Origin: Bifidobacterium apousia
Lineage (GTDB): Bacteria; Actinomycetota; Actinomycetes; Actinomycetales; Bifidobacteriaceae
Direction: 5' to 3'
Assembly: GCF_007559275.1 (NCBI RefSeq)
Contig: NZ_VMHK01000001.1
Span: forward strand, 496,001-560,000
Length of the DNA: 64,000 nt
Shown: positions 1-64,000 of the stretch, one piece after another
How the letters are laid out: the number at the start of each line of letters is the position of its first letter
How positions within the stretch are numbered: position 1 is the first letter of the stretch
The notes under the pieces: generated by a model
Databases searched by the model: none
What the model saw: only the letters and a program-made list of their open reading frames with translations
Told to the model about the DNA's origin: nothing
Made by a program: the position numbers and the translations under genes

Positions 1-42
1 TAATAGAAAAGTTGTTGTTCGGCAGTGTCGGGCAACGACCAT

Positions 43-128
43 GGTTGAGTGTCCGAGCGGTCTAAGGAGCACGCCTCGAAAGCGTGTGAGGGCAACTCCC
101 TCCGCGAGTTCGAATCTCGCCTCAACCG
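43..128 (+). tRNA. tRNA-Ser(CGA)
   Basis: The acceptor stem GGTTGAG (43-49) pairs with CTCAACC (121-127), and G128 is the discriminator. The anticodon stem CACGC/GCGTG closes the loop CTCGAAA, with anticodon CGA at 77-79, which reads UCG. A long variable arm follows, as in class II serine tRNAs, and then a T arm with the GTTCGAATC motif. CCA is not encoded. A strong hairpin and T-run follow directly. Confidence 0.97.
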
Positions 129-142
129 CCCCCACTGGTCCC

Positions 143-166
143 GGCCCCACGGTCGGGGCCTTTTTT
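143..166 (+). terminator. Rho-independent terminator of tRNA-Ser(CGA)
   Basis: GGCCCC (143-148) pairs with GGGGCC (155-160) and is followed by six T residues (161-166). It sits 15 nt after the tRNA and insulates it from the reading frame that begins at 240. Confidence 0.9.
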
Positions 167-239
167 CGTATACTGTCTGATGACGGCATGTGCATGATTA
201 CGATAAAGGGGCTCATGCCTTCCTGCTGAAGGAGGTCCT

Positions 240-1163
240 TTGGTCGGCATCAAAGACGTGGCCGCTCTGGCGGGAGTTTCCATAAGCACTGTTTCCTATG
301 TATTCTCGGGCAAACGACCGGTAAGCGACGCGACGAAGATCAGGGTGCTCAAGGCAGTCCAGCAATTGGATTACCACCCCGGATCAGGAGCCGCCATGCT
401 CCGAAGGGACCGCAGAACCCATCTGATCGTGCTGAGCTCGCCAATGCATCCCTATACCGACTATTCGAACTACGCCACCTTTTTCTTCGCCGTAGTTGCC
501 AGGGCCAGACACTACCACTACAACGTGGTCCTTTTGATGGATGAGGACGATACGGACGAACTCCTGAGAATGTCATACAGTGGCATGATCGACGGTGTCC
601 TCCTCTTGGATGTGACCATGGAGGATCCGCGGGTAGCCCAGGCACATACCTCCTTGGTGCCCTATGTCTCCATTGGATATGCCAGCGATCCGTCCAATGT
701 GCTTTCCGTTGACGTGGATTTTCATGCTATGGGCTTGTACAACTCACAATGGTCGATCGTCATCATATTCACGGTCATCCAGAGCGCATTCGGCACCTAT
801 CTTCTGTCCAGCGTCTACGGAACCTTCCCCAAGGCCATTCTGGAAGCTGCCACCATAGATGGGGCCAGCCGGTGGAGAATTCTCAAGGACATTGTCTTCC
901 CCATCTCCAAGCCCACGCTGAGCGTCATGCTGGTCTTCTTCTTCATCTGGACCTGGAATGAGTACATGATTCCTATGGCCTTCCTGATTGACAATTCCAA
1001 GCAGACGGTCCCCATTGCCATAGCGTCGTTGACTGGAGACAGGCTGATGGATGTGACCACCACGGCTGCGGCCTCACTGATCAGCATTGTGCCCACGCTG
1101 ATCTTCTATCTGATCTTCCAAAGGACCCTTTCCAAGGGCATTACTACAGGAGCTGTGAAATAA
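240..1163 (+). CDS. Chimeric ORF: LacI N-terminus fused in frame to sugar ABC permease C-terminus
   Basis: The 307-codon frame starts at TTG 240, four nt after AAGGAGG (229-235). Residues 1-55 are a LacI helix-turn-helix (IKDVAALAGVSISTVSYVFS), and residues 60-165 are the first part of a LacI effector domain, ending at VDVDFHAMG. From residue 166 (nt 735) the sequence becomes the C-terminal part of a MalG/CUT1-type permease: LYNS, then the EAA loop (EAATIDGASRW near residues 201-211), then WTWNEYMIPM and the terminal TM helix. The rest of the repressor and the front of the permease are missing. I infer a deletion that removed the genes between them and happened to keep the frame. It lies 1 nt upstream of a GH31 gene, which such a transporter would normally precede. 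The product is unlikely to be a working repressor or permease, though a membrane-tethered HTH is formally possible. Confidence 0.85.
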   Translation: MVGIKDVAALAGVSISTVSYVFSGKRPVSDATKIRVLKAVQQLDYHPGSGAAMLRRDRRTHLIVLSSPMHPYTDYSNYATFFFAVVARARHYHYNVVLLMDEDDTDELLRMSYSGMIDGVLLLDVTMEDPRVAQAHTSLVPYVSIGYASDPSNVLSVDVDFHAMGLYNSQWSIVIIFTVIQSAFGTYLLSSVYGTFPKAILEAATIDGASRWRILKDIVFPISKPTLSVMLVFFFIWTWNEYMIPMAFLIDNSKQTVPIAIASLTGDRLMDVTTTAAASLISIVPTLIFYLIFQRTLSKGITTGAVK

Positions 1164-1164
1164 C

Positions 1165-3585
1165 ATGAAGTTCACCAATGGATATTGGCTGACCCGGCCC
1201 GGCGTCGAGGCTCTCTACGCACGTTCTCCCTATGAATTGTCGGTAGGGCCAGATGGGAGGAGCATCGATGTCCTGGCTACGACCAGGGTCGTGACCGGCC
1301 GGGCCGACACCCTGAATCTGCCGACCTTCCGGATCCATGCCACCTCGCCGGCTGAAGGGATCATCCAGGTGCAGGCAACCCATTGGAAGGGGACCAGGAC
1401 CTGTCCGGGCTTCCCTGTTCACGAGCAGGATCCGGATTCCGGATTCGTCAAGGCCAGCGCTCAAGGTGCTGGCGACGGCGAGGTCGGAGAAGACGGGGCT
1501 TCGGTGACTCTGACATCGGGCAACCTGAGCCTGACCATGACCAAGGGGCCCGTCTTCGACATGGCTTTTGCCTGCGAGGGCAAGGAGCTCACCCATGCCA
1601 GGGGCAAGTCTCTGGCAAGGTTCGCTTTGGCTCCCGACGCCGCCGTAAGTACGCAACCGGTGGGGGAGTTCGGCGTAGCGCCCACGGCCAGGGCCTATGA
1701 TGAGTCTCCGGTCTTCACTGCCATTCAACTTGGCTTGTCAGTCGGGGAAAGGGTCTACGGCTTTGGCGAAAGGTTCGGCCCATATCTGAAGAACGGGCAG
1801 AGCATAGACATCTGGAACGAAGATGGCGGCACAGCCAGCGAGCAAGGCTATAAGGACATTCCCTTCTATATGACCAGCAAGGGCTACGGTGTTCTGGTCA
1901 ACAACCGCGGGCACGTCTCCTTCGAGGTGGCCACGGAGAACACCGAGACCGTCCAGTTCAGCGTACCCGGCGAAGTTCTGGACTTCTATCTGATCGCCGG
2001 ACCGAATCCTGAACGAATCCTGGAGCGATACACGGCTCTGGTGGGTCGTCCGGCCAAGGTCCCCGCCTGGTCATACGGTCTCTGGCTGACCACATCCTTC
2101 ACCACGAAATATGACGAGAAGACCGTGACATCCATGATCGATGGCATGGCTCAACGGCATATTCCCCTGAGCGTTTTTCACTACGACTGCTATTGGATGA
2201 GGGAATTCCACTGGACCGACTTCCAATGGGATCGACGCTTCTTCCCTGATATAGAGGGGACCCTGGGACGCCTCCACCGCGAGAAGGGGCTGCATGTCTG
2301 CGCCTGGATCAATCCGTATATCGGGCAGGAAAGCGCCCTCTTTGACCAGGCTGCAGACAAGGGCTACCTGGTTCGCAAGCCCAATGGAGACATATGGCAG
2401 ACCGATCTTTGGCAGGCCGGCATGGGGTTGGTGGATTTCACTAATCCGGACGCTTGCAAGTGGTTCAAAGAGCACGTCAAGCATCTCCTCAAGCAAGGAG
2501 TGGACGCCATCAAGACCGATTTCGGTGAGCGCATCCCTGCCGATGTGGTCTGGTTCGACGGCTCGGATCCTGCGAGCATGCATAACTGGTATACGCAACT
2601 GTACAATCAGACCGTTTTCAAGGCCATCGAAGAGGTGTACGGAAAAGGGCAGGCTTGCCTGTATGCACGATCTGCCACGGTGGGTGGCCAGCAGCAGCCT
2701 GTTCACTGGGGCGGCGACTGCGAATCCACCTTCAACGGCATGGCGCAGACCTTGCGGGCCGGCCTGTCGCTGGTAAGTTCCGGTTTCGGTTTCTGGAGCC
2801 ACGATATCGGCGGTTTTGAAGGAGCAAGACCCGACCCTGCCGTTTACAAACGCTGGATAGCGTTCGGTCTGCTCTCCTCTCACTCCAGGCTGCACGGCTC
2901 CACTGTCTACCGAGTCCCCTGGCTCTTCGATGAGGAGGATCAGCGCAGGGGAGTGGTCAATCCTCCTGAGCAGACCGCAGTGAGCGTGCTGCGAAAGTTC
3001 ACCAGGTTGAAGATATCCATGATGCCCTACCTCTACCAGGTCGGACTTGGTGCGCATGAGCGGGGGGTCCCGGTCATGCGTTCCATGTTCATGGAGTTCC
3101 CTGACGAGAGGACGGCGCTGGATTGCGACCGTCAGTACATGCTGGGGCCCTCGCTTTTGGTGGCGCCGGTCTTCTCCTACACGGGTGATGTGGAATACTA
3201 CCTGCCCAAGGGGGTATGGACGGATTGGTTCACCGGCCGCCAGGTGGACTGCCGACAGTCCGGCCAGTGGATGCATGAAAAGCATGGCTTCGATACGGTT
3301 CCGCTCTGGGTGCGCGACGGGACTGTTTTAGTCACCCGCCAGGGACAGGAATCAACTGAATATGCTTATGGAACCGATTCTACGGTCTCGGTCTTCCTGG
3401 CTCACGATGGAAGAACCAGTGCGACGGTGACCGAGGAAGATGGAAGCAGCCTGGTTTTCCAGGCGGAACGCTCAGGAAGCACAGTAACCATCACTTCCTC
3501 GGACGGTCGGGAATTCACCGGTTGCCTGGGGATGGGTGAGGGGAAGCCTTCTCGAAACGGGCGTCTGGTTCTGTCAGCTGATTGA
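1165..3585 (+). CDS. GH31 alpha-xylosidase-like glycoside hydrolase (YicI type)
   Basis: This 806-residue cytoplasmic enzyme has no signal peptide. Its N-terminal beta-sandwich begins MKFTNGYWL, and the (beta/alpha)8 domain carries KTDFGERIP with the predicted nucleophile D452 and HWGGD with the acid/base D518. The 66-residue spacing matches the YicI pair (D416/D482). Other family blocks are YGFGERFGPY, WINPYIGQ and SHSRLHGS. By family knowledge it should release alpha-xylose from the non-reducing end of xyloglucan oligosaccharides or isoprimeverose, although related GH31 enzymes can act on alpha-glucosides. ATG 1165 follows the chimeric frame by 1 nt, with AGGAG at 1148-1152, so the two are probably cotranscribed. 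A shorter paralogue lies at 34213-36279. Confidence 0.9.
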   Translation: MKFTNGYWLTRPGVEALYARSPYELSVGPDGRSIDVLATTRVVTGRADTLNLPTFRIHATSPAEGIIQVQATHWKGTRTCPGFPVHEQDPDSGFVKASAQGAGDGEVGEDGASVTLTSGNLSLTMTKGPVFDMAFACEGKELTHARGKSLARFALAPDAAVSTQPVGEFGVAPTARAYDESPVFTAIQLGLSVGERVYGFGERFGPYLKNGQSIDIWNEDGGTASEQGYKDIPFYMTSKGYGVLVNNRGHVSFEVATENTETVQFSVPGEVLDFYLIAGPNPERILERYTALVGRPAKVPAWSYGLWLTTSFTTKYDEKTVTSMIDGMAQRHIPLSVFHYDCYWMREFHWTDFQWDRRFFPDIEGTLGRLHREKGLHVCAWINPYIGQESALFDQAADKGYLVRKPNGDIWQTDLWQAGMGLVDFTNPDACKWFKEHVKHLLKQGVDAIKTDFGERIPADVVWFDGSDPASMHNWYTQLYNQTVFKAIEEVYGKGQACLYARSATVGGQQQPVHWGGDCESTFNGMAQTLRAGLSLVSSGFGFWSHDIGGFEGARPDPAVYKRWIAFGLLSSHSRLHGSTVYRVPWLFDEEDQRRGVVNPPEQTAVSVLRKFTRLKISMMPYLYQVGLGAHERGVPVMRSMFMEFPDERTALDCDRQYMLGPSLLVAPVFSYTGDVEYYLPKGVWTDWFTGRQVDCRQSGQWMHEKHGFDTVPLWVRDGTVLVTRQGQESTEYAYGTDSTVSVFLAHDGRTSATVTEEDGSSLVFQAERSGSTVTITSSDGREFTGCLGMGEGKPSRNGRLVLSAD

Positions 3586-4016
3586 ACAAGGGCGGCCGCA
3601 TCCTTATAGATCACTGTCGGTTTGCCGACTGGGTCGGATGCTGGCGTAATGCCACAGGCAGTCTGACACGGCTCTGAGCTTCGATGCTGAGCAAATAAAA
3701 GACCGTCCAATGCAGAAGGCGATGCGATGGCCAGCACCGGGTCGCCCCCTGCATTGTACGGGTTCATACCCCCCGCGTTCCTAGGGAATGCTCCTGTGGA
3801 ACACGTTCTATAATATCACTGCCTGAACCTTTAACGCCACCCGCAAAGTTTCGTGAAATCTGCAGTAAGAGATGGTTAGTTTAGTGTGTTTGACGATCGA
3901 TCTTCATCATGAATCAGGTTTTGCGCACGCATTGGCAGGGTTTGCTCGCATATACGGATGAGGAGACCTGAGAGTGTGATCAGAGCAGCCTGCTGCTGGA
4001 GGATCCGTCCCAGACG
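3586..4016. other. Intergenic region, no gene recognised
   Basis: This stretch lies between the converging GH31 gene and lipoprotein gene. No reading frame here has a ribosome site or recognisable product. A TATAAT hexamer occurs at 3809-3814 on the plus strand without a convincing -35, and TTGACG at 3890-3895 has no matching -10. No clear terminator with a T-run was found. Confidence 0.5.
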
Positions 4017-4829
4017 TCAGTGCTTTGGTGCCTGCAACAGGGCTGACGAAGTGGCCGGGTAGCCGAGGTTCATGGCCATGGACAAGTGGGCTACGATCAT
4101 GTCGACCAGGGCCGATGTGGCCTCTTGGCGGCTTTTCGCGTTCTGGCTGGCGTCAGTTCGTATGGTGCCTGAGGAGCCGTTCAGCTTCCTCCCCACAGCC
4201 AGAAGGGTCCGGGCCGTATCCATCTCGATCAGGGCAGGGGTGGGGGCCTGTATTCCGTTGGCGGGATCGGTGCACTCGTCAGGGTGCGCCAGCAGATCAG
4301 TGGTGGGATAGACCCCCTGCCGGGGATCGTGCTTGGCCTGGCCGACCAGGATCTGCGCCGCAGTAGTGTGTGCATCGGCTAGGGTCAGCATCCATGCGGC
4401 ATCCGTCTTGCGGGCCGCAAGGACCGAGAGTTCGAATCCGGAACGGTCTTCGCTGGTGATGGCCTGATCGGCTAATTCGGTGGGCAGCGCCTTGGCCAGC
4501 GGATCCAGCCGCTGTGCAGCCTGGACCAGCCTCAACGTAGCTGTTCGACGATCAGCCTGCCCGCTCTGGGAAGTCGCCAAAGCCTGGGCTGCGTGTACCG
4601 TAGCTTCGTCCAGGCGAGCAGGGCACTCGCGAGCCGCTTGAACCCAAGCTTGGGCTTGGCTGTCAGGCTGATCTTTTTGAAGCCGTTCCGACTGCCGGGC
4701 CCGCGTCCATGCCTGTTCGCAGGCGGTGGGGCGGAGGTTGTCGGGGTCGTGCTGGCTGATGTGCACCGCCGAGGGTGCGCATCCTGAGATGGTGACGGCC
4801 AGCAGAAGTACTGCGATGCCGGTCCTCAT
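4017..4829 (-). CDS. Predicted lipoprotein, function unknown
   Basis: Taken from ATG 4829, the product has 270 residues and begins with a short lipoprotein signal, MRTGIAVLLLAVTISGC, with the lipobox Cys at position 17. It would therefore be anchored on the outer face of the membrane. The frame stays open upstream to an ATG at 4898, which would add 23 residues before the signal; neither start has a strong ribosome site. The mature part is Ala/Gln-rich and mostly helical, with residues such as ACEQAWTRARQSERLQ, and shows no catalytic motif I recognise. It is transcribed divergently from nusA. Confidence 0.7.
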   Translation of the reverse strand: MRTGIAVLLLAVTISGCAPSAVHISQHDPDNLRPTACEQAWTRARQSERLQKDQPDSQAQAWVQAARECPARLDEATVHAAQALATSQSGQADRRTATLRLVQAAQRLDPLAKALPTELADQAITSEDRSGFELSVLAARKTDAAWMLTLADAHTTAAQILVGQAKHDPRQGVYPTTDLLAHPDECTDPANGIQAPTPALIEMDTARTLLAVGRKLNGSSGTIRTDASQNAKSRQEATSALVDMIVAHLSMAMNLGYPATSSALLQAPKH

Positions 4830-4969
4830 CCGTCGTGCCAGGATCGCTGGCCGACGACTCGCCCACCCGTGGTATTCAGGAACCGGCTGTGTCTGCATGA
4901 AAGGCTAGAATAGTAGGCATTGCAGACTAAAAGAAGCGCGGTCTGAATAACTTCATAGGAGGTCTTGAC

Positions 4970-6028
4970 ATGGAACTGGACCTGGCTGAAATTCATCAGC
5001 TGGCACACGAACAAGGGATTGATGCCGAGACCTTGGATCAAGCACTGAGCGAGGCTCTTCTTCTGGCCTACCAGAAGTCGCCTCACGCAGCCAAGCACGC
5101 ACGGGTGGAGCTGGACGAACGTGCGGGGACTTTCACCATTTGGGCACAGGACGAGATTGCTCGCGAACCCACGCCAGAAGAACCTGAACCGGGCTATGAT
5201 CTGGGCGAGGAATACGACGACACACCGAAGGACTTCGATCGGCTGGCAGCCTCCACGGCCCGCCAGGTCATCCGCCAGCTTTTCCGTCAGGCAGATGACG
5301 AGCGTGTCTTCGGAGCTTTCTCGGGCCAGAAGGGCCATCTGATCACTGGAGTCGTGCAGCAGGATGCCAGCGATCCCGGCAATGTGCATGTGGCCGTGGA
5401 CAATGTCGAGGCCATTCTGCCCCGCCGCGAGCAGGTGCCTGGAGAACATTACCGGCACGGCCAGCGGATCCGCGTTTACGTGGTCAATGTCTCCCGCGGA
5501 CTTAAGGGGCCGGAAATCATCGTGTCACGTTCCCACCCGGAGCTGGTTCGCCGCCTCTTTGAGCGGGAGGTGCCTGAGCTGGTCTCTGGCGCAGTCTCCA
5601 TCATGGCCATTGCTCGTGAGGCCGGGGCCAGAACCAAGATCGCAGTCCGAGCCAACACCAAGGGGGTCAATCCCAAGGGTGCGCTGATCGGTCCGGGCGG
5701 CGCGCGCGTGCGTGCCGTCATGGAGAATCTGGGACCTGAGAAGATCGACATTGTGGACTGGTCCAAGGATCCTGCCGAGTTTGTGGCGGCGGCCCTGTCA
5801 CCGGCCGTAGTCCGCCAGGTGCAGATCGTCAGCGAGTCCAACCGCACAGCCATTGCCTTTATCAAGGACGCCCAGCTCTCCCTGGCCATCGGCAAAGAGG
5901 GCCAGAACGCCCGTCTGGCCGCCAAGCTGACCGGCTGGAAGATCGGCATCGAGTCCGAGGAGGCCCACCAGCAAAAATTGCGTGAGTTGCAGGCACAATC
6001 GGCTTCGGCTGCTGGTGAAGACGCCTGA
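4970..6028 (+). CDS. nusA: Transcription termination/antitermination factor NusA
   Basis: NusA (352 aa) binds RNA polymerase and nascent RNA and modulates pausing and termination. The N-terminal polymerase-binding domain (about 1-110) begins MELDLAEIHQLAHEQGID. An S1 domain follows (about 120-190), then two KH domains with the blocks VNPKGALIGPGGARVRAV and AIAFIKDAQLSLAIGKEGQN. The acidic C-terminal repeats of enterobacterial NusA are absent, as usual in actinobacteria. ATG 4970 is preceded by AGGAGG at a good distance. The gap to infB is only 183 nt, too short for a full ylxR gene, so ylxR is not between nusA and infB here. Confidence 0.97.
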   Translation: MELDLAEIHQLAHEQGIDAETLDQALSEALLLAYQKSPHAAKHARVELDERAGTFTIWAQDEIAREPTPEEPEPGYDLGEEYDDTPKDFDRLAASTARQVIRQLFRQADDERVFGAFSGQKGHLITGVVQQDASDPGNVHVAVDNVEAILPRREQVPGEHYRHGQRIRVYVVNVSRGLKGPEIIVSRSHPELVRRLFEREVPELVSGAVSIMAIAREAGARTKIAVRANTKGVNPKGALIGPGGARVRAVMENLGPEKIDIVDWSKDPAEFVAAALSPAVVRQVQIVSESNRTAIAFIKDAQLSLAIGKEGQNARLAAKLTGWKIGIESEEAHQQKLRELQAQSASAAGEDA

Positions 6029-6211
6029 GAGCAAACATCCGACGACGCGAGTATGCTGGATCCGGTATCCCGAGTCCGGTGGTTCATGCCGTCGGCCCCG
6101 GCACAGAGACGAGGTAACACGATCATGGTCGCACGATGAGACAGGATATGTTCGCCGTCATCAAAGAGTGATCGCGCCGGTCATATGCGCGGTCCGGTAA
6201 GGAGAAAGTAA

Positions 6212-8980
6212 GTGCCCAAAGCACGCGTGTATGAGCTGGCCAAGGAATTTGGCGTAGACAGCAAGACTGTTCTGGCGAAATTGAAGGACATGGGCGAGTT
6301 CGTCAAATCCGCATCCTCCACGGTCGAGGCCCCTGTGGTTCGTCGACTCAAGAACGCTTTCCCTCAGAAGGGACAGGGCGACGCTGGCCAGGCCGCTGCA
6401 CGAAATGCCCGGCCAGGCAGCCCTAATCATGGAAGCGGCCAGGGTCAGCATGGCCGCCCGCAGTCCGGCGGCACCCACCAGTCCACGCCTGGGCCCAAGC
6501 CCGGACAGGGCCATCGGCCTTCGGCCGGTGGCGACGCGCCACGGGGTCAGCAGCGTCCCGGTGGCCACTTCCCCAAGCCCGGTGCCCCCCAGGGCAACCG
6601 CCATGAGCATGAGCAGCGCAACCAGTCCCGTGGACCCAAGCCTTCAGCCATGGGCAGGCCCGGACCCCAGGGGTCGCGCAACAACGGTCGTCCCGGCGGA
6701 TCCAACGCTGCAGCAGCGCGTCATGGTGCACGGCCGGGAGCATCCACGCCTCGTCCAGGCAACAATCCTTTCAGCCGCAAGCAGGGGATGAAGGCTCCCA
6801 TGCCTTCGGACATCCCCAGGCCGCATCCTATGGCCAGGCCCACCGTCAACGACTCCCGCAGGGGCCGGGGCGGATTCCGCAACGGTCGTGGCGGTCGTTC
6901 CGGGCAGGGCGCCCGTCCAGGCCAGTGGGGTCATAACCGTCCAGGCCAGCAGACGCATCAGGGCGGCAGCCGTTTCGGCGGCGCTTCGTCGGCACCCTCA
7001 GGCGGCTTCCGCGGCGGTTCAGGTCGAGGCGGTCGTGGTCGCGGCGGCGCTGCCGGAGCCTTTGGCCGCCAGGGAGGCAAGTCCTCCAAGGCCCGCAAGA
7101 ACCGGATGGCCAAGAGGCATGAATTCCAGGAGATGAAGGCACCCGTCATCGGCGGCGTGCGCATCCCCGCTGGCAATGGGCGTACCGTCAAGCTGCGCCA
7201 GGGCGCCACCCTGGCCGACCTGGCTGACAAGATCAACGTCAACCCCGCTGCCCTGGTCACGGTGCTCTTCCACCTGGGCGAGATGGCTACGGCCACCCAG
7301 TCCCTGGATGAGGCGACCTTCCAGATTCTGGGCGACGAGATCGGCTGGAAGATTCGCATCGTCTCCGCCGAGGAGGAGGACAAGGAGCTCCTTCAGCAGT
7401 TCGACATCAACCTGGACGAAGAACGCGAGGACCAGGATGACAAGAACCTGCAGCCCAGGCCTCCGGTGGTTACGGTCATGGGCCATGTCGACCACGGCAA
7501 GACCCGGTTGCTGGACACCATTCGCAAGACCAACACGACCACCCAGGAGGCTGGCGGCATCACCCAGCGCATCGGAGCCTACCAGGCCACGGTCACCCTG
7601 GACGGGGAGGATCGCAAGATCACCTTCCTGGACACCCCTGGTCACGAGGCCTTTACGGCCATGCGTGCCCGTGGTGCCGAGCTGACGGATGTGGCTGTCC
7701 TGGTGGTGGCCGCGGACGACGGCGTCATGCCGCAGACCGTGGAGGCCATCAACCACGCCCAGGCCGCCCATGTGCCCATCGTGGTGGCTGTCAACAAGAT
7801 CGACGTCGAGGGAGCCAATCCCCAGAAGGTGCGCGGTCAGCTGACCGAGTTCGGCCTGGTATCCGAAGAGTATGGCGGCGACACCATGTTCGTCGACATC
7901 TCCGCCAAGCTGGGCACCAACGTGGACAAGCTCCTGGAGGCCGTCCTGCTGACTGCCGACGCCGATCTTGACCTTCGGGCCAACCCCGACATGGACGCTC
8001 GCGGCGCCACGGTCGAGGCCCGCTTGGACAAGGGTCGCGGAGCTGTGGCCACTGTGCTGGTCCAGCAGGGGACCCTGCATGTGGGCGATGCCATCGTGGC
8101 TGGATCGGCCTATGGTCGTGTGCGCGCCATGCTGGACGAGAACGGCCGGCAGATGGATGCCGCAGGCCCTTCCACGCCCGTGCAGGTGCTGGGGCTCACT
8201 TCGGTGCCCACCGCCGGCGACCTCTTCCTGGTCGCGCCCGACGATCGCACCGCCCGTCAGATCGCCGAGAAGCGCGAGGCTTCGGCCCGTGCCGCTCAGC
8301 TGGCCAAGCGCCGCAAGGTGGTCTCCCTGGAGAGCCTGAAGGAGCAGTTCGCCAAGTCCGAGGTGGACATGCTCAACATCGTCATCAAGGGCGACTCCTC
8401 CGGCTCGGTCGAGGCCCTGGAGGACTCCCTGATGAAGATCGAGGTATCCGACGAGGTCGGTATCCAGGTCATCCACCGGGGCGTGGGCGCCATCACCCAG
8501 AACGACGTCAACCTGGCCACGGTCGACAAGGCCGTCATCATCGGCTTCAATGTCCGGCCCAACCGGCAGGTCCAGGATCTGGCCGACCGCGAGGGTGTGG
8601 AGATCAAGTACTACTCGGTCATCTACAACGCCATCGAGGACATCGAGGCGGCGCTCAAGGGCATGCTCAAGCCGGAGTACGAGGAGGTCACCACCTCCCA
8701 CTCCGAGATCCGCGAGATCTTCCGTTCCTCCAAGTTCGGCAACATCGCGGGCGTCATGGTCCAGGACGGCACCGTCAAGCGGGGCACCAAGGCTCGCATC
8801 GCCCGCAACGGGGTGGTCACCATCAACGACCTGGAGATCTCCTCCCTGCGCCGGTTCAAGGACGATGTCAACGAGGTGTCCGAAGGCTACGAGGCTGGCA
8901 TCAACCTGGGCTCCTTCAACGACATCGAGGTTGGCGATATCATCGAGACCTACGAGATGCAGGAAGTGGAACGCAAGTAG
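6212..8980 (+). CDS. infB: Translation initiation factor IF-2
   Basis: IF-2 is the GTPase that delivers initiator fMet-tRNA to the 30S subunit and promotes subunit joining. The 922-residue product starts at GTG 6212 after AAGGAG. The IF2_N domain (1-55) begins [19 protein letters not shown]. Residues about 60-295 form a low-complexity linker of Gly, Arg, Pro, Gln and His. A second IF2_N-like segment follows, then the G domain with GHVDHGKT (424-431), DTPGHEAF and NKID. Domains II to IV include the terminal [15 protein letters not shown]. The long linker is typical of actinobacterial IF-2. Confidence 0.98.
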
Positions 8981-9022
8981 AGCCTGTCGGCCATCCGACT
9001 GTGCGTCGGAGGGTTCGTGGCG

Positions 9023-9060
9023 ATCCGCCCCGGTCCGGGTACTCCCTGGCCGGGGCGGAT
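9023..9060 (+). terminator. Intercistronic hairpin between infB and rbfA
   Basis: ATCCGCCCCGG (9023-9033) pairs perfectly with CCGGGGCGGAT (9050-9060), an 11-bp stem without a T-run. It may attenuate readthrough or protect the infB 3' end rather than stop transcription fully, since rbfA follows on the same strand. Confidence 0.6.
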
Positions 9061-9106
9061 GTCCATGAATGCGACGATTAGTCGCAGACGGTTCGAGAAA
9101 GGAATC

Positions 9107-9613
9107 ATGATGGCTGGAAATCCCCGCGCTGTACGCATAGCGGCCCTGATACAACGGGTCGTGGCCTCTGCGCTGGAGTCCCAGATGCACGACAAGCGCC
9201 TGGCAGGGGTCACCGTCACTGAGGTTCGGGTCACCAACGACCTGCAGATAGCCAAGATCTACTGGACCCAGCTGGGTCGGTCCGGTCATGAGGCCGGGGA
9301 ACGCAAGCGCGCCCAGCAGGCCCTGAGGCAGGCCTCCGGCAGGCTGCGCACCCTAGTCGGCGCCCGGGCCGGTCTGCGGCTGACGCCTACGCTGCGCTTC
9401 ATCTACGACGAGGTGCCTGCCGAGGCGACCGAGATCGAGGATGTGCTGACTGCGGCCCGTCACCGGGACGAGGCCATGGCCAAGGCCCGGGTCAATGCCA
9501 GCTATGCCGGCGACCCCGACCCGTACCGGCATGACGACGAGGAAGAGTCCGATGGGTCGGGCTCCGCCCCTGACGAACCTGCGGCGGAGGATACGGATGA
9601 GGCCGACCGCTGA
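9107..9613 (+). CDS. rbfA: 30S ribosome-binding factor RbfA
   Basis: RbfA is a KH-fold protein needed for late 30S maturation and 16S 5'-end processing. From ATG 9107 (ATG 9110 is equally possible; GAAAGGA is just upstream) it has 168 residues and starts MMAGNPRAVRIAALIQ. Family blocks are HDKRLAGVTVTEVRVTNDLQ, AKIYWT and LRFIYDEVP. The C-terminus extends into an acidic tail rich in Asp and Glu, common in actinobacteria. The open frame extends further upstream, but that part overlaps the intercistronic hairpin and lacks family similarity. The 3' end overlaps truB by 17 nt. Confidence 0.95.
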   Translation: MMAGNPRAVRIAALIQRVVASALESQMHDKRLAGVTVTEVRVTNDLQIAKIYWTQLGRSGHEAGERKRAQQALRQASGRLRTLVGARAGLRLTPTLRFIYDEVPAEATEIEDVLTAARHRDEAMAKARVNASYAGDPDPYRHDDEEESDGSGSAPDEPAAEDTDEADR

Positions 9614-10655
9614 GCCGTCGGACGGCATAAAGTCCGGCGCCGGTGAACCGACCTCGGGCATCATCCTTGTTGACAAGCCGAGCGGTGTGACCAGCCATGA
9701 CGTGGTGGCAGCCGTCCGGTCCAGCCTCGGCATGCGCCGCGTAGGCCACGCTGGCACCCTGGATCCCATGGCCACCGGTCTGCTGGTCATTGGATTCGGA
9801 CAGGCCACGCGGCTGCTGACGGTCATCGTCGGCCATGACAAAACCTACCGCGCCACCATGCGCCTGGGGCTGGGCACCACTACGGACGACGCAGACGGGA
9901 ATCTGCTGACGGTGCGTCCTGGAGCTGCGCAGAGGGTGGACGAGCTGACAGCCCAGGGTCTGCAGGATTTGATTGATCGCTGCTTCACCGGCTGGATCGA
10001 CCAGGTGCCGGATGCCTTCTCCGCCATCAAGGTCAAGGGCAGGCGGGCCTATGACCTGGCTCGCGCAGGCCAGGAGGTCAAGCTGGAGCCCAGACGCATA
10101 CGGATTGCATCCTTCCGTCTGCTCGACTTTCGCCGTGTGGATCTGCCCGACCAGGGCACCATAGTGGTCGATGCGGATGTGGAGGTGACATGCTCCAGCG
10201 GCACCTACATCCGGGCCTTGGCTCGCGATCTGGGCGAGCAGCTGGATCTGGGCGGCCACCTGACTGTTTTGAGACGGATTCGCGTGGGTCCATTCGATTT
10301 GGAGAATCCCGGCCTGGCGTCTAAGGCTGTGGGCGGCCAGGTAGTCCCTCACACCTACCGGAACCGACAAGGTCAGACGGTTGTCCGCAGTCGTATGGTC
10401 CTGGACCGCGACCGGCAGGCGATCTTGGATGGCTCGCTTGACCTGGCGCAGGCAGCACGCATGACCATGCCCGCTCTGAACCTGGATGCCGACCAGGCTG
10501 CCAGAGTGGCCAACGGCGGATTCCTGGATCTGCCGGTTGCTGGGCCCACGGCCGCCCTGGCCGGACCTGAGGGCAGGCAGCGTCTGGCTGCTATCCTAGT
10601 GCCCAGTACACGAGGCGGGGCCAAACCGGATGTGGTCTTCCACCCCGAGTCCTGA
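9597..10655 (+). CDS. truB: tRNA pseudouridine(55) synthase TruB
   Basis: TruB converts U55 to pseudouridine in the T loop of tRNAs. I start it at ATG 9597, which has GGCGGAGG upstream inside rbfA; this gives 352 aa and a 17-nt overlap that suggests translational coupling. The catalytic Asp lies in GHAGTLDPMATGLL, and the N-terminal block is GIILVDKPSGVTSHDV. SAIKVKGRRAYDLAR and SSGTYIRALARDLG are further family motifs. The C-terminal part, about residue 240 onward, is the actinobacterial TruB extension with a PUA-like fold. Confidence 0.96.
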   Translation: MRPTAEPSDGIKSGAGEPTSGIILVDKPSGVTSHDVVAAVRSSLGMRRVGHAGTLDPMATGLLVIGFGQATRLLTVIVGHDKTYRATMRLGLGTTTDDADGNLLTVRPGAAQRVDELTAQGLQDLIDRCFTGWIDQVPDAFSAIKVKGRRAYDLARAGQEVKLEPRRIRIASFRLLDFRRVDLPDQGTIVVDADVEVTCSSGTYIRALARDLGEQLDLGGHLTVLRRIRVGPFDLENPGLASKAVGGQVVPHTYRNRQGQTVVRSRMVLDRDRQAILDGSLDLAQAARMTMPALNLDADQAARVANGGFLDLPVAGPTAALAGPEGRQRLAAILVPSTRGGAKPDVVFHPES

Positions 10656-10774
10656 GTGTGCAGGCTCGGGTTGAGCCCCAGGGTCTTGCCAGGGTGCGAC
10701 GGTGGGCATACAGTGCTTAAGGAATTTTCGGCGCCCGGGTTCGGGGGCCGCCATGACTAAGTGATGGGAAGCGG

Positions 10775-11908
10775 ATGAAGGTCAGCCAGGTCAGCCCGGA
10801 TGAGTCGGGCATTGTCAGTTGGCCGGGAACCTTGGGGGCCCGGTCCAGTGTGGTCACCATCGGTGTCTTCGATGGCATGCATCAGGGTCATCAGGCCCTC
10901 CTGCGCCGGGTGGTCGAGCTCGCGGCCAAGGGCCAGGATCGGCCCATGGCCCTGGTCTTCGACCCCAGTCCCAAACTGGTCCACAGCTACGCCGACAGCC
11001 ATGACATGGTTGAACCGCCCTCGGATCTGATTCGCCATGACTCTGATCAGATCATGCCGATGGAGGAGCGCTTGCGGCTCATGGCCCAGCTGGGGCTGGA
11101 ACAGGTTGTGGTGGTACGATACACACTGGCCTTTGCGGCCAAATCCTATCGGTTCTTCCTCAAGCAGCTTACCGAACGGCTGGCCATGCGGACCCTGGTC
11201 TTGGGCCGTGATGCGCGAATGGGCGCAGGGCGAAGCGGCGACATCGGAGCCATCGGCGCCCTAGCAGACACCGGACTGTTCAACCTGGAAGTCGTGGACG
11301 ACCAGGGCCCCGGCGACTGCACGCTGCCTGACGCTGACGGCCTGGAGCGACATCAGGTCAGGGCTTGGAGCAGTACCCACCTTCGGCAACTGATCCAGGA
11401 CGGTGACGTGGATACGGCCTTGGATATTCTGGGTCGGCCTCACATGGTTCAAGGCACAGTGGTGCATGGGGAGCAGCGGGGACGCCGCTTGGGATTTCCG
11501 ACTGCCAATCTTGCGTCCGACAGCCAGGGGATGATGCCCGCTGATGGAGTCTATGCGGGCTGGCTGGTTGACCTGGGGCTGCCCATGGATCCCATGGCCA
11601 CGCCGGAGGGCCGTGAGGGTCGGCTGGCTCAGGGCTCGCCTTGGCGGATGCCTGCCGCTATCTCCATCGGCACCAAGGAGACTTTCCTGGCCCCGGGTGA
11701 GCATATGCCACAAGTCCTGGAGGCCAACGCCGTGCGGCCGGATTGGGTGGATCTGTACGGCCACCGAGTTCGCGTGGAGTTTCTCAGCCGCCTGCGCGGT
11801 CAGCATCGGTATGCGGGCGAGGAGCCCCTCAAACGACAGCTGGCCTTGGACGCCGATCGCACCCTGGAGCTGACCAAGGCGGCAGAAAGAGCGTTTACCG
11901 CCAACTGA
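10775..11908 (+). CDS. ribF: Bifunctional riboflavin kinase/FAD synthetase
   Basis: RibF makes FMN from riboflavin and ATP, then FAD from FMN and ATP. The N-terminal nucleotidyltransferase half has VVTIGVFDGMHQGHQALL, containing the HxGH-type motif. The C-terminal flavokinase half has GTVVHGEQRGRRLGFPTANL, followed by DGVYAGW and a late VRVEFLSRLRGQHRY block. The product has 377 aa, longer than the roughly 310 usual, owing to inserts near residues 60-90 and 270-300. It lies downstream of truB, a common actinobacterial order, and converges on the ABC ATPase gene with a 21-nt gap. Confidence 0.95.
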   Translation: MKVSQVSPDESGIVSWPGTLGARSSVVTIGVFDGMHQGHQALLRRVVELAAKGQDRPMALVFDPSPKLVHSYADSHDMVEPPSDLIRHDSDQIMPMEERLRLMAQLGLEQVVVVRYTLAFAAKSYRFFLKQLTERLAMRTLVLGRDARMGAGRSGDIGAIGALADTGLFNLEVVDDQGPGDCTLPDADGLERHQVRAWSSTHLRQLIQDGDVDTALDILGRPHMVQGTVVHGEQRGRRLGFPTANLASDSQGMMPADGVYAGWLVDLGLPMDPMATPEGREGRLAQGSPWRMPAAISIGTKETFLAPGEHMPQVLEANAVRPDWVDLYGHRVRVEFLSRLRGQHRYAGEEPLKRQLALDADRTLELTKAAERAFTAN

Positions 11909-11929
11909 ATACTGGAGGAACCTGGGAAC

Positions 11930-12697
11930 TCACAGCCCTCGGAAGTGGCTGAAGAACTCCCTGGTGCGCGGATTCTCGGACTCGTCCATGACCTCTTGCG
12001 GCGTCCCGTTCTCGGCGATGACACCGTCCAGCAGCAGAACCACCCGGTTGGCGGCATGATGGGCGAAACTCATTTCGTGGGTGGCCATGAGGATGGTGGT
12101 GCCACCAGCGGTCAGCTCCGAGACCATGGCCAGGACCTCGCCCACCAGCATGGGATCCAGGGCTGAGGTGATCTCATCCAGCAAGAGCAGTTCCGGGTCG
12201 GTCATCAGCGCTCGGGCGATGGCCACCCGTTGCTGCTGGCCGCCGGAGAGCTGGTCGGGGTATGCTCCGGCCTTCTTCCTCATGCCGATGCGGTCCAGCA
12301 GTTCCAGGGCCCGCTCCCTGGCCTGGTCCTTGGGCATGCCATGAACCTTGATGGCCCCCAGAGTCACGTTTTTCAGGACGTTCATGTGGGGGAAGAGGTT
12401 GAACTGCTGGAAGACCACGCCGATTCTGGCTCGGCAGGCATCCTGGTTGATCCGCGGATCGGTGATGTCGGTGCCGCCCAGCCAGATCCTGCCGTCGTTG
12501 ACGGTCTCCAGCAGGTTGATGCATTTCATCAGGGTGGACTTGCCCGAGCCGGATGGGCCCAGCAGAGCCACGGTCTCATGGGGCATGATGGTCATGGAGA
12601 TGCCGCGCAGGACCTGGTTGCCCCCAGGGTAGGTCTTGCGTACATCCTCCAGACGGAGCACCGGTTGGTCCTGATTGGCGCCTGCCTGTTCGCTCAT
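11930..12697 (-). CDS. Amino-acid ABC transporter ATP-binding protein
   Basis: This 255-aa GlnQ/HisP-type ATPase powers the importer encoded with it. It has Walker A GPSGSGKST, the Q-loop VFQQFNLFPHMNVLKN, the signature LSGGQQQRVAIARAL, Walker B LLLLDEITSALDP and the switch His in MATHEMSF. Its first codon overlaps the stop of the permease gene (12694-12697), which indicates tight coupling. The FPHM block and overall length are those of polar amino-acid uptake ATPases; the exact substrate cannot be read. Confidence 0.94.
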   Translation of the reverse strand: MSEQAGANQDQPVLRLEDVRKTYPGGNQVLRGISMTIMPHETVALLGPSGSGKSTLMKCINLLETVNDGRIWLGGTDITDPRINQDACRARIGVVFQQFNLFPHMNVLKNVTLGAIKVHGMPKDQARERALELLDRIGMRKKAGAYPDQLSGGQQQRVAIARALMTDPELLLLDEITSALDPMLVGEVLAMVSELTAGGTTILMATHEMSFAHHAANRVVLLLDGVIAENGTPQEVMDESENPRTREFFSHFRGL

Positions 12698-13551
12698 ACC
12701 ATGCCTCCGCTCTGTTCGCGCTTGCGCAACCGGTTGGAATACCAGTCGTTGAGAAGAATGAAGGGGACCGAAGTGGCGATGAAGAGCACTGAGGCCACCA
12801 CATAGGGGGTGAAGTTGTAGGAGGTGGCCACGATGATCTGGGCCGCCCGGACCGCGTCCACAGCTCCCAGAACCGAAATCAGCCCCACGTCCTTCTGCAT
12901 GGAGATGAAGTCGTTCATCAGTGCCGGCGCCACCTTGCGCAGGGCCTGGGGGATGACGACCAGACGCATGGTTTGCCCCGAAGTCAGGCCCAGTGAGCGG
13001 GCCGACGCCCTCTGGGAGGGGCCGACGTCCTGGAAGCCGGCCCTCAGCACCTCGGCAATATAGGCCGAATAGGAGAGGATAATCGCCACAGTGCCCAGCA
13101 GGGCTGCCGGAATCCGATTGAAGATGGCCAGTCCGGGGATGCCGAAGCCGATCAGGTAGAGGACCACAATCATAGGGATGCCCCTCATGATCGTGGTATA
13201 GACCTGGGCCAGCACCCGCAGGGGAAAGAGCAGCGGGTTCCGGCTGGTGCGGATCATGGCCAGCAGGGTGCCCAGCAGGGCTACGCCGATGACTGCGAAG
13301 AAGAGCACCTCCAGATTGAGCCAGAGCCCCTGGAGGACCTTGGGGAAGGCTTGGGCGAAGTAGGCGCCGGAGAAAAACGACTGCTTGACTCGGGGCCAGC
13401 CAGGTGAGGCGTGCAGCCCCAGGGCAATCAGCAGGGCCAGTACAAGCGTGCTGGCGATGCTGATCGCCACGGAGCGCAGATTCTGTCGACGGCCGTAGCG
13501 TTCCCGTTCCCGTTGGATATCGCTGACCGCGTCCTGTGCCGAGGGGGCCAT
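12694..13551 (-). CDS. Amino-acid ABC transporter permease (His/Glu/Gln family)
   Basis: The start at ATG 13551 has AAGGAAA upstream and gives 285 residues; the frame extends upstream without support. A cytoplasmic N-terminus with Arg-rich residues precedes about five TM helices. The conserved EAA loop region is YIAEVLRAGFQDVGPSQRAS, followed by LGLTSGQTMRLVVIPQALR, as in HisM/GlnP permeases. It is the second gene of a three-gene operon: binding lipoprotein, permease, ATPase. Confidence 0.93.
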   Translation of the reverse strand: MAPSAQDAVSDIQRERERYGRRQNLRSVAISIASTLVLALLIALGLHASPGWPRVKQSFFSGAYFAQAFPKVLQGLWLNLEVLFFAVIGVALLGTLLAMIRTSRNPLLFPLRVLAQVYTTIMRGIPMIVVLYLIGFGIPGLAIFNRIPAALLGTVAIILSYSAYIAEVLRAGFQDVGPSQRASARSLGLTSGQTMRLVVIPQALRKVAPALMNDFISMQKDVGLISVLGAVDAVRAAQIIVATSYNFTPYVVASVLFIATSVPFILLNDWYSNRLRKREQSGGMV

Positions 13552-13576
13552 GAACGACAAGGTTTCCTTTCTTCTC

Positions 13577-14440
13577 TCAGCCCAGGGTAGGCAGGGAGGT
13601 GTAGACGTGCAGCCACTGCTTCTGCAGCTTGTCCAAGGTCCCATCCTTCTTCAGGGCGGTGACAGCCTTGGAAGCGGCCGGGGTCAGCTTGGAGCCCTTG
13701 GGCAGGACTATGCCCATGCCCTCCGGGTCCTGCGAGCCCTTGATCTGCCCGAGGATCTTGGCATCCTTGACCTGCTTGGAATCGACCATGGTCACGGCTG
13801 AGGGGGTGTCCACGACCAGCGCGTCGATCTGGTTGGCATCCAAGGCTTGGGACGAGGCCACGTCGTCGTTGAAGGTATCGATGTCAGGCTTGACCAGCTT
13901 GTGGGCCATCTCGTAGGAGGTGGAGCCGACCATGGCCCCTATCTTGGCGTCCTTGATCTGGGCAAGGGAGGTGGCGGAAGCATATGGAGAGTTTTTTCTG
14001 ACCACCAGCGACTGGGTGGAGTTGTAATAGCTGGGCGTGAAGTCCACAGCCTGTCGACGCTCCGGGGTGATGGAGAACTGCTGGATGTTCAGATCGTAGT
14101 CCTTGCTTCCTGGGGCGATGGCGGCATCAAAGGTGGTCCTGGTCCAAGTGACGTGCGCCTTGTCGAAGCCCATTTTCTCCGCTACGGCATAGGCCACGGC
14201 CGCCTCGTAGCCCTTGCCGGATTCGGGCTTGTTGCCCACCACGTAGGGGGCATAAGCCGGGTCTCCAGTGGCAATGGTCAGGGTGCCGGGATGGATGGTC
14301 TGCTGACTGGTGTCCTGCTTGGCTGTTGACTGCCCGCTGTCGTTTGATGAGGAGCCACAGGCCGCGCCGGCCATGAGGGTGACTGTCGTGAGTGCGGCCG
14401 CCGTCAGCCTGCGTATGGTTTTCCTGGTGAAGATGGTCAT
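13577..14440 (-). CDS. Amino-acid ABC transporter substrate-binding lipoprotein
   Basis: This family 3 solute-binding protein (287 aa) captures the amino acid outside the membrane. The signal peptide runs to the lipobox Cys28 (LMAGAAC), followed by a Ser/Asp/Gln-rich tether. The mature part has YAPYVVGNKPESGKGYEAAV, a substrate-pocket block with DYDLNIQQFSITPERRQAVD, and VDTPSAV near the second lobe. GAGGAG precedes ATG 14440. It is the first gene of the operon, so the promoter should lie in 14441-14563. Confidence 0.94.
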   Translation of the reverse strand: MTIFTRKTIRRLTAAALTTVTLMAGAACGSSSNDSGQSTAKQDTSQQTIHPGTLTIATGDPAYAPYVVGNKPESGKGYEAAVAYAVAEKMGFDKAHVTWTRTTFDAAIAPGSKDYDLNIQQFSITPERRQAVDFTPSYYNSTQSLVVRKNSPYASATSLAQIKDAKIGAMVGSTSYEMAHKLVKPDIDTFNDDVASSQALDANQIDALVVDTPSAVTMVDSKQVKDAKILGQIKGSQDPEGMGIVLPKGSKLTPAASKAVTALKKDGTLDKLQKQWLHVYTSLPTLG

Positions 14441-14563
14441 GCTGATCTGCTCCTCGCGATGGTGATGGGTGTCGGTCTTCCGGCGACTCCATCCTAGTCC
14501 GGCAGGTTAACGAGTCGGCAGGTGAGCGCCATAGGGTGCGATAGGGGACCAGCGGCCACTGGT

Positions 14564-15970
14564 TCAGACCAGTCCCAGAGCCTCCAGGGCCTCGGCCAGA
14601 TAGGTGACCTCGATCACTTCCAGTCCCTGGATGGGCTTGCGGCCTCCTGAATGCCGATCGGGCGGGACCAGCGCTCGCCTAAATCCCAGACGAGCGGCCT
14701 CTTGGAGCCGGTGGTTGAGTTGAGGCACAGGCCTGACCTGTCCGGTCAGCGAAATCTCGCCCATGGCACAGGTCGTGCGCTGGATGGGCCGGGACTTGGC
14801 TGCACTGGCCAGGGCGGCCACGATGGCCAGGTCGCATCCGGGTTCCTTGGCCAGCCCGCCGGCGATGGTGGACACATACAGGTCCCTTGTCAGCAGGTTG
14901 ACCCGGCCGTGACGGTAGAGCACCGCAGCCAGCATGGCCAGGCGGTTGGCATCGATCCCGTTGGTGTTGCGTCTGGGCGTGGGCAGAACCGAGGAGGTGA
15001 CCAGTGCCTGGATTTCGATGGGCAGGCTGCGGTGGCCGTCCAGGGTGAAGGTCACACAGGTGCCCTCCACCTCCTGCCCGGCCGTGGACAGGAAGAGCCC
15101 GGTGGGATCGCTGACCTCCTCGATGCCCTGCTCGCTCATGTCGAAGCAGCCCACCTCGTCAGTGGGGCCGAACCGGTTCTTGACGGCCCTCAGCAGGCGC
15201 AGGGCGGTCTGGGAGTCGCCCTCGAACTGGCAGACCACATCGACCAGATGCTCCAGGGTCCGCGGCCCGGCTATGGAGCCGTCCTTGGTCACGTGGCCGA
15301 CCAGGAGGATGGGGATGTCGTGCGACTTGGCCATGTCGATCAGGCTGATGGCCACCTCACGCACCTGTGTGGAGCCTCCGGAAATGCCGTCGACCTGGTT
15401 GGAGACGATGGTTTGGGCCGAGTCCACAATGGCCAGCGCCGGCTTCTCACGCTCGATCAGCCCCAGCACTGTGGCCAAGTCGGTTGTGGAAGCCAGGAGC
15501 AGCGAGTCCTTGAGGGCCCCCACCCGACTAGCCCGCATCCGTACCTGGGCCTGGGACTCCTCACCCGACAGGTAGAGCACCTTGCCTCCCTGGCCGTCCC
15601 GGTCGGCTACGCGGCCGGCGGTCTCCAGCAGGAGAGTGGACTTGCCTATGCCCGGCTCGCCGGCAAGGAGGATGACCGATCCGGGTACGATGCCCCCGCC
15701 CAGGACCCGGTCGAACTCCTCGAATCCCGTGGGGATGCGCCTGACCTGGTCCGTGCCCACCCTGGTGATGGGCCGGGCCAGGCCGGTCTTTGGAGGTGTA
15801 GGCGCCGTATGGCTGCCTCCTGAGGAGGACAAGCCCCCTCCTGCGCCCACGCGGGCTTCGTGGAACTCCTCGATGGTTCCCCACTGGCCGCATTCCGGGC
15901 AGCGTCCGAACCACTTGCCGCCGGTCCATCCGCACTCCGTGCATACGTATTGCGTCGTCGTCTTGGCCAT
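14564..15970 (-). CDS. radA: DNA repair protein RadA
   Basis: RadA (468 aa) is a RecA-like ATPase that promotes branch migration during recombination repair. It has an N-terminal C4 zinc finger (C10, C13, C24, C27), Walker A GEPGIGKST (104-112), the RadA-specific KNRFGPTDEVGCF motif, and a C-terminal Lon-like domain. That domain contains DLAIVAALASAAKSRPI and GEISLTGQVRPV. All expected residues are present and the length is normal. Confidence 0.97.
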   Translation of the reverse strand: MAKTTTQYVCTECGWTGGKWFGRCPECGQWGTIEEFHEARVGAGGGLSSSGGSHTAPTPPKTGLARPITRVGTDQVRRIPTGFEEFDRVLGGGIVPGSVILLAGEPGIGKSTLLLETAGRVADRDGQGGKVLYLSGEESQAQVRMRASRVGALKDSLLLASTTDLATVLGLIEREKPALAIVDSAQTIVSNQVDGISGGSTQVREVAISLIDMAKSHDIPILLVGHVTKDGSIAGPRTLEHLVDVVCQFEGDSQTALRLLRAVKNRFGPTDEVGCFDMSEQGIEEVSDPTGLFLSTAGQEVEGTCVTFTLDGHRSLPIEIQALVTSSVLPTPRRNTNGIDANRLAMLAAVLYRHGRVNLLTRDLYVSTIAGGLAKEPGCDLAIVAALASAAKSRPIQRTTCAMGEISLTGQVRPVPQLNHRLQEAARLGFRRALVPPDRHSGGRKPIQGLEVIEVTYLAEALEALGLV

Positions 15971-16060
15971 ACCTGCACGCTATCGGGATTCAGGGACGAG
16001 GACCCGGGCTTTCACGCCATCTTCGCAGTGCCGACACCCTGCCCATGAGAGAATGGAGGC

Positions 16061-16711
16061 ATGGCTGACAATCCTTCTGCACCCCTGTCCTCTTCGCCCG
16101 ATTCCTCTGCGCATGCCCGGCAACGCCGTCGACGTATAGGCTTGGTCATCGCCTTGGCTGCGGTAGTGGTTCTGGTGCTCCTGTCGGCTTTCGTATGGCC
16201 GCACTGGGCGGTGCGCAACCAACAACCAGACGCACAGGCTCAGACCTCCGCTTCTTCCCGTCCCTCCCAGGCCAGTCCAAAGGCCACGGCGGCGCCCCTG
16301 CCGGATTCGGCCTCGGAGCTGCTCAAGGCCATGCCTGACACCGTGGGCGGCTTCGCTCGAGTCAAGGCTGATTCCGACAGCGAGTGGAGCACCCGTACGC
16401 CTATAGAGGAGTACAGCCTGGTTTACTCCACCGGCAGATCGGGAGGGGATGTGACCCTCCACCTGGCCCAGTGGTCCAGGAGCGAGGATGCCAAGGCCCT
16501 CTACGACAGCCAGTCCACAGGCATGTCCGGCAAAGAGCTGGCCTCGGGCAAGGTTCGCAGCGGCGGCACGGTCACCGGATCCTATCTGGAGAAGGCGGAT
16601 GGTGACGACGAGCACAAGGCGCTGGTCATCTGGCAGAACGACACGGTGGTCTTCCGTGCTCAGGGTCAGCGGACAGCGCTGGAGGCTTTCTACAAGGCCT
16701 TTCCGCTCTGA
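16061..16711 (+). CDS. Membrane-anchored protein of unknown function
   Basis: The 216-residue product has a short cytoplasmic N-terminus, one TM helix (about 27-46, RRIGLVIALAAVVVLVLLSA), a Ser/Ala/Pro/Gln-rich external linker and a compact extracytoplasmic domain of about 130 residues. That domain begins LLKAMPDTVGGFARVKAD and ends with a short FYKAFPL tail. I do not recognise a family. It sits between radA, on the opposite strand, and the bS22 gene, with only 67 nt before the latter's start. Confidence 0.75.
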   Translation: MADNPSAPLSSSPDSSAHARQRRRRIGLVIALAAVVVLVLLSAFVWPHWAVRNQQPDAQAQTSASSRPSQASPKATAAPLPDSASELLKAMPDTVGGFARVKADSDSEWSTRTPIEEYSLVYSTGRSGGDVTLHLAQWSRSEDAKALYDSQSTGMSGKELASGKVRSGGTVTGSYLEKADGDDEHKALVIWQNDTVVFRAQGQRTALEAFYKAFPL

Positions 16712-16778
16712 TCGTCCCCCAAGCGGTGTACGATAAGCAAGTTGGACACTTCCAGGTAACTAAGGATCGGAGGCTCGG

Positions 16779-16868
16779 ATGGGTTCTGTCATCAAGAAGC
16801 GCCGCAAGCGGATGAGCAAGAAGAAGCACCGCAAACTGCTGCGCAAGACTCGTCACCAGCGCAAGTAG
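16779..16868 (+). CDS. 30S ribosomal protein bS22 / AURKAIP1-COX24 domain peptide
   Basis: This tiny gene encodes 29 residues, beginning MGSVIKKRRKRMSKKKHRKL and ending RHQRK. More than half of them are Lys or Arg. This is the conserved actinobacterial peptide of the AURKAIP1/COX24 family, seen as bS22 in mycobacterial 30S subunits. GGAGG (16769-16773) is 5 nt before ATG 16779, and a strong hairpin follows 32 nt after the stop. Confidence 0.93.
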   Translation: MGSVIKKRRKRMSKKKHRKLLRKTRHQRK

Positions 16869-16899
16869 CTCTTTATGGCTTATGGCCCGCTAGGGCCGA

Positions 16900-16936
16900 C
16901 GAAGCCCCCCGCATCGATTGGACGCGGGGGGCTTCG
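16900..16936. terminator. Strong hairpin between convergent bS22 and rpiA
   Basis: CGAAGCCCCCCGC (16900-16912) pairs perfectly with GCGGGGGGCTTCG (16924-16936), a 13-bp GC-rich stem. There is no long T-run on either strand, but its position between two convergent genes fits a bidirectional terminator. Confidence 0.8.
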
Positions 16937-16953
16937 TGTATATCCGTCTGTCC

Positions 16954-17652
16954 TCACTTGTTGGCGTTGGTCATGACCCTGGGACCATTGGGGTCGCCCA
17001 CGATGACTGTGTCAACCATGTTGAGGAAGAGACCGTGTTCCACGACGCCCACAGTGGTGATCAGGTCCTGGGCCAGATCCTGCGGGTGCTCGATCCGCTC
17101 CAGATGCAGGTCGATGATGTGGTTGTGCTCGTCGGTCAGCACCGGCTGCCCCTGGCCGTCCATCCGCAGGACCGGGTTATAGCCGCGCTCCTTGAAGCGG
17201 TCCAGGACATGGCGCTCGCCAAAGGGGATGACCTCCACTGGCAGGGGGAAGCGGCCGATGGTGTCGACCACCTTTGACTCGTCCACGATCCAGACGATCT
17301 TTCGAGAGTTGGTGGCTACGATCTTCTCCCAGAGCAGGGCTGCGCCGCCGCCCTTGATGCCGTTGAAGTTCTTGTCGACCTCGTCGGCACCGTCGATGGT
17401 GACGTCGATGTGGTCTACCTGGTCGATGTCGACGATACGGATTCCGTAGCCTTCAGCCTGTTCCTTGGTACGCCGAGAGGTGGTCACGCCGGTGAACTCC
17501 AGGCCCTCTTCCTTGACGCGCCGTCCAAGCTCATCCACGAAGAACCGAACCGTGGATCCGGTGCCCAGCCCGGCGGTCATGCCGTTCTCGACCAGCTTGG
17601 CTGCCTCGATGCCGGCGGCTTTCTTCAGTCTGTCCTGCTCGGTCTTGTCCAT
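16954..17652 (-). CDS. rpiA: Ribose-5-phosphate isomerase A
   Basis: RpiA interconverts ribose-5-phosphate and ribulose-5-phosphate, feeding the pentose-phosphate pathway and the bifid shunt. The 232-aa product has the phosphate-binding GLGTGSTVRFFVDEL, the DGADEVDKNFNGIKGGG active-site block and the IVDESKVV motif. AAGGAG is 5 nt upstream of ATG 17652. The C-terminal EHGLFLNMVDTVIVGD is typical of the family. Confidence 0.96.
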   Translation of the reverse strand: MDKTEQDRLKKAAGIEAAKLVENGMTAGLGTGSTVRFFVDELGRRVKEEGLEFTGVTTSRRTKEQAEGYGIRIVDIDQVDHIDVTIDGADEVDKNFNGIKGGGAALLWEKIVATNSRKIVWIVDESKVVDTIGRFPLPVEVIPFGERHVLDRFKERGYNPVLRMDGQGQPVLTDEHNHIIDLHLERIEHPQDLAQDLITTVGVVEHGLFLNMVDTVIVGDPNGPRVMTNANK

Positions 17653-17759
17653 AGACGCTCCTTCATGCCCGCCATGCTTTTAACAGCTGATATCCGCGGG
17701 TCTTGTTCGTTCAGGTTCACTCCAGTGTAGACGATGGCCCTTGACGGTCCATGAACAGC

Positions 17760-18803
17760 TCAATCCTTGACTTCGATGGCATGCAGACGGAATGGGGCCT
17801 CCTGGATGTTCACGTAGCCGTCAGGGTCGATGGCGGCGTCCAGATCAATGCTGCCGACTATATGCAGGTCCTGTCCGGTGAACATGCTGCTGCCAGAGGG
17901 AGGAGGCGTGATGCGGATCCGGCCGCTGGCTCTCAGCCCTCGAGCGCCGGAATTCTTGGTCTCTTGATCAACCGTGTCGGTGTCCGAAGTATCGTTGAAA
18001 GCCGGCGAGGGGTTGTCTTTTTGATCATCGGCTATGTCAGAAGCGGGCGTGTCATTGATGGCTTTAGACGGCACGTCGTCCCGCTCATCTGCTGCTGCGG
18101 CCGGCGACCCTGAGAATGTTGCGGCTACGGACTCGGCTTGCTCGGCATCCACGGCCTCGGATTCGACGGCGGTTTCGGCCAGGTCCTTCTGCTCTTTCTG
18201 GCCCAGGCGAACCTTCTTGCGGCCAAGATCGTCCAGAACCTGGGGTCCTCCGTCCAGCTCCTCCTTGACTGTGGACGGCACCTGCGTGCCCTTGGCGTAG
18301 GGGGAGGCCAGCAGTGATCGCCAGCCCTCAACGGGCAGACAGCCTTCCCGATCGCCTTTGCCTGCAGCTGTGGCATAGCCGCGGGCCAGCGTGTCCACTT
18401 TCTCGTTGAAGGTGTCGCCGGCGTGGCCCTTGACCCAGACAAACCTGACCGATCCAGGCCGCGTCTGGATCTCCTGGTCGATGGCTTCAATAAGCGGGCG
18501 GTTCTTGACCGGCTTGCCCTGGGAGTTCTTCCAGCCCTTCTTCTTCCACCCGGGCACCCAGGTGGTGGAGCAGTTGATGGCGTATTGGGAGTCGGTTTCG
18601 ATGATCAGCGGGCGCTCGCCTGGGTGGGCTCGGAGCGCCTGCAGGACGGCGCACAACTCGCCAATCTGATTGGTGCCGTTGCTTGCGCCGCCTGCATCCG
18701 CGTCGCCGCCCTCATGATCGGCCCAGGCCCAGCCCATGGGGCCGTTGGGATTGCTCAGTGCGCTGCCGTCGGTCGAGACGACCAGATTCTTGTCATTGGT
18801 CAT
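17760..18803 (-). CDS. rnhA: Ribonuclease HI with long acidic C-terminal extension
   Basis: RNase HI cuts the RNA strand of RNA-DNA hybrids. Residues 1-145 are the catalytic domain with the predicted metal-binding set D12, E49, D71 and D137, and H127 in VKGHAGD. The remaining 200 residues have no catalytic motif. Residues 155-215 include GWRSLLASPYAKGTQVPSTV, then comes an Ala/Glu/Asp/Ser-rich disordered stretch, then a short ordered tail (SGRIRITPPPSGSSMFTG onward) that resembles a small beta-strand domain. A typical RNase HI has about 155 aa, so the product is more than twice that length. Confidence 0.9.
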   Translation of the reverse strand: MTNDKNLVVSTDGSALSNPNGPMGWAWADHEGGDADAGGASNGTNQIGELCAVLQALRAHPGERPLIIETDSQYAINCSTTWVPGWKKKGWKNSQGKPVKNRPLIEAIDQEIQTRPGSVRFVWVKGHAGDTFNEKVDTLARGYATAAGKGDREGCLPVEGWRSLLASPYAKGTQVPSTVKEELDGGPQVLDDLGRKKVRLGQKEQKDLAETAVESEAVDAEQAESVAATFSGSPAAAADERDDVPSKAINDTPASDIADDQKDNPSPAFNDTSDTDTVDQETKNSGARGLRASGRIRITPPPSGSSMFTGQDLHIVGSIDLDAAIDPDGYVNIQEAPFRLHAIEVKD

Positions 18804-18863
18804 GATTCCAGTCTAGACAGGGAAACAAAGAACCCTCGTGCCAGCGATGGTCTTGTCCGCAGT

Positions 18864-20549
18864 TCAGCCCAGGGCCTTGGCTACTACCTGGTCGGCATCG
18901 TCCAGAACCTGATCCAGGGCCTCGGGGGAAATGAAGGATTCGGCGTAGACCTTGTAGATGTTCTCGGTGCCGGAGGGGCGGGCGGCGAACCAGTTGTTCC
19001 GGGTGGTCACCTTGATGCCGCCGATTTTGGCCCCGTTGCCCGGGGCTTCGGTCAGCTTGGCAGTGATGGGCTCGCCGGCCAGGGTGGAGGCCGTCACATC
19101 GTCCCCGTTCAGCCGGGCGAACTTCTGCTTCTGCTCCAATGTGGTCGGGGTGTCCACCCGCTTGTACCAGCTTTGGCCGAAGCGCTCCACCTGCTCCTGG
19201 TGGAGCTGGGCCGGGTTCTTTCCGGTCTTGGCTGTGATCTCGGCAGCCAGGAGGTCGGGGATCAGCCCGTCCTTGTCGGTCGTCCAGACGCGGCCGTCCC
19301 GACGCAGGAAGCTCATTCCGGAGCTCTCCTCGCCGCCGAAGGCCACCTCGCCCTTGAAGAGGGGGTCGACGAACCACTTGAAGCCCACAGGCACCTCGAC
19401 CAGCCTGGCGCCTATGGAGGCAGCCACACGATCGATCAGGGAGGAGGAGACCAGGGTCTTGCCGATGCCGGCGCCCTGGGGCCATCCGGGACGGTTGCCG
19501 GAGAAGAGGTATTCCACGCAGACGGCGATGTAGTGGTTGGGATTCATGACCCCGGTTCCTGGGCAGACAATGCCATGCCTATCGGCATCCGGATCGGTGC
19601 CGCCCACCAGGTCGTAGGAGTCCCAGGCCCCTGCATTCAGGCGATCCACCAGACCCTTCATGGCATAGGGGGAGCTGGGATCCATGCGGATCTTCCCATC
19701 GTGGTCGATGGTCATGAACCGCCAGGTCGGATCCACTTCCGGGTTGACGACGCCGATGTTCAGGCCGTACTTTTCATTGATCAGCGGCCAGTAGTTGACC
19801 GAGGCCCCGCCCAGCGGATCAATGCCCAGGCGGACCCCCGAGGTTCTGATCAGATCAAAGTCGATGACGTGGCCCAGGTCGGCCACATAGTGTTCCCGGT
19901 AGTCGAAGCGCTCCACCAGGTCGGATTTGACGGCATCTTCAAAGGGGATCCGCTTGACCTGCCTGTAGTCGCCCAGGAGCTCGTTGGCCCGTTGCGCTAT
20001 GGCATTGGTGGTTTCAGCCGGAGCCGGGCCGCCTGTGGGCGGGTCATACTTGAAACCGCCGTCGGTGGGCGGGTTGTGGGAGGGAGTGACCACGATGCCA
20101 TCGGCCAGGTCCTTGCCGGAGAAGCGCTGGGTCCCGTCGGCAGCCCGGTTGTGTGTCAGGATGGCCTGAGAGACGGTGGGGGTGGGAGTGTAGTCATCAT
20201 TGGCGTCAATGCGCACCCGTACGCCGTTGGCTGTCAGGACCTCGATAGCGGTCTTCCAGGCGGGCAGGGAGAGGGCGTGGGTATCGCGGCCCAGATAGAG
20301 CGGTCCGGTGACTCCATCCTTGGCTCGCTGTTCGGCTATGGCCTGGCTGATGGCCACAATATGGGCCTCGTTGAAGGAGGTGGTCAGGGCGGAGCCGCGA
20401 TGCCCGGAGGTGCCGAAGGACACCCGCTGGGAGGGCGTGGAGGGGTCGGGGATGAGATCGTAGTACCTGCCGATCAGATCGTCGACGTTGATCAGATCTT
20501 CCGGGCTGGCAGGCTTGCCCGCGTTCTGTGCTGTCATGCCTCCCATCAT
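18864..20549 (-). CDS. pgm: Phosphoglucomutase (alpha-D-glucose phosphate-specific)
   Basis: Pgm interconverts glucose-1-phosphate and glucose-6-phosphate. The 561-residue product has [20 protein letters not shown], the phosphoserine loop [13 protein letters not shown] with the catalytic Ser, the metal-binding DPDADRHG, the sugar-binding [10 protein letters not shown] and the phosphate-binding [15 protein letters not shown] 20549 is used; an in-frame ATG at 20537 has GGGAGG directly before it but with too short a spacing. The length and motif order match the E. coli Pgm type. Confidence 0.96.
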
Positions 20550-20599
20550 GCCACCCCGGCATGAGAAAGCATGCAGATGGGGAACAGACTCCTTCGGTC

Positions 20600-21694
20600 T
20601 CAGTCGGACTGGGGGACCCGCACGTTCAGAGCCCGGTGCTCAACACTGAGTGCCAGGTGACAGGTCTCGCCCAGAATGTCGCCGTCCACCTGAGCCAAGG
20701 CGGGCTTTTCCAGGCGGATTTCTGCCTTGGTCCCCTGCAGCTGGACGATGGTGGAGTTGGTCGACAGGGGGCTCTGGCTGGCCTTTCGGGTGATGGTCTG
20801 ATGCATGACGTCTCCGAAGAGGTTGGCCCAGCCGATCAGGCCAGCGGAGGTGTCGATGATCTCGAAGTCCAGGAAGCCGTCCTCGTAGGAGGCGTCGGGC
20901 ATCAGGGAGAATCCTGGGATCTCCCCACAGTTGCCGGCCATGAAGGTGCGGAAGGTCACCGAGGTGTTGGTCTGTGTGACCTGGTCGGGCCGGGTAATGG
21001 TGATGTCGGCCGTGTACTTGGGTGCGAACAGATGTTTGGCGCCGCTGATGAAGTAGGCCAGCCAGCTGACCGTCTTCTTCAGATTGGGGTCGGTGTCGTC
21101 AATCATCAGGGCGTCGAAGCCGATGCCGGCGATGATCAGGAAGGCATGACCACGGCCTTGTTCCTGATCATCCTGGTCCAGCAGAGCCATGCGGCCCACG
21201 TCGACCTGGGTGGATCCGTACGAGGTGGCCACGGCCAGGGCGGCGTCCAGATCGCCAACGGGAATGCCCATGTTCCTTGCGAAGAGATTCCCGGTTCCTA
21301 TAGGGATGATGCCCATGACATGGTCGCTGGATGCCATGGCGCTGGCTACGGTGCGTACGGTCCCGTCCCCGCCCACGGCAACGACTACGTTGGCTCCACG
21401 CTCCAGTGCCATGCGGGCGCAGGCCTTTCCGTCCCGATCCAGCTGGGTTTCGATGAAGCTGAATTCGCGGATGCCCTTGTCGCGGCAGTATTGCTGGATG
21501 CGCTCGCGGGCAGCGGCGGCCTGGGGCTTGGAGGGGTTGATGACGAAAGCGTAGCTGAGCTGGTCGTCATCCCGGGCCAGGATCTGCATGGCGAACCTAT
21601 GCCGTCTTTGGGCGCGGATGATCAACACCACTGCTGTGACGACAATGGCCGCCACCGCCAGGATGCCGAGGATGACGACCGCTGGAATTGGCAT
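20600..21694 (-). CDS. Diacylglycerol kinase-like lipid kinase
   Basis: This 364-aa protein has one N-terminal TM helix (residues 1-26, rich in Ile, Val and Ala) followed by a cytoplasmic lipid-kinase catalytic domain. The nucleotide-binding block is [17 protein letters not shown], with [14 protein letters not shown] upstream and [15 protein letters not shown] downstream. The C-terminal beta domain has [20 protein letters not shown] and [10 protein letters not shown]. Family knowledge suggests phosphorylation of diacylglycerol or a related lipid; the substrate is not certain. Confidence 0.9.
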
Positions 21695-21915
21695 GATTCT
21701 ATTGTGCGCGCGGTGTCGACCCGAATCCCCCTGGGTGTGTCCGACGTGAACGAACCCTCTACAGCAATCACGCTGACAGTATCAGTTGATTGAGTTATGA
21801 AAACCGGAAAGTTATGATGTCATTCGGTCCATGTGGTCCCTTCGGTCTGGAGCTGCAACGGCTTCGTGCGCTGGAAGTCTGGGAAGGCCCGGGGGTATGG
21901 GAAGAGGAGGCAGGC

Positions 21916-22593
21916 ATGGATAAGTACAAGAGCGTGTTCGACATCATAGGACCCATCATGATCGGACCCTCCAGCTCGCACACAGCTGGGGCCGTGGCCA
22001 TCGGTCGGGTTGGCCACATCCTTGCCGGCGGTGTTCCGAGCCGTGCCGACATTCATTATTATGATTCCTTCGCTCGCACGCACAGCGGTCACGGTACCGA
22101 CTATGCCGTCATCAGCGGCCTGTTGGGTTTTGCGCCGGATGACTCCCGGGTGCCCGATGCCATCGGCATCGCCCGCAGGCAGGGCATGGATTTGACCTTC
22201 CACGAGGAGGATGAACCCAGTCCCATCGACCACCCGAACACTGCCGTCCTGGACTTGCGGGGCCCAGCCGGCCGGGTGATCTACGCGGCTTGCTCCATCG
22301 GGGGCGGAACCATTGAAGTGCGGCGTATCAACTTGGACGGCTGCCTGATCACTCCTCCAGGGCTTTTGCCCATCCTGCTGGTGGAACTGGATGAATCCGA
22401 CAAGGGCTCCAGTCGTCGGTTGGAGCGCATACGCGATCTGCTCCGGGAAGAGGGCGTGACCAAGCAGACCAGGTATGAGCCCGCGGGTCCGGCCGGCACG
22501 GCAGTGTACGAGTTCGATTTGGACAATCCGCTGTCCACGCAGCGGCAGCAGCAGATTGCCGGTCACTCGTCCCGGATGATTTATATCGACTAG
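21916..22593 (+). CDS. sdaAB: L-serine ammonia-lyase, beta subunit
   Basis: With the next gene this forms the iron-sulfur L-serine dehydratase that deaminates serine to pyruvate. I start it at ATG 21916, which has GAGGAGG at 21904-21910; this gives 225 aa beginning MDKYKSVFDIIGPIMIGPSS. The SSSHTAGAVAIGR block is the family signature. The C-terminal part (about 145-225) has a poorly conserved ACT-like region. The frame is open upstream to 21790, but that stretch lacks family similarity. Confidence 0.93.
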   Translation: MDKYKSVFDIIGPIMIGPSSSHTAGAVAIGRVGHILAGGVPSRADIHYYDSFARTHSGHGTDYAVISGLLGFAPDDSRVPDAIGIARRQGMDLTFHEEDEPSPIDHPNTAVLDLRGPAGRVIYAACSIGGGTIEVRRINLDGCLITPPGLLPILLVELDESDKGSSRRLERIRDLLREEGVTKQTRYEPAGPAGTAVYEFDLDNPLSTQRQQQIAGHSSRMIYID

Positions 22594-22605
22594 GAGGCAT
22601 GGCGC

Positions 22606-23481
22606 ATGTTCACTTCGATCGCTGAACTCGTGAGTATGGCTCAAGAGCGTGGCTCGTCGATATCGGAAGTGGCCATCGAGGAGGAGGTGCGGCGTTCGCA
22701 CCAGACGCGCGAGCAGATCTGGGCAAGAATGGCCAAGAACCTGCAGGTCATGCAGGCTGCCGTGGCCAGGGGGTCCCAGGGCAATGGCGTGTTTTCCAAG
22801 ACCGGGCTGAGCGGAGGACAGGCCGCTCTGCTGGATCATTACCGGAAGACACGAACCAGCCTGAGCGGCGATGCCATGCTGCAGGCTGTCGAGGCCGCCA
22901 TGGCCACCAATGAGGTCAATGCGGCCATGGGCATCATCTGCGCGACGCCTACGGCCGGTTCCTCGGGAACCCTGCCTGGAGTGCTCACCGTGCTCAAGAA
23001 CCGACTGGGGCTGGATGACGATGGGCTGATCCGCTGCCTGTTCACGGCAGGGGCTTTCGGACTGGTCACGGCCAACAAGGCGATGATTTCCGGAGCTACA
23101 GGCGGTTGCCAGGCCGAGGTGGGCAGCGCATCCGGCATGGCTGCCGCTGCTGCGGTTGAGGGTGCAGGAGGCGATCCTGATGCCAGCGCCCAAGCCTTCG
23201 CTATAGCCATGAGCAATCTGCTGGGACTGGTCTGCGATCCCGTGGCCGGACTGGTGGAGGTGCCCTGCGTCAATCGCAACGCCATCGGCACTGCCAACGC
23301 TTTGATCGCTGCTGACATCGCCTTGTCGGGTGGTGTCAGCAGGATCCCGCCCGATGAGGTCATCGCAGCCATGAAGTCCATCGGCGAAAGCATGCCCTCA
23401 TCACTGAGAGAGACCGGCATCGGCGGACTAGCGGGCACCCCCACCGGCAAACGGTTCCGCAAGACTGTATTCGGCCAGTGA
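22606..23481 (+). CDS. sdaAA: L-serine ammonia-lyase, iron-sulfur alpha subunit
   Basis: This 291-residue alpha subunit carries the 4Fe-4S cluster and active site. Its predicted cluster cysteines are in ICATPTAGSSGTLPG, GATGGCQAEVG and LVCDPVAGLVEVPC. ATG 22606 follows sdaAB by 12 nt with AGGAGG upstream. The C-terminal GIGGLAGTPTGKR is conserved in the family. The split two-gene form is common in Firmicutes and bifidobacteria. Confidence 0.95.
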   Translation: MFTSIAELVSMAQERGSSISEVAIEEEVRRSHQTREQIWARMAKNLQVMQAAVARGSQGNGVFSKTGLSGGQAALLDHYRKTRTSLSGDAMLQAVEAAMATNEVNAAMGIICATPTAGSSGTLPGVLTVLKNRLGLDDDGLIRCLFTAGAFGLVTANKAMISGATGGCQAEVGSASGMAAAAAVEGAGGDPDASAQAFAIAMSNLLGLVCDPVAGLVEVPCVNRNAIGTANALIAADIALSGGVSRIPPDEVIAAMKSIGESMPSSLRETGIGGLAGTPTGKRFRKTVFGQ

Positions 23482-23624
23482 TGCGTGGCAGACGCGTATA
23501 AGGGACGGCTGGTTCGCGTCTGCCTTCCTGCCGCGGCCGGGCCGGTTGCAGCAGAGGCCATGGGACTCGGAAAGAGGTGTGCGGGGCCGGTTTCCGTGTC
23601 CTTTGAAAGTCATACAATTCAGAT

Positions 23625-24911
23625 ATGTTAGATATCAGGTTCATTCAGGAACATCCGGATGTTGTCCGTGAATCACAGCGCAAACGCGGCGAATCGGTCG
23701 AACTCGTCGACGAAGTGCTGAAGGCGGACAGCGAGCGCAGGGCTGCACTCCAGGATTACGAGAGCTGCAGGGCCGAGCAGAAGTCGCTCGGCAAGCGCAT
23801 GGGTTCGGCGTCTCCTGATGAGAAAGCCGACCTTCTGGCCCGGACCAAGAGCCTGTCCGAGAAGGTGGATGCCTGCAAGTCAGCCTCCGACGAGGCCAAT
23901 GCCAAGTACACCGATCTCATGTGGAAGTTCAGCAACGTAGTGGAGCCCGAGGCGCCCGAGGGCGGCGAGGACGACTACGTGGTGGTCAAGAAGGTCGGTA
24001 CCCCGCGCGACTTCACCAAAGAGGGCTTCGAGCCCAAGAACCACCTGGACTTGGGCGTGGGCGTGGCTGGCATCGACATGCGCAGGGGCGTCAAGATTTC
24101 CGGTTCCCGCTTCTACTTCCTGCGCGGTGACGTGGCCCGGTTGGAGATCGCCATGCTGACCATGGCCGTGGACCAGGCCATGGAGCACGGATTCATTCCC
24201 ACCATTACACCCACCTTGGTCCGGCCCGAGGTCATGGCCGGCACCGGCTTCCTGAATGCCCATGCCGACGAGATCTACCGTCTGCGTGAGCCTGACGATC
24301 AGTATCTGGTGGGCACCTCCGAGGTCTCCCTGGCCGGCATGCACGAGGATGAGATTCTGGATCTGAGCCAAGGCCCGTTGCGCTACTGTGGCTGGTCCAG
24401 CTGCTACCGGCGGGAGGCTGGCTCTGCTGGCAAGGACACCATGGGCATCATCCGCGTCCACCAGTTCGACAAGGTGGAGATGTTCGTCTACTGCAAGCAG
24501 GAGGACTCCCGTGATCAGCACCAGCAGCTGCTGGCCATGGAGCAGGAGATGCTGGCCAAGGTGGACGTGCCTTACCGGATCATCGACACCGCGGCGGGAG
24601 ACCTGGGGTCCTCGGCTGCGCGCAAGTTCGACTGCGAGGCCTGGGTGCCCACCCAGGGTCGCTACCGCGAGCTGACGTCAACCTCCAACTGCACCGAATA
24701 CCAGGCCCGCCGCCTCAACGAGCGCGAGCGGTTGGAGGACGGCTCTACGCGTCCCGTCAGCACCCTGAATGGGACCTTGGCCACCACCCGTTGGTTGGTC
24801 GCCATTCTGGAGAACCACCAGAACGCCGACGGCTCCATCGTCATCCCTGAGGCCATGCGCTCCTATGTGGGCGGCAAGGAGGTCATCGAGCCCAAGACCT
24901 GGGAGGCCTGA
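23625..24911 (+). CDS. serS: Serine--tRNA ligase
   Basis: SerRS (428 aa) charges serine tRNAs and starts selenocysteine synthesis where that occurs. The N-terminal long coiled-coil arm (about 25-105) has charged heptads. The class II core has motif 2 [20 protein letters not shown] and motif 3 [16 protein letters not shown]. Upstream of ATG 23625 no strong ribosome site is visible. A tRNA-Ser gene lies 93 nt downstream on the same strand, so enzyme and substrate are adjacent. Confidence 0.97.
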
Positions 24912-25004
24912 GCCGCCTCTGCTGGGATCGACCGACATTCCGTTGGTGGTTGGACCAACCTTGATGTCGTATGATGAGTGACGTGTCTGATTGGCACGTC
25001 TTTT

Positions 25005-25089
25005 GGACAGGTGTCTGAGCGGCCGAAAGAGACGGTCTTGAAAACCGTTGTGGCGCAAGCCACCGCGGGTTCGAATCCCGCCCTGTCCG
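25005..25089 (+). tRNA. tRNA-Ser(TGA)
   Basis: GGACAGG (25005-25011) pairs with CCTGTCC (25082-25088); G25089 is the discriminator. The anticodon stem ACGGT/ACCGT closes the loop CTTGAAA with anticodon TGA at 25039-25041. A long variable arm and a GTTCGAATC T loop are present. CCA is not encoded. Confidence 0.97.
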
Positions 25090-25097
25090 CCTGATTG

Positions 25098-25123
25098 ATG
25101 CCCCGGAGCCATATCCGGGGCAT
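25098..25123 (+). terminator. Terminator of tRNA-Ser(TGA)
   Basis: ATGCCCCGGA (25098-25107) pairs with TCCGGGGCAT (25114-25123), a 10-bp stem with a 6-nt loop, followed by TCTTG. It lies 9 nt after the tRNA. Confidence 0.85.
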
Positions 25124-25278
25124 TCTTGTATTCGCTGAAGCGTATGTTTCCAGTCCGGAGGTCAGCGGTTGCGCAGCGGTGTGAGTTGGAGCCCGGTGCT
25201 TACAATAAAGGACGGTAGCCATGCTTAATCACGCGAGTCGAACTTTGGGTGTCGGCTCTGCAAGGGAAAGGTCGGGTC

Positions 25279-25776
25279 GTGGATCAATTCATCGCCATTG
25301 TCTCTCTGATCGGAGATTGGTTGCTTTTCACATTCCCACTCTTCCAGGGGCTGATGGAGCTGCAGGAATATCAGGAGCTCCTGGACGACTTTGATCAGCT
25401 CAGCAAGAATTGGGACGAGGTCTCGCCCTGGTGGTGGCTGGTGCCCATCGTCAAGATTCAGTTGGAACGCAAACGCGGGCATGAAATTCTCCGTCAGGCT
25501 ACCAGAACCCGGTCAGAACGTCGACGGGCGCTGAGCTTCCTTGACCAGGCGACTGCCTGGTATTTCGTGTCGGTCGCAGGCTGGCTGAAGATGATCTCCT
25601 CCTCTTATGAATTGCTTGAGACATACGATGTCGAAGAGAACATATGGCTGCTGGTCCTTCTCGTCGTCCTGCTGACCTCCGGCGGTCTCTTCAACGCTTA
25701 CTATCGCATAGACAGAAAGCGGATAGGCCAGAAGGAGAAGGAGCTGAAGCCCGACTCGGAGGTGGCCAACGACTGA
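25279..25776 (+). CDS. Small membrane protein of unknown function
   Basis: From GTG 25279, with AAGGGAAAGG upstream, the product has 165 aa; the frame is open to GTG 25249 without a ribosome site. Hydrophobic segments lie near residues 2-24 (DQFIAIVSLIGDWLLFTFPL), 48-60 and 125-145, separated by a charged helical region. The middle has YQELLDDFDQLSKNWDE and the C-terminus is charged (KRIGQKEKELKPDSE). I do not recognise a family. It lies in the flank of tRNA-Ser(TGA), a common site of strain-variable genes. Confidence 0.65.
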   Translation: MDQFIAIVSLIGDWLLFTFPLFQGLMELQEYQELLDDFDQLSKNWDEVSPWWWLVPIVKIQLERKRGHEILRQATRTRSERRRALSFLDQATAWYFVSVAGWLKMISSSYELLETYDVEENIWLLVLLVVLLTSGGLFNAYYRIDRKRIGQKEKELKPDSEVAND

Positions 25777-26190
25777 CAAGGCGCCCAAAAGTTCCGGGAA
25801 TGGCGGCATTGAATCCGTAGCCAGAGCGGATCTTGGCACTTCGAGCAGTATGCGTCAGAGAACGGTGGACGTGGGGAACAGGATGATTCCCTTGAACGTG
25901 CGACAACTTCTAGGCAGTTTCATGGTGGTCAAGGGCATAGGGCGGCCGGACCTGCGCCAGGTGCGGGAATTGGTCGGATGCCGGGGGCTGCACATGGCCT
26001 CGGCTCTTACCTTGCGCCAGTGCCTGGATACGGTGCCGGGCCGGGTCTCACTGCTGGATCTTGCGCGGAAGCTGGTATCCCGGGTGTTCATGTTGCCGGA
26101 GAGTTGAAGTCGTAGACTCAGCCATTGCTTGGTCTCTGCCTTGGGAGATGCTGGAAACCGTTGTGCGCGAAGGAGGGAAGGAGCAGACCG
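25777..26190. other. Intergenic region, no gene supported
   Basis: This region precedes the ClC gene. A short plus-strand frame at 25850-26107 would encode 85 residues, beginning MRQRTVDVGNRMIPLN, but it has no convincing ribosome site and no family I recognise. A minus-strand frame continues through it only as an extension of the shadow of the ClC gene. AAGGAG at about 26178-26183 belongs to the next gene. Confidence 0.5.
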
Positions 26191-27792
26191 GTGAGGCTGA
26201 ATCTGTCTTGGAGAAAGCCGTCGGCAGAAGAGATGGATCAGACCCATCGTTCCGACCCGGTGCAGGCGACCAGACCGGGTCGAGCCAGCCGGTGGTTGGT
26301 GGCGCTCAGAGCCGCTTGCTGTGGACTGTTGGTGGGAGTGCTGGTGGTGCTCTACCGGCAGGGCATCGGTTATGGCACCAGGTTCGCTCGATGGGCCTAC
26401 TCGCAGATGCGAAACCAACCCCTGATAATTCTTCCGTGGCTGCTGGCTGCCCTGCTGGTAGGCCTGGCCTTGGCCTGGATGGTCCGCCGGGTTCCCATGG
26501 CCTCCGGCTCCGGCATCCCTCAGGTGGAGGGCGTGGTCATCCACGGCATGCGCATGCCTGCCCTCCCTGTGCTGGGTGTACGCTTCCTGGGCGGTCTGGC
26601 CTGCGGCATGTTCGGCCTGTCTCTGGGGCGTGAGGGGCCCTCGGTACAGATCGGCGCAGCCGGTTCCCAGATGGTTTCCCGAGGATTGCGCCGAGACCGT
26701 GTGGAGGAGACCTGCCTGGTGACCTCCGGCGCGGCTGCCGGTCTGTCTGCAGCCTTCAACGCGCCCTTGTCGGGGATGGTCTTCGCCCTGGAGGAGATCC
26801 ACCGCTCCTTTTCGCCAATGATTCTTCTGTCAGCGGGCATGGCCTGCCTGAGTGCTGATTTCATCGCCAAAAACCGCTTCGGCCTGCGCCCGGTTCTGGA
26901 CTTCACCGCTATGCCCCAGTTGACCATCGCCCAGTATCTGCTGATGATCCCCCTTGGGCTGATGGCCGGCCTTGTGGGAGCTGCCATGAACCGTCTGCTG
27001 CTGGGCGCGCAGAGCCTTTACAGGCACCTGCCCTCGAAGCTGGGACCGGTGATCTCCCTCTTCCTGGCTCTGCCGGTCGGATTGGTGCTGCCTGCTGTTC
27101 TGGGTGGCGGCGAGGACCTGATTGGCAAGGCGGAAGGTGTTCGTGAGGTGGCTTGGTCGGTGGCCATCAACCTGCTGGTTCTGCTTCTGGTCAAGATGCT
27201 CTTTACGGCTACCTCCTTCGGCAGCGGTGCCCCCGGAGGCATCTTCATGCCCATCCTGGCAGTCGGCACACTGACTGGGTCCCTGTGCGGGATGGGTGCG
27301 GCCGCCTTGGGAATGCCTGTCAGGATTATTCCAGTCTGTGCGGTCTGCGCCATGGCGGGCACTCTGACGGCCTCGGTCAAGGCCCCCATAACCTCCATCC
27401 TGCTGACGGTGGAGATGTCAGGCTCTCTGGTCCACATGCTCCCTGTGGCCCTGTGCGCTTTTACGGCTTTGATGGTGTCCGATTTGTTGGGTGTCCAGCC
27501 TATTTACGAGGCTCTGCTGGAGCGTTATCGCCGAGGACGTGCTCCCGATGCCCGGGTTCCTGACAGGGTCACTGTGGAGTTCCCCATAGAGCATGGCAGT
27601 CCGGCGGCTGGTCGTCTGCTTGGGCAGGTTCCCTGGCCGCACGGATGTGCCGTAATTGGTCTTCGCCGGGGTGAGCATCGGCTGATTCCTGCTGGTGATC
27701 TGAGGTTGCTCGCCGGAGACGGTGTCATCCTGCTCTGTCCCGGTGATCGTCTGGATCAGGCCCGACGGGTCATGGAAAGCCTCTGTCGCTGA
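26191..27792 (+). CDS. ClC-family chloride/proton antiporter or channel with RCK_C-like domain
   Basis: The GTG start at 26191 has AAGGAG 7 nt upstream and gives 533 aa; ATG 26233 is a weaker alternative. The integral membrane domain carries the three ClC selectivity motifs: GSGIPQVEG, GREGPSVQIG with the external gating Glu, and GAPGGIFMP. SGAAAGLSAAFNAPLSG is also family-specific. The final 70 residues (VTVEFPIEHGSPAAGRLL to the end) resemble a TrkA/RCK C-terminal domain, which could bind a regulator. A gating Glu is usual in exchangers and many channels, so transport mode cannot be decided. Confidence 0.93.
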   Translation: MRLNLSWRKPSAEEMDQTHRSDPVQATRPGRASRWLVALRAACCGLLVGVLVVLYRQGIGYGTRFARWAYSQMRNQPLIILPWLLAALLVGLALAWMVRRVPMASGSGIPQVEGVVIHGMRMPALPVLGVRFLGGLACGMFGLSLGREGPSVQIGAAGSQMVSRGLRRDRVEETCLVTSGAAAGLSAAFNAPLSGMVFALEEIHRSFSPMILLSAGMACLSADFIAKNRFGLRPVLDFTAMPQLTIAQYLLMIPLGLMAGLVGAAMNRLLLGAQSLYRHLPSKLGPVISLFLALPVGLVLPAVLGGGEDLIGKAEGVREVAWSVAINLLVLLLVKMLFTATSFGSGAPGGIFMPILAVGTLTGSLCGMGAAALGMPVRIIPVCAVCAMAGTLTASVKAPITSILLTVEMSGSLVHMLPVALCAFTALMVSDLLGVQPIYEALLERYRRGRAPDARVPDRVTVEFPIEHGSPAAGRLLGQVPWPHGCAVIGLRRGEHRLIPAGDLRLLAGDGVILLCPGDRLDQARRVMESLCR

Positions 27793-27802
27793 CTGACGTT
27801 CT

Positions 27803-28414
27803 CTAAAGGATGGTCAGGCACTGCCCGTGGACTGCCACGGCCTGGCTGTTGTTGATGGCCACCATGGGCGCATCGTCGCCGTAGCGGTCCAGAATTTTCC
27901 TGGTCACCTCGGCGAAGGGCTCAGAATCAAGGTGAGGGAGGAGACGGAAGTCCACCAGACCCAGACCGGCGGTGGAGTCCAGATCCGGGGCGGCCGAGCG
28001 TGGATCCATGGCATCCAGGAAGCCGATATCGGGACCGGTCACCACAGCGCCGGCCGATTCGCCGATATAGGGTTTGCCTTGACCCACCTGCTGCCTGATC
28101 AGATCAGCAGCCCCTGAGCGGCACAGCTCCTGCAACAGGAAGAAGGTGTTGCCGCCGGACAGGTAGATCAGGTCGTCCTCCTCCAGGCTGCGACGTATGG
28201 TCTCCGGATCGGCTGTTGAGACTTCCAGGTCGTCGATCCGGCAGCCCATGTCGGTGAAAGCCCGGCGAGCCTCCTGGACATAACCATCCGAACGCTGTGG
28301 AAGGTTGGCCGTGGGGATGAAAGCCACCGTATGATTCTTGGGCGAGCCTTCCAGAAAGGCTGGCAACCTGTCAGCGGTAGCGGAGAATGAGGATGTAAGC
28401 AGCAGCCGACGCAT
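27803..28414 (-). CDS. Peptidase S51 (dipeptidase E-like) protein
   Basis: I start it at ATG 28414 (MRRLLLTSSF), with AAAGGAG 5 nt upstream; the frame opens 5 codons earlier without that site. The 203-residue product has the S51 nucleophile block PYIGESAGAVVTGPDI with the Ser in GESAG, plus the YLSGGNTFFLLQELC block upstream. A downstream LPHLDSEP supplies a candidate His. Family enzymes hydrolyse Asp-X dipeptides or are related to cyanophycinase. The 3' end converges on the ClC gene with a 10-nt gap. Confidence 0.88.
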   Translation of the reverse strand: MRRLLLTSSFSATADRLPAFLEGSPKNHTVAFIPTANLPQRSDGYVQEARRAFTDMGCRIDDLEVSTADPETIRRSLEEDDLIYLSGGNTFFLLQELCRSGAADLIRQQVGQGKPYIGESAGAVVTGPDIGFLDAMDPRSAAPDLDSTAGLGLVDFRLLPHLDSEPFAEVTRKILDRYGDDAPMVAINNSQAVAVHGQCLTIL

Positions 28415-28561
28415 AACGGCTCCTTTCATGCCAGGCGGGACTTCCGCCCCGGGCAGGTCGCAAAACGTAAGATCCGACCATTGCTGGTCTCAATATATCC
28501 AAGTAATGGTCTTCGCCTAGTGATTGACCACGTTGTAGGCTCAAATGCCTAGTCTGGGGGC

Positions 28562-29266
28562 ATGGCAAGGCAGCATCAGGAGTTACGGCAGGGATCTGGT
28601 CAAGGCGTATCGCACGACATGTCAGGCGAGGATTCATACAGCGACGACCGCCCCGATACCGTAGCCCCAGGCGGCAGTATCCTCTTCGCGTTGCCCGGAA
28701 CCCTGGTGGATTGGGACCCGCGCCGAGCCCTGGTTGGGCAGTATCCTGACGGTGTAGTCGATATGGTGCTGGATCCGAATGACCCTTGGGGCTTTGCCTG
28801 TGTCAGCAGACAGATCAATCTGGGCGTGGATCCGCAACGAGCTTTGGCCGACTATGAAACCACTCATGGGCCCGCCGTCGCCTGGGTGGTTCGCGTCTGC
28901 TTGGAAAACTGCGCCCTGGCAGTGAAGGGCCTGCTTCCCGGAGCATCTGATCTGCTGGAGGATCTGCAGCGAGCTGGCCTGACCCTTTGGGGCCTGGCGG
29001 CAACGACCCGTCAGCTGACTGAGTCGGCATCCAAGGTCCTTTCGCCGCTCTCTGCATTGAAGGACATCCTGATCTCATCCGAGGAGCATCTGGATCTTTC
29101 CGATCCTCTCTTCTATCGTCTTGCCCTGCGCCGTTTCGCCATCACCCCCGGGCACACAATCTTTGTCGATCGTGACCCTGAACATGTGGCAATTGCTGAC
29201 AGACTTGGCATGAAGGGGGTTGTCGTTGACGACATCAGCAGTCTGCGTCAACTTTTTCATCGATGA
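28562..29266 (+). CDS. HAD-superfamily-like protein lacking the nucleophile Asp
   Basis: This 234-residue frame aligns by eye with HAD phosphatases of the DWDPR subtype. Residues 40-55 read ILFALPGTLVDWDPRR, whereas active members have F-D-x-x-G-x-L; Ala43 sits where the nucleophile Asp belongs. The second motif, usually S-N, reads LAATTRQ. The third is FVDRDPEHVAIADRLGMKGV, where active members usually have two adjacent Asp. The first 37 residues are unrelated and poorly ordered. It may be a pseudoenzyme or be decaying. It is divergent from the S51 peptidase gene. Confidence 0.78.
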   Translation: MARQHQELRQGSGQGVSHDMSGEDSYSDDRPDTVAPGGSILFALPGTLVDWDPRRALVGQYPDGVVDMVLDPNDPWGFACVSRQINLGVDPQRALADYETTHGPAVAWVVRVCLENCALAVKGLLPGASDLLEDLQRAGLTLWGLAATTRQLTESASKVLSPLSALKDILISSEEHLDLSDPLFYRLALRRFAITPGHTIFVDRDPEHVAIADRLGMKGVVVDDISSLRQLFHR

Positions 29267-29889
29267 AGGCGGCAGCGTATGCTCTGTGTGGCAGATGTAA
29301 AGCGAAGCGGTGGTAATTGGACATGCGACATTGATCCTGGTCCAGTTGGTTACTACGGTGGCTACCTCTGGTAGGTGATATTTTAACTATTCCCCACTCC
29401 GCAGCTCTTTCGACTTCTAGTTTGTATTATGCGGCGCTTATTGATTCCGTCCTAACCTTCAAATGATTTATTTATGCTTTATGTCTTAAGTTGATCAGAT
29501 TGTCATAATTGTGCATTCTTCAGTGGTGCAAAGAGCATCAGCGTCAGTTCCGACAGTTATTGATAAGAGAATGGAATGTTGCGATTTCTGATGCGACTAA
29601 CCGTTAAATTGATTATTGCAACCGGTTGCTGTATTCTTAAGGCGTCATGAGATGCAGACAACCACGAGGGAGTGTTGTTGCGTTCTCTGGCGTTATGGCT
29701 TTTACGGAGTTGCTATAGCAAGGCGGATTCCAAAGGAGGATGCCGGTTCAGTCCCCTTGACTCTGAAAGGTGTTTCTGCCGTGATTACGGCTTGATGATT
29801 GAAGGTCATGGCACCGAAAAGTGGCTAAGCCTATGCGAATGTCGTGCATGCATTGTGCGACTGACTAAGTGCAAGCAAAGGAGTTGTGC
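29267..29889. other. AT-rich intergenic region upstream of sugar permease genes
   Basis: This 623-nt gap is visibly AT-richer than the DNA before it and marks the start of the AT-rich sugar locus. Its only clear content is the promoter/operator at 29609-29637, so the transcript would have a 5' leader of about 250 nt. A 73-codon frame at 29672-29893 has no good ribosome site and overlaps the permease start; I do not call it. The leader could hold a regulatory element, but I see no known riboswitch. Confidence 0.6.
29609..29637 (+). promoter_or_regulatory. Promoter with LacI operator in its spacer
   Basis: TTGATT (29609-29614) and TATTCT (29632-29637) are separated by 17 nt. Within the spacer lies the perfect 12-bp palindrome GCAACCGGTTGC (29618-29629). 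A near-identical site lies at 32741-32752, beside the lacI gene of this locus, so both are probably bound by the LacI protein encoded at 31578-32660. Confidence 0.8.
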
Positions 29890-30744
29890 ATGAGACGACG
29901 GAAAGGGCCAATTCTAATGGTCTTCCCCGGAGTTGTTCTGTTGTTCTGTTTTATGACCGTTCCGGCTTTGATGGGTATGTTTTACAGTCTGACGGACTAC
30001 AGGGGCTACGGGGGATGGAAGTTCATTGGCTTATCGAATTATCAGAACCTTGTCAAAGACTCCAGCATTCTGCATAGTTACATTTTTACCCTGGGATTTG
30101 CTTTTCTTGCTGCCATATTGACCAACATGATCAGCCTCCTCTTGGCAGCGGCTTTAACGCAAAACATTAGGCTCAAAGGGTTTCTGCGAGGTGTTTTCTT
30201 CTTGCCCGCGGTCTTGGCAACCATTGTTATCGGGTACGTTTTTAACTTTATTTTTTCGCAGGCGATTACCTCCATAGGCAAAGGGCTTCATAACGATTTT
30301 CTTTCGCGAAGTTTGCTTGGAAATCCGCAATGGGCATGGGTTGCTATAGTCATCGTTGCAGTCTGGCAGGCTTGTGCGGTTACAACGGTCATCTATATGA
30401 CTGGGATCGAATCTATCTCATCAGACATATATGAAGCTGCCAAGGTGGATGGTGCCAATAGGCGGCAGGTGTTTTGGAGAATAACCCTGCCTCTGGTCAT
30501 GCCTTTCGTGGCAGTGAATATGGTTCTTCAGCTCAAGAACCAATTGCAGGTTTTCGATTTGGTGGTGGCTCTGACAAACGGCGGGCCGGGTACAGCGACT
30601 CAATCAATATCATTCCTGATTTATCGAAACGGGTTTCAGGGTGGTCAGTTTGCCTACCAGTCTGCGAACGCTGTCATGTACTTTGTTTTGATTCTTTTCA
30701 TCTCACTTGTACAGATGCGCTTGTTCAGGTCAAGGGAGAACTGA
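29890..30744 (+). CDS. Sugar ABC transporter permease (MalF-like)
   Basis: One of two CUT1-type permeases forming the channel of an oligosaccharide importer. It is started at ATG 29890, after AAAGGAG; this gives 284 aa. Six TM helices are predicted. The EAA loop, which docks the ATPase, reads EAAKVDGANRRQVFWRITLP. The block LTNGGPGTATQSISFLIYR is typical of MalF-like subunits. The next permease starts 1 nt after its stop. No ATPase gene is present in this locus, so a shared MsiK/MsmK-type ATPase elsewhere is expected. Confidence 0.92.
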   Translation: MRRRKGPILMVFPGVVLLFCFMTVPALMGMFYSLTDYRGYGGWKFIGLSNYQNLVKDSSILHSYIFTLGFAFLAAILTNMISLLLAAALTQNIRLKGFLRGVFFLPAVLATIVIGYVFNFIFSQAITSIGKGLHNDFLSRSLLGNPQWAWVAIVIVAVWQACAVTTVIYMTGIESISSDIYEAAKVDGANRRQVFWRITLPLVMPFVAVNMVLQLKNQLQVFDLVVALTNGGPGTATQSISFLIYRNGFQGGQFAYQSANAVMYFVLILFISLVQMRLFRSREN

Positions 30745-30745
30745 T

Positions 30746-31588
30746 ATGGATATCAAAAGCAATACCATCAGGAGACGAAGCAACTGGCTTCTCACGGTTT
30801 TTCTGCTTTTTTGCTCGCTCACTGTTCTGATTCCTATGTATATAACCTTGACGACAGCCGTGAAGGATAGGCAGCAGAGCGCCAACAGCTTGTGGGCTCT
30901 TCCAACAAGCTGGCATTGGGACAATTTCTCCAGAGCGATTGCTGAAACGGGTTTTTGGAGGGCGTTGTGCAATAGTCTTCTATTGACTGCGATCTCAGTA
31001 ATTTTGGCTGTGTTGACCAACTCGATGGTTGCCTATGCCATTGCGAGGAATATGAATCGCAAGGGTTATAAGTTTGTCTATTACTACATCGTCTCGGCCA
31101 TGTTCATTCCATTTTCAATACTCATGCTTCCACTTGTCAAGGAGATGAGCCTGCTTGGATTGGATAACTTATATGGGTTAATTCCGCTGTACGTTATATA
31201 CAACTTGCCGTTCAATACCATGTTCTATGTTGGCTATCTTGAAACCATACCGACCAGTCTTGATGAAGCAGCCATGCTTGATGGTGCTAATACCTGGCAG
31301 ACCTTTTGGCGTATTATTTTTCCGCTCATGGGACCGGCCAATGCCACTGTCGCCATTCTGCAAACGCTCTGGGTCTGGAATGATTTCATGATGCCATTAG
31401 TCATGATCTCGAAGCAGAATCAATTCACCATTCCCCTTACTCAGTATATGTTCCAGAGCACCTTTAATACTGATTACAATCTGTCTTTTTCCTCCTACAC
31501 CTTGGCGATGATTCCCATGCTAATTGTGTATCTGTTTGCGCAGAAGCAAATTATAGGAGGTGTTGCAGCTGGCTCCGTTAAGGAATGA
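30746..31588 (+). CDS. Sugar ABC transporter permease (MalG-like)
   Basis: The partner permease (280 aa) starts at ATG 30746, with AAGGGAG upstream. Predicted TM segments flank the EAA loop EAAMLDGANTWQTFWRIIFP, and WVWNDFMMPLV and the terminal GGVAAGSVKE are typical of MalG-type subunits. The last 11 nt overlap the 3' end of the convergent lacI gene (31578-31588). It resembles the permease at 58279-59181. Confidence 0.92.
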   Translation: MDIKSNTIRRRSNWLLTVFLLFCSLTVLIPMYITLTTAVKDRQQSANSLWALPTSWHWDNFSRAIAETGFWRALCNSLLLTAISVILAVLTNSMVAYAIARNMNRKGYKFVYYYIVSAMFIPFSILMLPLVKEMSLLGLDNLYGLIPLYVIYNLPFNTMFYVGYLETIPTSLDEAAMLDGANTWQTFWRIIFPLMGPANATVAILQTLWVWNDFMMPLVMISKQNQFTIPLTQYMFQSTFNTDYNLSFSSYTLAMIPMLIVYLFAQKQIIGGVAAGSVKE

Positions 31589-32660
31589 GAGGCTCGCTTT
31601 GACGAGGACGAGCGGTCGAAGTTCGTATTACCAGAGGCGATGGGAATTCTTCGAAGGGAGTATCAACTGTTCTGCCATTCAGCAACCTAAGGAGCTTCTC
31701 TCCTATACCGTTGGCCATGTCCTCGGGGTCCTGATGAGCAGTAGTCAAGTTGAAAGGTTCAGCATAGGTTGAATCGTCAAATCCAGTAATGGAGACGGTA
31801 TCCGGTATCGATAGGCCTTTCTGACATAATCGGCAGGCTAGTGGTATTGCGATTCCGTCTTGTTGGCAGCATATCGCAGTAGGCAGGTGAGGAAGCTGAA
31901 GTATCTGTGTAATAACACGTTCAGGCTCAAGAACATCGTCAACCACGTCATGTTCGTCCAAAGTCATGATACTGGTATGCACGGGGGCAATAGCATTTCG
32001 GCAGGCTTCTCTGAATCCTTGGAGCCTTTCCATAGCGCTGAAGCGAAGGGAGTTAGAAGGAGAAAACCCTATATATGCAATGTCTCTGTGGCCGAGAAAA
32101 ATCAAATGATCGACGATTTCCCTCATGGTTGCGCGGTCTTTAATGAAGGAGTCCAAAGTGAGGCCGGCCTTATTTTGCATGTTGATTCCAGCAATGGGAA
32201 CTCCGAGATTGCTCAGGCGGTCTATGCCCACTTGGCTGATATTGAAGGAGGGTACGACAACAGCATCTGCATTTTTCCTTGTAGGGAGGTCGCTGAAGAA
32301 CTGTTCCTGATCTGCTGCATTGCGTATCCGGTAAAAAGAAAGATCGTATCCGTTTCTATGCAATACCGAATCCAAACCAGCAATGATTTGCGAAAGAAAC
32401 CAGGTGGCTGGGCTGCCGGGTAGCAATACGGCAATTCGGTAGGATCTGCCCGACCGCAAGGCGCCCGAGGAGCGAGCAACGGAAAAGTCCAGATCTTTGG
32501 CAACTTGAAGTACTCGTTTCCGTGTATTGGCGGCAACGAGATCAGGCCGAGAGAATGATCTGGAGACGGTTGATATGGAAACCCCTGCGCGTTCAGCGAC
32601 GTTTTGTATCGTCGCGGGCTGTTGTCGTTTCAATGGTTTCCCCGGAAAATGTATGGTCAA
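31578..32660 (-). CDS. LacI-family transcriptional regulator of the GH31 sugar locus
   Basis: The 360-residue repressor has an HTH at about 16-37 (TIQNVAERAGVSISTVSRSF), a hinge helix near residues 58-70 and a periplasmic-binding-type effector domain with VSITGFDDSTYAEPF and TAHQDPEDMA. TTG 32660 has no ribosome site; a TTG nine codons later, 4 nt after GGGGAA, is an alternative. It most likely binds the GCAACCGGTTGC-type sites at 29618 and 32741. It lies between permeases and binding protein, in reverse orientation. It is clearly related to the regulator at 54739-55752. Confidence 0.92.
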   Translation of the reverse strand: MTIHFPGKPLKRQQPATIQNVAERAGVSISTVSRSFSRPDLVAANTRKRVLQVAKDLDFSVARSSGALRSGRSYRIAVLLPGSPATWFLSQIIAGLDSVLHRNGYDLSFYRIRNAADQEQFFSDLPTRKNADAVVVPSFNISQVGIDRLSNLGVPIAGINMQNKAGLTLDSFIKDRATMREIVDHLIFLGHRDIAYIGFSPSNSLRFSAMERLQGFREACRNAIAPVHTSIMTLDEHDVVDDVLEPERVITQILQLPHLPTAICCQQDGIAIPLACRLCQKGLSIPDTVSITGFDDSTYAEPFNLTTAHQDPEDMANGIGEKLLRLLNGRTVDTPFEEFPSPLVIRTSTARPRQSEPLIP

Positions 32661-32715
32661 TTAATTGTACATATACAGTGTAAGCCTCAACAATTATAGT
32701 TTTTAATCTTTAGGA

Positions 32716-32752
32716 AAAGTAGAAGGAGGATTGGATATATGCAACCGGTTGT
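32716..32752 (-). promoter_or_regulatory. LacI operator and likely lacI promoter between divergent genes
   Basis: GCAACCGGTTGT (32741-32752) repeats the operator at 29618-29629 with one change. On the minus strand TTGCAT (32739-32744) and TACTTT (32716-32721) are 17 nt apart and could be the lacI promoter, with the operator over its -35. This suggests autoregulation, and the same site may repress the divergent binding-protein gene, whose promoter I could not place. Confidence 0.7.
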
Positions 32753-32872
32753 ACTCAAATCAAATTGATGAACAAAGATAAAGGAGACGCGAATAGTATC
32801 GTGTTTTGCCTTAAAGGTTAAACAATTTAAGGAGTTGTTGGACTTTTTCATTACTCCAAAGGAGGAGATCAG

Positions 32873-34135
32873 ATGAAGAACTCTAGGATAGGTAAAATAT
32901 TGGCATTTGCCGCTGCCGCAACGATGCTGGTGACGACAGCTGCCGCATGCGGGGATGATGCAAAGGGAGAGAATTCCGCTAATGGCAAGGTTCAGATTCA
33001 GTTTTTCCAGAAGAAGCCTGAGTCTGTAAAAATTACTAATAAGCTAATCAAAGAATTCGAATCAAAAAACCCTAATATCAAAGTTGAGCAGCAGAATGCA
33101 TCTGATCCGCTAACGGTATTGAAATCTCGCATGGCTAAAAATGATGTGCCTGATGTAATAACTGCAGATGGTACATACTACAACGATCTAGTCAAGGCAA
33201 ACATACTTACTGAGCAAAAAGGTACTGAGGCATACAAGGCTGTTGCTAATAAAGGATATTACGATTACCTGCGTAAAATTGGGCAAACCGACAAGGATTA
33301 TGCTGTGCCTTGGTCCATTATTGGCGAAGGCGTGCTCTATAACGTAGATATTTTCAAGAAATATGATCTGAAGCCTCCTACGACTTGGGATGAATTCATC
33401 AACCTGGCGCAGAAGCTTAAGCAACAAAACGAACAGCCTTTCATATTCACGTGGAAGGATTCCGATCCAGCCAATAAGACAGCGATGGCGGTTGCTGCTC
33501 CAATGCAAGGTGACCATTTTTGGGATAATCTGCAATCAGGCAAGGAGACTTTTTCTAAGAACAAAGGGTGGAGAACGGCTGCCGAACGAATGCTGAAGCT
33601 GAGGGAATTCGCTCAAGGTGACCCGAATGGTACCGATTACAACGACGGGAATTCGCAGTTTGCCAATGGCAAGTCTGCAATGTACATAACGGGCATATGG
33701 GCCATACCTGCTATTAAGGAGGCCAATCCCAATATCAACCTTGGTTTCTTTGTTCTCCCCACCAGCGATAAACCCAATGAAACCAAGTTAATTTCCGGCA
33801 CTGATGCTCTCATCGGAGTTTCAACAGCTTCCAAACATCAAGATGCGGCTCAAAAGTTTGTTACATTCCTTCTGTCTAAGAAAGCCCAAGAGGAATACAC
33901 GACGGATCAGAATCTGCTTTCAGTTCGTTCGGATGTGCCTGCGGGGACCGATGTGCTTACGGCAATGAAAGCCGATTACATCGACAAGGGCAAAACCTGT
34001 ATATTCCCGGATGTCATGTTCACTGGCGCGAGCGATATGAAAGGCCTGAGCCAGATTTTCCTGACGAATGGGGACGTTGACGCCTACCTCAATGGTCTTG
34101 ACGCGGACTATCAGAAGAACGGTATCCGCAAGTAA
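32873..34135 (+). CDS. Extracellular sugar-binding lipoprotein
   Basis: A family 1 solute-binding protein of 420 aa that presents the sugar to the two permeases. The signal peptide ends at lipobox Cys26 (TTAAAC), followed by an acidic/Asn-rich tether. The block IQFFQKKPESVKITN opens the first lobe and NPNIKVEQQNASDP follows. AAAGGAGGAG precedes ATG 32873. It is paralogous to the binding protein at 56088-57362, which shares the FFQxKPExV and PNIKVxQ blocks. Confidence 0.93.
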   Translation: MKNSRIGKILAFAAAATMLVTTAAACGDDAKGENSANGKVQIQFFQKKPESVKITNKLIKEFESKNPNIKVEQQNASDPLTVLKSRMAKNDVPDVITADGTYYNDLVKANILTEQKGTEAYKAVANKGYYDYLRKIGQTDKDYAVPWSIIGEGVLYNVDIFKKYDLKPPTTWDEFINLAQKLKQQNEQPFIFTWKDSDPANKTAMAVAAPMQGDHFWDNLQSGKETFSKNKGWRTAAERMLKLREFAQGDPNGTDYNDGNSQFANGKSAMYITGIWAIPAIKEANPNINLGFFVLPTSDKPNETKLISGTDALIGVSTASKHQDAAQKFVTFLLSKKAQEEYTTDQNLLSVRSDVPAGTDVLTAMKADYIDKGKTCIFPDVMFTGASDMKGLSQIFLTNGDVDAYLNGLDADYQKNGIRK

Positions 34136-34151
34136 GAAAACGACAGTCAAT

Positions 34152-34181
34152 GGACGGCTCCTGCTGCTTTTGGGGCCGCCC
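34152..34181 (+). terminator. Intercistronic hairpin between binding protein and GH31 genes
   Basis: GGACGGCTCC (34152-34161) can pair with GGGGCCGCCC (34172-34181) with one mismatch and one G-T pair. No T-run follows. Such hairpins after binding-protein genes often stabilise the upstream message and lower downstream expression. Confidence 0.5.
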
Positions 34182-34212
34182 TTGGCATATCAACTTCTAG
34201 AAAGATAAACTG

Positions 34213-36279
34213 ATGAAATTTCTTAACGGTGCCTGGCTTGTCAAACAAGGATATGAGGTCAATTATGTTTCCAGCGTGTACAGCGCAGATATCGAATCGG
34301 ATAAGCTGACTCTATATTGCCCGCTTAATCAACCGATCCATTCCTTGGGCGATACCCTGAACAAGGGGGTTTTGACCATTGAGGTCACCAGTCCCCATGC
34401 AGATGTGATAACTACAAGACTGATTAACTATAAGAGAGATCGTAGCCATCAACCAAGTTTTGAACTGAATCCATCGAATACGGCAGTGACGATTGAAGAA
34501 ACTGCAGATGATTGGCGGTTCACATCAGGTAAGCTGACTCTTGTTGTAGCTAAGGGAGACAGTCTCGATTTTCAATATATTCGTGAAGGAAAGCTGGTCA
34601 CCAGGGCAAGTCTCAATAGCAAGGCGGTGGTGATCGATCCGTCGGGGCAGACGTTCATTGTGGATCAGCTTGATCTTGCCGTAGGAGAGAAGATATACGG
34701 TCTTGGAGAACGCTTTACCCACTTTGTCAGAAATGGCCAAAGTGTTGATTGCTGGAATCTTGACGGAGGTTCGCAAAGCGAGCAGGCTTATAAAAACATT
34801 CCTTTCTATCTGAGCAATAAGGGATATGGTCTTTTTGTTGATACCACAGGTCTGGTCAGTTTTGAAATAGGTACTCAGAATGTGTCTCGTGTTGAATTTG
34901 CCGTTCCTGAACAGGAAATGACCTATTCGGTGATATCCGGGAACAATCTTAAGGGTGTGATCGATAACTATACTGACTTAACAGGCAAACCGCCCAAGGT
35001 GCCCGATTGGAGTCTTGGATTATGGCTTTCCACATCGATGAGTCCTTATTTCGATCAGGAATCGATTCTGGAAATGGTCGACGATATGGCAGCACATGAT
35101 GTCCCTCTTAGTGTTGTGCATATAGATAGTCATTGGATGAAGGAACTGGAATGGTGCAGTTTCCAGTGGGACGAGAAGAAATTCCCCCAACCAGAGAAGC
35201 TGCTTTCCGAGCTACACCAGAGAGGTATAAAAGCTTGCGTATGGATCAACCCTTATATCGCGCAAAAATCCCCTATATTCAAAGAGGGTGCAAGGAACGG
35301 TTACTTCATCAAGAATACCGATGGGACCATCTGGCAGTGGGACATGTGGCAGCCAGGTATGGCAATCGTCGATTTCACTAATCCAGCGGCGACGAAGTGG
35401 TATCAATCCAAGTTACGGCATCTTCTGGAACAGGGGGTCGATTGTTTTAAGACCGACTTTGGCGAACGCATACCTACTGAGCATGTGGAATATTTCAATC
35501 ACGCTGATCCGGCACTGATGCACAACTATTACACTCTTCTGTACAACAAAGCAGTGTATGAAGTTACTGCAGCGGTTCATGGAGAGGAGAACGCCGTCGT
35601 TTTCGCTCGTTCAGCCACTGTCGGCAGTCAAAAGTATCCAGTTCACTGGGGTGGGGATCCTACCGCCACCTATGAGGCTATGGCTGATTCGCTCCGTGCG
35701 GGCTTGTCCCTGGGCATGGCAGGATTTGGATATTGGAGTCATGATATTGCAGGTTTTGAGGACCGTCCTGTTAGGCCCACACCCGATTTGTATAAGCGGT
35801 GGACACAGTTCGGGCTCCTCTCGTCGCATTCCAGGTATCACGGATCCAATGAGTTGAAAGTTCCTTGGAGATATGGCGATGAAGCTGTACAGGTGACCAG
35901 TGAATTCGCCAAGCTCAAGAAGCGTCTGGCGCCTTACCTCTCACGCATGTCGCAAGAAGCTCATGAAACTGGAGTGCCTGTCATGCGAGCAATGATCCTG
36001 GAATTCCCCAATGATCCAACTTGCGAAGATATAGATACTCAGTACATGCTTGGTGATGATCTGCTGGTGGCTCCGATATTTGCGGATGATGGATTCGCAA
36101 GATTCTATGTTCCAGATGAGGAAGGAAACCATACGGGAGATGTCTGGAAGAACCTCCTTACAGGCGAGGAATACAAGCCCGGCCGTTGGTATGAGCAGAA
36201 ATATGATTATCATACTTTGCCGCTCCTAGTCCGTCCGGGTGCTGATCCACTGCATGTGTCCAGAGGTTCTGCAAGCTGA
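34213..36279 (+). CDS. GH31 alpha-xylosidase-like glycoside hydrolase
   Basis: The 688-residue cytoplasmic enzyme begins MKFLNGAWLVKQGYEVNYVS, matching the paralogue at 1165-3585 (MKFTNGYWL). KTDFGERIP has the predicted nucleophile D415 and HWGGD the acid/base D482. WINPYIAQKSP and SHSRYHGSNELKVPW are shared family blocks. It ends about 120 residues sooner than the paralogue, so the last beta domain is largely missing. It follows the binding protein by 77 nt and probably hydrolyses the oligosaccharide taken up by this locus; an alpha-xylosidic substrate is inferred from the family. Confidence 0.9.
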   Translation: MKFLNGAWLVKQGYEVNYVSSVYSADIESDKLTLYCPLNQPIHSLGDTLNKGVLTIEVTSPHADVITTRLINYKRDRSHQPSFELNPSNTAVTIEETADDWRFTSGKLTLVVAKGDSLDFQYIREGKLVTRASLNSKAVVIDPSGQTFIVDQLDLAVGEKIYGLGERFTHFVRNGQSVDCWNLDGGSQSEQAYKNIPFYLSNKGYGLFVDTTGLVSFEIGTQNVSRVEFAVPEQEMTYSVISGNNLKGVIDNYTDLTGKPPKVPDWSLGLWLSTSMSPYFDQESILEMVDDMAAHDVPLSVVHIDSHWMKELEWCSFQWDEKKFPQPEKLLSELHQRGIKACVWINPYIAQKSPIFKEGARNGYFIKNTDGTIWQWDMWQPGMAIVDFTNPAATKWYQSKLRHLLEQGVDCFKTDFGERIPTEHVEYFNHADPALMHNYYTLLYNKAVYEVTAAVHGEENAVVFARSATVGSQKYPVHWGGDPTATYEAMADSLRAGLSLGMAGFGYWSHDIAGFEDRPVRPTPDLYKRWTQFGLLSSHSRYHGSNELKVPWRYGDEAVQVTSEFAKLKKRLAPYLSRMSQEAHETGVPVMRAMILEFPNDPTCEDIDTQYMLGDDLLVAPIFADDGFARFYVPDEEGNHTGDVWKNLLTGEEYKPGRWYEQKYDYHTLPLLVRPGADPLHVSRGSAS

Positions 36280-36380
36280 GTTTTCACTGGTTTCTCAGTT
36301 CTTTTGTCACATTTATATGGCAAAAGGCTGTTATGTGGTCAGTGGATACGGGAGACTACAGGATAACGACTATTCAAGAC

Positions 36381-36410
36381 GCGCGGGTTCTGTTTATTCG
36401 GAACCCGTGC
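36381..36410. terminator. Hairpin at the end of the sugar locus
   Basis: GCGCGGGTTC (36381-36390) pairs with GAACCCGTGC (36401-36410), a 10-bp stem with one G-T pair. No long T-run follows. It lies between the convergent GH31 and response-regulator genes. Confidence 0.6.
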
Positions 36411-36484
36411 GTTCCTGCGAACAGGGTGATAAACGGGACTTCACCTTGCTGAATTTAGACAGGCCCAGACTGATATCTGGCTGT

Positions 36485-37186
36485 TCAGACGATGCGGCGG
36501 TCAGCGGCCCAGCGGGTCAGTTCGGTTCGGTTGGATAGCTGGAGCTTGCGCAGGACGTTGGAGACGTGGGTCTCAACCGTCTTGATGGAGATGAACAACT
36601 CAGAGGCTACCTCGCGGTAGGTGTAGCCGCGGGCGATCAGGCGCATGACCTCCTGCTCGCGTGCGGAGAGCCGATCCAGTTCGTCGTCTTCCGCCAGACC
36701 GGCATCTGCTGCCTCGTCCTCCTGGAAGGCGGAGAGCACGAATCCTGCCAGCTTGGGGGAGAAGACTGCGTACCCCTCGTGAACCTGGCGGATTGAGGAG
36801 ACCAGGTCCTTGGCGGAGATGGTCTTGGTCACGTAACCACGGGCTCCAGCGCGGATGACCGAGCCCACGTCCCTGGGCGAGTCGGATACGGAAAGGGCCA
36901 GAAAGACCGACTTGGGGGAGAGGGGATGAGAGCGGCTCAGGATTTCGGCGCCCCCGCCGCCCTGACCACCGGGAACGTGCACATCCAGCAGAACCACATC
37001 GGGCCGGGTCTGCCTGACCATGAGGATGGAGGATTCCACGTCTGCCGCTTGGCCCACGACGTGAAAATGCGGCTGCAGGGTGGTTATGACGCCGGTACGG
37101 AACATCTCATGGTCGTCGACGACGGCCACACGGATGCTTGCGGGCCCTCCCTCGGCTTGATGGGGCTCTGCTGCAGTCGTGGTCAT
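36485..37186 (-). CDS. LuxR-family response regulator
   Basis: This 233-aa NarL-type regulator has a receiver domain with the acidic pair DD near 24-25, the phospho-acceptor D68 (VVLLDVHVPGG) and conserved Thr and Lys (GYVTKTISAKDL). The C-terminal LuxR HTH has LSAREQEVMRLIARGYTYRE and SIKTVETHVSNVLRKL. It is encoded 112 nt downstream of the PspC-type sensor kinase and should be its partner. Known LiaR/PspC systems respond to cell-envelope stress. Confidence 0.93.
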   Translation of the reverse strand: MTTTAAEPHQAEGGPASIRVAVVDDHEMFRTGVITTLQPHFHVVGQAADVESSILMVRQTRPDVVLLDVHVPGGQGGGGAEILSRSHPLSPKSVFLALSVSDSPRDVGSVIRAGARGYVTKTISAKDLVSSIRQVHEGYAVFSPKLAGFVLSAFQEDEAADAGLAEDDELDRLSAREQEVMRLIARGYTYREVASELFISIKTVETHVSNVLRKLQLSNRTELTRWAADRRIV

Positions 37187-37298
37187 GGGCGTGGTTCAGC
37201 CCGCCTTTCCCGACGCGGGGTCCTCAAGTGTGGGTGGGATCGGACCGGCATGCGTCTGTGAATGAATGGTTCACCATGCATCCTATCATTGCTGGGCC

Positions 37299-38600
37299 TC
37301 AGTCCCCCTTTTCAGTCTGACCAACCTTGCCCTCCTGGTGTTGGCTGGCCTCGGACAGCGGCATGTGCATCCTGACCTCGGTGCCCCAACCCGGGCGCGA
37401 GACGATCTCGACCCTGCCGCCACGCCGCCGAATCCGGCCGATGATGGACTCTCGGATTCCCAGACGGTCGGCTGGAATCGCATCCATATCGAAGCCTGAT
37501 CCGTGGTCGCGTACGTAGACCTCAACCTGATTCCTGCGGGCCTCGCAATAGACGGAGATGGGTTCCCCACCGTGGGTTACGGCATTGACCAGGGCCTGTC
37601 GGGCCGCGTTGAGCAATGCATCGGTCTGGGCGCAGGGCATGGCGTCGCCCACGGTGACCACCTCGATCGGCTTGCCGGAATCGTCCTCCACCTGTGCGGC
37701 TATCTGGCTCAGCCCTGTGCTGACGGACCGGTCTGAGGGAGTGCGTTCCTGGTAGAGCCAGTTGCGCAGATCGCGCTCCTGGGAGCGAGCCAGGGTGAAG
37801 ACGGTATGCGGGTCGTCGGCATGCAGCTGGATCAGGGCCAGGGTCTGCAGGACGCCATCGTGCAGATGGGCCGCCATATCGGCCCGCTCTTCCTCGCGTT
37901 CCTTCATGGCTCGTTCATCGCCCAGCTGGCTGAGGATTGAGCCTACCCAGGGCACGACCACTGCGGTCACGCCCACAAGAAGCAGGCCGGCCAAGACTAT
38001 CAGGGTCAGGGCCCAATGCAGTTCCTGGGTGGAGAGCAGAAAGATCACCGCAGCAGACAGGATCAGGGCCAGGCTGCCTATCAGGGTCGGCAGGTGGTAG
38101 CCGGTTCCTTGGTTTTCCGGCCTCAGCCAGGCCAGAACCAGTCCTGCGCAGAAAAGCAGGCAGGGGACGACAAAGGCGGGGCGCATACCGCTGTTGAGCA
38201 GAAAGACCGCAGTCAGCAGAAGAATGATGCCCAGGCCTGCCAGCAGTCTGGTTATCCGCCCGGGACTGATGCCGTGATCCTCCTTCTGATCTGGCTGTTC
38301 AGTAAGGATGCTGGGTGCCAGCGGGGCTGACTTCGGGTCATTCGGTTGGACTGCCTGGGTGGGATCGCCCTGGGGGAGCGTCAACCACAGAAAGCAGTAG
38401 ATTACACAGGTGATCAATTTGGGGGCCATAAGCACCATGACCAGGCGGATCCAGAAGACGGGAATGCCCAGGTGTAGGCTGACGCCCTTGCAGACTCCGC
38501 ACAGGATCCTGCCCTTGTGTGGCCTCATCAGGGGCATGCGCGCAGGGTGCAGAGGAGGTGGTTCCCTCAACGTTTGTTCTTCCTGCATGGCTGCGTTCAT
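37299..38600 (-). CDS. PspC-domain sensor histidine kinase
   Basis: The 433-residue kinase starts with a PspC domain (about 22-77) containing KGRILCGVCKGVSLHLGIPV and one TM helix. About four more TM helices lie between residues 117 and 220. A HisKA_3 dimerisation domain has the phospho-acceptor H247 in AAHLHDGVLQTLALIQ. The HATPase domain has NAVTHGGEPISVY, DHGSGFD and the C-terminal RRRGGRVEIVSRPGWGTEV. It is transcribed divergently from a PspC membrane protein and together they form an envelope-stress module. Confidence 0.93.
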   Translation of the reverse strand: MNAAMQEEQTLREPPPLHPARMPLMRPHKGRILCGVCKGVSLHLGIPVFWIRLVMVLMAPKLITCVIYCFLWLTLPQGDPTQAVQPNDPKSAPLAPSILTEQPDQKEDHGISPGRITRLLAGLGIILLLTAVFLLNSGMRPAFVVPCLLFCAGLVLAWLRPENQGTGYHLPTLIGSLALILSAAVIFLLSTQELHWALTLIVLAGLLLVGVTAVVVPWVGSILSQLGDERAMKEREEERADMAAHLHDGVLQTLALIQLHADDPHTVFTLARSQERDLRNWLYQERTPSDRSVSTGLSQIAAQVEDDSGKPIEVVTVGDAMPCAQTDALLNAARQALVNAVTHGGEPISVYCEARRNQVEVYVRDHGSGFDMDAIPADRLGIRESIIGRIRRRGGRVEIVSRPGWGTEVRMHMPLSEASQHQEGKVGQTEKGD

Positions 38601-38713
38601 GCCTCCATTATCGGTTTCGGATCGTACCGATAGGGCAATAAGGGGAAGAAATCAGGGTCGAATCAGGGTGTTCCCCCATGAGATTTGCGCTCGCGGGGTG
38701 TTCTAATGAAGAT

Positions 38714-40618
38714 ATGAGTAGCGACATGAACGGCAATGGCCCCGACAACGGCTGGCAGTGGAAGTTCGACAGGTTCTTCCGCGCCTGCAGGGAGTCCTAT
38801 CTGATCCGTGACCAGGGATGGGTAGGCGGTGTTTGCGTAGCCTTGGCCCGTCGCCTGGGTTGGAGCGTGACCCTGGTCAGAGCCTTGATGATTCTGGCGG
38901 TCTTTTTCTTCGGTGCCGGTGCCGCCTTCTACGGCTTTGCCTGGTTCGTCCTGCCGGACCGGCGTGGGGTCATTATCGCCCAGGAGCTGATCCACGGGAT
39001 TTGGCATGCTTCCATGGTGGGCATTATCATTTACTGGCTGCTGGCCATCCTGATTCCTGGAGTCGGAATCTTTTCACTGGCCTTCGGTGCCCTGGTCCTG
39101 TATCTGTTCATCCGGTGGAGCCGCAACAAGGCCCTGGAGTACCAAAGAGGGTACTGGACTGGGCCGGATGCTGGCAGACCGGTTTCGGGCGATCCTTGGG
39201 TGATGGGACCGCAGTATTCGGAACGGCCGAGTGGTGCAGGCTCGCAATGGTATCCGAATCAGCCTAACTACCCAAGCTTTTCGGGGTATGAGGGGTACCA
39301 GGATTACACAGGGACGCGAAGCAATACGCAGACAGACGGCAATGCAAGCACAGAAGGATACAGGAACCAGCCAGGGGATTCCGATTCGTATGGAACTCGG
39401 GAACAACAAGGGGATGCGACTGCTTCCGGACATATTTTTGAGACAGCGGATTCGGCAAACGCTGCCAGCGATTCTGATAATACGCAAGGCTGTGAGAATC
39501 CTGTCGCTGGTGCAGCTCCCGGAGGTTGGACGGGGGCAGAAGGACCTGCAGAACCTGTTGGGAACATGAATCAGTCATATGGATTCAGTGACTGGCCGGA
39601 CTATGGCACAGCCGGGTCATTCTCGACAGGGCCGGGAATAGCCCGTAAGACTCCGTCGGTTCCGCCCCGGATACGGCGTCGTCCCGCCGGACCTGCGCTG
39701 GTCAGTCTTCTGTCAGGACTGATCCTGGTTTCCGGCGCAGGGGTCTGGTGGATGGCCACGAACCCCTATCGCGGATTGAATGTGGCCTTGACTTTCGCTC
39801 TGATCTGGGCTGGAGGCGTTACGCTGATACTTGGCGTGGTCATACTGATCCTGGGCTTGATGGGCCGCAGGTCTGGAGGACTGACCCCCATTGCCCTGAT
39901 GGCCTGCTTGGTTGTCCTGATGCTGGCTTCTGGTTCGGCCATACCAGGCATTGAGCAAACCCAGAACCGCAGGATCCTAGCCGAATACGCCACAGTTCAA
40001 GTTAACGGCAACAACCATGGGCGCTTGTTGGGGGCGGACAGTGCAGACATGAGGCGTTACCGCCGCGGAATCGCACTGGTCGGAGACCCGCAGGATCAGG
40101 GAAGTGCCGTCATTGACCTGACTGGTTATGAGCAGAAACACGGCACCCATCGTGTTCAGATTATGGATGATGCGGAGAGTACAGTCTCAGGCTGTCCGAC
40201 GGGCACCGTCCGCCTGGCTGTGGCCTATGCTGACGTTCGCCTGCTCATTCCTAAGGGATGCAGTCTGTCCTATAGGGAACACACCGACCTCTACAGGGTC
40301 TTGGGATCAGGCGCGGCTGACTGGATAACTGAGACGGAACAGGGAAACCGGATGTGGTGGGGCAATACGTCGCCATCAGCTGAACGACGCAATTGGGAGG
40401 AAGCCCTGCGAGCGTCCAAGGAGGATCAGTGGCATATGCCCGACGATCCCGAATTGATCGTCGATGCCAATCTCATGGCCGGTGCGCGGGTCACCGTGCA
40501 AGCCCAGGGGAGCGCTACCCAGCCGAAGCGGGCGCAGCTCTACAGCGGATCGATCAATGAATATTGGGATTATAGCTACAATCCATGGCAGTTTGGGGAG
40601 GATCAGGAAGATGACTGA
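38714..40618 (+). CDS. PspC-domain membrane protein
   Basis: I start it at ATG 38714 (MSSDMNGNGPDNGWQWKF), which gives 634 aa; the frame is open 36 nt earlier. The PspC block is LIRDQGWVGGVCVALARRLG, with two TM helices downstream, then a third pair of TM helices (about 100-140). A 180-residue cytoplasmic or external linker rich in Gly, Ser, Asn, Tyr and Gln follows. Three more TM helices (about 328-415) and a C-terminal domain with a beta-rich pattern complete it. The end resembles the DUF2154/LiaF-like region in context, but I am not certain. Translation of the next gene overlaps its stop. Confidence 0.85.
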   Translation: MSSDMNGNGPDNGWQWKFDRFFRACRESYLIRDQGWVGGVCVALARRLGWSVTLVRALMILAVFFFGAGAAFYGFAWFVLPDRRGVIIAQELIHGIWHASMVGIIIYWLLAILIPGVGIFSLAFGALVLYLFIRWSRNKALEYQRGYWTGPDAGRPVSGDPWVMGPQYSERPSGAGSQWYPNQPNYPSFSGYEGYQDYTGTRSNTQTDGNASTEGYRNQPGDSDSYGTREQQGDATASGHIFETADSANAASDSDNTQGCENPVAGAAPGGWTGAEGPAEPVGNMNQSYGFSDWPDYGTAGSFSTGPGIARKTPSVPPRIRRRPAGPALVSLLSGLILVSGAGVWWMATNPYRGLNVALTFALIWAGGVTLILGVVILILGLMGRRSGGLTPIALMACLVVLMLASGSAIPGIEQTQNRRILAEYATVQVNGNNHGRLLGADSADMRRYRRGIALVGDPQDQGSAVIDLTGYEQKHGTHRVQIMDDAESTVSGCPTGTVRLAVAYADVRLLIPKGCSLSYREHTDLYRVLGSGAADWITETEQGNRMWWGNTSPSAERRNWEEALRASKEDQWHMPDDPELIVDANLMAGARVTVQAQGSATQPKRAQLYSGSINEYWDYSYNPWQFGEDQEDD

Positions 40619-41018
40619 TATGCAGCAACCAGAAGGAGGCCATCCGCTCGATCGTCAGGAGCGCACCACCAAGGTCATGCCGGTTGAATCACAGGCACCC
40701 CCGATATACCAGGTTCGGATGCAGCCGCCGGAGCCGGTCCGTCCTAGCGGCCCCAGCATGCCTACCATCATTTTTGGCGTCCTGGTTGGACTTTTGGCTC
40801 TGACCATGTTGGCTTTAGGATTGGTCTTTCTGCGTTACGGTACGGATCTGACCCTAGTCATACCCTGGCAGCGGATTATTCCATTGATTTTTGCTGGCCT
40901 GGGCTTGGTGCTGATTGTCGCTGCTATATCAACTTGGCTGGCATCAACAAAGCGCGTTCGTCATGACTCAAAAGACCAAGATATTCCAGAAGATCAGGCT
41001 GCCAAGGATGGCCAGTGA
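40611..41018 (+). CDS. Small membrane protein of the PspC module
   Basis: Starting at ATG 40611, which overlaps the PspC gene stop by 8 nt, the product has 135 aa. Two TM segments (about 50-72, IIFGVLVGLLALTMLALGLVF, and 83-108) follow a Gln/Pro-rich N-terminus (PPIYQVRMQPPEPVRPSG), and the C-terminus is charged. I do not recognise a family. The overlapping start suggests coupled translation. The last 51 nt overlap the 3' end of the convergent hydrolase gene. Confidence 0.75.
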   Translation: MTDMQQPEGGHPLDRQERTTKVMPVESQAPPIYQVRMQPPEPVRPSGPSMPTIIFGVLVGLLALTMLALGLVFLRYGTDLTLVIPWQRIIPLIFAGLGLVLIVAAISTWLASTKRVRHDSKDQDIPEDQAAKDGQ

Positions 41019-42524
41019 CCCCAACAGGGTTAGGGTCAGGGTCAGCCAGTGGCCAGCGCCAACTACAGCTGGTTTGCCGTCAGGCCGGCTGAAGATGGAG
41101 GTCAGGGTGCTCGCCAAGAGCAGGATGAACATCAGGCAGAGACCTGATAGTAGGAACCAGGAGAATGTCATCATCGAGGACAGATGGACCAGGCCGAAGG
41201 CTTGGCGGACCACAGTGAAGGCATAGGCCAGCAGGGCCGTTATCAGTCCTGCGGCCAACAGTCCCAGTGCCCAAAGCCGTCCGGCCAGACCTTTGCTGAA
41301 GCCGGACCGTTGTCTGACATTGCCTCGAGCCCGCAGATGTGAGTTCAAGGCTCCTATCAGGGCAGTTATGAGGGCAGCAACCAGCAGAACGGGGCCACTG
41401 GCCATCAAGGTCAGCAGGGCGGTCAGCGAGGAAATCAATCCGGAATCAGTACGATCAGGTACTTGATTGAGCTGGTGGGGCTGGCTGCCGGCGATCATGG
41501 GAGTGGACCATTGATCGGCCTGGGTGCCCAAGGCTACAGCGTTGATCCAGTCTTCCAGATTATGAGTATACCGGGGTTCCAAGGGCAACCCGGCCTTGGC
41601 CAGCCGACTGCCGGTGCGAATCTGATGGTTGGTGGGGTAGTAGCGCAGGGTCACATTGTCATTGCCGCTTGCATGAGTTCTGCGGATGATTTCGCGTGCA
41701 CCCTGCTCGATTGGCATGGAGATATCCATGGTGCCGAAGTTGATCATGACGGGCATCCGCAGCTGGTCCAGATAAGGCAGGGAGGGGAAGTCGGCGTACT
41801 CCAGGCCCAGCAGGGACAGGTCCATGCTAATGAACCGGGGTATCACAGTGCGGATTCCCTTGGGCGCGCCAATCAGATCCAAGTAGTTGGTAGCCGCCAT
41901 GGCCATCTGCCGCCGTCCCGGGTAGACGGGGGGCGAAGTCAGGATGGAAAAGGCGATACTGGAGTCCTTGGCGGTCATGATGGACGATATCCAGGTGCCC
42001 TCGGACTCGGCGTACAGGCCTACCTTGGTTGGATCCACACCCGGCCAGGAGCGTAGTTGGTCAAGCGATCGCTGGTAGTCGGCGGCTAAGGAATGATAGT
42101 CGCGGTGGAAGGTGGTGTAGTTATCCAAACGCTTGTCAGGCACCAGGGTGGTGATGCCGGCCGAGGCCATGGCTGAGGCCAGATCGCCATACACTTCTGA
42201 GGATTTGCCGGTTCCGGCGCCGTGGATGAACAAGCAGGCTGGCCCCGTGCCCTCTCGATCGCGCGGCTGTCTGACGATGGCCTGGATGCGGACTCCGCCA
42301 TCCAGAGCAATGCTGATTTTCCGTTCTTTGACCTTATAAGTACCTTCAGGGGTGGTAGCTCCAAGGCGCGAGGCGATAGCTGTGGACCGGGTCGGAACCT
42401 TGATGTGGTCTCGATAGGGTTCCACCTGCCAGTCGGGTGTCATGGCTTGGCCCAAAAGGAGCATGACCAGCAGGATGACCACGAAGGAGGCGGCAGTGAA
42501 GCCCGCCCGTTTCAGCTTTTGCAC
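40968..42524 (-). CDS. Membrane-anchored alpha/beta hydrolase
   Basis: The 518-aa product starts with GTG 42524. An N-terminal TM helix (7-27) leads into an extracytoplasmic alpha/beta-hydrolase domain (about 60-330). Its oxyanion block is FIHGAGTGKS, the predicted nucleophile S174 is in LYAESEGTW (Ala replaces the first Gly of GxSxG), and Asp in INFGTMDIS and His in YYPTNHQIRTG could complete the triad. The C-terminal 150 residues hold about four more TM helices. It begins 9 nt after the DUF4125 gene in the same direction, so it is probably the third gene of that operon. Substrate unknown. Confidence 0.85.
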   Translation of the reverse strand: MQKLKRAGFTAASFVVILLVMLLLGQAMTPDWQVEPYRDHIKVPTRSTAIASRLGATTPEGTYKVKERKISIALDGGVRIQAIVRQPRDREGTGPACLFIHGAGTGKSSEVYGDLASAMASAGITTLVPDKRLDNYTTFHRDYHSLAADYQRSLDQLRSWPGVDPTKVGLYAESEGTWISSIMTAKDSSIAFSILTSPPVYPGRRQMAMAATNYLDLIGAPKGIRTVIPRFISMDLSLLGLEYADFPSLPYLDQLRMPVMINFGTMDISMPIEQGAREIIRRTHASGNDNVTLRYYPTNHQIRTGSRLAKAGLPLEPRYTHNLEDWINAVALGTQADQWSTPMIAGSQPHQLNQVPDRTDSGLISSLTALLTLMASGPVLLVAALITALIGALNSHLRARGNVRQRSGFSKGLAGRLWALGLLAAGLITALLAYAFTVVRQAFGLVHLSSMMTFSWFLLSGLCLMFILLLASTLTSIFSRPDGKPAVVGAGHWLTLTLTLLGSLAILGSLIFWNILVF

Positions 42525-42533
42525 CCGTCAACT

Positions 42534-43226
42534 TTACCTGACCGTTCGACAAGTTGAAGAGATTGAAGCTCCTGATTGTGGTTCAGGAGGTCGGTCCTGG
42601 GCCTGTTCGGCTTCGTCCAGGGTCTCGAAGCCGTTCATTTGCACTGTGGCCAGGATGGTTTCCTCGGTCAGGTTGCCGCCACGGGCCTCGATCTGGTCCA
42701 CCATGGACTGGTAAAGATCCAGGGTCCGGGCCGAATAGGTGCCTAGTTCGCCACGCAGATAGGTCTCGAAAGAGGTGGCTTCCGGAGTGTCTTCACTGGT
42801 GCGCAGGACTCGCATCTCCTGACCTAGACGGGGGTAGCGCTCGCGAAAGTCCTTGGCCCAGGCCACCTGCCTGTCGATGATGCGTTCCTGCTGCCCCTGT
42901 CGGTCCAGGCCCAGCCGGGGCAGGTAGGGGGCGATGCTGCTGTGGTACTGGTCTGGGGCTGTGGACTCCATCATCCGCCCATACTTCTCGGTCAACAGGT
43001 TGCGCCCTTGTTTGTCGGCCTGATCCAGGTCGTCCGCATAGCTGGTCAGCAGGGGATGCGGCCAGGTCAGGAACTGGCTCAGGCGCATCTGGTGGAACAT
43101 GGGCCAGTTGCCCTGACAGTTGGCCGGACCGCCCTCATTGTTGACCTGTTGGAACTGTTCCCATTCGTGGCGGACGATCCGCTCGCGCAGGGATTCCTCA
43201 TTCTGGCATTGCTCGTCGTTTGCCAT
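42534..43226 (-). CDS. DUF4125 family protein
   Basis: This 230-aa soluble protein has AAAGGAG before ATG 43226. The first 70 residues match what I recall of DUF4125: LRERIVRHEWEQFQQVNNEG, then CQGNWPMFHQMRLSQFLTWP and LLTSYADDL. The rest is helical with few hydrophobic stretches. No catalytic motif is visible and the function is unknown. The gene lies 12 nt downstream of the TPR-DUF4037 gene, a pairing I recall from other Gram-positives, which suggests the two products act together. Confidence 0.85.
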   Translation of the reverse strand: MANDEQCQNEESLRERIVRHEWEQFQQVNNEGGPANCQGNWPMFHQMRLSQFLTWPHPLLTSYADDLDQADKQGRNLLTEKYGRMMESTAPDQYHSSIAPYLPRLGLDRQGQQERIIDRQVAWAKDFRERYPRLGQEMRVLRTSEDTPEATSFETYLRGELGTYSARTLDLYQSMVDQIEARGGNLTEETILATVQMNGFETLDEAEQAQDRPPEPQSGASISSTCRTVR

Positions 43227-43238
43227 CCTTGGCTCCTT

Positions 43239-45278
43239 TCAGATGCTGTGCAGAACCGTGTCGTCACTGGAAATGTGCGCTTCGACATAGGGGCGCTGCC
43301 ATTCCAGGAAGGTTTCGGGGCTGTTGGTCAGGCCCTCCGCCTGCAACTCTTCCACGATTCTTGCGCAGATGGACTCCACAAGCTCGGTGACGCGTTCGGC
43401 GGCCGGCCGGGCCCCCTTGCCGCCTTCGCCAAAGCCTTGCCCCCCGTAACAGGCAGCCGATGCCAGGCGCAGGATGTCCTCCAGCTGCTCGGTCAGGTCG
43501 GCCAGCCTGGTGGCCACTCGTCCGCTCAGCCGCCGCAGGGCCGCGAAGGTCCACTTGTAATAGGGCAGGTAACCGACGGTCAGCGGATTGTTGATCAGGA
43601 AGATCAGGGAGGCGCAGGCTTTGATGAACTCGTTGATTGACAGCATGGCTGCAGCCTCGTCGCCCCGCTGCAGACTCCGCGGCAGATTGTATTGGCCCGC
43701 CTGGGCGATCATGCCCAGCCGACGGGAGATCAGGCAGAAGCGCACATCGTCGGGCATGGCCTTGAACCCTTGCCGGGTGGCCAGCATCTGTCCCAGAGGA
43801 TCGGCGAAAATCCTGCCGTTGGTGGCCGCCGCCAGTGTGGCCTCGTCCAGGAGCAGCCACTCGTGGGGGTGATCTTCCGGGGGCGCCTGCCGGTAGCCGG
43901 TCAGGGATTCGAAGAAGGCGCCGATCTCAAAGACGCCTACACGTCGGTTAGCCCCCTTAGCTCTGACGCTGTCGGTTCGTGAGCCGAACCCCATGAATTC
44001 GGTGGGCAGGGCCTCATAGTCCTTCTGCAGCTGGTCGCCGATGGTCTGGTAATCCTCGCTGGTCAGCCACAGGCAGAAGCCGGGGCCGAAATCATGATCC
44101 CGGGAGATGGCGTCGTCAAAGCCGTAGCAGTCCGATCCATGGCCCATCAGGCCTACGGCGATCCGGCCGCGATATTGGGGGTAGCGTTCCTCCAGCATGG
44201 GACGGCCCACCTGCTCCCAGTAAGTCTTGGCCAGGTCCAGTCCTTGAATATCCGTGCGGGAATCATGCTGATTGTTGTCATTGTTCTGATTCCTGGCCGG
44301 ATGCCGGTTTGAACCGGTCTTTGGCTGGCTGGGTGCTGCCTGCTTAGCCTGGTCGGATTGGTCCTTGTCCCCGTTTTTATCAGCAGCGGCCTGGGCCTGG
44401 CCCAGATTGGCCTTGGTGATCTGGTAGTAGTCGCTGCCCTTACCGTATCGATCCTCAATGATGGCCAAGGCCTTGCGATAGGTGTCTGCCGATTGACTGA
44501 AGCGACCGGTCATATAACAGACTTGAGCAAAGCCGGCCAAGGCTGAGGCATAGTGTGCGCTGTTTTCCAGGTGGCCGGTTCGATAAATATCCAGAGCTGT
44601 GCGAGCCTGGTCCCAGGCCTCTTGCAGAGCCTGCGGACTGTCGCTGCGCTGCATGAGCAGAAGGGCCAGATTGGTGTGGGTGGTGGCCAGATCCTGATCC
44701 TGGGAAGGGTCAGTGCTGGAATTCTCCAGGATGCCCATGGCTTGGCGCAGCTCCTGCTCGGCCTGGTCGGGTCGGTCGGTTTCGCTGTAGAGCATGGACA
44801 GGTTGTTGTGCAGGGCCGCCAGGCGCCGATCCTTGGACCCAAGGGTCTTGGCTGCGGAGGCAAGCGCCTGCCGGTAGAGGTCTTCGGCCTGGTCGTACTT
44901 CTTGGCTGCCCGCAGACCTGTGGCTGCATTAATCAGGGTGGTCGTCCAGGCCTCGGACCCCTCAATACGCATGCGTGTGGCCAGTTCGATGGCGCGCTGG
45001 ATCATCCACATGTTCTCCTGGTGGCGGCCCTGGGACCGGTAGAAGCCCATGATTTCGTTCAGCACGGTCAGCAGTCCGGCATCATTGCCCGCATTCTCCG
45101 CATCCACCAGCGCCTGCTGCAGGTAGGGTTCAGCTTCGTCGCGAGCCTTGCCCGCACTGAAGATGGCATCCAGTCCGTCCAGGAAGGCTTGGGTGTCGAA
45201 GCTGCCGTCCGGTTGCAGGTAGGACTGTTGAGGCTCTTCCCGCTTGCTGTCTGGGATAGGTGTCTGGTCCTGGCTCAT
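43239..45278 (-). CDS. TPR-repeat protein with C-terminal DUF4037 nucleotidyltransferase-like domain
   Basis: The 679-residue protein has three parts. Residues 30-300 are TPR-like helical pairs (for example AEDLYRQALASAAKTLGSKD and HTNLALLLMQRSDSPQALQ). Residues 300-345 are a polar, disordered linker rich in Asn, Gln, Asp and Lys. Residues 345-679 are DUF4037, whose GHGSDCYGFDDAISRDHDFG (380-399) gives the G-S... D-x-D pattern of nucleotidyltransferases (G381, S382, D394, D396). No substrate is known to me. It heads the likely operon TPR-DUF4037, DUF4125, hydrolase, and a perfect palindrome lies 76 nt upstream of the start. Confidence 0.85.
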   Translation of the reverse strand: MSQDQTPIPDSKREEPQQSYLQPDGSFDTQAFLDGLDAIFSAGKARDEAEPYLQQALVDAENAGNDAGLLTVLNEIMGFYRSQGRHQENMWMIQRAIELATRMRIEGSEAWTTTLINAATGLRAAKKYDQAEDLYRQALASAAKTLGSKDRRLAALHNNLSMLYSETDRPDQAEQELRQAMGILENSSTDPSQDQDLATTHTNLALLLMQRSDSPQALQEAWDQARTALDIYRTGHLENSAHYASALAGFAQVCYMTGRFSQSADTYRKALAIIEDRYGKGSDYYQITKANLGQAQAAADKNGDKDQSDQAKQAAPSQPKTGSNRHPARNQNNDNNQHDSRTDIQGLDLAKTYWEQVGRPMLEERYPQYRGRIAVGLMGHGSDCYGFDDAISRDHDFGPGFCLWLTSEDYQTIGDQLQKDYEALPTEFMGFGSRTDSVRAKGANRRVGVFEIGAFFESLTGYRQAPPEDHPHEWLLLDEATLAAATNGRIFADPLGQMLATRQGFKAMPDDVRFCLISRRLGMIAQAGQYNLPRSLQRGDEAAAMLSINEFIKACASLIFLINNPLTVGYLPYYKWTFAALRRLSGRVATRLADLTEQLEDILRLASAACYGGQGFGEGGKGARPAAERVTELVESICARIVEELQAEGLTNSPETFLEWQRPYVEAHISSDDTVLHSI

Positions 45279-45353
45279 TTGGCTCCCTTGCTGTCAGGGT
45301 ATCTGTAGGTGCGGGTTCCTCATGGAGCCCTAGCGCCCTGGTCGCTTCTATCT

Positions 45354-45369
45354 ATCAGTCTAGACTGAT
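45354..45369. repeat. Perfect 16-bp palindrome upstream of TPR-DUF4037
   Basis: ATCAGTCTAGACTGAT is its own reverse complement. It lies in the 128-nt gap between the TOPRIM-like gene and the TPR-DUF4037 gene, both on the minus strand. It could be an operator for the latter or a short hairpin ending the former's transcript. Confidence 0.55.
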
Positions 45370-45406
45370 GGTCTTTGATGGACTTCAGTCGGCTATGTCG
45401 CCTAGG

Positions 45407-45988
45407 TCACACCTGCCCGGTGCAGTTGCCTGAATGGGTAACGAGGAGCTCGGCCAAACAGCGCTCATGATTTTGGAAGTGATGGTTTCTTCGATACAAC
45501 TCGATGACACGACAGAGCTCATCCGCGTCATTCCAATATTGGTGCAAGAAAGCATACTGCTTGATCTTGTGCAGCCCCAGTTTCTCCTTGCAGAATTCGC
45601 TGGGTTTCATGTTATTGACGTGCGTCCAGTCCCTATAGGCCCCCTCTTTGATGATGGCCAGGATCTCGATCTCAGGACGAGTAGTCAGTGTAAGTACACG
45701 GGCTTTAGACTGGTACAAAGGCGACAAGTGAAAGCGTTCATTTGGCGAGTCAATAATACGGACGATATTCACGCACGAAGAACCATAGGTCACGGAAAGG
45801 AACCGTTCCTCGATTTCCCTATCTTTACGGCAGCGGGTATAAAACCGACCAGTCTGCGGATCTTCAATAAGGGAATCTTTAGGGATGATCAGTTTTCCTG
45901 CTGTCAGTAGGAGTTCAAAGATGACGCTTTCGGCAGACCCTTCGCAGATAACCAAGGTAGGTTCATTATAAATCGCTTGACTATCCAT
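45407..45988 (-). CDS. TOPRIM/RloB-like partner of the AAA ATPase
   Basis: The ATG at 45988 overlaps the ATPase stop by 8 nt, giving 193 aa. The N-terminus PTLVICEGSAESVIFELLL resembles a TOPRIM first strand with its catalytic Glu. The strand VNIVRIIDSPNERFHLSP has one clear Asp rather than a full DxD, and TTRPEIEILAIIKEG follows. These are features of RloB/AbiLii-type small proteins encoded after AAA15 ATPases. The overlap suggests coupled translation. I infer a nuclease or nucleotide-handling role in a defence pair; family assignment is by pattern only. Confidence 0.65.
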   Translation of the reverse strand: MDSQAIYNEPTLVICEGSAESVIFELLLTAGKLIIPKDSLIEDPQTGRFYTRCRKDREIEERFLSVTYGSSCVNIVRIIDSPNERFHLSPLYQSKARVLTLTTRPEIEILAIIKEGAYRDWTHVNNMKPSEFCKEKLGLHKIKQYAFLHQYWNDADELCRVIELYRRNHHFQNHERCLAELLVTHSGNCTGQV

Positions 45989-47183
45989 GAACCGTTTCCT
46001 TGACGTAGCTCCGCAAGGCGCTGATGGAAGCGGCTGAGGGCGCGGTTCCTTGCAGGGCACCCGACATGAACTGGACGCTCTTCTTCAGTTCACCGCGGGT
46101 GACCAGCTTGTTATACCGGATCAGTTGGAATCCAGCGTTCTCATGCCTGACAGCGAACCAAATGTTGTCCTTTCTGGTGAAATGGTCCAGCAGTTCTGGA
46201 TAGTGCGTAGAAAAAACGAGTACCGCCCCATGCGGGTTAGTAGCAGGAGAGGAGAACAAGTCGATGATAGCGAAGACCAACTGCTTGTTTATGCTGTTTT
46301 CGATTTCGTCGAATAGTAAGTAGCCTCCTTGCGCAAGTGTTTCGATAGCATGTTGTGCCAAGGAGGTTCCGCGGAATGTTCCCGCCGATATCATGGCCAT
46401 AGCTTGCGAGGGATCACAGTCGCGCTCAACCTTTTCATTGCGGAACTTGATATGGAACTGGTGATCGCTTACTTCCAAGTGTTCGATGGTCGGATCGAAT
46501 AGACGTACCACTTGCGATGGGGGAGTGACAGGAATGGACATTTGCAGCGGATTTTGCAGACAGAGGGTGACCACGGTCTCCTTGGTGCGCAGAATCCCCG
46601 TCGTTAGAGAGCGATCGGGGGGCAAAAATCTCTTGACATCCTCGGCCAGCTCCTTTTCGTCGCCCGACTTATTCATTCCTCGAGTCGCTACAGTCCACCA
46701 GGATTCTTCGTCGCCATCTATGGTTCTTTTCAAACGAATCTTGCTCAGACTTCTGCCTGCATACTGGCAAAGCCGTTCCTTTTCGAAAACTAAGGGGGAG
46801 TCGGCGGTGGCCTCGTCCTTGTCGGCGCGACGGAGTGTGGCATTGAGCAGCCAAGCCTCGCCGTTTTCTTCGAAGATAATGCGTGCTGTAATCGTGGGCT
46901 CAAGAATGTCCATCAGCGGATCGATGGTGGAGCGTTGAGTTCCCAATGAAGCGCCTCTGGCAATGTTGATGATTAGAGAAAGCAGGCGTAGATCAGTGGT
47001 TTTGCCGGAGGCATTGATACCGGAGATGCCAATGGCTGTGACGATGCCAAGCGGTGAGGTGGTGCTCTGAAGGCGATGGGTGAAGCTGCCATCGGTAATC
47101 CTATCTTCGGCGAACAGGATCATGCGTAGTGCGCCCTTGTCGTATAAGCGAAGTCCTTTAAGGTCAAAGGCTAAGATCCGCAT
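45981..47183 (-). CDS. AAA15-type ATPase (AbiLi/RloA-like), probable anti-phage system
   Basis: The 400-residue ATPase starts at ATG 47183, with AAAGGAG upstream. It has Walker A GISGINASGKTTDLRLLSL near residues 52-70, a long insert, the signature-like MISAGTFRGTSLAQHAIE and Walker B GGYLLFDEIENSINKQL, followed by VLVFSTHYPELLDHF. These are marks of the ABC/SMC-related AAA15 family, whose members often form abortive-infection pairs (AbiL, RloAB). Codon and base use look more AT-rich than the housekeeping genes. A TOPRIM-like gene overlaps its end. Not shown here to be antiviral. Confidence 0.8.
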   Translation of the reverse strand: MRILAFDLKGLRLYDKGALRMILFAEDRITDGSFTHRLQSTTSPLGIVTAIGISGINASGKTTDLRLLSLIINIARGASLGTQRSTIDPLMDILEPTITARIIFEENGEAWLLNATLRRADKDEATADSPLVFEKERLCQYAGRSLSKIRLKRTIDGDEESWWTVATRGMNKSGDEKELAEDVKRFLPPDRSLTTGILRTKETVVTLCLQNPLQMSIPVTPPSQVVRLFDPTIEHLEVSDHQFHIKFRNEKVERDCDPSQAMAMISAGTFRGTSLAQHAIETLAQGGYLLFDEIENSINKQLVFAIIDLFSSPATNPHGAVLVFSTHYPELLDHFTRKDNIWFAVRHENAGFQLIRYNKLVTRGELKKSVQFMSGALQGTAPSAASISALRSYVKETVHG

Positions 47184-47484
47184 TATGCTCCTTTGAACAG
47201 AATATTTGTTTATATACTACATCTGAATGCTGATGATCTGTCGCTCCGTTCCGAGGAATCTCAATTATTGATGCAGCGGATATTGGTAAAGCGGAAGATT
47301 TCAGGATCGTTGGGGCTGTGATCCCAAACTGATAAAAATGCGAGAAAAAAACGAGAATCGCTTTTGCCTTTTAACTTTTGCTTTTAAGAAGAGAAAGAGC
47401 ATGGCAAGGTTATTGTTCTTGCACATACTGATCTCTGAAAGTTACGAATACAGAAATTCCGGCCCATAAGGACCGGAATGCTTG
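47184..47484. other. AT-rich intergenic region beside tRNA-Pro
   Basis: This 301-nt stretch between the AAA ATPase gene and tRNA-Pro is AT-rich with A- and T-runs near 47330-47400. It should hold the ATPase promoter (minus strand) near 47190-47230 and contains the tRNA-Pro terminator at 47456-47479. I see no direct repeat of the tRNA end that would mark an attachment site, and no gene. Confidence 0.5.
47456..47479 (-). terminator. Terminator of tRNA-Pro(CGG)
   Basis: On the minus strand ATTCCGGTCC pairs with GGGCCGGAAT over a 4-nt loop (one G-T pair), followed by TTCTGTATT. It lies 5 nt after the tRNA 3' end. Confidence 0.8.
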
Positions 47485-47558
<74 letters not shown>

Positions 47559-47565
47559 TGACAAC

Positions 47566-47595
47566 GTACTATATAGTACACGTACCGTCGGCCAA
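47566..47595 (-). promoter_or_regulatory. Likely tRNA-Pro promoter overlapping a palindrome
   Basis: On the minus strand TTGGCC (47595-47590) and TATAGT (47573-47568) are 16 nt apart, ending 10 nt before the tRNA. The -10 lies within the perfect 14-bp palindrome GTACTATATAGTAC (47566-47579), which may be chance or a binding site. Confidence 0.6.
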
Positions 47596-47686
47596 ACGCT
47601 ATTGTCTGCGCGGCGCGACCATTCAACCGCTTGCCTTCAGGCGGCACCCGGGGCCAAGTACTGGCTCATGCGTAAAATAGCGATTT

Positions 47687-49315
47687 ATGAATGACTCATC
47701 GGAAGAAACCCCTCGTCTGACGACGGTCGAGCGTGCTCAGGCACTGCTTGACCAGGATATGGCCATCACGGAGAAGATTGATCAGGGCGCCCAGTTGGAT
47801 GACGCCATTGATCCCGGCAACCTAGCGGAGAGCGCTGAAGGCCATCCCGAACAGGTGCGCATGCGCGTGGCCAAGAGGGCGCTCATGCTCAAGGAGGGTA
47901 TTGAGCCCTACCCGGTCCATTTGGATGTGACCGACCGTATCGAGGTTGTGCGTCGCAAGTATCAAGACCGCCTTGAGCCAGGCCAGGAGACCGAGGATGT
48001 GGTTGGCATTGCCGGAAGGGTCCTCTTCCTGCGCAACGGTGGCGGACTCTGCTTCGTCCAGCTGGCGGCTGGCGACGGCACCCGCATCCAGGGCATGATC
48101 TCCAAGCGTGAGATCGGCGCTGATTCTTTGAAGCGCTTCAAGCAGCTGGTCGACTTGGGCGACCACCTCTACCTGCGCGGCCGCGTGGTCGCTTCCAAGA
48201 CCGGCGAACTCTCTGTCTTCGCAACCGAGTGGAACATCGCAGCCAAAGCTTTACAGCCCCTGCCTGCCCTTCACAAGGAATTGACCGAGGAACAGCGCAC
48301 CCGCAAGCCTTACTTGGCCATGATCGCCGACGAGGATGTGCGGGCCATGGTCCGCCGCCGTTCCAAGGCCGTCTCCTCCCTGAGGCGTACCTTCGAGGAT
48401 CACGACTTCATGGAGGTTGAGACCCCCATGCTCCAGACCGTGCATGGCGGTGCCGCGGCCCGACCATTCACCACACATATGAACGCCTTCGACATCGATC
48501 TCTATCTGCGCATCGCTCCCGAGCTCTTCCTCAAGCGCTGTCTGGTCGGCGGCATTGAGCGCGTCTTCGAGATCAACCGCGACTTCCGCAATGAGGGCGT
48601 GGATGCCACGCATGCACCGGAGTTCACCATGCTGGAGGCCTATCAGGCTTACGGCACCTACGACACCATCGGGGAACTGACCAAGGAGCTGATCCAGAAG
48701 GCGGCCATGGCCACGTCGGGATCACTGAAGGTGACCCTGCAGGATGGCAGCCAGTACGACTTCGGCGGCGATTGGCGCCAAATCAGCATGTACGATTCCC
48801 TTTCCGAGTCCCTGGGCGAAAAGATCACCCCGCAGACCAGCGTGGACCATCTGCGGACCATTGCTGACAAACTGGGCCTGGAGGAGGAGCCTGCCGAGAA
48901 CCATGGCAAGCTGGTCGAACACCTCTGGGAGCATTTCTGGCAGGACAAGCTCTACGAGCCGACCTTTGTGCGTGATTTCCCGGTCGAGACCTCGCCCCTG
49001 GTCAAGGCCCACCGCACCAAGCCGGGAGTGGTTGAGAAGTGGGACCTCTACGTTCGCGGGTTCGAGCTGGCCACGGGCTACTCCGAGCTCAATGATCCGG
49101 TGGTCCAGCGGCAGCGGTTCGTCGAGCAGGCCAAGATGGCCAGCCGCGGCGATGTCGAGGCCATGGATATTGACGAGGACTTCCTGGAGGCCCTGGGCGT
49201 AGGCATGCCGCCGGCTGGTGGCATGGGCATGGGCATCGATCGGCTGCTGATCGCCCTCACCGGCGCATCCATCCGCGAGACCATCACCTTCCCCTTGGTC
49301 AAGCCGCTGGTCTGA
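47687..49315 (+). CDS. lysS: Lysine--tRNA ligase (class II)
   Basis: LysRS (542 aa) charges tRNA-Lys. An OB-fold anticodon-binding domain (about 75-180) follows a 60-residue acidic N-terminal extension. The class II core has motif 2 FRNEGVDATHAPEFTMLEAY and motif 3 GMGMGIDRLLIALTGASIRE. ATG 47687 has no strong ribosome site. The N-terminal extension (about 60 aa before RMRVAKRALMLKEGIEPY) is longer than in E. coli but common in actinobacteria. Confidence 0.96.
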   Translation: MNDSSEETPRLTTVERAQALLDQDMAITEKIDQGAQLDDAIDPGNLAESAEGHPEQVRMRVAKRALMLKEGIEPYPVHLDVTDRIEVVRRKYQDRLEPGQETEDVVGIAGRVLFLRNGGGLCFVQLAAGDGTRIQGMISKREIGADSLKRFKQLVDLGDHLYLRGRVVASKTGELSVFATEWNIAAKALQPLPALHKELTEEQRTRKPYLAMIADEDVRAMVRRRSKAVSSLRRTFEDHDFMEVETPMLQTVHGGAAARPFTTHMNAFDIDLYLRIAPELFLKRCLVGGIERVFEINRDFRNEGVDATHAPEFTMLEAYQAYGTYDTIGELTKELIQKAAMATSGSLKVTLQDGSQYDFGGDWRQISMYDSLSESLGEKITPQTSVDHLRTIADKLGLEEEPAENHGKLVEHLWEHFWQDKLYEPTFVRDFPVETSPLVKAHRTKPGVVEKWDLYVRGFELATGYSELNDPVVQRQRFVEQAKMASRGDVEAMDIDEDFLEALGVGMPPAGGMGMGIDRLLIALTGASIRETITFPLVKPLV

Positions 49316-49349
49316 GACGATATGAGATGATAACGGGGGAGGGACGGTC

Positions 49350-50330
49350 ATGAATATCAGGCTGTGGATGGATGGCATGCGTCCCAGGACGCTGCCTGCC
49401 TCGGTGGCGCCTGTCTGCGTGGGCGCTTCGGCAGCACTCCTGGAGCGGTCACGGCTCTTGGAACAGTGCACCAGTTCCTGTTCGCCCACGCCTGTCGACC
49501 CTGCCCTGAAGGCAGCCACACCGGGAAGGCTGGCTCTAATCGTGGTCCTGCTGGTCCTGCTCGCCCTGTCTATGCAGATTGCAGCCAACTTCGCCAACGA
49601 CTACGCCGATGGTGTTCGCGGCACTGACTCCGGCCGTGGAGGCGAGGAGGCCGCCTCTGGCAGACCGAGGCGTCTGGTGGCCGCCGGCGTGCCGCCCAAG
49701 AAGGTGCTGTACGCCACCATGATCTCGGCGGCCTTCACCTGCCTGATGGGCCTGATTGTCATGGCTCTGACCGGTCATTGGTGGATGATCCTGGTCGGGG
49801 TCTGCTGCCTGATAGCCGGCTGGTGTTACGTAGGCGGCCCGCATCCATACGGCTACCACGGGCTGGGCGAGGTCAGCGTATTCATCTTCTTTGGTCTGGT
49901 GGCCACCCTGGGCACCGAGTACTTCCTCATTAATAGGGTCGATGCCGCCGGCATCCTGGGTGCCTGCGTCTGCGGGCTCAATGCCGTGGGCCTGCTCATG
50001 CTCAACAATTACCGGGACCTGGATGATGACCGTCAAGCCGGCAAGCACACATACGCTGTTCTGGTGGGGGCGCGTGCTGCGGCTATCTCCATCTACCTGG
50101 TCTACATCCTGAGCCTGGTCCTGGGCCTGATTCAGTTCGTTCCGGCTGTCATGCGGCGTGGCCTGCCCGGCTTCCCCCTTGTGCTGGTCCTCCTGCCTGT
50201 GGCTGTTGTCTTTCTGCTGATCTGTCGAGCCTTTGCCCGCGGCCAGGTGCCCAAGGCTTTCGGTATGGCAGGCAAGGGTACTCTGGTCTCCGCCCTGTGC
50301 TGGTCGGCGGGCCTGCTCCTGCAGCTGTGA
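49350..50330 (+). CDS. UbiA/MenA-like prenyltransferase, copy 1
   Basis: This integral membrane protein (326 aa) belongs to the UbiA superfamily. The first Asp-rich motif is ANFANDYADGVRGTD (79-93) and the second is NNYRDLDDDRQAGKHTYAV, the pattern of 1,4-dihydroxy-2-naphthoate polyprenyltransferase. About eight TM helices are expected. Residues 30-60 form an unusual hydrophilic loop. GGGGGAGGG precedes ATG 49350. A paralogue follows 66 nt downstream. As bifidobacteria generally lack menaquinone, the true acceptor is an open question. Confidence 0.88.
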   Translation: MNIRLWMDGMRPRTLPASVAPVCVGASAALLERSRLLEQCTSSCSPTPVDPALKAATPGRLALIVVLLVLLALSMQIAANFANDYADGVRGTDSGRGGEEAASGRPRRLVAAGVPPKKVLYATMISAAFTCLMGLIVMALTGHWWMILVGVCCLIAGWCYVGGPHPYGYHGLGEVSVFIFFGLVATLGTEYFLINRVDAAGILGACVCGLNAVGLLMLNNYRDLDDDRQAGKHTYAVLVGARAAAISIYLVYILSLVLGLIQFVPAVMRRGLPGFPLVLVLLPVAVVFLLICRAFARGQVPKAFGMAGKGTLVSALCWSAGLLLQL

Positions 50331-50396
50331 AAATCTTGATACGCTCATAAGAGAGCAGTCCGACTTTCAAGCGATTTGGTGGATAATCAGGCAATC

Positions 50397-51344
50397 ATGT
50401 TCATCACAATTCAGGAATACAAGGACGCACTGCGACCCTCGGCCTTGCTTTGCTCGCCCACGCCGGTGCTGATCGGCACGGCGGTGGCCCTCCGGCAGCT
50501 GTTCAGCCAAGGGTTGAGGCCGGATGCGCGCTTCTGGCTGATCGCTCTCTTGTGCTGTCTGACGGCTGTGTTCATCCACAGCACCTGCAATCTGGCCAAT
50601 GACTACTTTGATGGCATCAGGGGCACTGACGAAGGCCGGAGCAGCCTTTCGGGAGCTGGCGCTGACGGCTCGGTGCCTGATCTGCCCAGAAGAGGGGTGG
50701 CCGGTGGTGTGGAGCCTCGCAAGGTTCTGCTGTCCGCCTACCTCAACATCCTTATGGCTTGCCTGTCCGGACTGACCCTCTGCTGGGTGACTAGCCACTG
50801 GTGGATGATCCTGGTCGGCATTTTCTGTCTGCTGGGAGCCTGGTTCTACACGGGAGGCAAGCACCCTTACGGTTATAGGGCCATGGGCGAGCTGAGCATC
50901 ATGATCTTCTTTGGCCTGGTGGGCGTGCTGGCCACCCAGTACCTGGAGACTGGCAGCATCGACCGTCACGGGTTCATCGGCGCCCTGGTTGGCGGTCTTA
51001 TCTGTATTCCTGTTCTGGAGATCAACAACTATCGAGACATTGATGCGGATCCTCTGGCCGGCAAGTACACGCTGTCTTCCTTCATCGGAGCCAGAGGCAC
51101 GCTGATTCTGATGGGGTCCTGCTATGCCCTGGCTGTAATCCTGGGCGTGGTTGAGTCATGGTCTCTGTCTGACGGCTCTCTTGCGAACGTCTGGCCCCGT
51201 CTGCTCTGCCTGCTGCCTGTCCTGGCTCTGGCCATTGCCACCACAGCGGCCAGCTGTCGGAACCGCTTCAGTAGGGCCTTTGCGCTGTCGGGCTATACCG
51301 ATCTGCTGACAGGGTTCTGCTGGCTGGGTGTCTGCCTGCTTTAA
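50397..51344 (+). CDS. UbiA/MenA-like prenyltransferase, copy 2
   Basis: The ATG at 50397 gives 315 aa; TTG 50376 and GTG 50379 are in-frame alternatives, and none has a strong ribosome site. Asp-rich motifs are CNLANDYFDGIRGTDEGR and EINNYRDIDADPLAGKYTLS. Both copies share the blocks SHWWMILVG/GHWWMILVG and HPYGYxxxGExSxxIFFGLV, showing a tandem duplication followed by divergence. About eight TM helices are expected. Ten G residues follow its stop, upstream of gpmA. Confidence 0.86.
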   Translation: MFITIQEYKDALRPSALLCSPTPVLIGTAVALRQLFSQGLRPDARFWLIALLCCLTAVFIHSTCNLANDYFDGIRGTDEGRSSLSGAGADGSVPDLPRRGVAGGVEPRKVLLSAYLNILMACLSGLTLCWVTSHWWMILVGIFCLLGAWFYTGGKHPYGYRAMGELSIMIFFGLVGVLATQYLETGSIDRHGFIGALVGGLICIPVLEINNYRDIDADPLAGKYTLSSFIGARGTLILMGSCYALAVILGVVESWSLSDGSLANVWPRLLCLLPVLALAIATTAASCRNRFSRAFALSGYTDLLTGFCWLGVCLL

Positions 51345-51357
51345 GTGACCGCTCTAC

Positions 51358-51367
51358 GGGGGGGGGG
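51358..51367 (+). repeat. Homopolymeric G tract (10 G)
   Basis: Ten consecutive G residues lie between the second prenyltransferase gene and gpmA, 46 nt before the gpmA start. Such tracts are prone to slipped-strand change and to sequencing error. Confidence 0.85.
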
Positions 51368-51413
51368 CTGTAGATCCGCCAAACAGTCCCTCTTAGGTCT
51401 TAGAATTTTCACT

Positions 51414-52154
51414 ATGACCTACAAACTAGTATTGCTCAGGCACGGCCAGAGCGCATGGAACAACACCAATCAGTTCACCGGCTGGGTGGACGTCCCGCTG
51501 ACCGAGCAGGGCGAGCAGGAGGCCCGCAAAGGCGGCAAGCTGCTCAAGGATAAGGGTGTCCTGCCGGACATCGTCTTTACCTCACTGCTGCGCCGCGCCA
51601 TCAACACCGCCAACATCGCCTTGGACGAGGCTGACCGCCTTTGGATCCCTGTCAAGCGCGACTGGAGGCTGAACGAGCGTCACTACGGAGCACTGCAGGG
51701 CAAGAACAAGACCGAGATCCGCGAGAAGTACGGTGATGAGAAGTTCATGCTCTGGCGTCGTTCCTATGCCACCCCGCCACCCGAAATCGACCCTGACGAC
51801 GAATACTCGCAGTCCCATGATCCCCGGTATGCCGGAGCCCCAGTGCCTCGCGCCGAGGCGCTGGCCAACGTGGTCAAGCGCGTCACCCCCTACTGGGAGA
51901 GCGACATTGTTCCTGAGCTCAAGACCGGCAAGACCGTCCTGATTGCTGCCCACGGCAACTCCCTGAGGGCCATCGTCAAGATGCTCGACAACCTGACTGA
52001 GGACGAGATTGCCAAGGTCAACATTCCCACGGCCATCCCCCTGGTCTACGAGTTGGATGAGAACTTCAAGCCCATCAAGCCTCGTGGCGAGTATCTGGAT
52101 CCGGAAGCAGCCGCTGCTGGTGCTGCTGCTGTGGCGGCCCAAGGCCAGAAGTGA
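51414..52154 (+). CDS. gpmA: 2,3-bisphosphoglycerate-dependent phosphoglycerate mutase
   Basis: GpmA interconverts 3- and 2-phosphoglycerate in glycolysis. The 246-residue product starts at ATG 51414 and has the catalytic [20 protein letters not shown] with H10, RRAINTANI, and [14 protein letters not shown] with the second active-site Glu region. The [10 protein letters not shown] block carries the second catalytic His. The open frame extends 23 codons upstream through the G tract, but the family start is at MTYKLV. Confidence 0.96.
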
Positions 52155-52277
52155 GATTCAAATCTATCCGATGATCTCAATCGGACTTTGAATGCAGAGC
52201 GTCCAAAGTTATTGAGGTGGTGTCGTCTCCTCTTGTGGAAGGCACCACCTGTTTGCATTCCTGATGCTGGCGGGTGC

Positions 52278-54509
52278 CTATCTGGTTCTGATGGTCAAAG
52301 CGACACTTTGCCTAGGTTCGACTTGCTCTTCCACGCCGACTGCGGAGCCATCGTGCAGATGGACGACGCTGGCTTGGTATCGTCTGCTCTGACCGTTGAG
52401 CGTGACATCTTCCAGCATGGTGTTCGGTTGCATGGCAATTTGCAAATAGACATGCAGGGGTTCATCGGTTCTATTTGTGAAGAGAAGCGTGTTGTCTTCT
52501 TGCTCGAAATCGACCTGGCCGCCGCAGAAGGCCAGGTCCTTCCAGCTAAAGTGGCGCCAGGGTGTGTAAGGAGCGATTCTGATGCTGCGGGTTTCCTGGT
52601 CGCGCTCGACTCCCATGATGTCGTGCAGGAAGAAACTGACGAATTCACCCGCGCACCAGCCGCACTTGCCCAGGCCACGTTTGACCTTGGTGGGTTCTTG
52701 CTCAGCATGCTCGAAGGGCCACCACCAGAAGGATCCATCCAGATCGGTGGTTCTGCGCAGCTCAAGCAGGGCATCGCTAAGTTCTTCTCGGGTATTCGCC
52801 CTGCAGAGGCCATGGATCTGGCCGGGATAGGTAATTCCGTTGCTGTCGTCAAAGTCCCAGAAGTCGATTCCGCCCGTAATCGGGGCATAATACGGGTCTC
52901 TGGTGCTGTGGGCCCATCTGGCATGGTTGCGTATGCGCTCGTCGTCACGGCTGGTGAATCCGTAAACGGAGGCCATGGTCAGGTCGCTTTCCTCTCCGTC
53001 ATGGACGCCGATGATGCTCCCATCCCTGTTGGCCCCTTCCACGTACATGGGGCTGCCATCAATGCTGCGGACGCATTTCTCGTTAAGTGACTGATGAAGT
53101 TCCTCGGCTATCTGTTCCAGCTGTTCTGCCTGACCGGTATCCAAGAGATCCGAGAAGTCCTCAGCCATGACCTTGGCGGCCTTCCAGGCCAGTATGTTGG
53201 ACCCGGTGTGGTAGTCGCCACGTGACGGTCCGTCAGAAATGTAAAGGGTCTCATACAGTTGACCTTGCTCAGGTCGTTCGGCGATAAGATCTGCGGCCAG
53301 CCTACGGACGTACTGAGTGAATGTCCTTTGGTCTGCAGTGAACGCCTTGCGGCCATGCCGGTGAACCAACATGGAAGCCAGAACTGCAGCGAGGCAGGAA
53401 TTGCCCAAGGAATGTTCGAATCCGCTGGCTTCGGGATGCATTCTGGACTCGCGTTCCCAAGCATGGTCGGGAATGCCATACTGCGCGAGGAATTCGATCA
53501 TGGGATTGGCCAGGTCAGGGTTGCTGTCGACCAGACCCATGGCACAGTAGCCGAAGTCTCTGATCCATACGTCGGGGAGCGGGTTGGCGTTGGATCCCCA
53601 GAATGAGCCAGCTGCTTTGCCGTCTGCCAGCAGAAGAAGACTTTGTCGGGCTAGTTCCGCCGACCGGGTGATGAGTTCACCGTACCATGGGTCTTCCGGA
53701 ATCTGTACCTTGCCCAGGCTGCCCTTACGGGCTTTCAAGGTAACGTTCAGAGCTTTCCGGCATTCCTGAATGGAGTCGAATGTATGCAGGTTATCCTCTT
53801 GCTCCGAAAAATCGAAGACACTGGCCACGCTCCGACTTTCTCCTGGAGCAAGCCGGAGCATGGCCTTGCAGGTGTCGTGCGCGACAGGACTGTCCGATTC
53901 GCCCAGAAGATTGTATTTCAAGGGTAACAGTTCCGCACCATCCTTGCCCTGCGTTGACGACAGCATAGATACATTTACGTCTAAAGGCGTCGTCCCCCTA
54001 TTGGTAAGCTGACAAAGCTGAATCAGGCACAAGGGTCTGCTGGCACCTTCCTGGGGCGCGAAGACGATGGTCTGGCTGTGCAGATCACCTATCGAGGCAT
54101 CGAAGACAGGTATGAGTTCGTCTATGAAGCTAAGCGCCGGCGATAGACATTGACGGTTCATGCAATCGATCTGCATTCCAATGTGCCCTTGGCAGAAGGC
54201 CAGCTTCTTGTACACATAGACACCAGGAATGGTCTTGCCTCGCATGTCCTGGCGTCCTACTGCAACAACCGCGCGTCGCACCTGTCCAGTCCTGTCCAGG
54301 GCAGCCAGAAGGCGATTGTTGGAGATGTCGACGCTGAAAGGATAATCAGTGTATCTGCCCAGGTCGTATTCCATGACCATGTCGTCAGGCCATTCGAGCC
54401 CTGCGGCGGCGAACAAGCTTGCACGATTGCCAGCGGCACCTTTTGTATTGAAACCCATGAAGGTGTTCTCTGTTTTGGTTTCTTGTTGATCCGAGGTTGG
54501 CAACGGCAT
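52278..54509 (-). CDS. Six-hairpin glycosidase-like protein (GH15/GDE-related fold)
   Basis: From ATG 54509, with AAGGAG 6 nt upstream, the product has 743 aa and no signal peptide. An N-terminal beta-sandwich (about 1-260) precedes an (alpha/alpha)6-barrel-like region with PDVWIRDFGYCAMGLV, ASGFEHSLGNSCLAAVLASM, GGIDFWDFDDSNGITYPG and DGSFWWWPFEHAEQ. The WxRD motif recalls amylo-1,6-glucosidase, GH15 and related families. I cannot name the family or substrate. A LacI operator overlaps its promoter, and it lies beside the binding protein and permease genes, so it probably breaks down the sugar imported by this locus. Confidence 0.75.
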   Translation of the reverse strand: MPLPTSDQQETKTENTFMGFNTKGAAGNRASLFAAAGLEWPDDMVMEYDLGRYTDYPFSVDISNNRLLAALDRTGQVRRAVVAVGRQDMRGKTIPGVYVYKKLAFCQGHIGMQIDCMNRQCLSPALSFIDELIPVFDASIGDLHSQTIVFAPQEGASRPLCLIQLCQLTNRGTTPLDVNVSMLSSTQGKDGAELLPLKYNLLGESDSPVAHDTCKAMLRLAPGESRSVASVFDFSEQEDNLHTFDSIQECRKALNVTLKARKGSLGKVQIPEDPWYGELITRSAELARQSLLLLADGKAAGSFWGSNANPLPDVWIRDFGYCAMGLVDSNPDLANPMIEFLAQYGIPDHAWERESRMHPEASGFEHSLGNSCLAAVLASMLVHRHGRKAFTADQRTFTQYVRRLAADLIAERPEQGQLYETLYISDGPSRGDYHTGSNILAWKAAKVMAEDFSDLLDTGQAEQLEQIAEELHQSLNEKCVRSIDGSPMYVEGANRDGSIIGVHDGEESDLTMASVYGFTSRDDERIRNHARWAHSTRDPYYAPITGGIDFWDFDDSNGITYPGQIHGLCRANTREELSDALLELRRTTDLDGSFWWWPFEHAEQEPTKVKRGLGKCGWCAGEFVSFFLHDIMGVERDQETRSIRIAPYTPWRHFSWKDLAFCGGQVDFEQEDNTLLFTNRTDEPLHVYLQIAMQPNTMLEDVTLNGQSRRYQASVVHLHDGSAVGVEEQVEPRQSVALTIRTR

Positions 54510-54620
54510 CAACTGCTCCTTTCAGCAAGTCTGTGGGACGCGGGTATCGCTTCATTAGCACGCTCGAGGGCCCATCCATGGTCATGGAGTCCACATGGCT
54601 ACATCCATGCTTCCAAGCAC

Positions 54621-54649
54621 ATGATAACGTATACATCAACAAAGGACAA
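54621..54649 (-). promoter_or_regulatory. Promoter and LacI operator of the six-hairpin glycosidase gene
   Basis: On the minus strand TTGTCC (54649-54644) and TATCAT (54626-54621) are 17 nt apart. The operator-like site at 54622-54638 reads TGATAACGTATACATCA on the plus strand and fills the spacer. Similar sites occur at 55816 and 55957. Confidence 0.75.
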
Positions 54650-54738
54650 AGAGATCTTGGCAAGTTCGCCCATTAAGTACTGAAGCTGGCGCCGGATTGC
54701 GGGGACTAAATCCTGCCCCTTGGCAAGTTAGCGGAGAG

Positions 54739-55752
54739 TCAGCGCTCCGGAGGGGCGGTTGTGCTGCGAACAGCCAGAAAGGATGGCTGAATTTGCATGT
54801 TCTTTTCAGGGTTCTCGCCTTCCAGCAAATTCAGCAGCGTCTGAGCGGCTGACTTTCCCATCTCGTAGGGATCCTGATGAATAGTGGTGAGCCCGATTTC
54901 ACGGGCATATGTCGAATCGTCGAAACCTGCAACCGATACGTCTCGGGGAATTGTGTATCCCGAGCGCTGCATGCAGAAAAGCAGAGGAAGGGCATATTCG
55001 TCATTCATGCAGATGACAGCTGTCGGGTACTGGTCCAACCTGGCCAACTGGGATAAGGCGAAGTCTGCTCGAGTATCGTCTTTGGGTGCATATACGACTG
55101 TCGGACTGACCTGATCCCCTAGTTGGGAGCAGATCGAACGGAATGCTTGCAGACGCGCCCGACCATTCCATTTGAAATGTTCAGTCTCTGGGTCCAAGCA
55201 GACGTAGGCGATTTTACGATGCCCGAGGTTGACCAGATGATTGATGATCAATCCCATGCAGCTGGTCTCGTCTATGCCTACGGTTGCCGAAAATTCCGGA
55301 ATCGGTTCGGTGTTGATCCCGATAAGCGGGATGCCTGTCGTGGCTAATTTGTCGGCCTCAGTGTAGGGTATTTGAAAGGAGACCACAAGCACAGCATCAG
55401 CATTGCGTTTGATAGACATGTCCGAAAAGAAGGCATGGCGTTCCTGCTCATCTGAAACAGCGTATAGAGCGATGTCATACCCTGCGTCATGGAGGACGGA
55501 ATTGAGGCCAGCCAGAACGTGCGAGTCATACCAGGAGTCCAATTCTCCGCCAGTCAGGAAGGCGATTCGTGCCGACTTGCCCGATTTCAATGCTGAAGCA
55601 GATCGTGAAATGGTGTAGTCCAAGTCCTGTGCGACTTTGAGGACTTTTTCCCTGGTTTGCGGGAGAACCTTGTCGGGGAGGGTAAAAGTACGGGATACCG
55701 TGGCTATTGAAACCCCGGCACGATCTGCTACGTCTTGAATGGATGCGCCCAC
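54739..55752 (-). CDS. LacI-family transcriptional regulator of the six-hairpin glycosidase locus
   Basis: The 337-aa repressor begins with GTG 55752, AGGAGG being 5 nt upstream. Its HTH is SIQDVADRAGVSIATVSRTF, the hinge SASALKSGKSARIAFL, and the effector domain has NADAVLVVSFQIPYTEADKL and VAGFDDSTYAREIGLTT. It resembles the regulator at 31578-32660 over its whole length, including the conserved NADAV and FDDSTYA segments. Operator-like sites at 54622, 55816 and 55957 lie in promoters of the glycosidase gene, of lacI itself and of the binding-protein gene. Confidence 0.93.
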   Translation of the reverse strand: MGASIQDVADRAGVSIATVSRTFTLPDKVLPQTREKVLKVAQDLDYTISRSASALKSGKSARIAFLTGGELDSWYDSHVLAGLNSVLHDAGYDIALYAVSDEQERHAFFSDMSIKRNADAVLVVSFQIPYTEADKLATTGIPLIGINTEPIPEFSATVGIDETSCMGLIINHLVNLGHRKIAYVCLDPETEHFKWNGRARLQAFRSICSQLGDQVSPTVVYAPKDDTRADFALSQLARLDQYPTAVICMNDEYALPLLFCMQRSGYTIPRDVSVAGFDDSTYAREIGLTTIHQDPYEMGKSAAQTLLNLLEGENPEKNMQIQPSFLAVRSTTAPPER

Positions 55753-55815
55753 AATGCCCTCCTGTTTTTCCCTAGGGCTTTTGCCTGCAAAATCTTATCA
55801 CGGCTGCTCAAATCA

Positions 55816-55850
55816 TGGATACGTATACATCTCATACTTATTCTTTGCAA
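55816..55850 (-). promoter_or_regulatory. lacI promoter with operator (autoregulation)
   Basis: On the minus strand TTGCAA (55850-55845) and TATACG (55827-55822) are 17 nt apart. The site TGGATACGTATACATCT (55816-55832) overlaps the -10. It matches the 54622 and 55957 sites at most positions. Confidence 0.7.
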
Positions 55851-55936
55851 GAGAGATGTGTTTTTAAACGGGGTTCACAAGTCTGGATTAGCCCTGACAT
55901 ACCGAAAATTGCTGAATAGCTGGGCTACCAAAGAAC

Positions 55937-55973
55937 TTGCAGAGCGATAACCGGCGTGCTAACGTTTACATCA
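55937..55973 (+). promoter_or_regulatory. Promoter and LacI operator of the binding-protein operon
   Basis: TTGCAG (55937-55942) and TAACGT (55960-55965) are 17 nt apart. The site TGCTAACGTTTACATCA (55957-55973) overlaps the -10, so repression of the operon is expected. The rest of the 55753-56087 gap holds the lacI promoter and a short leader before the binding-protein gene; I see no gene in it. Confidence 0.7.
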
Positions 55974-56087
55974 GCTGGTCGGAATGCCAATGATGGTTTC
56001 TGTATGTTCCATTTCGACTGGTCTAACCACAGGTCGAGCCGTCTTATGGCAGCGCGGCGGTTCGAACGGGGCAGAGGAGAAACGTCA

Positions 56088-57362
56088 ATGAAGATGACGA
56101 AGAACACATTGGTGCGCGTGCTCGCGGCAGCTCTTACTGCCGTGGCTCTGGCACCTCTGTCGGCATGCGGTGGATCCGGAGGCGCCAATGTGACGACGCT
56201 CAGCTTCTTCCAAACCAAACCAGAAGCAGTAGAAGACTACACCAGGATTATCGCGGACTTTGAGCGACTGCATCCGAACATCAAAGTGGTGCAGAACCAG
56301 GTCTCTTCAGCCGACACAGCCCTGAGGGCTCTTCTAGTCAAGGATCGCACGCCTGATGTTATAGCGCTGAATCCTAATGGAAGCATGGGCAAGATGGCCA
56401 AGGCCGGGGTATTTTATGATTTCAGCAACACGTCGATAAGCCATAGGATCCGCCCGGTCATGCAATCCGTGATCAATGGACTGGGTCGAGATGGCCAACA
56501 GATCAATATCGTGCCTTATGCCGGCAACGTATGCGGTATCACGTATAACATCGATCTGTTCAAGCAGCATGGCATCAAGGTGCCTAAGACCTGGAAGGAT
56601 CTTGAGCAGGCAGCTGCCGCTCTGGAAGCCGACGGCGTTGCTCCATTTATCGGAACACTGGGCGACCCCAATCGCGTTTCAACGCCTTTCGACGGTCTGG
56701 CTCCCTACTATGACAACGACGGGTTCTGGGACAAAATGCGTACCGAGGGCAAAAAGGTAGGGCCGGATTCGCCCGTTTCCTTCCAGAAAAACTTCAAACC
56801 TCTGATGGAACGGCTCTATTGGATTTACCAGCATTCGACCAAAGACGTGAGAACCATGACTTACGAGGACGGAACTTCAGCCTTCGCTCGTGGTGAGGGA
56901 GCCATGCTCCTGGCAGGGAACTGGTCAATGGCGCCGGTCCTGCAGATCAATCCGAAGATGCATATAGGCTTCTTCCCTTATCCCACGGACAAGGCCGACA
57001 AGGCCATTCTCGTATCAGGCGGAGATGTGGCGATCACCATGGGTGCGCATCCCAAGCATGAGAAGGAATCCATGGCCTTTATCAACTATCTGTACTCGGA
57101 CGAAGTTCAGCGTCGTTTCGTCAAGTCACAACAGCTTATTCCCTCACTCTCGTCGATCCCCGTGGACGAGAATCCGGCCATGAAGCCGGCCAAATACTGG
57201 ATAGATTCTGGCAGGATCCAGGGATATGCGGATCACCAGATACCCTCCAGTATCAGCTACAACCCGATATTGAACAAAGCCATGCTGGACGGCGACCTGG
57301 ATTCGGCCCTCACCACACTCGACAAAGAGTGGGGCAAGGTCGCGGCCAGGACCATCGAGTGA
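56088..57362 (+). CDS. Extracellular sugar-binding lipoprotein
   Basis: A family 1 solute-binding protein (424 aa) started at ATG 56088, with GAGGAG at 56074-56079; the frame opens earlier without support. The signal peptide MKMTKNTLVRVLAAALTAVA leads to lipobox Cys27 (LAPLSAC). TLSFFQTKPEAVEDYTRI and HPNIKVVQNQVSS open the mature protein, and GDVAITMGAHPKHEKE lies in the second lobe. It heads the operon with the two permeases downstream. It is paralogous to the protein at 32873-34135. Confidence 0.93.
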   Translation: MKMTKNTLVRVLAAALTAVALAPLSACGGSGGANVTTLSFFQTKPEAVEDYTRIIADFERLHPNIKVVQNQVSSADTALRALLVKDRTPDVIALNPNGSMGKMAKAGVFYDFSNTSISHRIRPVMQSVINGLGRDGQQINIVPYAGNVCGITYNIDLFKQHGIKVPKTWKDLEQAAAALEADGVAPFIGTLGDPNRVSTPFDGLAPYYDNDGFWDKMRTEGKKVGPDSPVSFQKNFKPLMERLYWIYQHSTKDVRTMTYEDGTSAFARGEGAMLLAGNWSMAPVLQINPKMHIGFFPYPTDKADKAILVSGGDVAITMGAHPKHEKESMAFINYLYSDEVQRRFVKSQQLIPSLSSIPVDENPAMKPAKYWIDSGRIQGYADHQIPSSISYNPILNKAMLDGDLDSALTTLDKEWGKVAARTIE

Positions 57363-57376
57363 TCGGAGGCAAACGC

Positions 57377-58273
57377 ATGACTATGACACAGACGACAGTG
57401 GCCACAGACACTCACCGGCATCGTCGATTTGCTGAGGCTACTTATTACTGGATGGTATGGCCTTTTATCATCCTTTTCGCCATCTTCCACACCATCCCCA
57501 TGCTGGCCGGCATCTTCTTCAGCTTCACCAACTATGCCGGTTACGGAAAATGGCACATGGTAGGCCTGTCGAACTACGTCAATCTCTTTGGGGATGACAG
57601 GGTTCTCCACTCGTATTTGTTCACCATTTTCTTTTCACTGGTGGCTACGATCCTGACCAATGTCATTTCCTTGGCGATTGCCCTGGCCCTGAATGCCAGG
57701 ATCAAGGCTAGAAATCTGTTCAGGGGCATCTTTTTCATTCCCTACGTGCTGTCCATGCTGATCATCGGATATGTCTTCCAATTCTTCTTTTCCAAGTCAG
57801 TGCCGAAGATCTTCTCAGCAGTTCCTCTGCTCAGGGATAACATCCTGACCAATGAGCACTGGGCCTGGGTGCCTATCGTTATCGTGACGGTATGGCAGGC
57901 TTGCGCTTTTGCGATCATCATCTACCTGGCAGGTCTGCAGACCATTCCTGCCGATATCTATGAGGCGGCTTCGCTCGATGGGGCCACAGGATTTAAGGCG
58001 TTCAAGTCCATTACATTGCCTCTGATCATGGGCTACGTGACCATAAATGTGGTGCTCAATATCAAGAACTTCATGCAGGCATTCGATCAGATAGTCGCCT
58101 TGACCGATGGAGGACCAGGGATGGCTACTGAATCGGTGACTCTGCAGATTTATCAAGGTGGATTCACAGGCGGCGAATTCGCCTACCAGTCTGCTGATGC
58201 AGCCATTCTCTTCCTGATCATCACGGCTCTTTCAGTTATACAGCTTCGTTACCTTAATCCGAAGGAGGATTAA
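57377..58273 (+). CDS. Sugar ABC transporter permease (MalF-like)
   Basis: Started at ATG 57377, 8 nt after GGAGG (57364-57369); 298 aa. Six TM helices are predicted, with the EAA loop EAASLDGATGFKAFKSITLP and the block LTDGGPGMATESVTLQIYQG. It lies 14 nt downstream of the binding-protein gene. The locus encodes no ATPase. Confidence 0.92.
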   Translation: MTMTQTTVATDTHRHRRFAEATYYWMVWPFIILFAIFHTIPMLAGIFFSFTNYAGYGKWHMVGLSNYVNLFGDDRVLHSYLFTIFFSLVATILTNVISLAIALALNARIKARNLFRGIFFIPYVLSMLIIGYVFQFFFSKSVPKIFSAVPLLRDNILTNEHWAWVPIVIVTVWQACAFAIIIYLAGLQTIPADIYEAASLDGATGFKAFKSITLPLIMGYVTINVVLNIKNFMQAFDQIVALTDGGPGMATESVTLQIYQGGFTGGEFAYQSADAAILFLIITALSVIQLRYLNPKED

Positions 58274-58278
58274 GCGCC

Positions 58279-59181
58279 ATGACCTCAAGTCAAGTTATGA
58301 ATGCCATTCCGGCAAAGTCTTCAGGCATGAATCCACATACACAACACGGTCATGGACGGCGTCTCCATAGGGTCAATTGGTGGTTGACAGCCCTGGTGGC
58401 AGTATGCTCATTGACTGTTCTTGTACCGCTGTATTTTGCAGTGGCGGTCGCGCTGAAGAGTCCTGAACAGCTGGCTAAGGGGACAGGCTTTGAATGGCCC
58501 AATCCAGTGCATTGGGGCAATTTTGCAGAGGCCTGGGCACGGACCAATTTCCCCAGAGCGCTTATGAACACGGCCATGATCACGGTGTGTTCAGTTGTGC
58601 TGACGCTGCTGACCAGTTCGGTCTTGGCCTATGCACTAGCCCGGAATATGCACAGGCCCTTCTTTAAGATCGCTTACTACTACTTCTTGGCAGCCATGTT
58701 CATCCCGTTCCCTATTGTGATGCTCCCGGTCGTCAAGGAAACGGGATTGCTTGGTCTTGATAACCAGGCAGGTCTGATTGTGCTGTATACGCTATACGGG
58801 TTCTCGATGAACATCTTTCTGTATACGACTTACCTGCATTCCATTCCCATGGAATTGGAAGAGGCTGCACGGGTTGATGGGGCATCGACCTGGAGGGTGT
58901 TCTGGCAGATTATTTTTCCGCTTCTCATGCCGATGAATGCAACCGTGGGAATTCTGACCTGCGTATGGGCATGGAACGACTTCATCATGCCGCTGGTGGT
59001 ACTTACGGATCCTGGTGCTAGGACCCTGCCATTAGCTCAGTATGTATTTCAGGGGCAATACAACACCAATTACACGGTGGCCTTCGCTTCCTACCTGATG
59101 GCTATGGCTCCCTTGCTGATCGTTTATATATTCTCTCAGCGGTGGGTCATCTCCGGAGTGGTGCGCGGCTCTGTAAAATAA
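58279..59181 (+). CDS. Sugar ABC transporter permease (MalG-like)
   Basis: The 300-aa partner permease starts at ATG 58279, with AAGGAGG upstream, 5 nt after the stop of the previous gene. The EAA loop EEAARVDGASTWRVFWQIIF and VWAWNDFIMPLVV are typical. The C-terminal SGVVRGSVK resembles the end of the chimeric ORF at 240-1163. A bidirectional terminator follows. Confidence 0.92.
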   Translation: MTSSQVMNAIPAKSSGMNPHTQHGHGRRLHRVNWWLTALVAVCSLTVLVPLYFAVAVALKSPEQLAKGTGFEWPNPVHWGNFAEAWARTNFPRALMNTAMITVCSVVLTLLTSSVLAYALARNMHRPFFKIAYYYFLAAMFIPFPIVMLPVVKETGLLGLDNQAGLIVLYTLYGFSMNIFLYTTYLHSIPMELEEAARVDGASTWRVFWQIIFPLLMPMNATVGILTCVWAWNDFIMPLVVLTDPGARTLPLAQYVFQGQYNTNYTVAFASYLMAMAPLLIVYIFSQRWVISGVVRGSVK

Positions 59182-59214
59182 ACAAGTTTGGGTCCGACAC
59201 CACTCGAACATACA

Positions 59215-59265
59215 AAAGGAACGGCCCGCCACCCGATGAACTGACAGGCAGTAGGTCGTTCCTTT
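59215..59265. terminator. Bidirectional terminator between sugar operon and phoU
   Basis: AAAGGAACGGCC (59215-59226) pairs with GGTCGTTCCTTT (59254-59265), a 12-bp stem with one G-T pair. Read on the minus strand, the stem is followed by TTTTGTATG, serving phoU. Confidence 0.8.
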
Positions 59266-59274
59266 GTTGTTCAT

Positions 59275-59952
59275 TCAGTCCAGATCGAGGTCGAGATCCT
59301 TGGGATCCTTAGAGGGGTCGAAGCCCGACACGATGTAGACCACACGCCGGGCCGCCGAGACGCCGTGGTCTCCCAGACGTTCCATGAACCGTGCCACCAG
59401 GACCAGGTCGATCAGCTGCTGCCTGCTCCCCTTCCAGTCGTCTGAGAGGGCATAGCTGAAAGTTTTCTGATGGAGCTTGTCCATCTGGTCATCGCTGACG
59501 ATGATCTGCTCGGCTATAGTCGTGTCCCTGTCGGAGAGCATGTCAACCAGACGGTCAGCCATGACGTCAAGAAAGTCCTGCATCTGCTTGAACAGGGGAA
59601 TGACCTCGTCGGGCAGGGTCGGTTCGGGGTAGGAGCGCCTTGCAGTCTCGGCGATGTGCCTGGCCAGGTCTCCCATGCGCTCAAAGGTGGCTGACAGGCT
59701 CAGCGTGGAGACCACTACCCGCAGATCAGTGGCCACAGGGCTCTGCTTAGCCAGGAGCCTGATGCATTGATCGATGATGCTGGCCTGCAGGTTGTCTATA
59801 TCGGCATCCCCGTCGATGACCTCCTGGGCCGTATCCACGTCGCAGTCCATCAGGGATCGCCCGGCTTTTTTGATGGCATCGCGAACCTTGGCAACCATCC
59901 GATCCAGATCGTCGGCCACCAGCCCCAGTTCCTCGTTGAAAATCACGCGCAT
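59275..59952 (-). CDS. phoU: Phosphate transport system regulator PhoU
   Basis: PhoU (225 aa) is a helical regulator that links phosphate uptake to two-component signalling. I start it at ATG 59952 (MRVIFNEELGLVADDLDRMV); the frame is open 55 codons upstream but without family similarity. Two three-helix bundles carry the metal-binding pattern FERMGDLARHIAE and MERLGDHGVSAAR. Acidic residues end the protein (DPKDLDLDLD). It lies opposite the SenX3-like gene, a neighbourhood known from actinobacteria. Confidence 0.94.
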   Translation of the reverse strand: MRVIFNEELGLVADDLDRMVAKVRDAIKKAGRSLMDCDVDTAQEVIDGDADIDNLQASIIDQCIRLLAKQSPVATDLRVVVSTLSLSATFERMGDLARHIAETARRSYPEPTLPDEVIPLFKQMQDFLDVMADRLVDMLSDRDTTIAEQIIVSDDQMDKLHQKTFSYALSDDWKGSRQQLIDLVLVARFMERLGDHGVSAARRVVYIVSGFDPSKDPKDLDLDLD

Positions 59953-60152
59953 TGTTCTTCCCTTTCGGCCTCGGTCAACGATACGGCTCCAGTCTATGTG
60001 ACCAGGATGGCAAGAAAAAGCCAGTCCTGAAGAATGTCGGGCCATGGGAGCGGCAATCGAAGTCGGATATGCGAGAATAAAGCCGGAACTGCCGATGAGA
60101 CTTGGTTGATGTCGCACGTCCGGGGTCGGCGCCGGACTGGAGGGAAGTCCTT

Positions 60153-61403
60153 ATGGGACGGTTCATGGACCGCCTATGCAGTCTTGTGGGCAACCGGAGT
60201 ACGGATGGTGAACAGGCCGATGGTGGGGCATTGGAGGGCTCGACCCAGGCTCTGCTGGCGCTCATTCCTGCCGCCACGGTTGTGGTCGATGGCGATGACG
60301 AGGTTGTTCGCTCAAGTCCGGATGCATACAGGCTGGGAATCGTCAGCAACGATGAGATTGCTGATCCGAAGATCATCGAGGCCATTGCGCAGGTACGCCG
60401 TTCGGGCGGTCGACGCACCTTCAATCTGACCACGCGAACGCCTACGGAATTCGCTCTGGATGCCGCAGCCGAGAGCCGGGAATCCGATGATTGGGATGTT
60501 GACGAGATTGAGGATCCTGGGGATGCGACCCATGTTCAGGCCCAGGCGGTATCCAGAAGGAACTGGCTCAAGGTCACCCTGGGACGTATCGACAAGTCCC
60601 TGGTCGTGGTGCTCATCGATGACGTGAGCGATTCGGTCAGGTTCGTTCGGACCAGGGATGCCTTCATGACCAATGTATCCGAGCAGATGCTCAAGCCGGT
60701 TCAGGCCCTTGAGGAGCTTGCGGCGCAACTGAAAACCACCTCGCATTTGGAGGAGGATGACCCGGATCTGCTACGCAGCCACCTGCGCAGCGTCTCCAAG
60801 GATGCCTCCTCGGTCCAGCGGTACAGTGCCTATCTGGGGCATGTGCTCAAGGATCTTCTTCTGCTGATCCGTGCTCAGGAGCGGATCAAACCCAGCAGAG
60901 AGAACGTGCTTGACGTGGCTGAGCAGATAAGGACAGTGGTGCAGGATGAGCAGGATGGAGCTGATCAGGCCCATGTGACACTACGGTGGCGATGCGACCA
61001 ACCACTGACGATTCATGGCGACGGGCAGCAGATCAGAGTGGCTTTGGCCAAGCTGGTGGAGAATGCTATATCCTATTCACCTTCGGGCTCGACTGTCTCC
61101 TTGGTGGCGCAGGCCTCCAAGGACGGGCACTACGGGATCATCAGGGTGGTCGACCACGGCCAAGGCATATCCAAGGCGGACCAAGGCAGGATTTTCGAAC
61201 GCTTCTACCGTGCGGACAATCAGAATGAGCAGACTGCAGTGGGCATCGGCCTGGGGCTGGCCATCGTCAAGCATGTGGCCCTGACCCACCATGGGTCGGT
61301 CACAGTCTGGAGCGCGCCGGGAGAGGGGAGCACATTTACGCTGATGCTTCCTCTGGCTCAGGGTCCGGTTGCTGGGCCAGACGGCGATAATCCCAGCGAT
61401 TAA
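60153..61403 (+). CDS. SenX3-like histidine-kinase-fold protein lacking the phospho-acceptor His
   Basis: Started at ATG 60153, with GGAGGGAAG upstream; 416 aa. No TM helix is visible, unlike mycobacterial SenX3. Residues 30-160 form a PAS-like part (LLALIPAATVVVDGDDEVVR), followed by DAFMTNVSEQMLKPVQAL, where active kinases have V-S-H-E-L-x-x-P; Glu177 stands where His should be. The ATP-binding domain looks intact: LVENAISYSPSGS, VVDHGQGISKADQ and VGIGLGLAIVKHVA. No response-regulator gene adjoins it. It may be a pseudokinase, or signal through another protein. Confidence 0.82.
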   Translation: MGRFMDRLCSLVGNRSTDGEQADGGALEGSTQALLALIPAATVVVDGDDEVVRSSPDAYRLGIVSNDEIADPKIIEAIAQVRRSGGRRTFNLTTRTPTEFALDAAAESRESDDWDVDEIEDPGDATHVQAQAVSRRNWLKVTLGRIDKSLVVVLIDDVSDSVRFVRTRDAFMTNVSEQMLKPVQALEELAAQLKTTSHLEEDDPDLLRSHLRSVSKDASSVQRYSAYLGHVLKDLLLLIRAQERIKPSRENVLDVAEQIRTVVQDEQDGADQAHVTLRWRCDQPLTIHGDGQQIRVALAKLVENAISYSPSGSTVSLVAQASKDGHYGIIRVVDHGQGISKADQGRIFERFYRADNQNEQTAVGIGLGLAIVKHVALTHHGSVTVWSAPGEGSTFTLMLPLAQGPVAGPDGDNPSD

Positions 61404-61632
61404 AGTGCTCCCAGATCATCAGCAGGATGCCCACGCCAACCCCGGAAAGGCAGACGATAAGGGGCTTGATGACCGTCATTCCGGTCAGCGCTAGGATGCC
61501 CACTACGGCCAGCGCTAGAATCCAGGCTCCTGTGCCGAACAAAAAGATGCGTCGCAGATCCACCTGCACGGGCCGCGGCGATGGCCTGCGGGCGTCCGGA
61601 TCGAAAATGGGAGCCAGCTTCATACCCCCCAC
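61336..61632 (-). CDS. Small membrane protein, DUF2530-like
   Basis: This 98-aa protein has two TM segments (about 28-50, IFLFGTGAWILALAVVGILA, and 53-73) and a charged C-terminus (WDYRRLAQQPDPEPEEASA). The first ATG, 61632, is followed by an in-frame ATG at 61623 (MKLAPIF), and either may be used. Family assignment is by resemblance only. Its 3' end overlaps the kinase-like gene by 68 nt, tail to tail. Confidence 0.75.
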   Translation of the reverse strand: MGGMKLAPIFDPDARRPSPRPVQVDLRRIFLFGTGAWILALAVVGILALTGMTVIKPLIVCLSGVGVGILLMIWEHFNRWDYRRLAQQPDPEPEEASA

Positions 61633-61764
61633 TGTACCGTTCGCAATGACATGCGGCGACCCCTATCGCCTTGCCCAGGCCTCGGCCCATGTCCTATCAT
61701 GACGGGGATTGGTGGGTTCGTATGCACCGGCCCATGGAGGGATTTCCCGTGGAAAGGGGAGTGC

Positions 61765-63150
61765 GTGTATCCGATCCAAGCTGTGGAGAAGCACTACGCC
61801 TGGGGCTCGCATGACCGACTGCAGCGCATGTTCCATTTGCATGAGTCAGTCGAAGGCCAGGAGGATACCCTGGCGGAGATGTGGTTCAGCGGGCATACCG
61901 AATCCCCCTCGCCCCTGACCCTGCCCGACGGGTCACTCATGCCGTTGACCGAGGCCATTCGCCGCAATCCCATGGCCATGCTGGGAGAGCGCGACTCTCG
62001 CCTCTTCGGTCCTACCCTGCCCTACCTGTTCAAGATCATCTCGGCCCGCATTCCTCTCTCCCTGCAGGTGCATCCCCTGGATTTCGAGGCTCGTGCCGGT
62101 TTCAACCGTGAGAATGCCCAGGGGGTGCCTGACGAGGATCCGAGGCGCTCCTTTCACGACAGTCTGGCCAAGAACGAAATGGTGGTGGCCTTGGAGCCCT
62201 TCCAGGCCTGTGTAGGCTTCGCGACCATTTCCACTCAGCTGACCCTTTTGCGTGCTGTGGATCATCCTCTGGCCGAGCTGATGACCCAGGCGCTGACCGC
62301 CCGCACCTTCCACTTGGGCGTTCCGCCGGCCCGTTTCGCTTCGGCTGATGCCATGATGCCGGTCTCCTCTTTAATCTGGCCGGATTCTCGCCGACGTATT
62401 TTCCGGGCCTTCCACGCCGCCGTGACTGCCGAGCCAGAGGCGGCCCGAGGCATGGAAGAAGCCTTGGAGGCTGCAGCTGGGCGGCTACATTCGAAACGAG
62501 CGGGTGCCGTACTGAATCATGCCCTGTGTGCCGCGCGGGCTTTCCCGGAGGATCCGGCAGTGCTCTGTCTGCTCATGCTCAACCCTGTGGATCTGGAGGA
62601 GGGCGATTCGGTCTATATTCCCGCCGGGACTCCTCACGCATACATCCACGGCACTGCTGCAGAGATCATGACCAACTCCGACAACGTGCTCAGGGCAGGC
62701 ATGACCCCCAAGCATCGGGACATTCCCAACCTCCTGCATAGTTTGGACTGCCAGCCCTCGGCCCCTATTGACCCATCCAGCTCCATGATCGCCACCCTGA
62801 TCATGCATAATATGGTGACCTACCGGCCCAAGATCAACGAGTACATGCTGGTCTACGGGCATGTGGAGGAGGGTGGCGCCACCTGGCCCCTGCTCAACAG
62901 ACTTCAGCAGCGTTACGGGGATCTGATAGAGCGCCTAGGGCCTCGTCACCTGATGATTCCGCGCCGCGGGCCGCGCATCATCGTCTGTACTGACGGGCGA
63001 ATCCGTTGCGCAACCACCGACCAGTCCTGTGTACTGGATCAAGGACAGGCTCTCTTCATCCGCTCCCAAGACGGCCGTGTCGACATCACCATGCCTGAAG
63101 ATTCCGACGAAGCTGGCGGGTCCTTCCTCCTGGCTTCGACTCCGGTTTGA
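61765..63150 (+). CDS. manA: Mannose-6-phosphate isomerase, class I
   Basis: ManA interconverts mannose-6-phosphate and fructose-6-phosphate using zinc. Started at GTG 61765, after AAAGGGGAG; 461 aa. YPIQAVEKHYAWGSHDRLQ opens the protein, SLQVHPLDFEARAGFN has the zinc-binding His, VYIPAGTPHAYIHGTAAEIM gives further metal ligands and NSDNVLRAGMTPKHRD is the substrate-binding block. The frame opens 38 codons upstream without similarity. Confidence 0.94.
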   Translation: MYPIQAVEKHYAWGSHDRLQRMFHLHESVEGQEDTLAEMWFSGHTESPSPLTLPDGSLMPLTEAIRRNPMAMLGERDSRLFGPTLPYLFKIISARIPLSLQVHPLDFEARAGFNRENAQGVPDEDPRRSFHDSLAKNEMVVALEPFQACVGFATISTQLTLLRAVDHPLAELMTQALTARTFHLGVPPARFASADAMMPVSSLIWPDSRRRIFRAFHAAVTAEPEAARGMEEALEAAAGRLHSKRAGAVLNHALCAARAFPEDPAVLCLLMLNPVDLEEGDSVYIPAGTPHAYIHGTAAEIMTNSDNVLRAGMTPKHRDIPNLLHSLDCQPSAPIDPSSSMIATLIMHNMVTYRPKINEYMLVYGHVEEGGATWPLLNRLQQRYGDLIERLGPRHLMIPRRGPRIIVCTDGRIRCATTDQSCVLDQGQALFIRSQDGRVDITMPEDSDEAGGSFLLASTPV

Positions 63151-63236
63151 CCTCGTATGAGCCTGGTTCGCTCAGGGTGGACCAGGCGGGGTTTAAAACC
63201 GGGGGACACGCCGTGGCGGATTGCACGCATGCCGGT

Positions 63237-63266
63237 TTGCTCATGTCCGCCTTATGTCCGTATAAT
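63237..63266 (+). promoter_or_regulatory. Likely promoter of the gene at 63444
   Basis: TTGCTC (63237-63242) and TATAAT (63261-63266) are 18 nt apart. It gives a leader of about 170 nt before ATG 63444. Nothing else was recognised in 63151-63443. Confidence 0.65.
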
Positions 63267-63443
63267 CCTAACGTATTCCGTGGTTGTCGAAGATGAGCGG
63301 CCACCGAAGCCATGCTTGAGTACACCAGTGTGGACAATTCAGGTCATTTGGCCTGAGTTCTCGCTTGCGTTATGGTGTTCCCTTGTGATGGTCCGTGATA
63401 CGGCACGAAAGTCGCGTCGGAACATAAACGGGAGTGATTCTAC

Positions 63444-64000
63444 ATGAAGCATGCTGCGCACAAGGCTTCGGCCACGCGGGGCGCAGGTGGCAGTTCGCCG
63501 ACCAGCCGATCGACGGGTGCAACCCGGGAGGCCGGCATTCAGGGCGTTGATGATGTCTTGGCGGCCAAGCTCAACGAGGTGGCCCCTCGAACCCGACGCT
63601 CTATCCGTTTGGCGGCCAAGGCCTCAGCCCGTCGCTCCCATATCATGACTGGTTCGGCCCTAACTGTCCTTGTCGGTGCGGCCGCTTCCTCAATGGCTGT
63701 TAACCAGGCTCGCGGCGACTGGTCCCTGCCTATGGCCGGCAGTGTCGCGATCAACCTTGTCACCCCCTCATCCTCCGCCGGCTACGCTGATGCCAGTGAC
63801 AGTTCAAGGGTCTCTCGCTCCGACTACCGCCAGCCCTTGCCGACGGCTTCACAGCGCAACGAGGGCAGTTGGGACCTGGGCGAATCGGCGCTCGATGCCG
63901 GGCAGATGTCCAAATCCTCGGCAAACAATCCGGCCGTGGCAGCGCTGATGGATGCCGACCGATCGGTTCTGCCGGCAGGGTTCAACCCCAACCATGCCAC
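63444..64000 (+). CDS. Secreted or membrane-anchored protein, partial (cut by window end)
   Basis: The frame opens at ATG 63444 (GGGAG 9 nt before it) and has no stop before the window ends; 185 codons are visible. The first 70 residues are basic and Ser/Ala/Arg-rich, followed by a hydrophobic segment SALTVLVGAAASSMAV near residues 72-87, which acts as a signal anchor or signal peptide. After that comes a Ser/Asp-rich low-complexity region. The catalytic or binding domain must lie downstream. An actinobacterial cell-wall hydrolase of the CHAP or NlpC type is one possibility, but nothing seen here proves it. Confidence 0.7.
   Translation, partial: MKHAAHKASATRGAGGSSPTSRSTGATREAGIQGVDDVLAAKLNEVAPRTRRSIRLAAKASARRSHIMTGSALTVLVGAAASSMAVNQARGDWSLPMAGSVAINLVTPSSSAGYADASDSSRVSRSDYRQPLPTASQRNEGSWDLGESALDAGQMSKSSANNPAVAALMDADRSVLPAGFNPNHA

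Follow-up and report, generated by a model that had tools for sequence, protein, structure and literature searches.

What do a tetratricopeptide repeat (TPR) array fused to a nucleotidyltransferase (NT)-like domain and a neighbouring protein of the DUF4125 family do together in Bifidobacterium apousia? A sequence-only reading of the 64,000-nt stretch of DNA analysed here (the window) had described such a gene pair, had proposed that the TPR-NT protein is a signal-responsive enzyme and had added the alpha/beta-hydrolase gene that follows. We surveyed sequences, predicted structures and gene neighbourhoods around the pair, and the recurrence of its relatives beside glycyl radical enzymes (GREs) suggests that the module helps to control or maintain these enzymes.

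A TPR-NT-DUF4037 gene lies beside a DUF4125 gene

The open reading frames bear out the described pair (Table 1), with 12 nt between the TPR-NT-DUF4037 and DUF4125 genes and 9 nt between the latter and the hydrolase gene. Both DUF matches of the pair were above the Pfam cut-off: DUF4037 scored 97.6 bits against a curated cut-off of 22.1, and DUF4125 scored 264.2 bits against 25 (E = 9e-79). The fusion of a TPR array to an NT domain likewise holds, as TPR_12 (E = 2.8e-20, best stretch residues 113–185) and DUF4037 lie in one 679-aa chain. By sequence, the TPR part matched kinesin-type and designed TPRs in the PDB (7ai4_A, E = 2.9e-13, residues 70–320). It is plausible that the product of this gene is a signal-responsive enzyme.

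Table 1. Features of the locus in window coordinates
Feature	Position	Strand	Remarks
TPR-nucleotidyltransferase-DUF4037 gene	43239..45278	(-)	679 aa; ORF list and Pfam
TPR superhelix	44409..45176	(-)	about residues 35-290, edges estimated; kinesin light chain TPRs are the nearest solved sequence relatives
Nucleotidyltransferase and helical C-terminal domain	43272..44249	(-)	residues 344-669; KNTase/ANT(4')-like model
NT signature	44091..44138	(-)	residues 381-396, G381-S382...D388-D389..S392.D394-H395-D396
Pfam DUF4037 match	43548..43859	(-)	residues 474-577, E 7.7e-28
DUF4125 gene	42534..43226	(-)	230 aa; Pfam match residues 12-208 = 42603-43193
Alpha/beta-hydrolase-like gene	40968..42524	(-)	518 aa, GTG start; neighbour only, judged outside the module

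The NT-DUF4037 region resembles kanamycin nucleotidyltransferase

NTs of the kanamycin nucleotidyltransferase (KNTase) type share a core motif of G-S followed by D-x-D. The window protein carries G381-S382-D383...D394-H395-D396, and in an alignment of distinct sequences G381, S382, D388, D389, S392, D394 and H395 were each present in 87/87, and D396 and D493 in 86/87. The GSD...DxD pattern seen in the sequence-only reading is thus real, its acids being almost invariant, which argues for retained NT catalysis.

The predicted model of residues 341–679 (pLDDT 93.0, pTM 0.90) was closest to KNTase/ANT(4'), with chains of MntA-HepT among its structural neighbours. These best VIA rows had a Z of 12.3 over 239 aligned residues with a large rmsd of 6.5, and by the tool's own warning a Z under ~13 may reflect common helical arrangements. 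Foldseek gave a probability of 1.00 with E values of only 0.005–0.02; the NT-like protein 3c18 was, with ANT(4')/KNTase, among the closest solved folds. By both methods the NT domain and the helical C-terminal domain of the model follow the KNTase arrangement. The likeness to KNTase/ANT(4') (1kny, 6un8) thus comprises these two domains and the G-S...D-x-D motif, at 11–13% identity over the aligned residues, whereas the TPR array, the DUF4125 partner and the GRE-linked loci set the window NT apart. Together, model and motif support an assignment of NT-DUF4037 to the KNTase type, with D394 and D396 as its two assigned acids. As ANT(4')/KNTase and 3c18 are the solved structures closest in fold, the protein might act on a small molecule, either modifying it as aminoglycosides are modified or catalysing a step of biosynthesis, and DUF4125 might be a second enzyme; we consider this unlikely, because the long TPR array, the fusion to DUF4125 and the several chemically unrelated GREs encoded nearby (see below) point to no single small molecule.

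TPR, NT-DUF4037 and DUF4125 form one module

Among 151 Bifidobacteriaceae genomes, 120 had a DUF4125 match, one each, and 120 had a strong DUF4037 match, of at least 80 bits; comparing the two lists by reading, we found the same 120 genomes in both. Four further genomes had only a weak, short DUF4037 protein. A script found 55 of the 58 named Bifidobacteriaceae loci to have TPR-NT-DUF4037 and DUF4125 side by side on one strand, and DUF4125 stood at the same place across these loci. The three loci that it missed have adjacent genes with overlapping open frames (L088), lie at a contig start (L044) or have ~3.2 kb between the genes (L038). Single chains of TPR-NT-DUF4037-DUF4125 occurred at five loci (confirmed with Pfam) and, by local profiles, in 8 of 42 genomes outside Bifidobacteriaceae; elsewhere TPR and DUF4125 shared one open frame (L180, L182) or TPR, NT and DUF4125 were three adjacent genes (L030, L036, L100). 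As shown by this adjacency and by three kinds of fusion, TPR, NT-DUF4037 and DUF4125 are one module. The DUF4037–DUF4125 pairing, which the sequence-only reading had mentioned for other Gram-positives, therefore holds across Bifidobacteriaceae and well beyond. As far as the gene pair is concerned, both outcomes that would have spoken against that reading, poorly conserved acids and missing co-occurrence, failed to appear.

The trio with the hydrolase did not stand up to the neighbourhood counts. Of the 58 family loci, 25 had a hydrolase homologue near DUF4125 on the same strand and 7 had one on the opposite strand; in a further 25 none was found, and one contig was too short. Of the 22 loci from outside Bifidobacteriaceae, 0 had a homologue; we therefore rejected the hydrolase as a third member. 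The window hydrolase itself fell short of the cut-off in each of its four listed Pfam families, BAAT_C coming closest (19.1 bits against 20.9). A search of plasmids returned one DUF4125 match, in a 2.1-Mb Fusobacterium record that is labelled a plasmid and looks chromosomal.

DUF4125, a predicted helical partner, has no conserved histidine for a HEPN motif

DUF4125 was predicted to be all-helical (pLDDT 92). Its model had no clear match in the PDB (Foldseek, best E 4.1) or among the viral structures of BFVD (best E 2.7), VIA gave a Z of at most 4.2 among 66 chains, and a sequence search of the PDB returned nothing credible. An NT beside a small helical partner is also the arrangement of HEPN/MNT systems (MntA-HepT, SO_3166-SO_3165), and the gene pair could accordingly be a toxin-antitoxin or defence pair in which an NT antitoxin nucleotidylates a DUF4125 toxin. 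The structural neighbours of the window NT do include KNTase and MntA-HepT chains, and for its own C-terminal domain they include HEPN bundles. However, HEPN toxins carry an R-x4-6-H motif, and DUF4125 has no conserved histidine to provide it: none stood among the columns conserved at 95% or more, nor among the invariant or nearly invariant columns of alignment A4. No HEPN chain was among the structure-search matches listed for the DUF4125 model, although such a list may miss one.

The distribution of the module also speaks against a toxin. DUF4125 is a single-copy gene at the same place in 120/151 Bifidobacteriaceae genomes and shows no patchy, mobile pattern, it is fused to the NT in some loci, and elsewhere the module sits in metabolic GRE operons. 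Seven Actinomycetota genomes have DUF4125 without any DUF4037 match genome-wide, which would be unlikely for a toxin; the stretches examined in these seven held no NT, TPR or GRE. PADLOC matched a generic TPR model only, one query found no DUF4125 match in phage records, and two short patterns led to no confirmed relative in viral contigs. On these grounds we hold a toxin-antitoxin pair to be very unlikely and, from the phage and viral searches, rejected a viral or defence origin.

Two side observations concern phage data. An NT and a TPR lie on an unverified faecal 'phage' scaffold whose neighbouring genes look bacterial by eye and to which we gave no weight; DUF4125 was absent from the 12.9 kb of it that we covered. 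PHROGs yielded two families, one of unknown function that matched the TPR region and one of esterases. A HEPN survey of 2013 describes a DUF4037-type domain as 'Occasionally fused to TPRs'; the name DUF4125 does not occur in its main text, and the passage of its table gives no GRE link or function for the TPR fusion (PMC3710099). A DUF4037 protein is also named in PMC10050317.

The module recurs beside GREs outside Bifidobacteriaceae

A GRE was encoded in all 42 DUF4125 genomes examined outside Bifidobacteriaceae. In 12 of them it lay within 12 kb of DUF4125 (1.08 expected, P = 1.3e-10), a limit chosen after distances of ~10 kb had been seen, and in 10 within 5 kb (0.70 expected, P = 7e-10). 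With three close relatives dropped, the 12-kb count was 9/39 (P = 2.6e-7, against 1.02 expected). In a second sample, drawn from the Desulfovibrio phylum, a GRE was near DUF4125 in 10 of 27 places, or 9 of the 23 genomes, against 0.56 expected with an assumed 4 GREs per genome (P = 7.7e-11) or 1.65 with an assumed 12 (P = 2e-6). All these P values treat the genomes as independent. The expectations derive from GRE numbers per genome, which in the 42-genome sample are candidate counts and thus upper bounds. The 42-genome count took one place per genome: for G461, which has two, the GRE-adjoining L117 was counted and the other, on a 3.5-kb contig, left out, as was a second, stop-containing match in G452. 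For the GRE profile we used 8 GREs from linked loci, so that it may miss distant ones. No GRE was near DUF4125 in 30/42 genomes and 17/27 places of the second sample, many of these stretches ending at contig edges. MFS, two-component and other genes were recurrent neighbours as well; the statistics cover the GRE lead only.

GRE, activase, TPR, NT and DUF4125 genes, in this order, form a same-strand series in L169, with gaps under 30 nt, and by profile matches in L110, while L177 has a DUF4125-activase-GRE series on one strand. In L113 and L123 the trio lies within choline TMA-lyase microcompartment operons; in L111 and L116 DUF4125 is near a 4-hydroxyphenylacetate decarboxylase, and L112 has the same gene order. 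The nearby GREs included these two classes and unclassified ones; those of L175 and L179, cut by the stretch ends, were left out of the classification. We regard the link between the DUF4125 module and GREs outside Bifidobacteriaceae as well supported. The neighbourhoods upheld the DUF4125 pairing beyond the family and brought out a GRE context which the sequence-only reading had overlooked.

Independent support for this link comes from a limonene ring-cleavage operon, in which LrcL (DUF4125) and LrcM (DUF4037), the same domain pair as in the window, follow bssE, whose product is a chaperone for GRE activation; in the account of the operon both are proteins whose domains have no known function, and no TPR is mentioned (PMC12583861). 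The main text of a taxonomy of bacterial microcompartment (BMC) loci has 0 occurrences of nucleotidyltransferase, tetratricopeptide, TPR or DUF40 (PMC4207490). Within the open PMC literature four papers mention DUF4037 and two DUF4125, and the single paper listed for the Pfam numbers concerns Plasmodium. We found nothing there joining glycyl radical enzyme with tetratricopeptide or nucleotidyltransferase, glycyl radical with nucleotidyltransferase and microcompartment, or TPR, NT, HEPN and AMPylation with one another; earlier notice in subscription papers is possible.

Near GREs, DUF4125 had no NT in the stretch at eight loci (L111, L112, L116, L117, L170, L177, L180 and L181, of which L117 and L170 are close to the end of a contig), so the NT is not obligatory. 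Loci such as L111, L116, L177 and L181, and the persistence of conserved DUF4125 columns in sequences from places without an NT, would fit DUF4125 alone being the GRE factor, with the TPR array and a degenerate NT, kept as a binding domain, regulating it without nucleotide transfer. The NT signature, near-invariant in 87 distinct sequences, argues against such degeneracy, and we hold this reading to be unlikely.

Pyruvate formate-lyase, a possible client in Bifidobacteriaceae

PFL-like GREs were present in all 120 DUF4125 genomes of Bifidobacteriaceae (of 151), in all 12 DUF4125 genomes among 296 Actinomycetota, in all 12 with DUF4125 above cut-off among 293 Clostridia, and in 20/20 genomes of named loci, one of which, G446, belongs to the Clostridia sample too. 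This co-occurrence is confounded by anaerobic life, the baseline in Clostridia being 221/293 genomes. Eleven PFL-positive Bifidobacteriaceae genomes had no DUF4125, and G752, a Clostridia genome with a sub-threshold, stop-containing DUF4125 match, was absent from the list of GRE-positive genomes.

No GRE or activase was near DUF4125 in any of the 58 Bifidobacteriaceae loci, nor in the 24-kb slice of the window around the gene pair. The sole GRE detected in the window's genome is PFL-like, by inference pyruvate formate-lyase (PFL), and lies on another contig. As the only one detected, it would be the client; with no GRE nearby, the link to PFL in this family is by elimination only. The module could instead have a general role in anaerobic or redox stress, its proximity to GREs being a mere clustering of anaerobic metabolism genes, as the 0/58 loci here, the 30/42 genomes elsewhere and the commonness of GREs in Clostridia would allow. 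Against this, the genes next to the module encode GREs and activases themselves, from several classes, and are tightly spaced in L169, and linkage exceeded expectation in both samples; we judge such a general role rather unlikely.

Proposed role of the module

GREs are the enzymes behind formate fermentation, gut production of trimethylamine and p-cresol and the anaerobic breakdown of hydrocarbons, and oxygen destroys them. Their known helpers (the radical-SAM activase, the GrcA spare part, the AdhE deactivase and the BssE chaperone) act on activation or repair, and some are encoded beside GREs. To our knowledge, none is an NT, a TPR protein or DUF4125-like, and how cells control GREs beyond the activase is poorly known.

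Our leading reading, to which we assign a probability of about 45%, is a three-part accessory module for GREs, with an NT that attaches a nucleotide to a protein and DUF4125 as the part acting on the GRE. The TPR array, as scaffold or sensor, would recognise the GRE, its activase or a signal of its state. The protein to which the NT would transfer a nucleoside monophosphate is most likely DUF4125, the GRE or its activase; this chemistry is one that we infer. DUF4125, whose own conserved residues are kept even without the NT, may then control, protect or maintain activation, and in the window's genome its client would be the PFL-like GRE on the other contig. Somewhat more tentatively, the module may be a general nucleotidylation-based device for GRE control or repair, with DUF4125 as an effector of unrecognised fold, that serves PFL in bifidobacteria and, in other anaerobes, choline TMA-lyase microcompartments and aryl-acetate decarboxylases. 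Two domains of unknown function, DUF4037 and DUF4125, thereby gain a concrete hypothesis. If true, the module would be a new layer of GRE control that recurs with several GRE classes and can be tested in bifidobacteria, which are culturable and harmless.

A conserved pair within a variable neighbourhood

The TPR-DUF4037 gene and the DUF4125 gene 12 nt beyond it, which a sequence-only reading had paired, were both recovered as open reading frames, here assigned to a tetratricopeptide (TPR)-nucleotidyltransferase (NT)-DUF4037 protein and its DUF4125 neighbour (see table; L and G numbers denote loci and genomes). The source genome (2.06 Mb, 14 contigs) holds a single copy of the large protein and, judged from named relatives sharing its gene order, belongs to the Bifidobacteriaceae. 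Across the family, DUF4125 was present in 120 of 151 Bifidobacteriaceae genomes, with one match in each, and DUF4037 in 124, namely 120 with strong matches and four with a weak, short protein alone. Comparing the lists by reading gave the same 120 genomes for DUF4125 and strong DUF4037, so the pair is retained or lost jointly.

Features in the window and at loci of other genomes (positions of the window or of the named locus)
Place	Feature	Positions	Strand	Remarks
Window	LuxR-type response regulator, PspC-histidine kinase, divergent PspC membrane protein	36485-40618		
Window	alpha/beta-hydrolase-like gene	40968-42524	minus	518 aa; 9 nt past DUF4125 gene
Window	DUF4125 gene	42534-43226	minus	230 aa; 12 nt past TPR-NT-DUF4037 gene
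Window	TPR-NT-DUF4037 gene	43239-45278	minus	679 aa
Window	AAA_21 ATPase gene and overlapping 217-aa partner gene	45407-47183	minus	upstream of module
Window	two tandem UbiA-type prenyltransferase genes, then histidine-phosphatase family gene	49350-52154	plus	
L169	glycyl radical enzyme (GRE)	503-3040		L169 genes all on one strand
L169	radical-SAM GRE activase	3043-4023		
L169	TPR	4051-4605		
L169	NT	4605-5525		
L169	DUF4125	5550-6149		
L111	paired diverged DUF4125 copies flanking TPR gene	10658-12751		
L112	paired diverged DUF4125 copies flanking TPR gene	5480-7573		
L115	small HesB/IscA-like protein (by eye)	9598-10298		Desulfovibrio relative; between GRE and TPR/DUF4125 genes
L117	small HesB/IscA-like protein (by eye)	6285-6740		Desulfovibrio relative; between GRE and TPR/DUF4125 genes
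L108	unrelated gene, Abi_2-like by eye	7093-8001		Fusobacterium; separates TPR-NT from DUF4125

Scanning genome contigs for DUF4125 yielded 101 relatives; the 80 best (58 Bifidobacteriaceae, 22 others) were retained. Among these, a script found the pair adjacent on one strand at 55 of the 58 Bifidobacteriaceae loci; the three misses were L088 (adjacent, with overlapping frames), L044 (at a contig start) and L038 (∼3.2 kb apart). The neighbouring hydrolase, the third gene of the proposed set, did not hold up as a member: near DUF4125 it lay on the same strand at 25 of the 58 loci, on the opposite strand at seven, was not found at 25 and could not be placed at one on too short a contig, and no homologue was found at the 22 loci outside the family.

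Other neighbours vary too. The AAA_21 ATPase matches the AbiLi defence model (E 3.8e-29) and its 217-aa partner has no Pfam match; since only L049 and L063 of the same 58 loci carry the two genes at that place, they are probably an inserted defence pair. The LuxR/PspC group recurs close to the module across many loci of the family, and its histidine kinase is best matched in NCBIfam by MacS, under the MacS cut-off. The UbiA/histidine-phosphatase group follows a lysyl-tRNA synthetase-like gene, named by reading. In 14 Bifidobacteriaceae genomes DUF4037 weakly matches a short protein (264-455 aa frames; e.g. G124:C1:1150004-1150276), which is a second copy in 10 and the sole one in G099, G113, G138 and G144; these four are without DUF4125.

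TPR, NT-DUF4037 and DUF4125 form one module

Outside the Bifidobacteriaceae, the three parts are assembled in several ways: as three adjacent genes (L030, L036, L100), as a TPR-NT gene with a separate DUF4125 gene (L039), as a single TPR-DUF4125 frame (L180, L182) or as one TPR-NT-DUF4037-DUF4125 chain (L035, L040, L047, L051, L052; in each, DUF4125 E ≤2.1e-77, DUF4037 E ≤1.2e-22 and TPR_12 E ≤5e-17). With local profiles and one stretch per genome, the three-part chain was seen in 8 of 42 genomes; by our count of the table, in which several loci end at contig edges, NT was next to the DUF4125 frame, or part of it, in 28 and TPR in 26. TPR, NT-DUF4037 and DUF4125 are thus parts of one module.

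The NT signature is conserved. In 87 distinct sequences, G381, S382, D388, D389, S392, D394 and H395 were kept throughout and D396 in 86, so that the DxD acids of the GSD...DxD pattern first noticed in the sequence stood up to alignment. N531, R534, R538, P572 and K575 of the helical part were each present in 87/87, and D493 (86/87) is a candidate third catalytic acid. The AlphaFold2 model of residues 341-679 (mean pLDDT 93.0, pTM 0.90) was compared with solved structures: Foldseek ranked 3c18, which is NT-like, and KNTase/ANT(4') highest, at modest E-values of 0.005-0.02, and VIA-align gave KNTase a Z of 12.3 (239 residues, rmsd 6.5), a score that the tool warns can reflect a common arrangement. 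Many helical bundles, HEPN proteins included, ranked next (Z 8-11). A HEPN-type C-terminal domain is consistent with a tabulated entry of a 2013 HEPN survey, in which TPR fusions are noted as well (PMC3710099).

The DUF4125 model is all helical (mean pLDDT 91.8, pTM 0.87). No solved chain matched it well (best Foldseek E 4.1, best Z 4.2), which falls short of proving a new fold, nor was a well-matching viral model found. Sixteen columns were invariant in 57 aligned proteins, among them E21, W22, C37, Q38, R48, N76, K81, Y82, Y156, E160 and T163; of 112 distinct sequences, all keep E21 and E160, 110 keep R48, and N76, K81 and Y156 are each kept in 108. Of six Actinomycetota genomes with DUF4125 and without a DUF4037 partner, four kept all 21 conserved columns (G215 differs at 25, 35 and 38, G317 at 25 and 38), which indicates that these residues serve a function of DUF4125 itself. 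The two diverged copies at L111 and L112 have lost different sets of conserved residues and, judged from sequence, possibly form a heterodimer. At L111 the copies lie near a 4-hydroxyphenylacetate decarboxylase, in an order repeated at L112.

Outside the Bifidobacteriaceae, the module lies near glycyl radical enzymes more often than expected

The GRE lead came from reading neighbouring genes and from a metagenome paper describing a limonene operon; the tests came afterwards. In that operon, which follows the GRE-activation chaperone gene bssE, LrcL (DUF4125) and LrcM (DUF4037) are encoded (PMC12583861). The PFL-like GRE family PF02901 (PFL, pyruvate formate-lyase) was present in 49 of 296 Actinomycetota genomes, including all 12 with DUF4125, and in 131 of 151 Bifidobacteriaceae, including 120/120 with DUF4125; all 20 negatives were without DUF4125, as were 11 positives. 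In Clostridia (the class of G446) it was found in 221 of 293, among them 12/12 with above-cut-off DUF4125; a thirteenth genome, G752, with a sub-threshold, stop-containing DUF4125 match, was negative. The sample names (Actinomycetota, Clostridia, the Desulfovibrio phylum) are presumptive, being drawn in part from locus titles. All 20 genomes of named loci were positive, as were 42/42 distinct DUF4125 genomes outside the Bifidobacteriaceae (first sample, G446 counted once). Anaerobic life and common ancestry confound this phyletic comparison.

Physical proximity was also observed outside the family. A GRE lay ≤12 kb from DUF4125 in 12 of 42 genomes, where upper-bound GRE numbers would predict 1.08 (P 1.3e-10, kinship ignored); this limit was chosen after two distances of 9-10 kb had been seen. 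At 5 kb there were 10, with 0.70 expected (P 7e-10, kinship ignored). Dropping the close relatives G395, G451 and G461 left 9 of 39 within 12 kb (expected 1.02, P 2.6e-7). In a second sample, picked later and drawn from the phylum to which the Desulfovibrio genome G455 belongs (the first sample had Desulfovibrio relatives as well), 24 of 267 genomes had DUF4125, 23 of them new with 27 places. A GRE was in the stretch at 10 of these places (9 of 23 genomes), against 0.56 expected with four GREs per genome assumed (P 7.7e-11) or 1.65 with 12 (P 2e-6), kinship ignored; three further places had an activase but no GRE in the stretch. Counting against the link, neither GRE nor activase was found at any of the family's 58 loci (6-kb flanks in most cases; among the best 80 of 101 relatives).

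The GREs concerned are diverse. Profile matches at L110 repeat the one-strand series of L169 (GRE, activase, TPR, NT, DUF4125); L177 reads DUF4125, activase, GRE and L127 reads TPR, NT, DUF4125, activase, GRE, TPR. In L113 (Actinomycetota) and L123 (Clostridia), the trio lies within microcompartment loci of choline TMA-lyase (CutC), flanked on one side by an acetaldehyde dehydrogenase gene and on the other by MerR-like and alcohol-dehydrogenase-like genes, these two named by reading. CutC scores 1651 and 1653 bits there against a cut-off of 1050, and the shell proteins, at 130 and 133, fall just below the EutM cut-off of 133. CutC also occurs in L180 and L182 (1650, 1653 bits). L111 and L116 carry 4-hydroxyphenylacetate decarboxylase (1661, 1633 bits, against a cut-off of 1150) together with an activase, that of L116 just below cut-off (409 vs 420); part of the L110 GRE scores 953 on the decarboxylase model. 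On the sulfopropanediol dehydratase model the L169 GRE scores 984 bits against a cut-off of 1000. The L124 GRE passes the PFL2-3 subfamily cut-off only, and none of those at L114 (partial stretch), L115, L117, L118, L127, L156, L158, L170, L177 and L181 attains the cut-off of a named equivalog. Several unrelated GRE chemistries nearby argue for the module as a general GRE accessory. L111, L112, L115 and L116 also share, close to GRE and DUF4125, a gene that reads as MFS transporter-like.

A proposed role for the module

DUF4125 would be the part acting on the GRE, the TPR part a scaffold or sensor, and the NT may transfer a nucleotide to a protein target. DUF4125 stands near a GRE without NT in the stretch at L111, L112, L116, L177, L180 and L181, and also at L117 and L170, two loci close to contig ends. 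This makes the NT look like a regulator atop DUF4125 and not the core. None of the GRE helpers known to us is based on a nucleotidyltransferase; for the present module the association is observed and the chemistry proposed. In the openly searchable literature, DUF4037 appears in four papers and DUF4125 in two, and 'glycyl radical enzyme' combined with tetratricopeptide or nucleotidyltransferase was not found. A TPR/DUF4037 protein appears in a core-gene table of B. longum subsp. infantis (PMC8477406), and a Gardnerella DUF4125 gene is reported to be down 17-fold in mixed biofilms (PMC11410844). Since the source genome has a single PF02901 match, on another contig than the module, the bifidobacterial client would, by elimination, be PFL.
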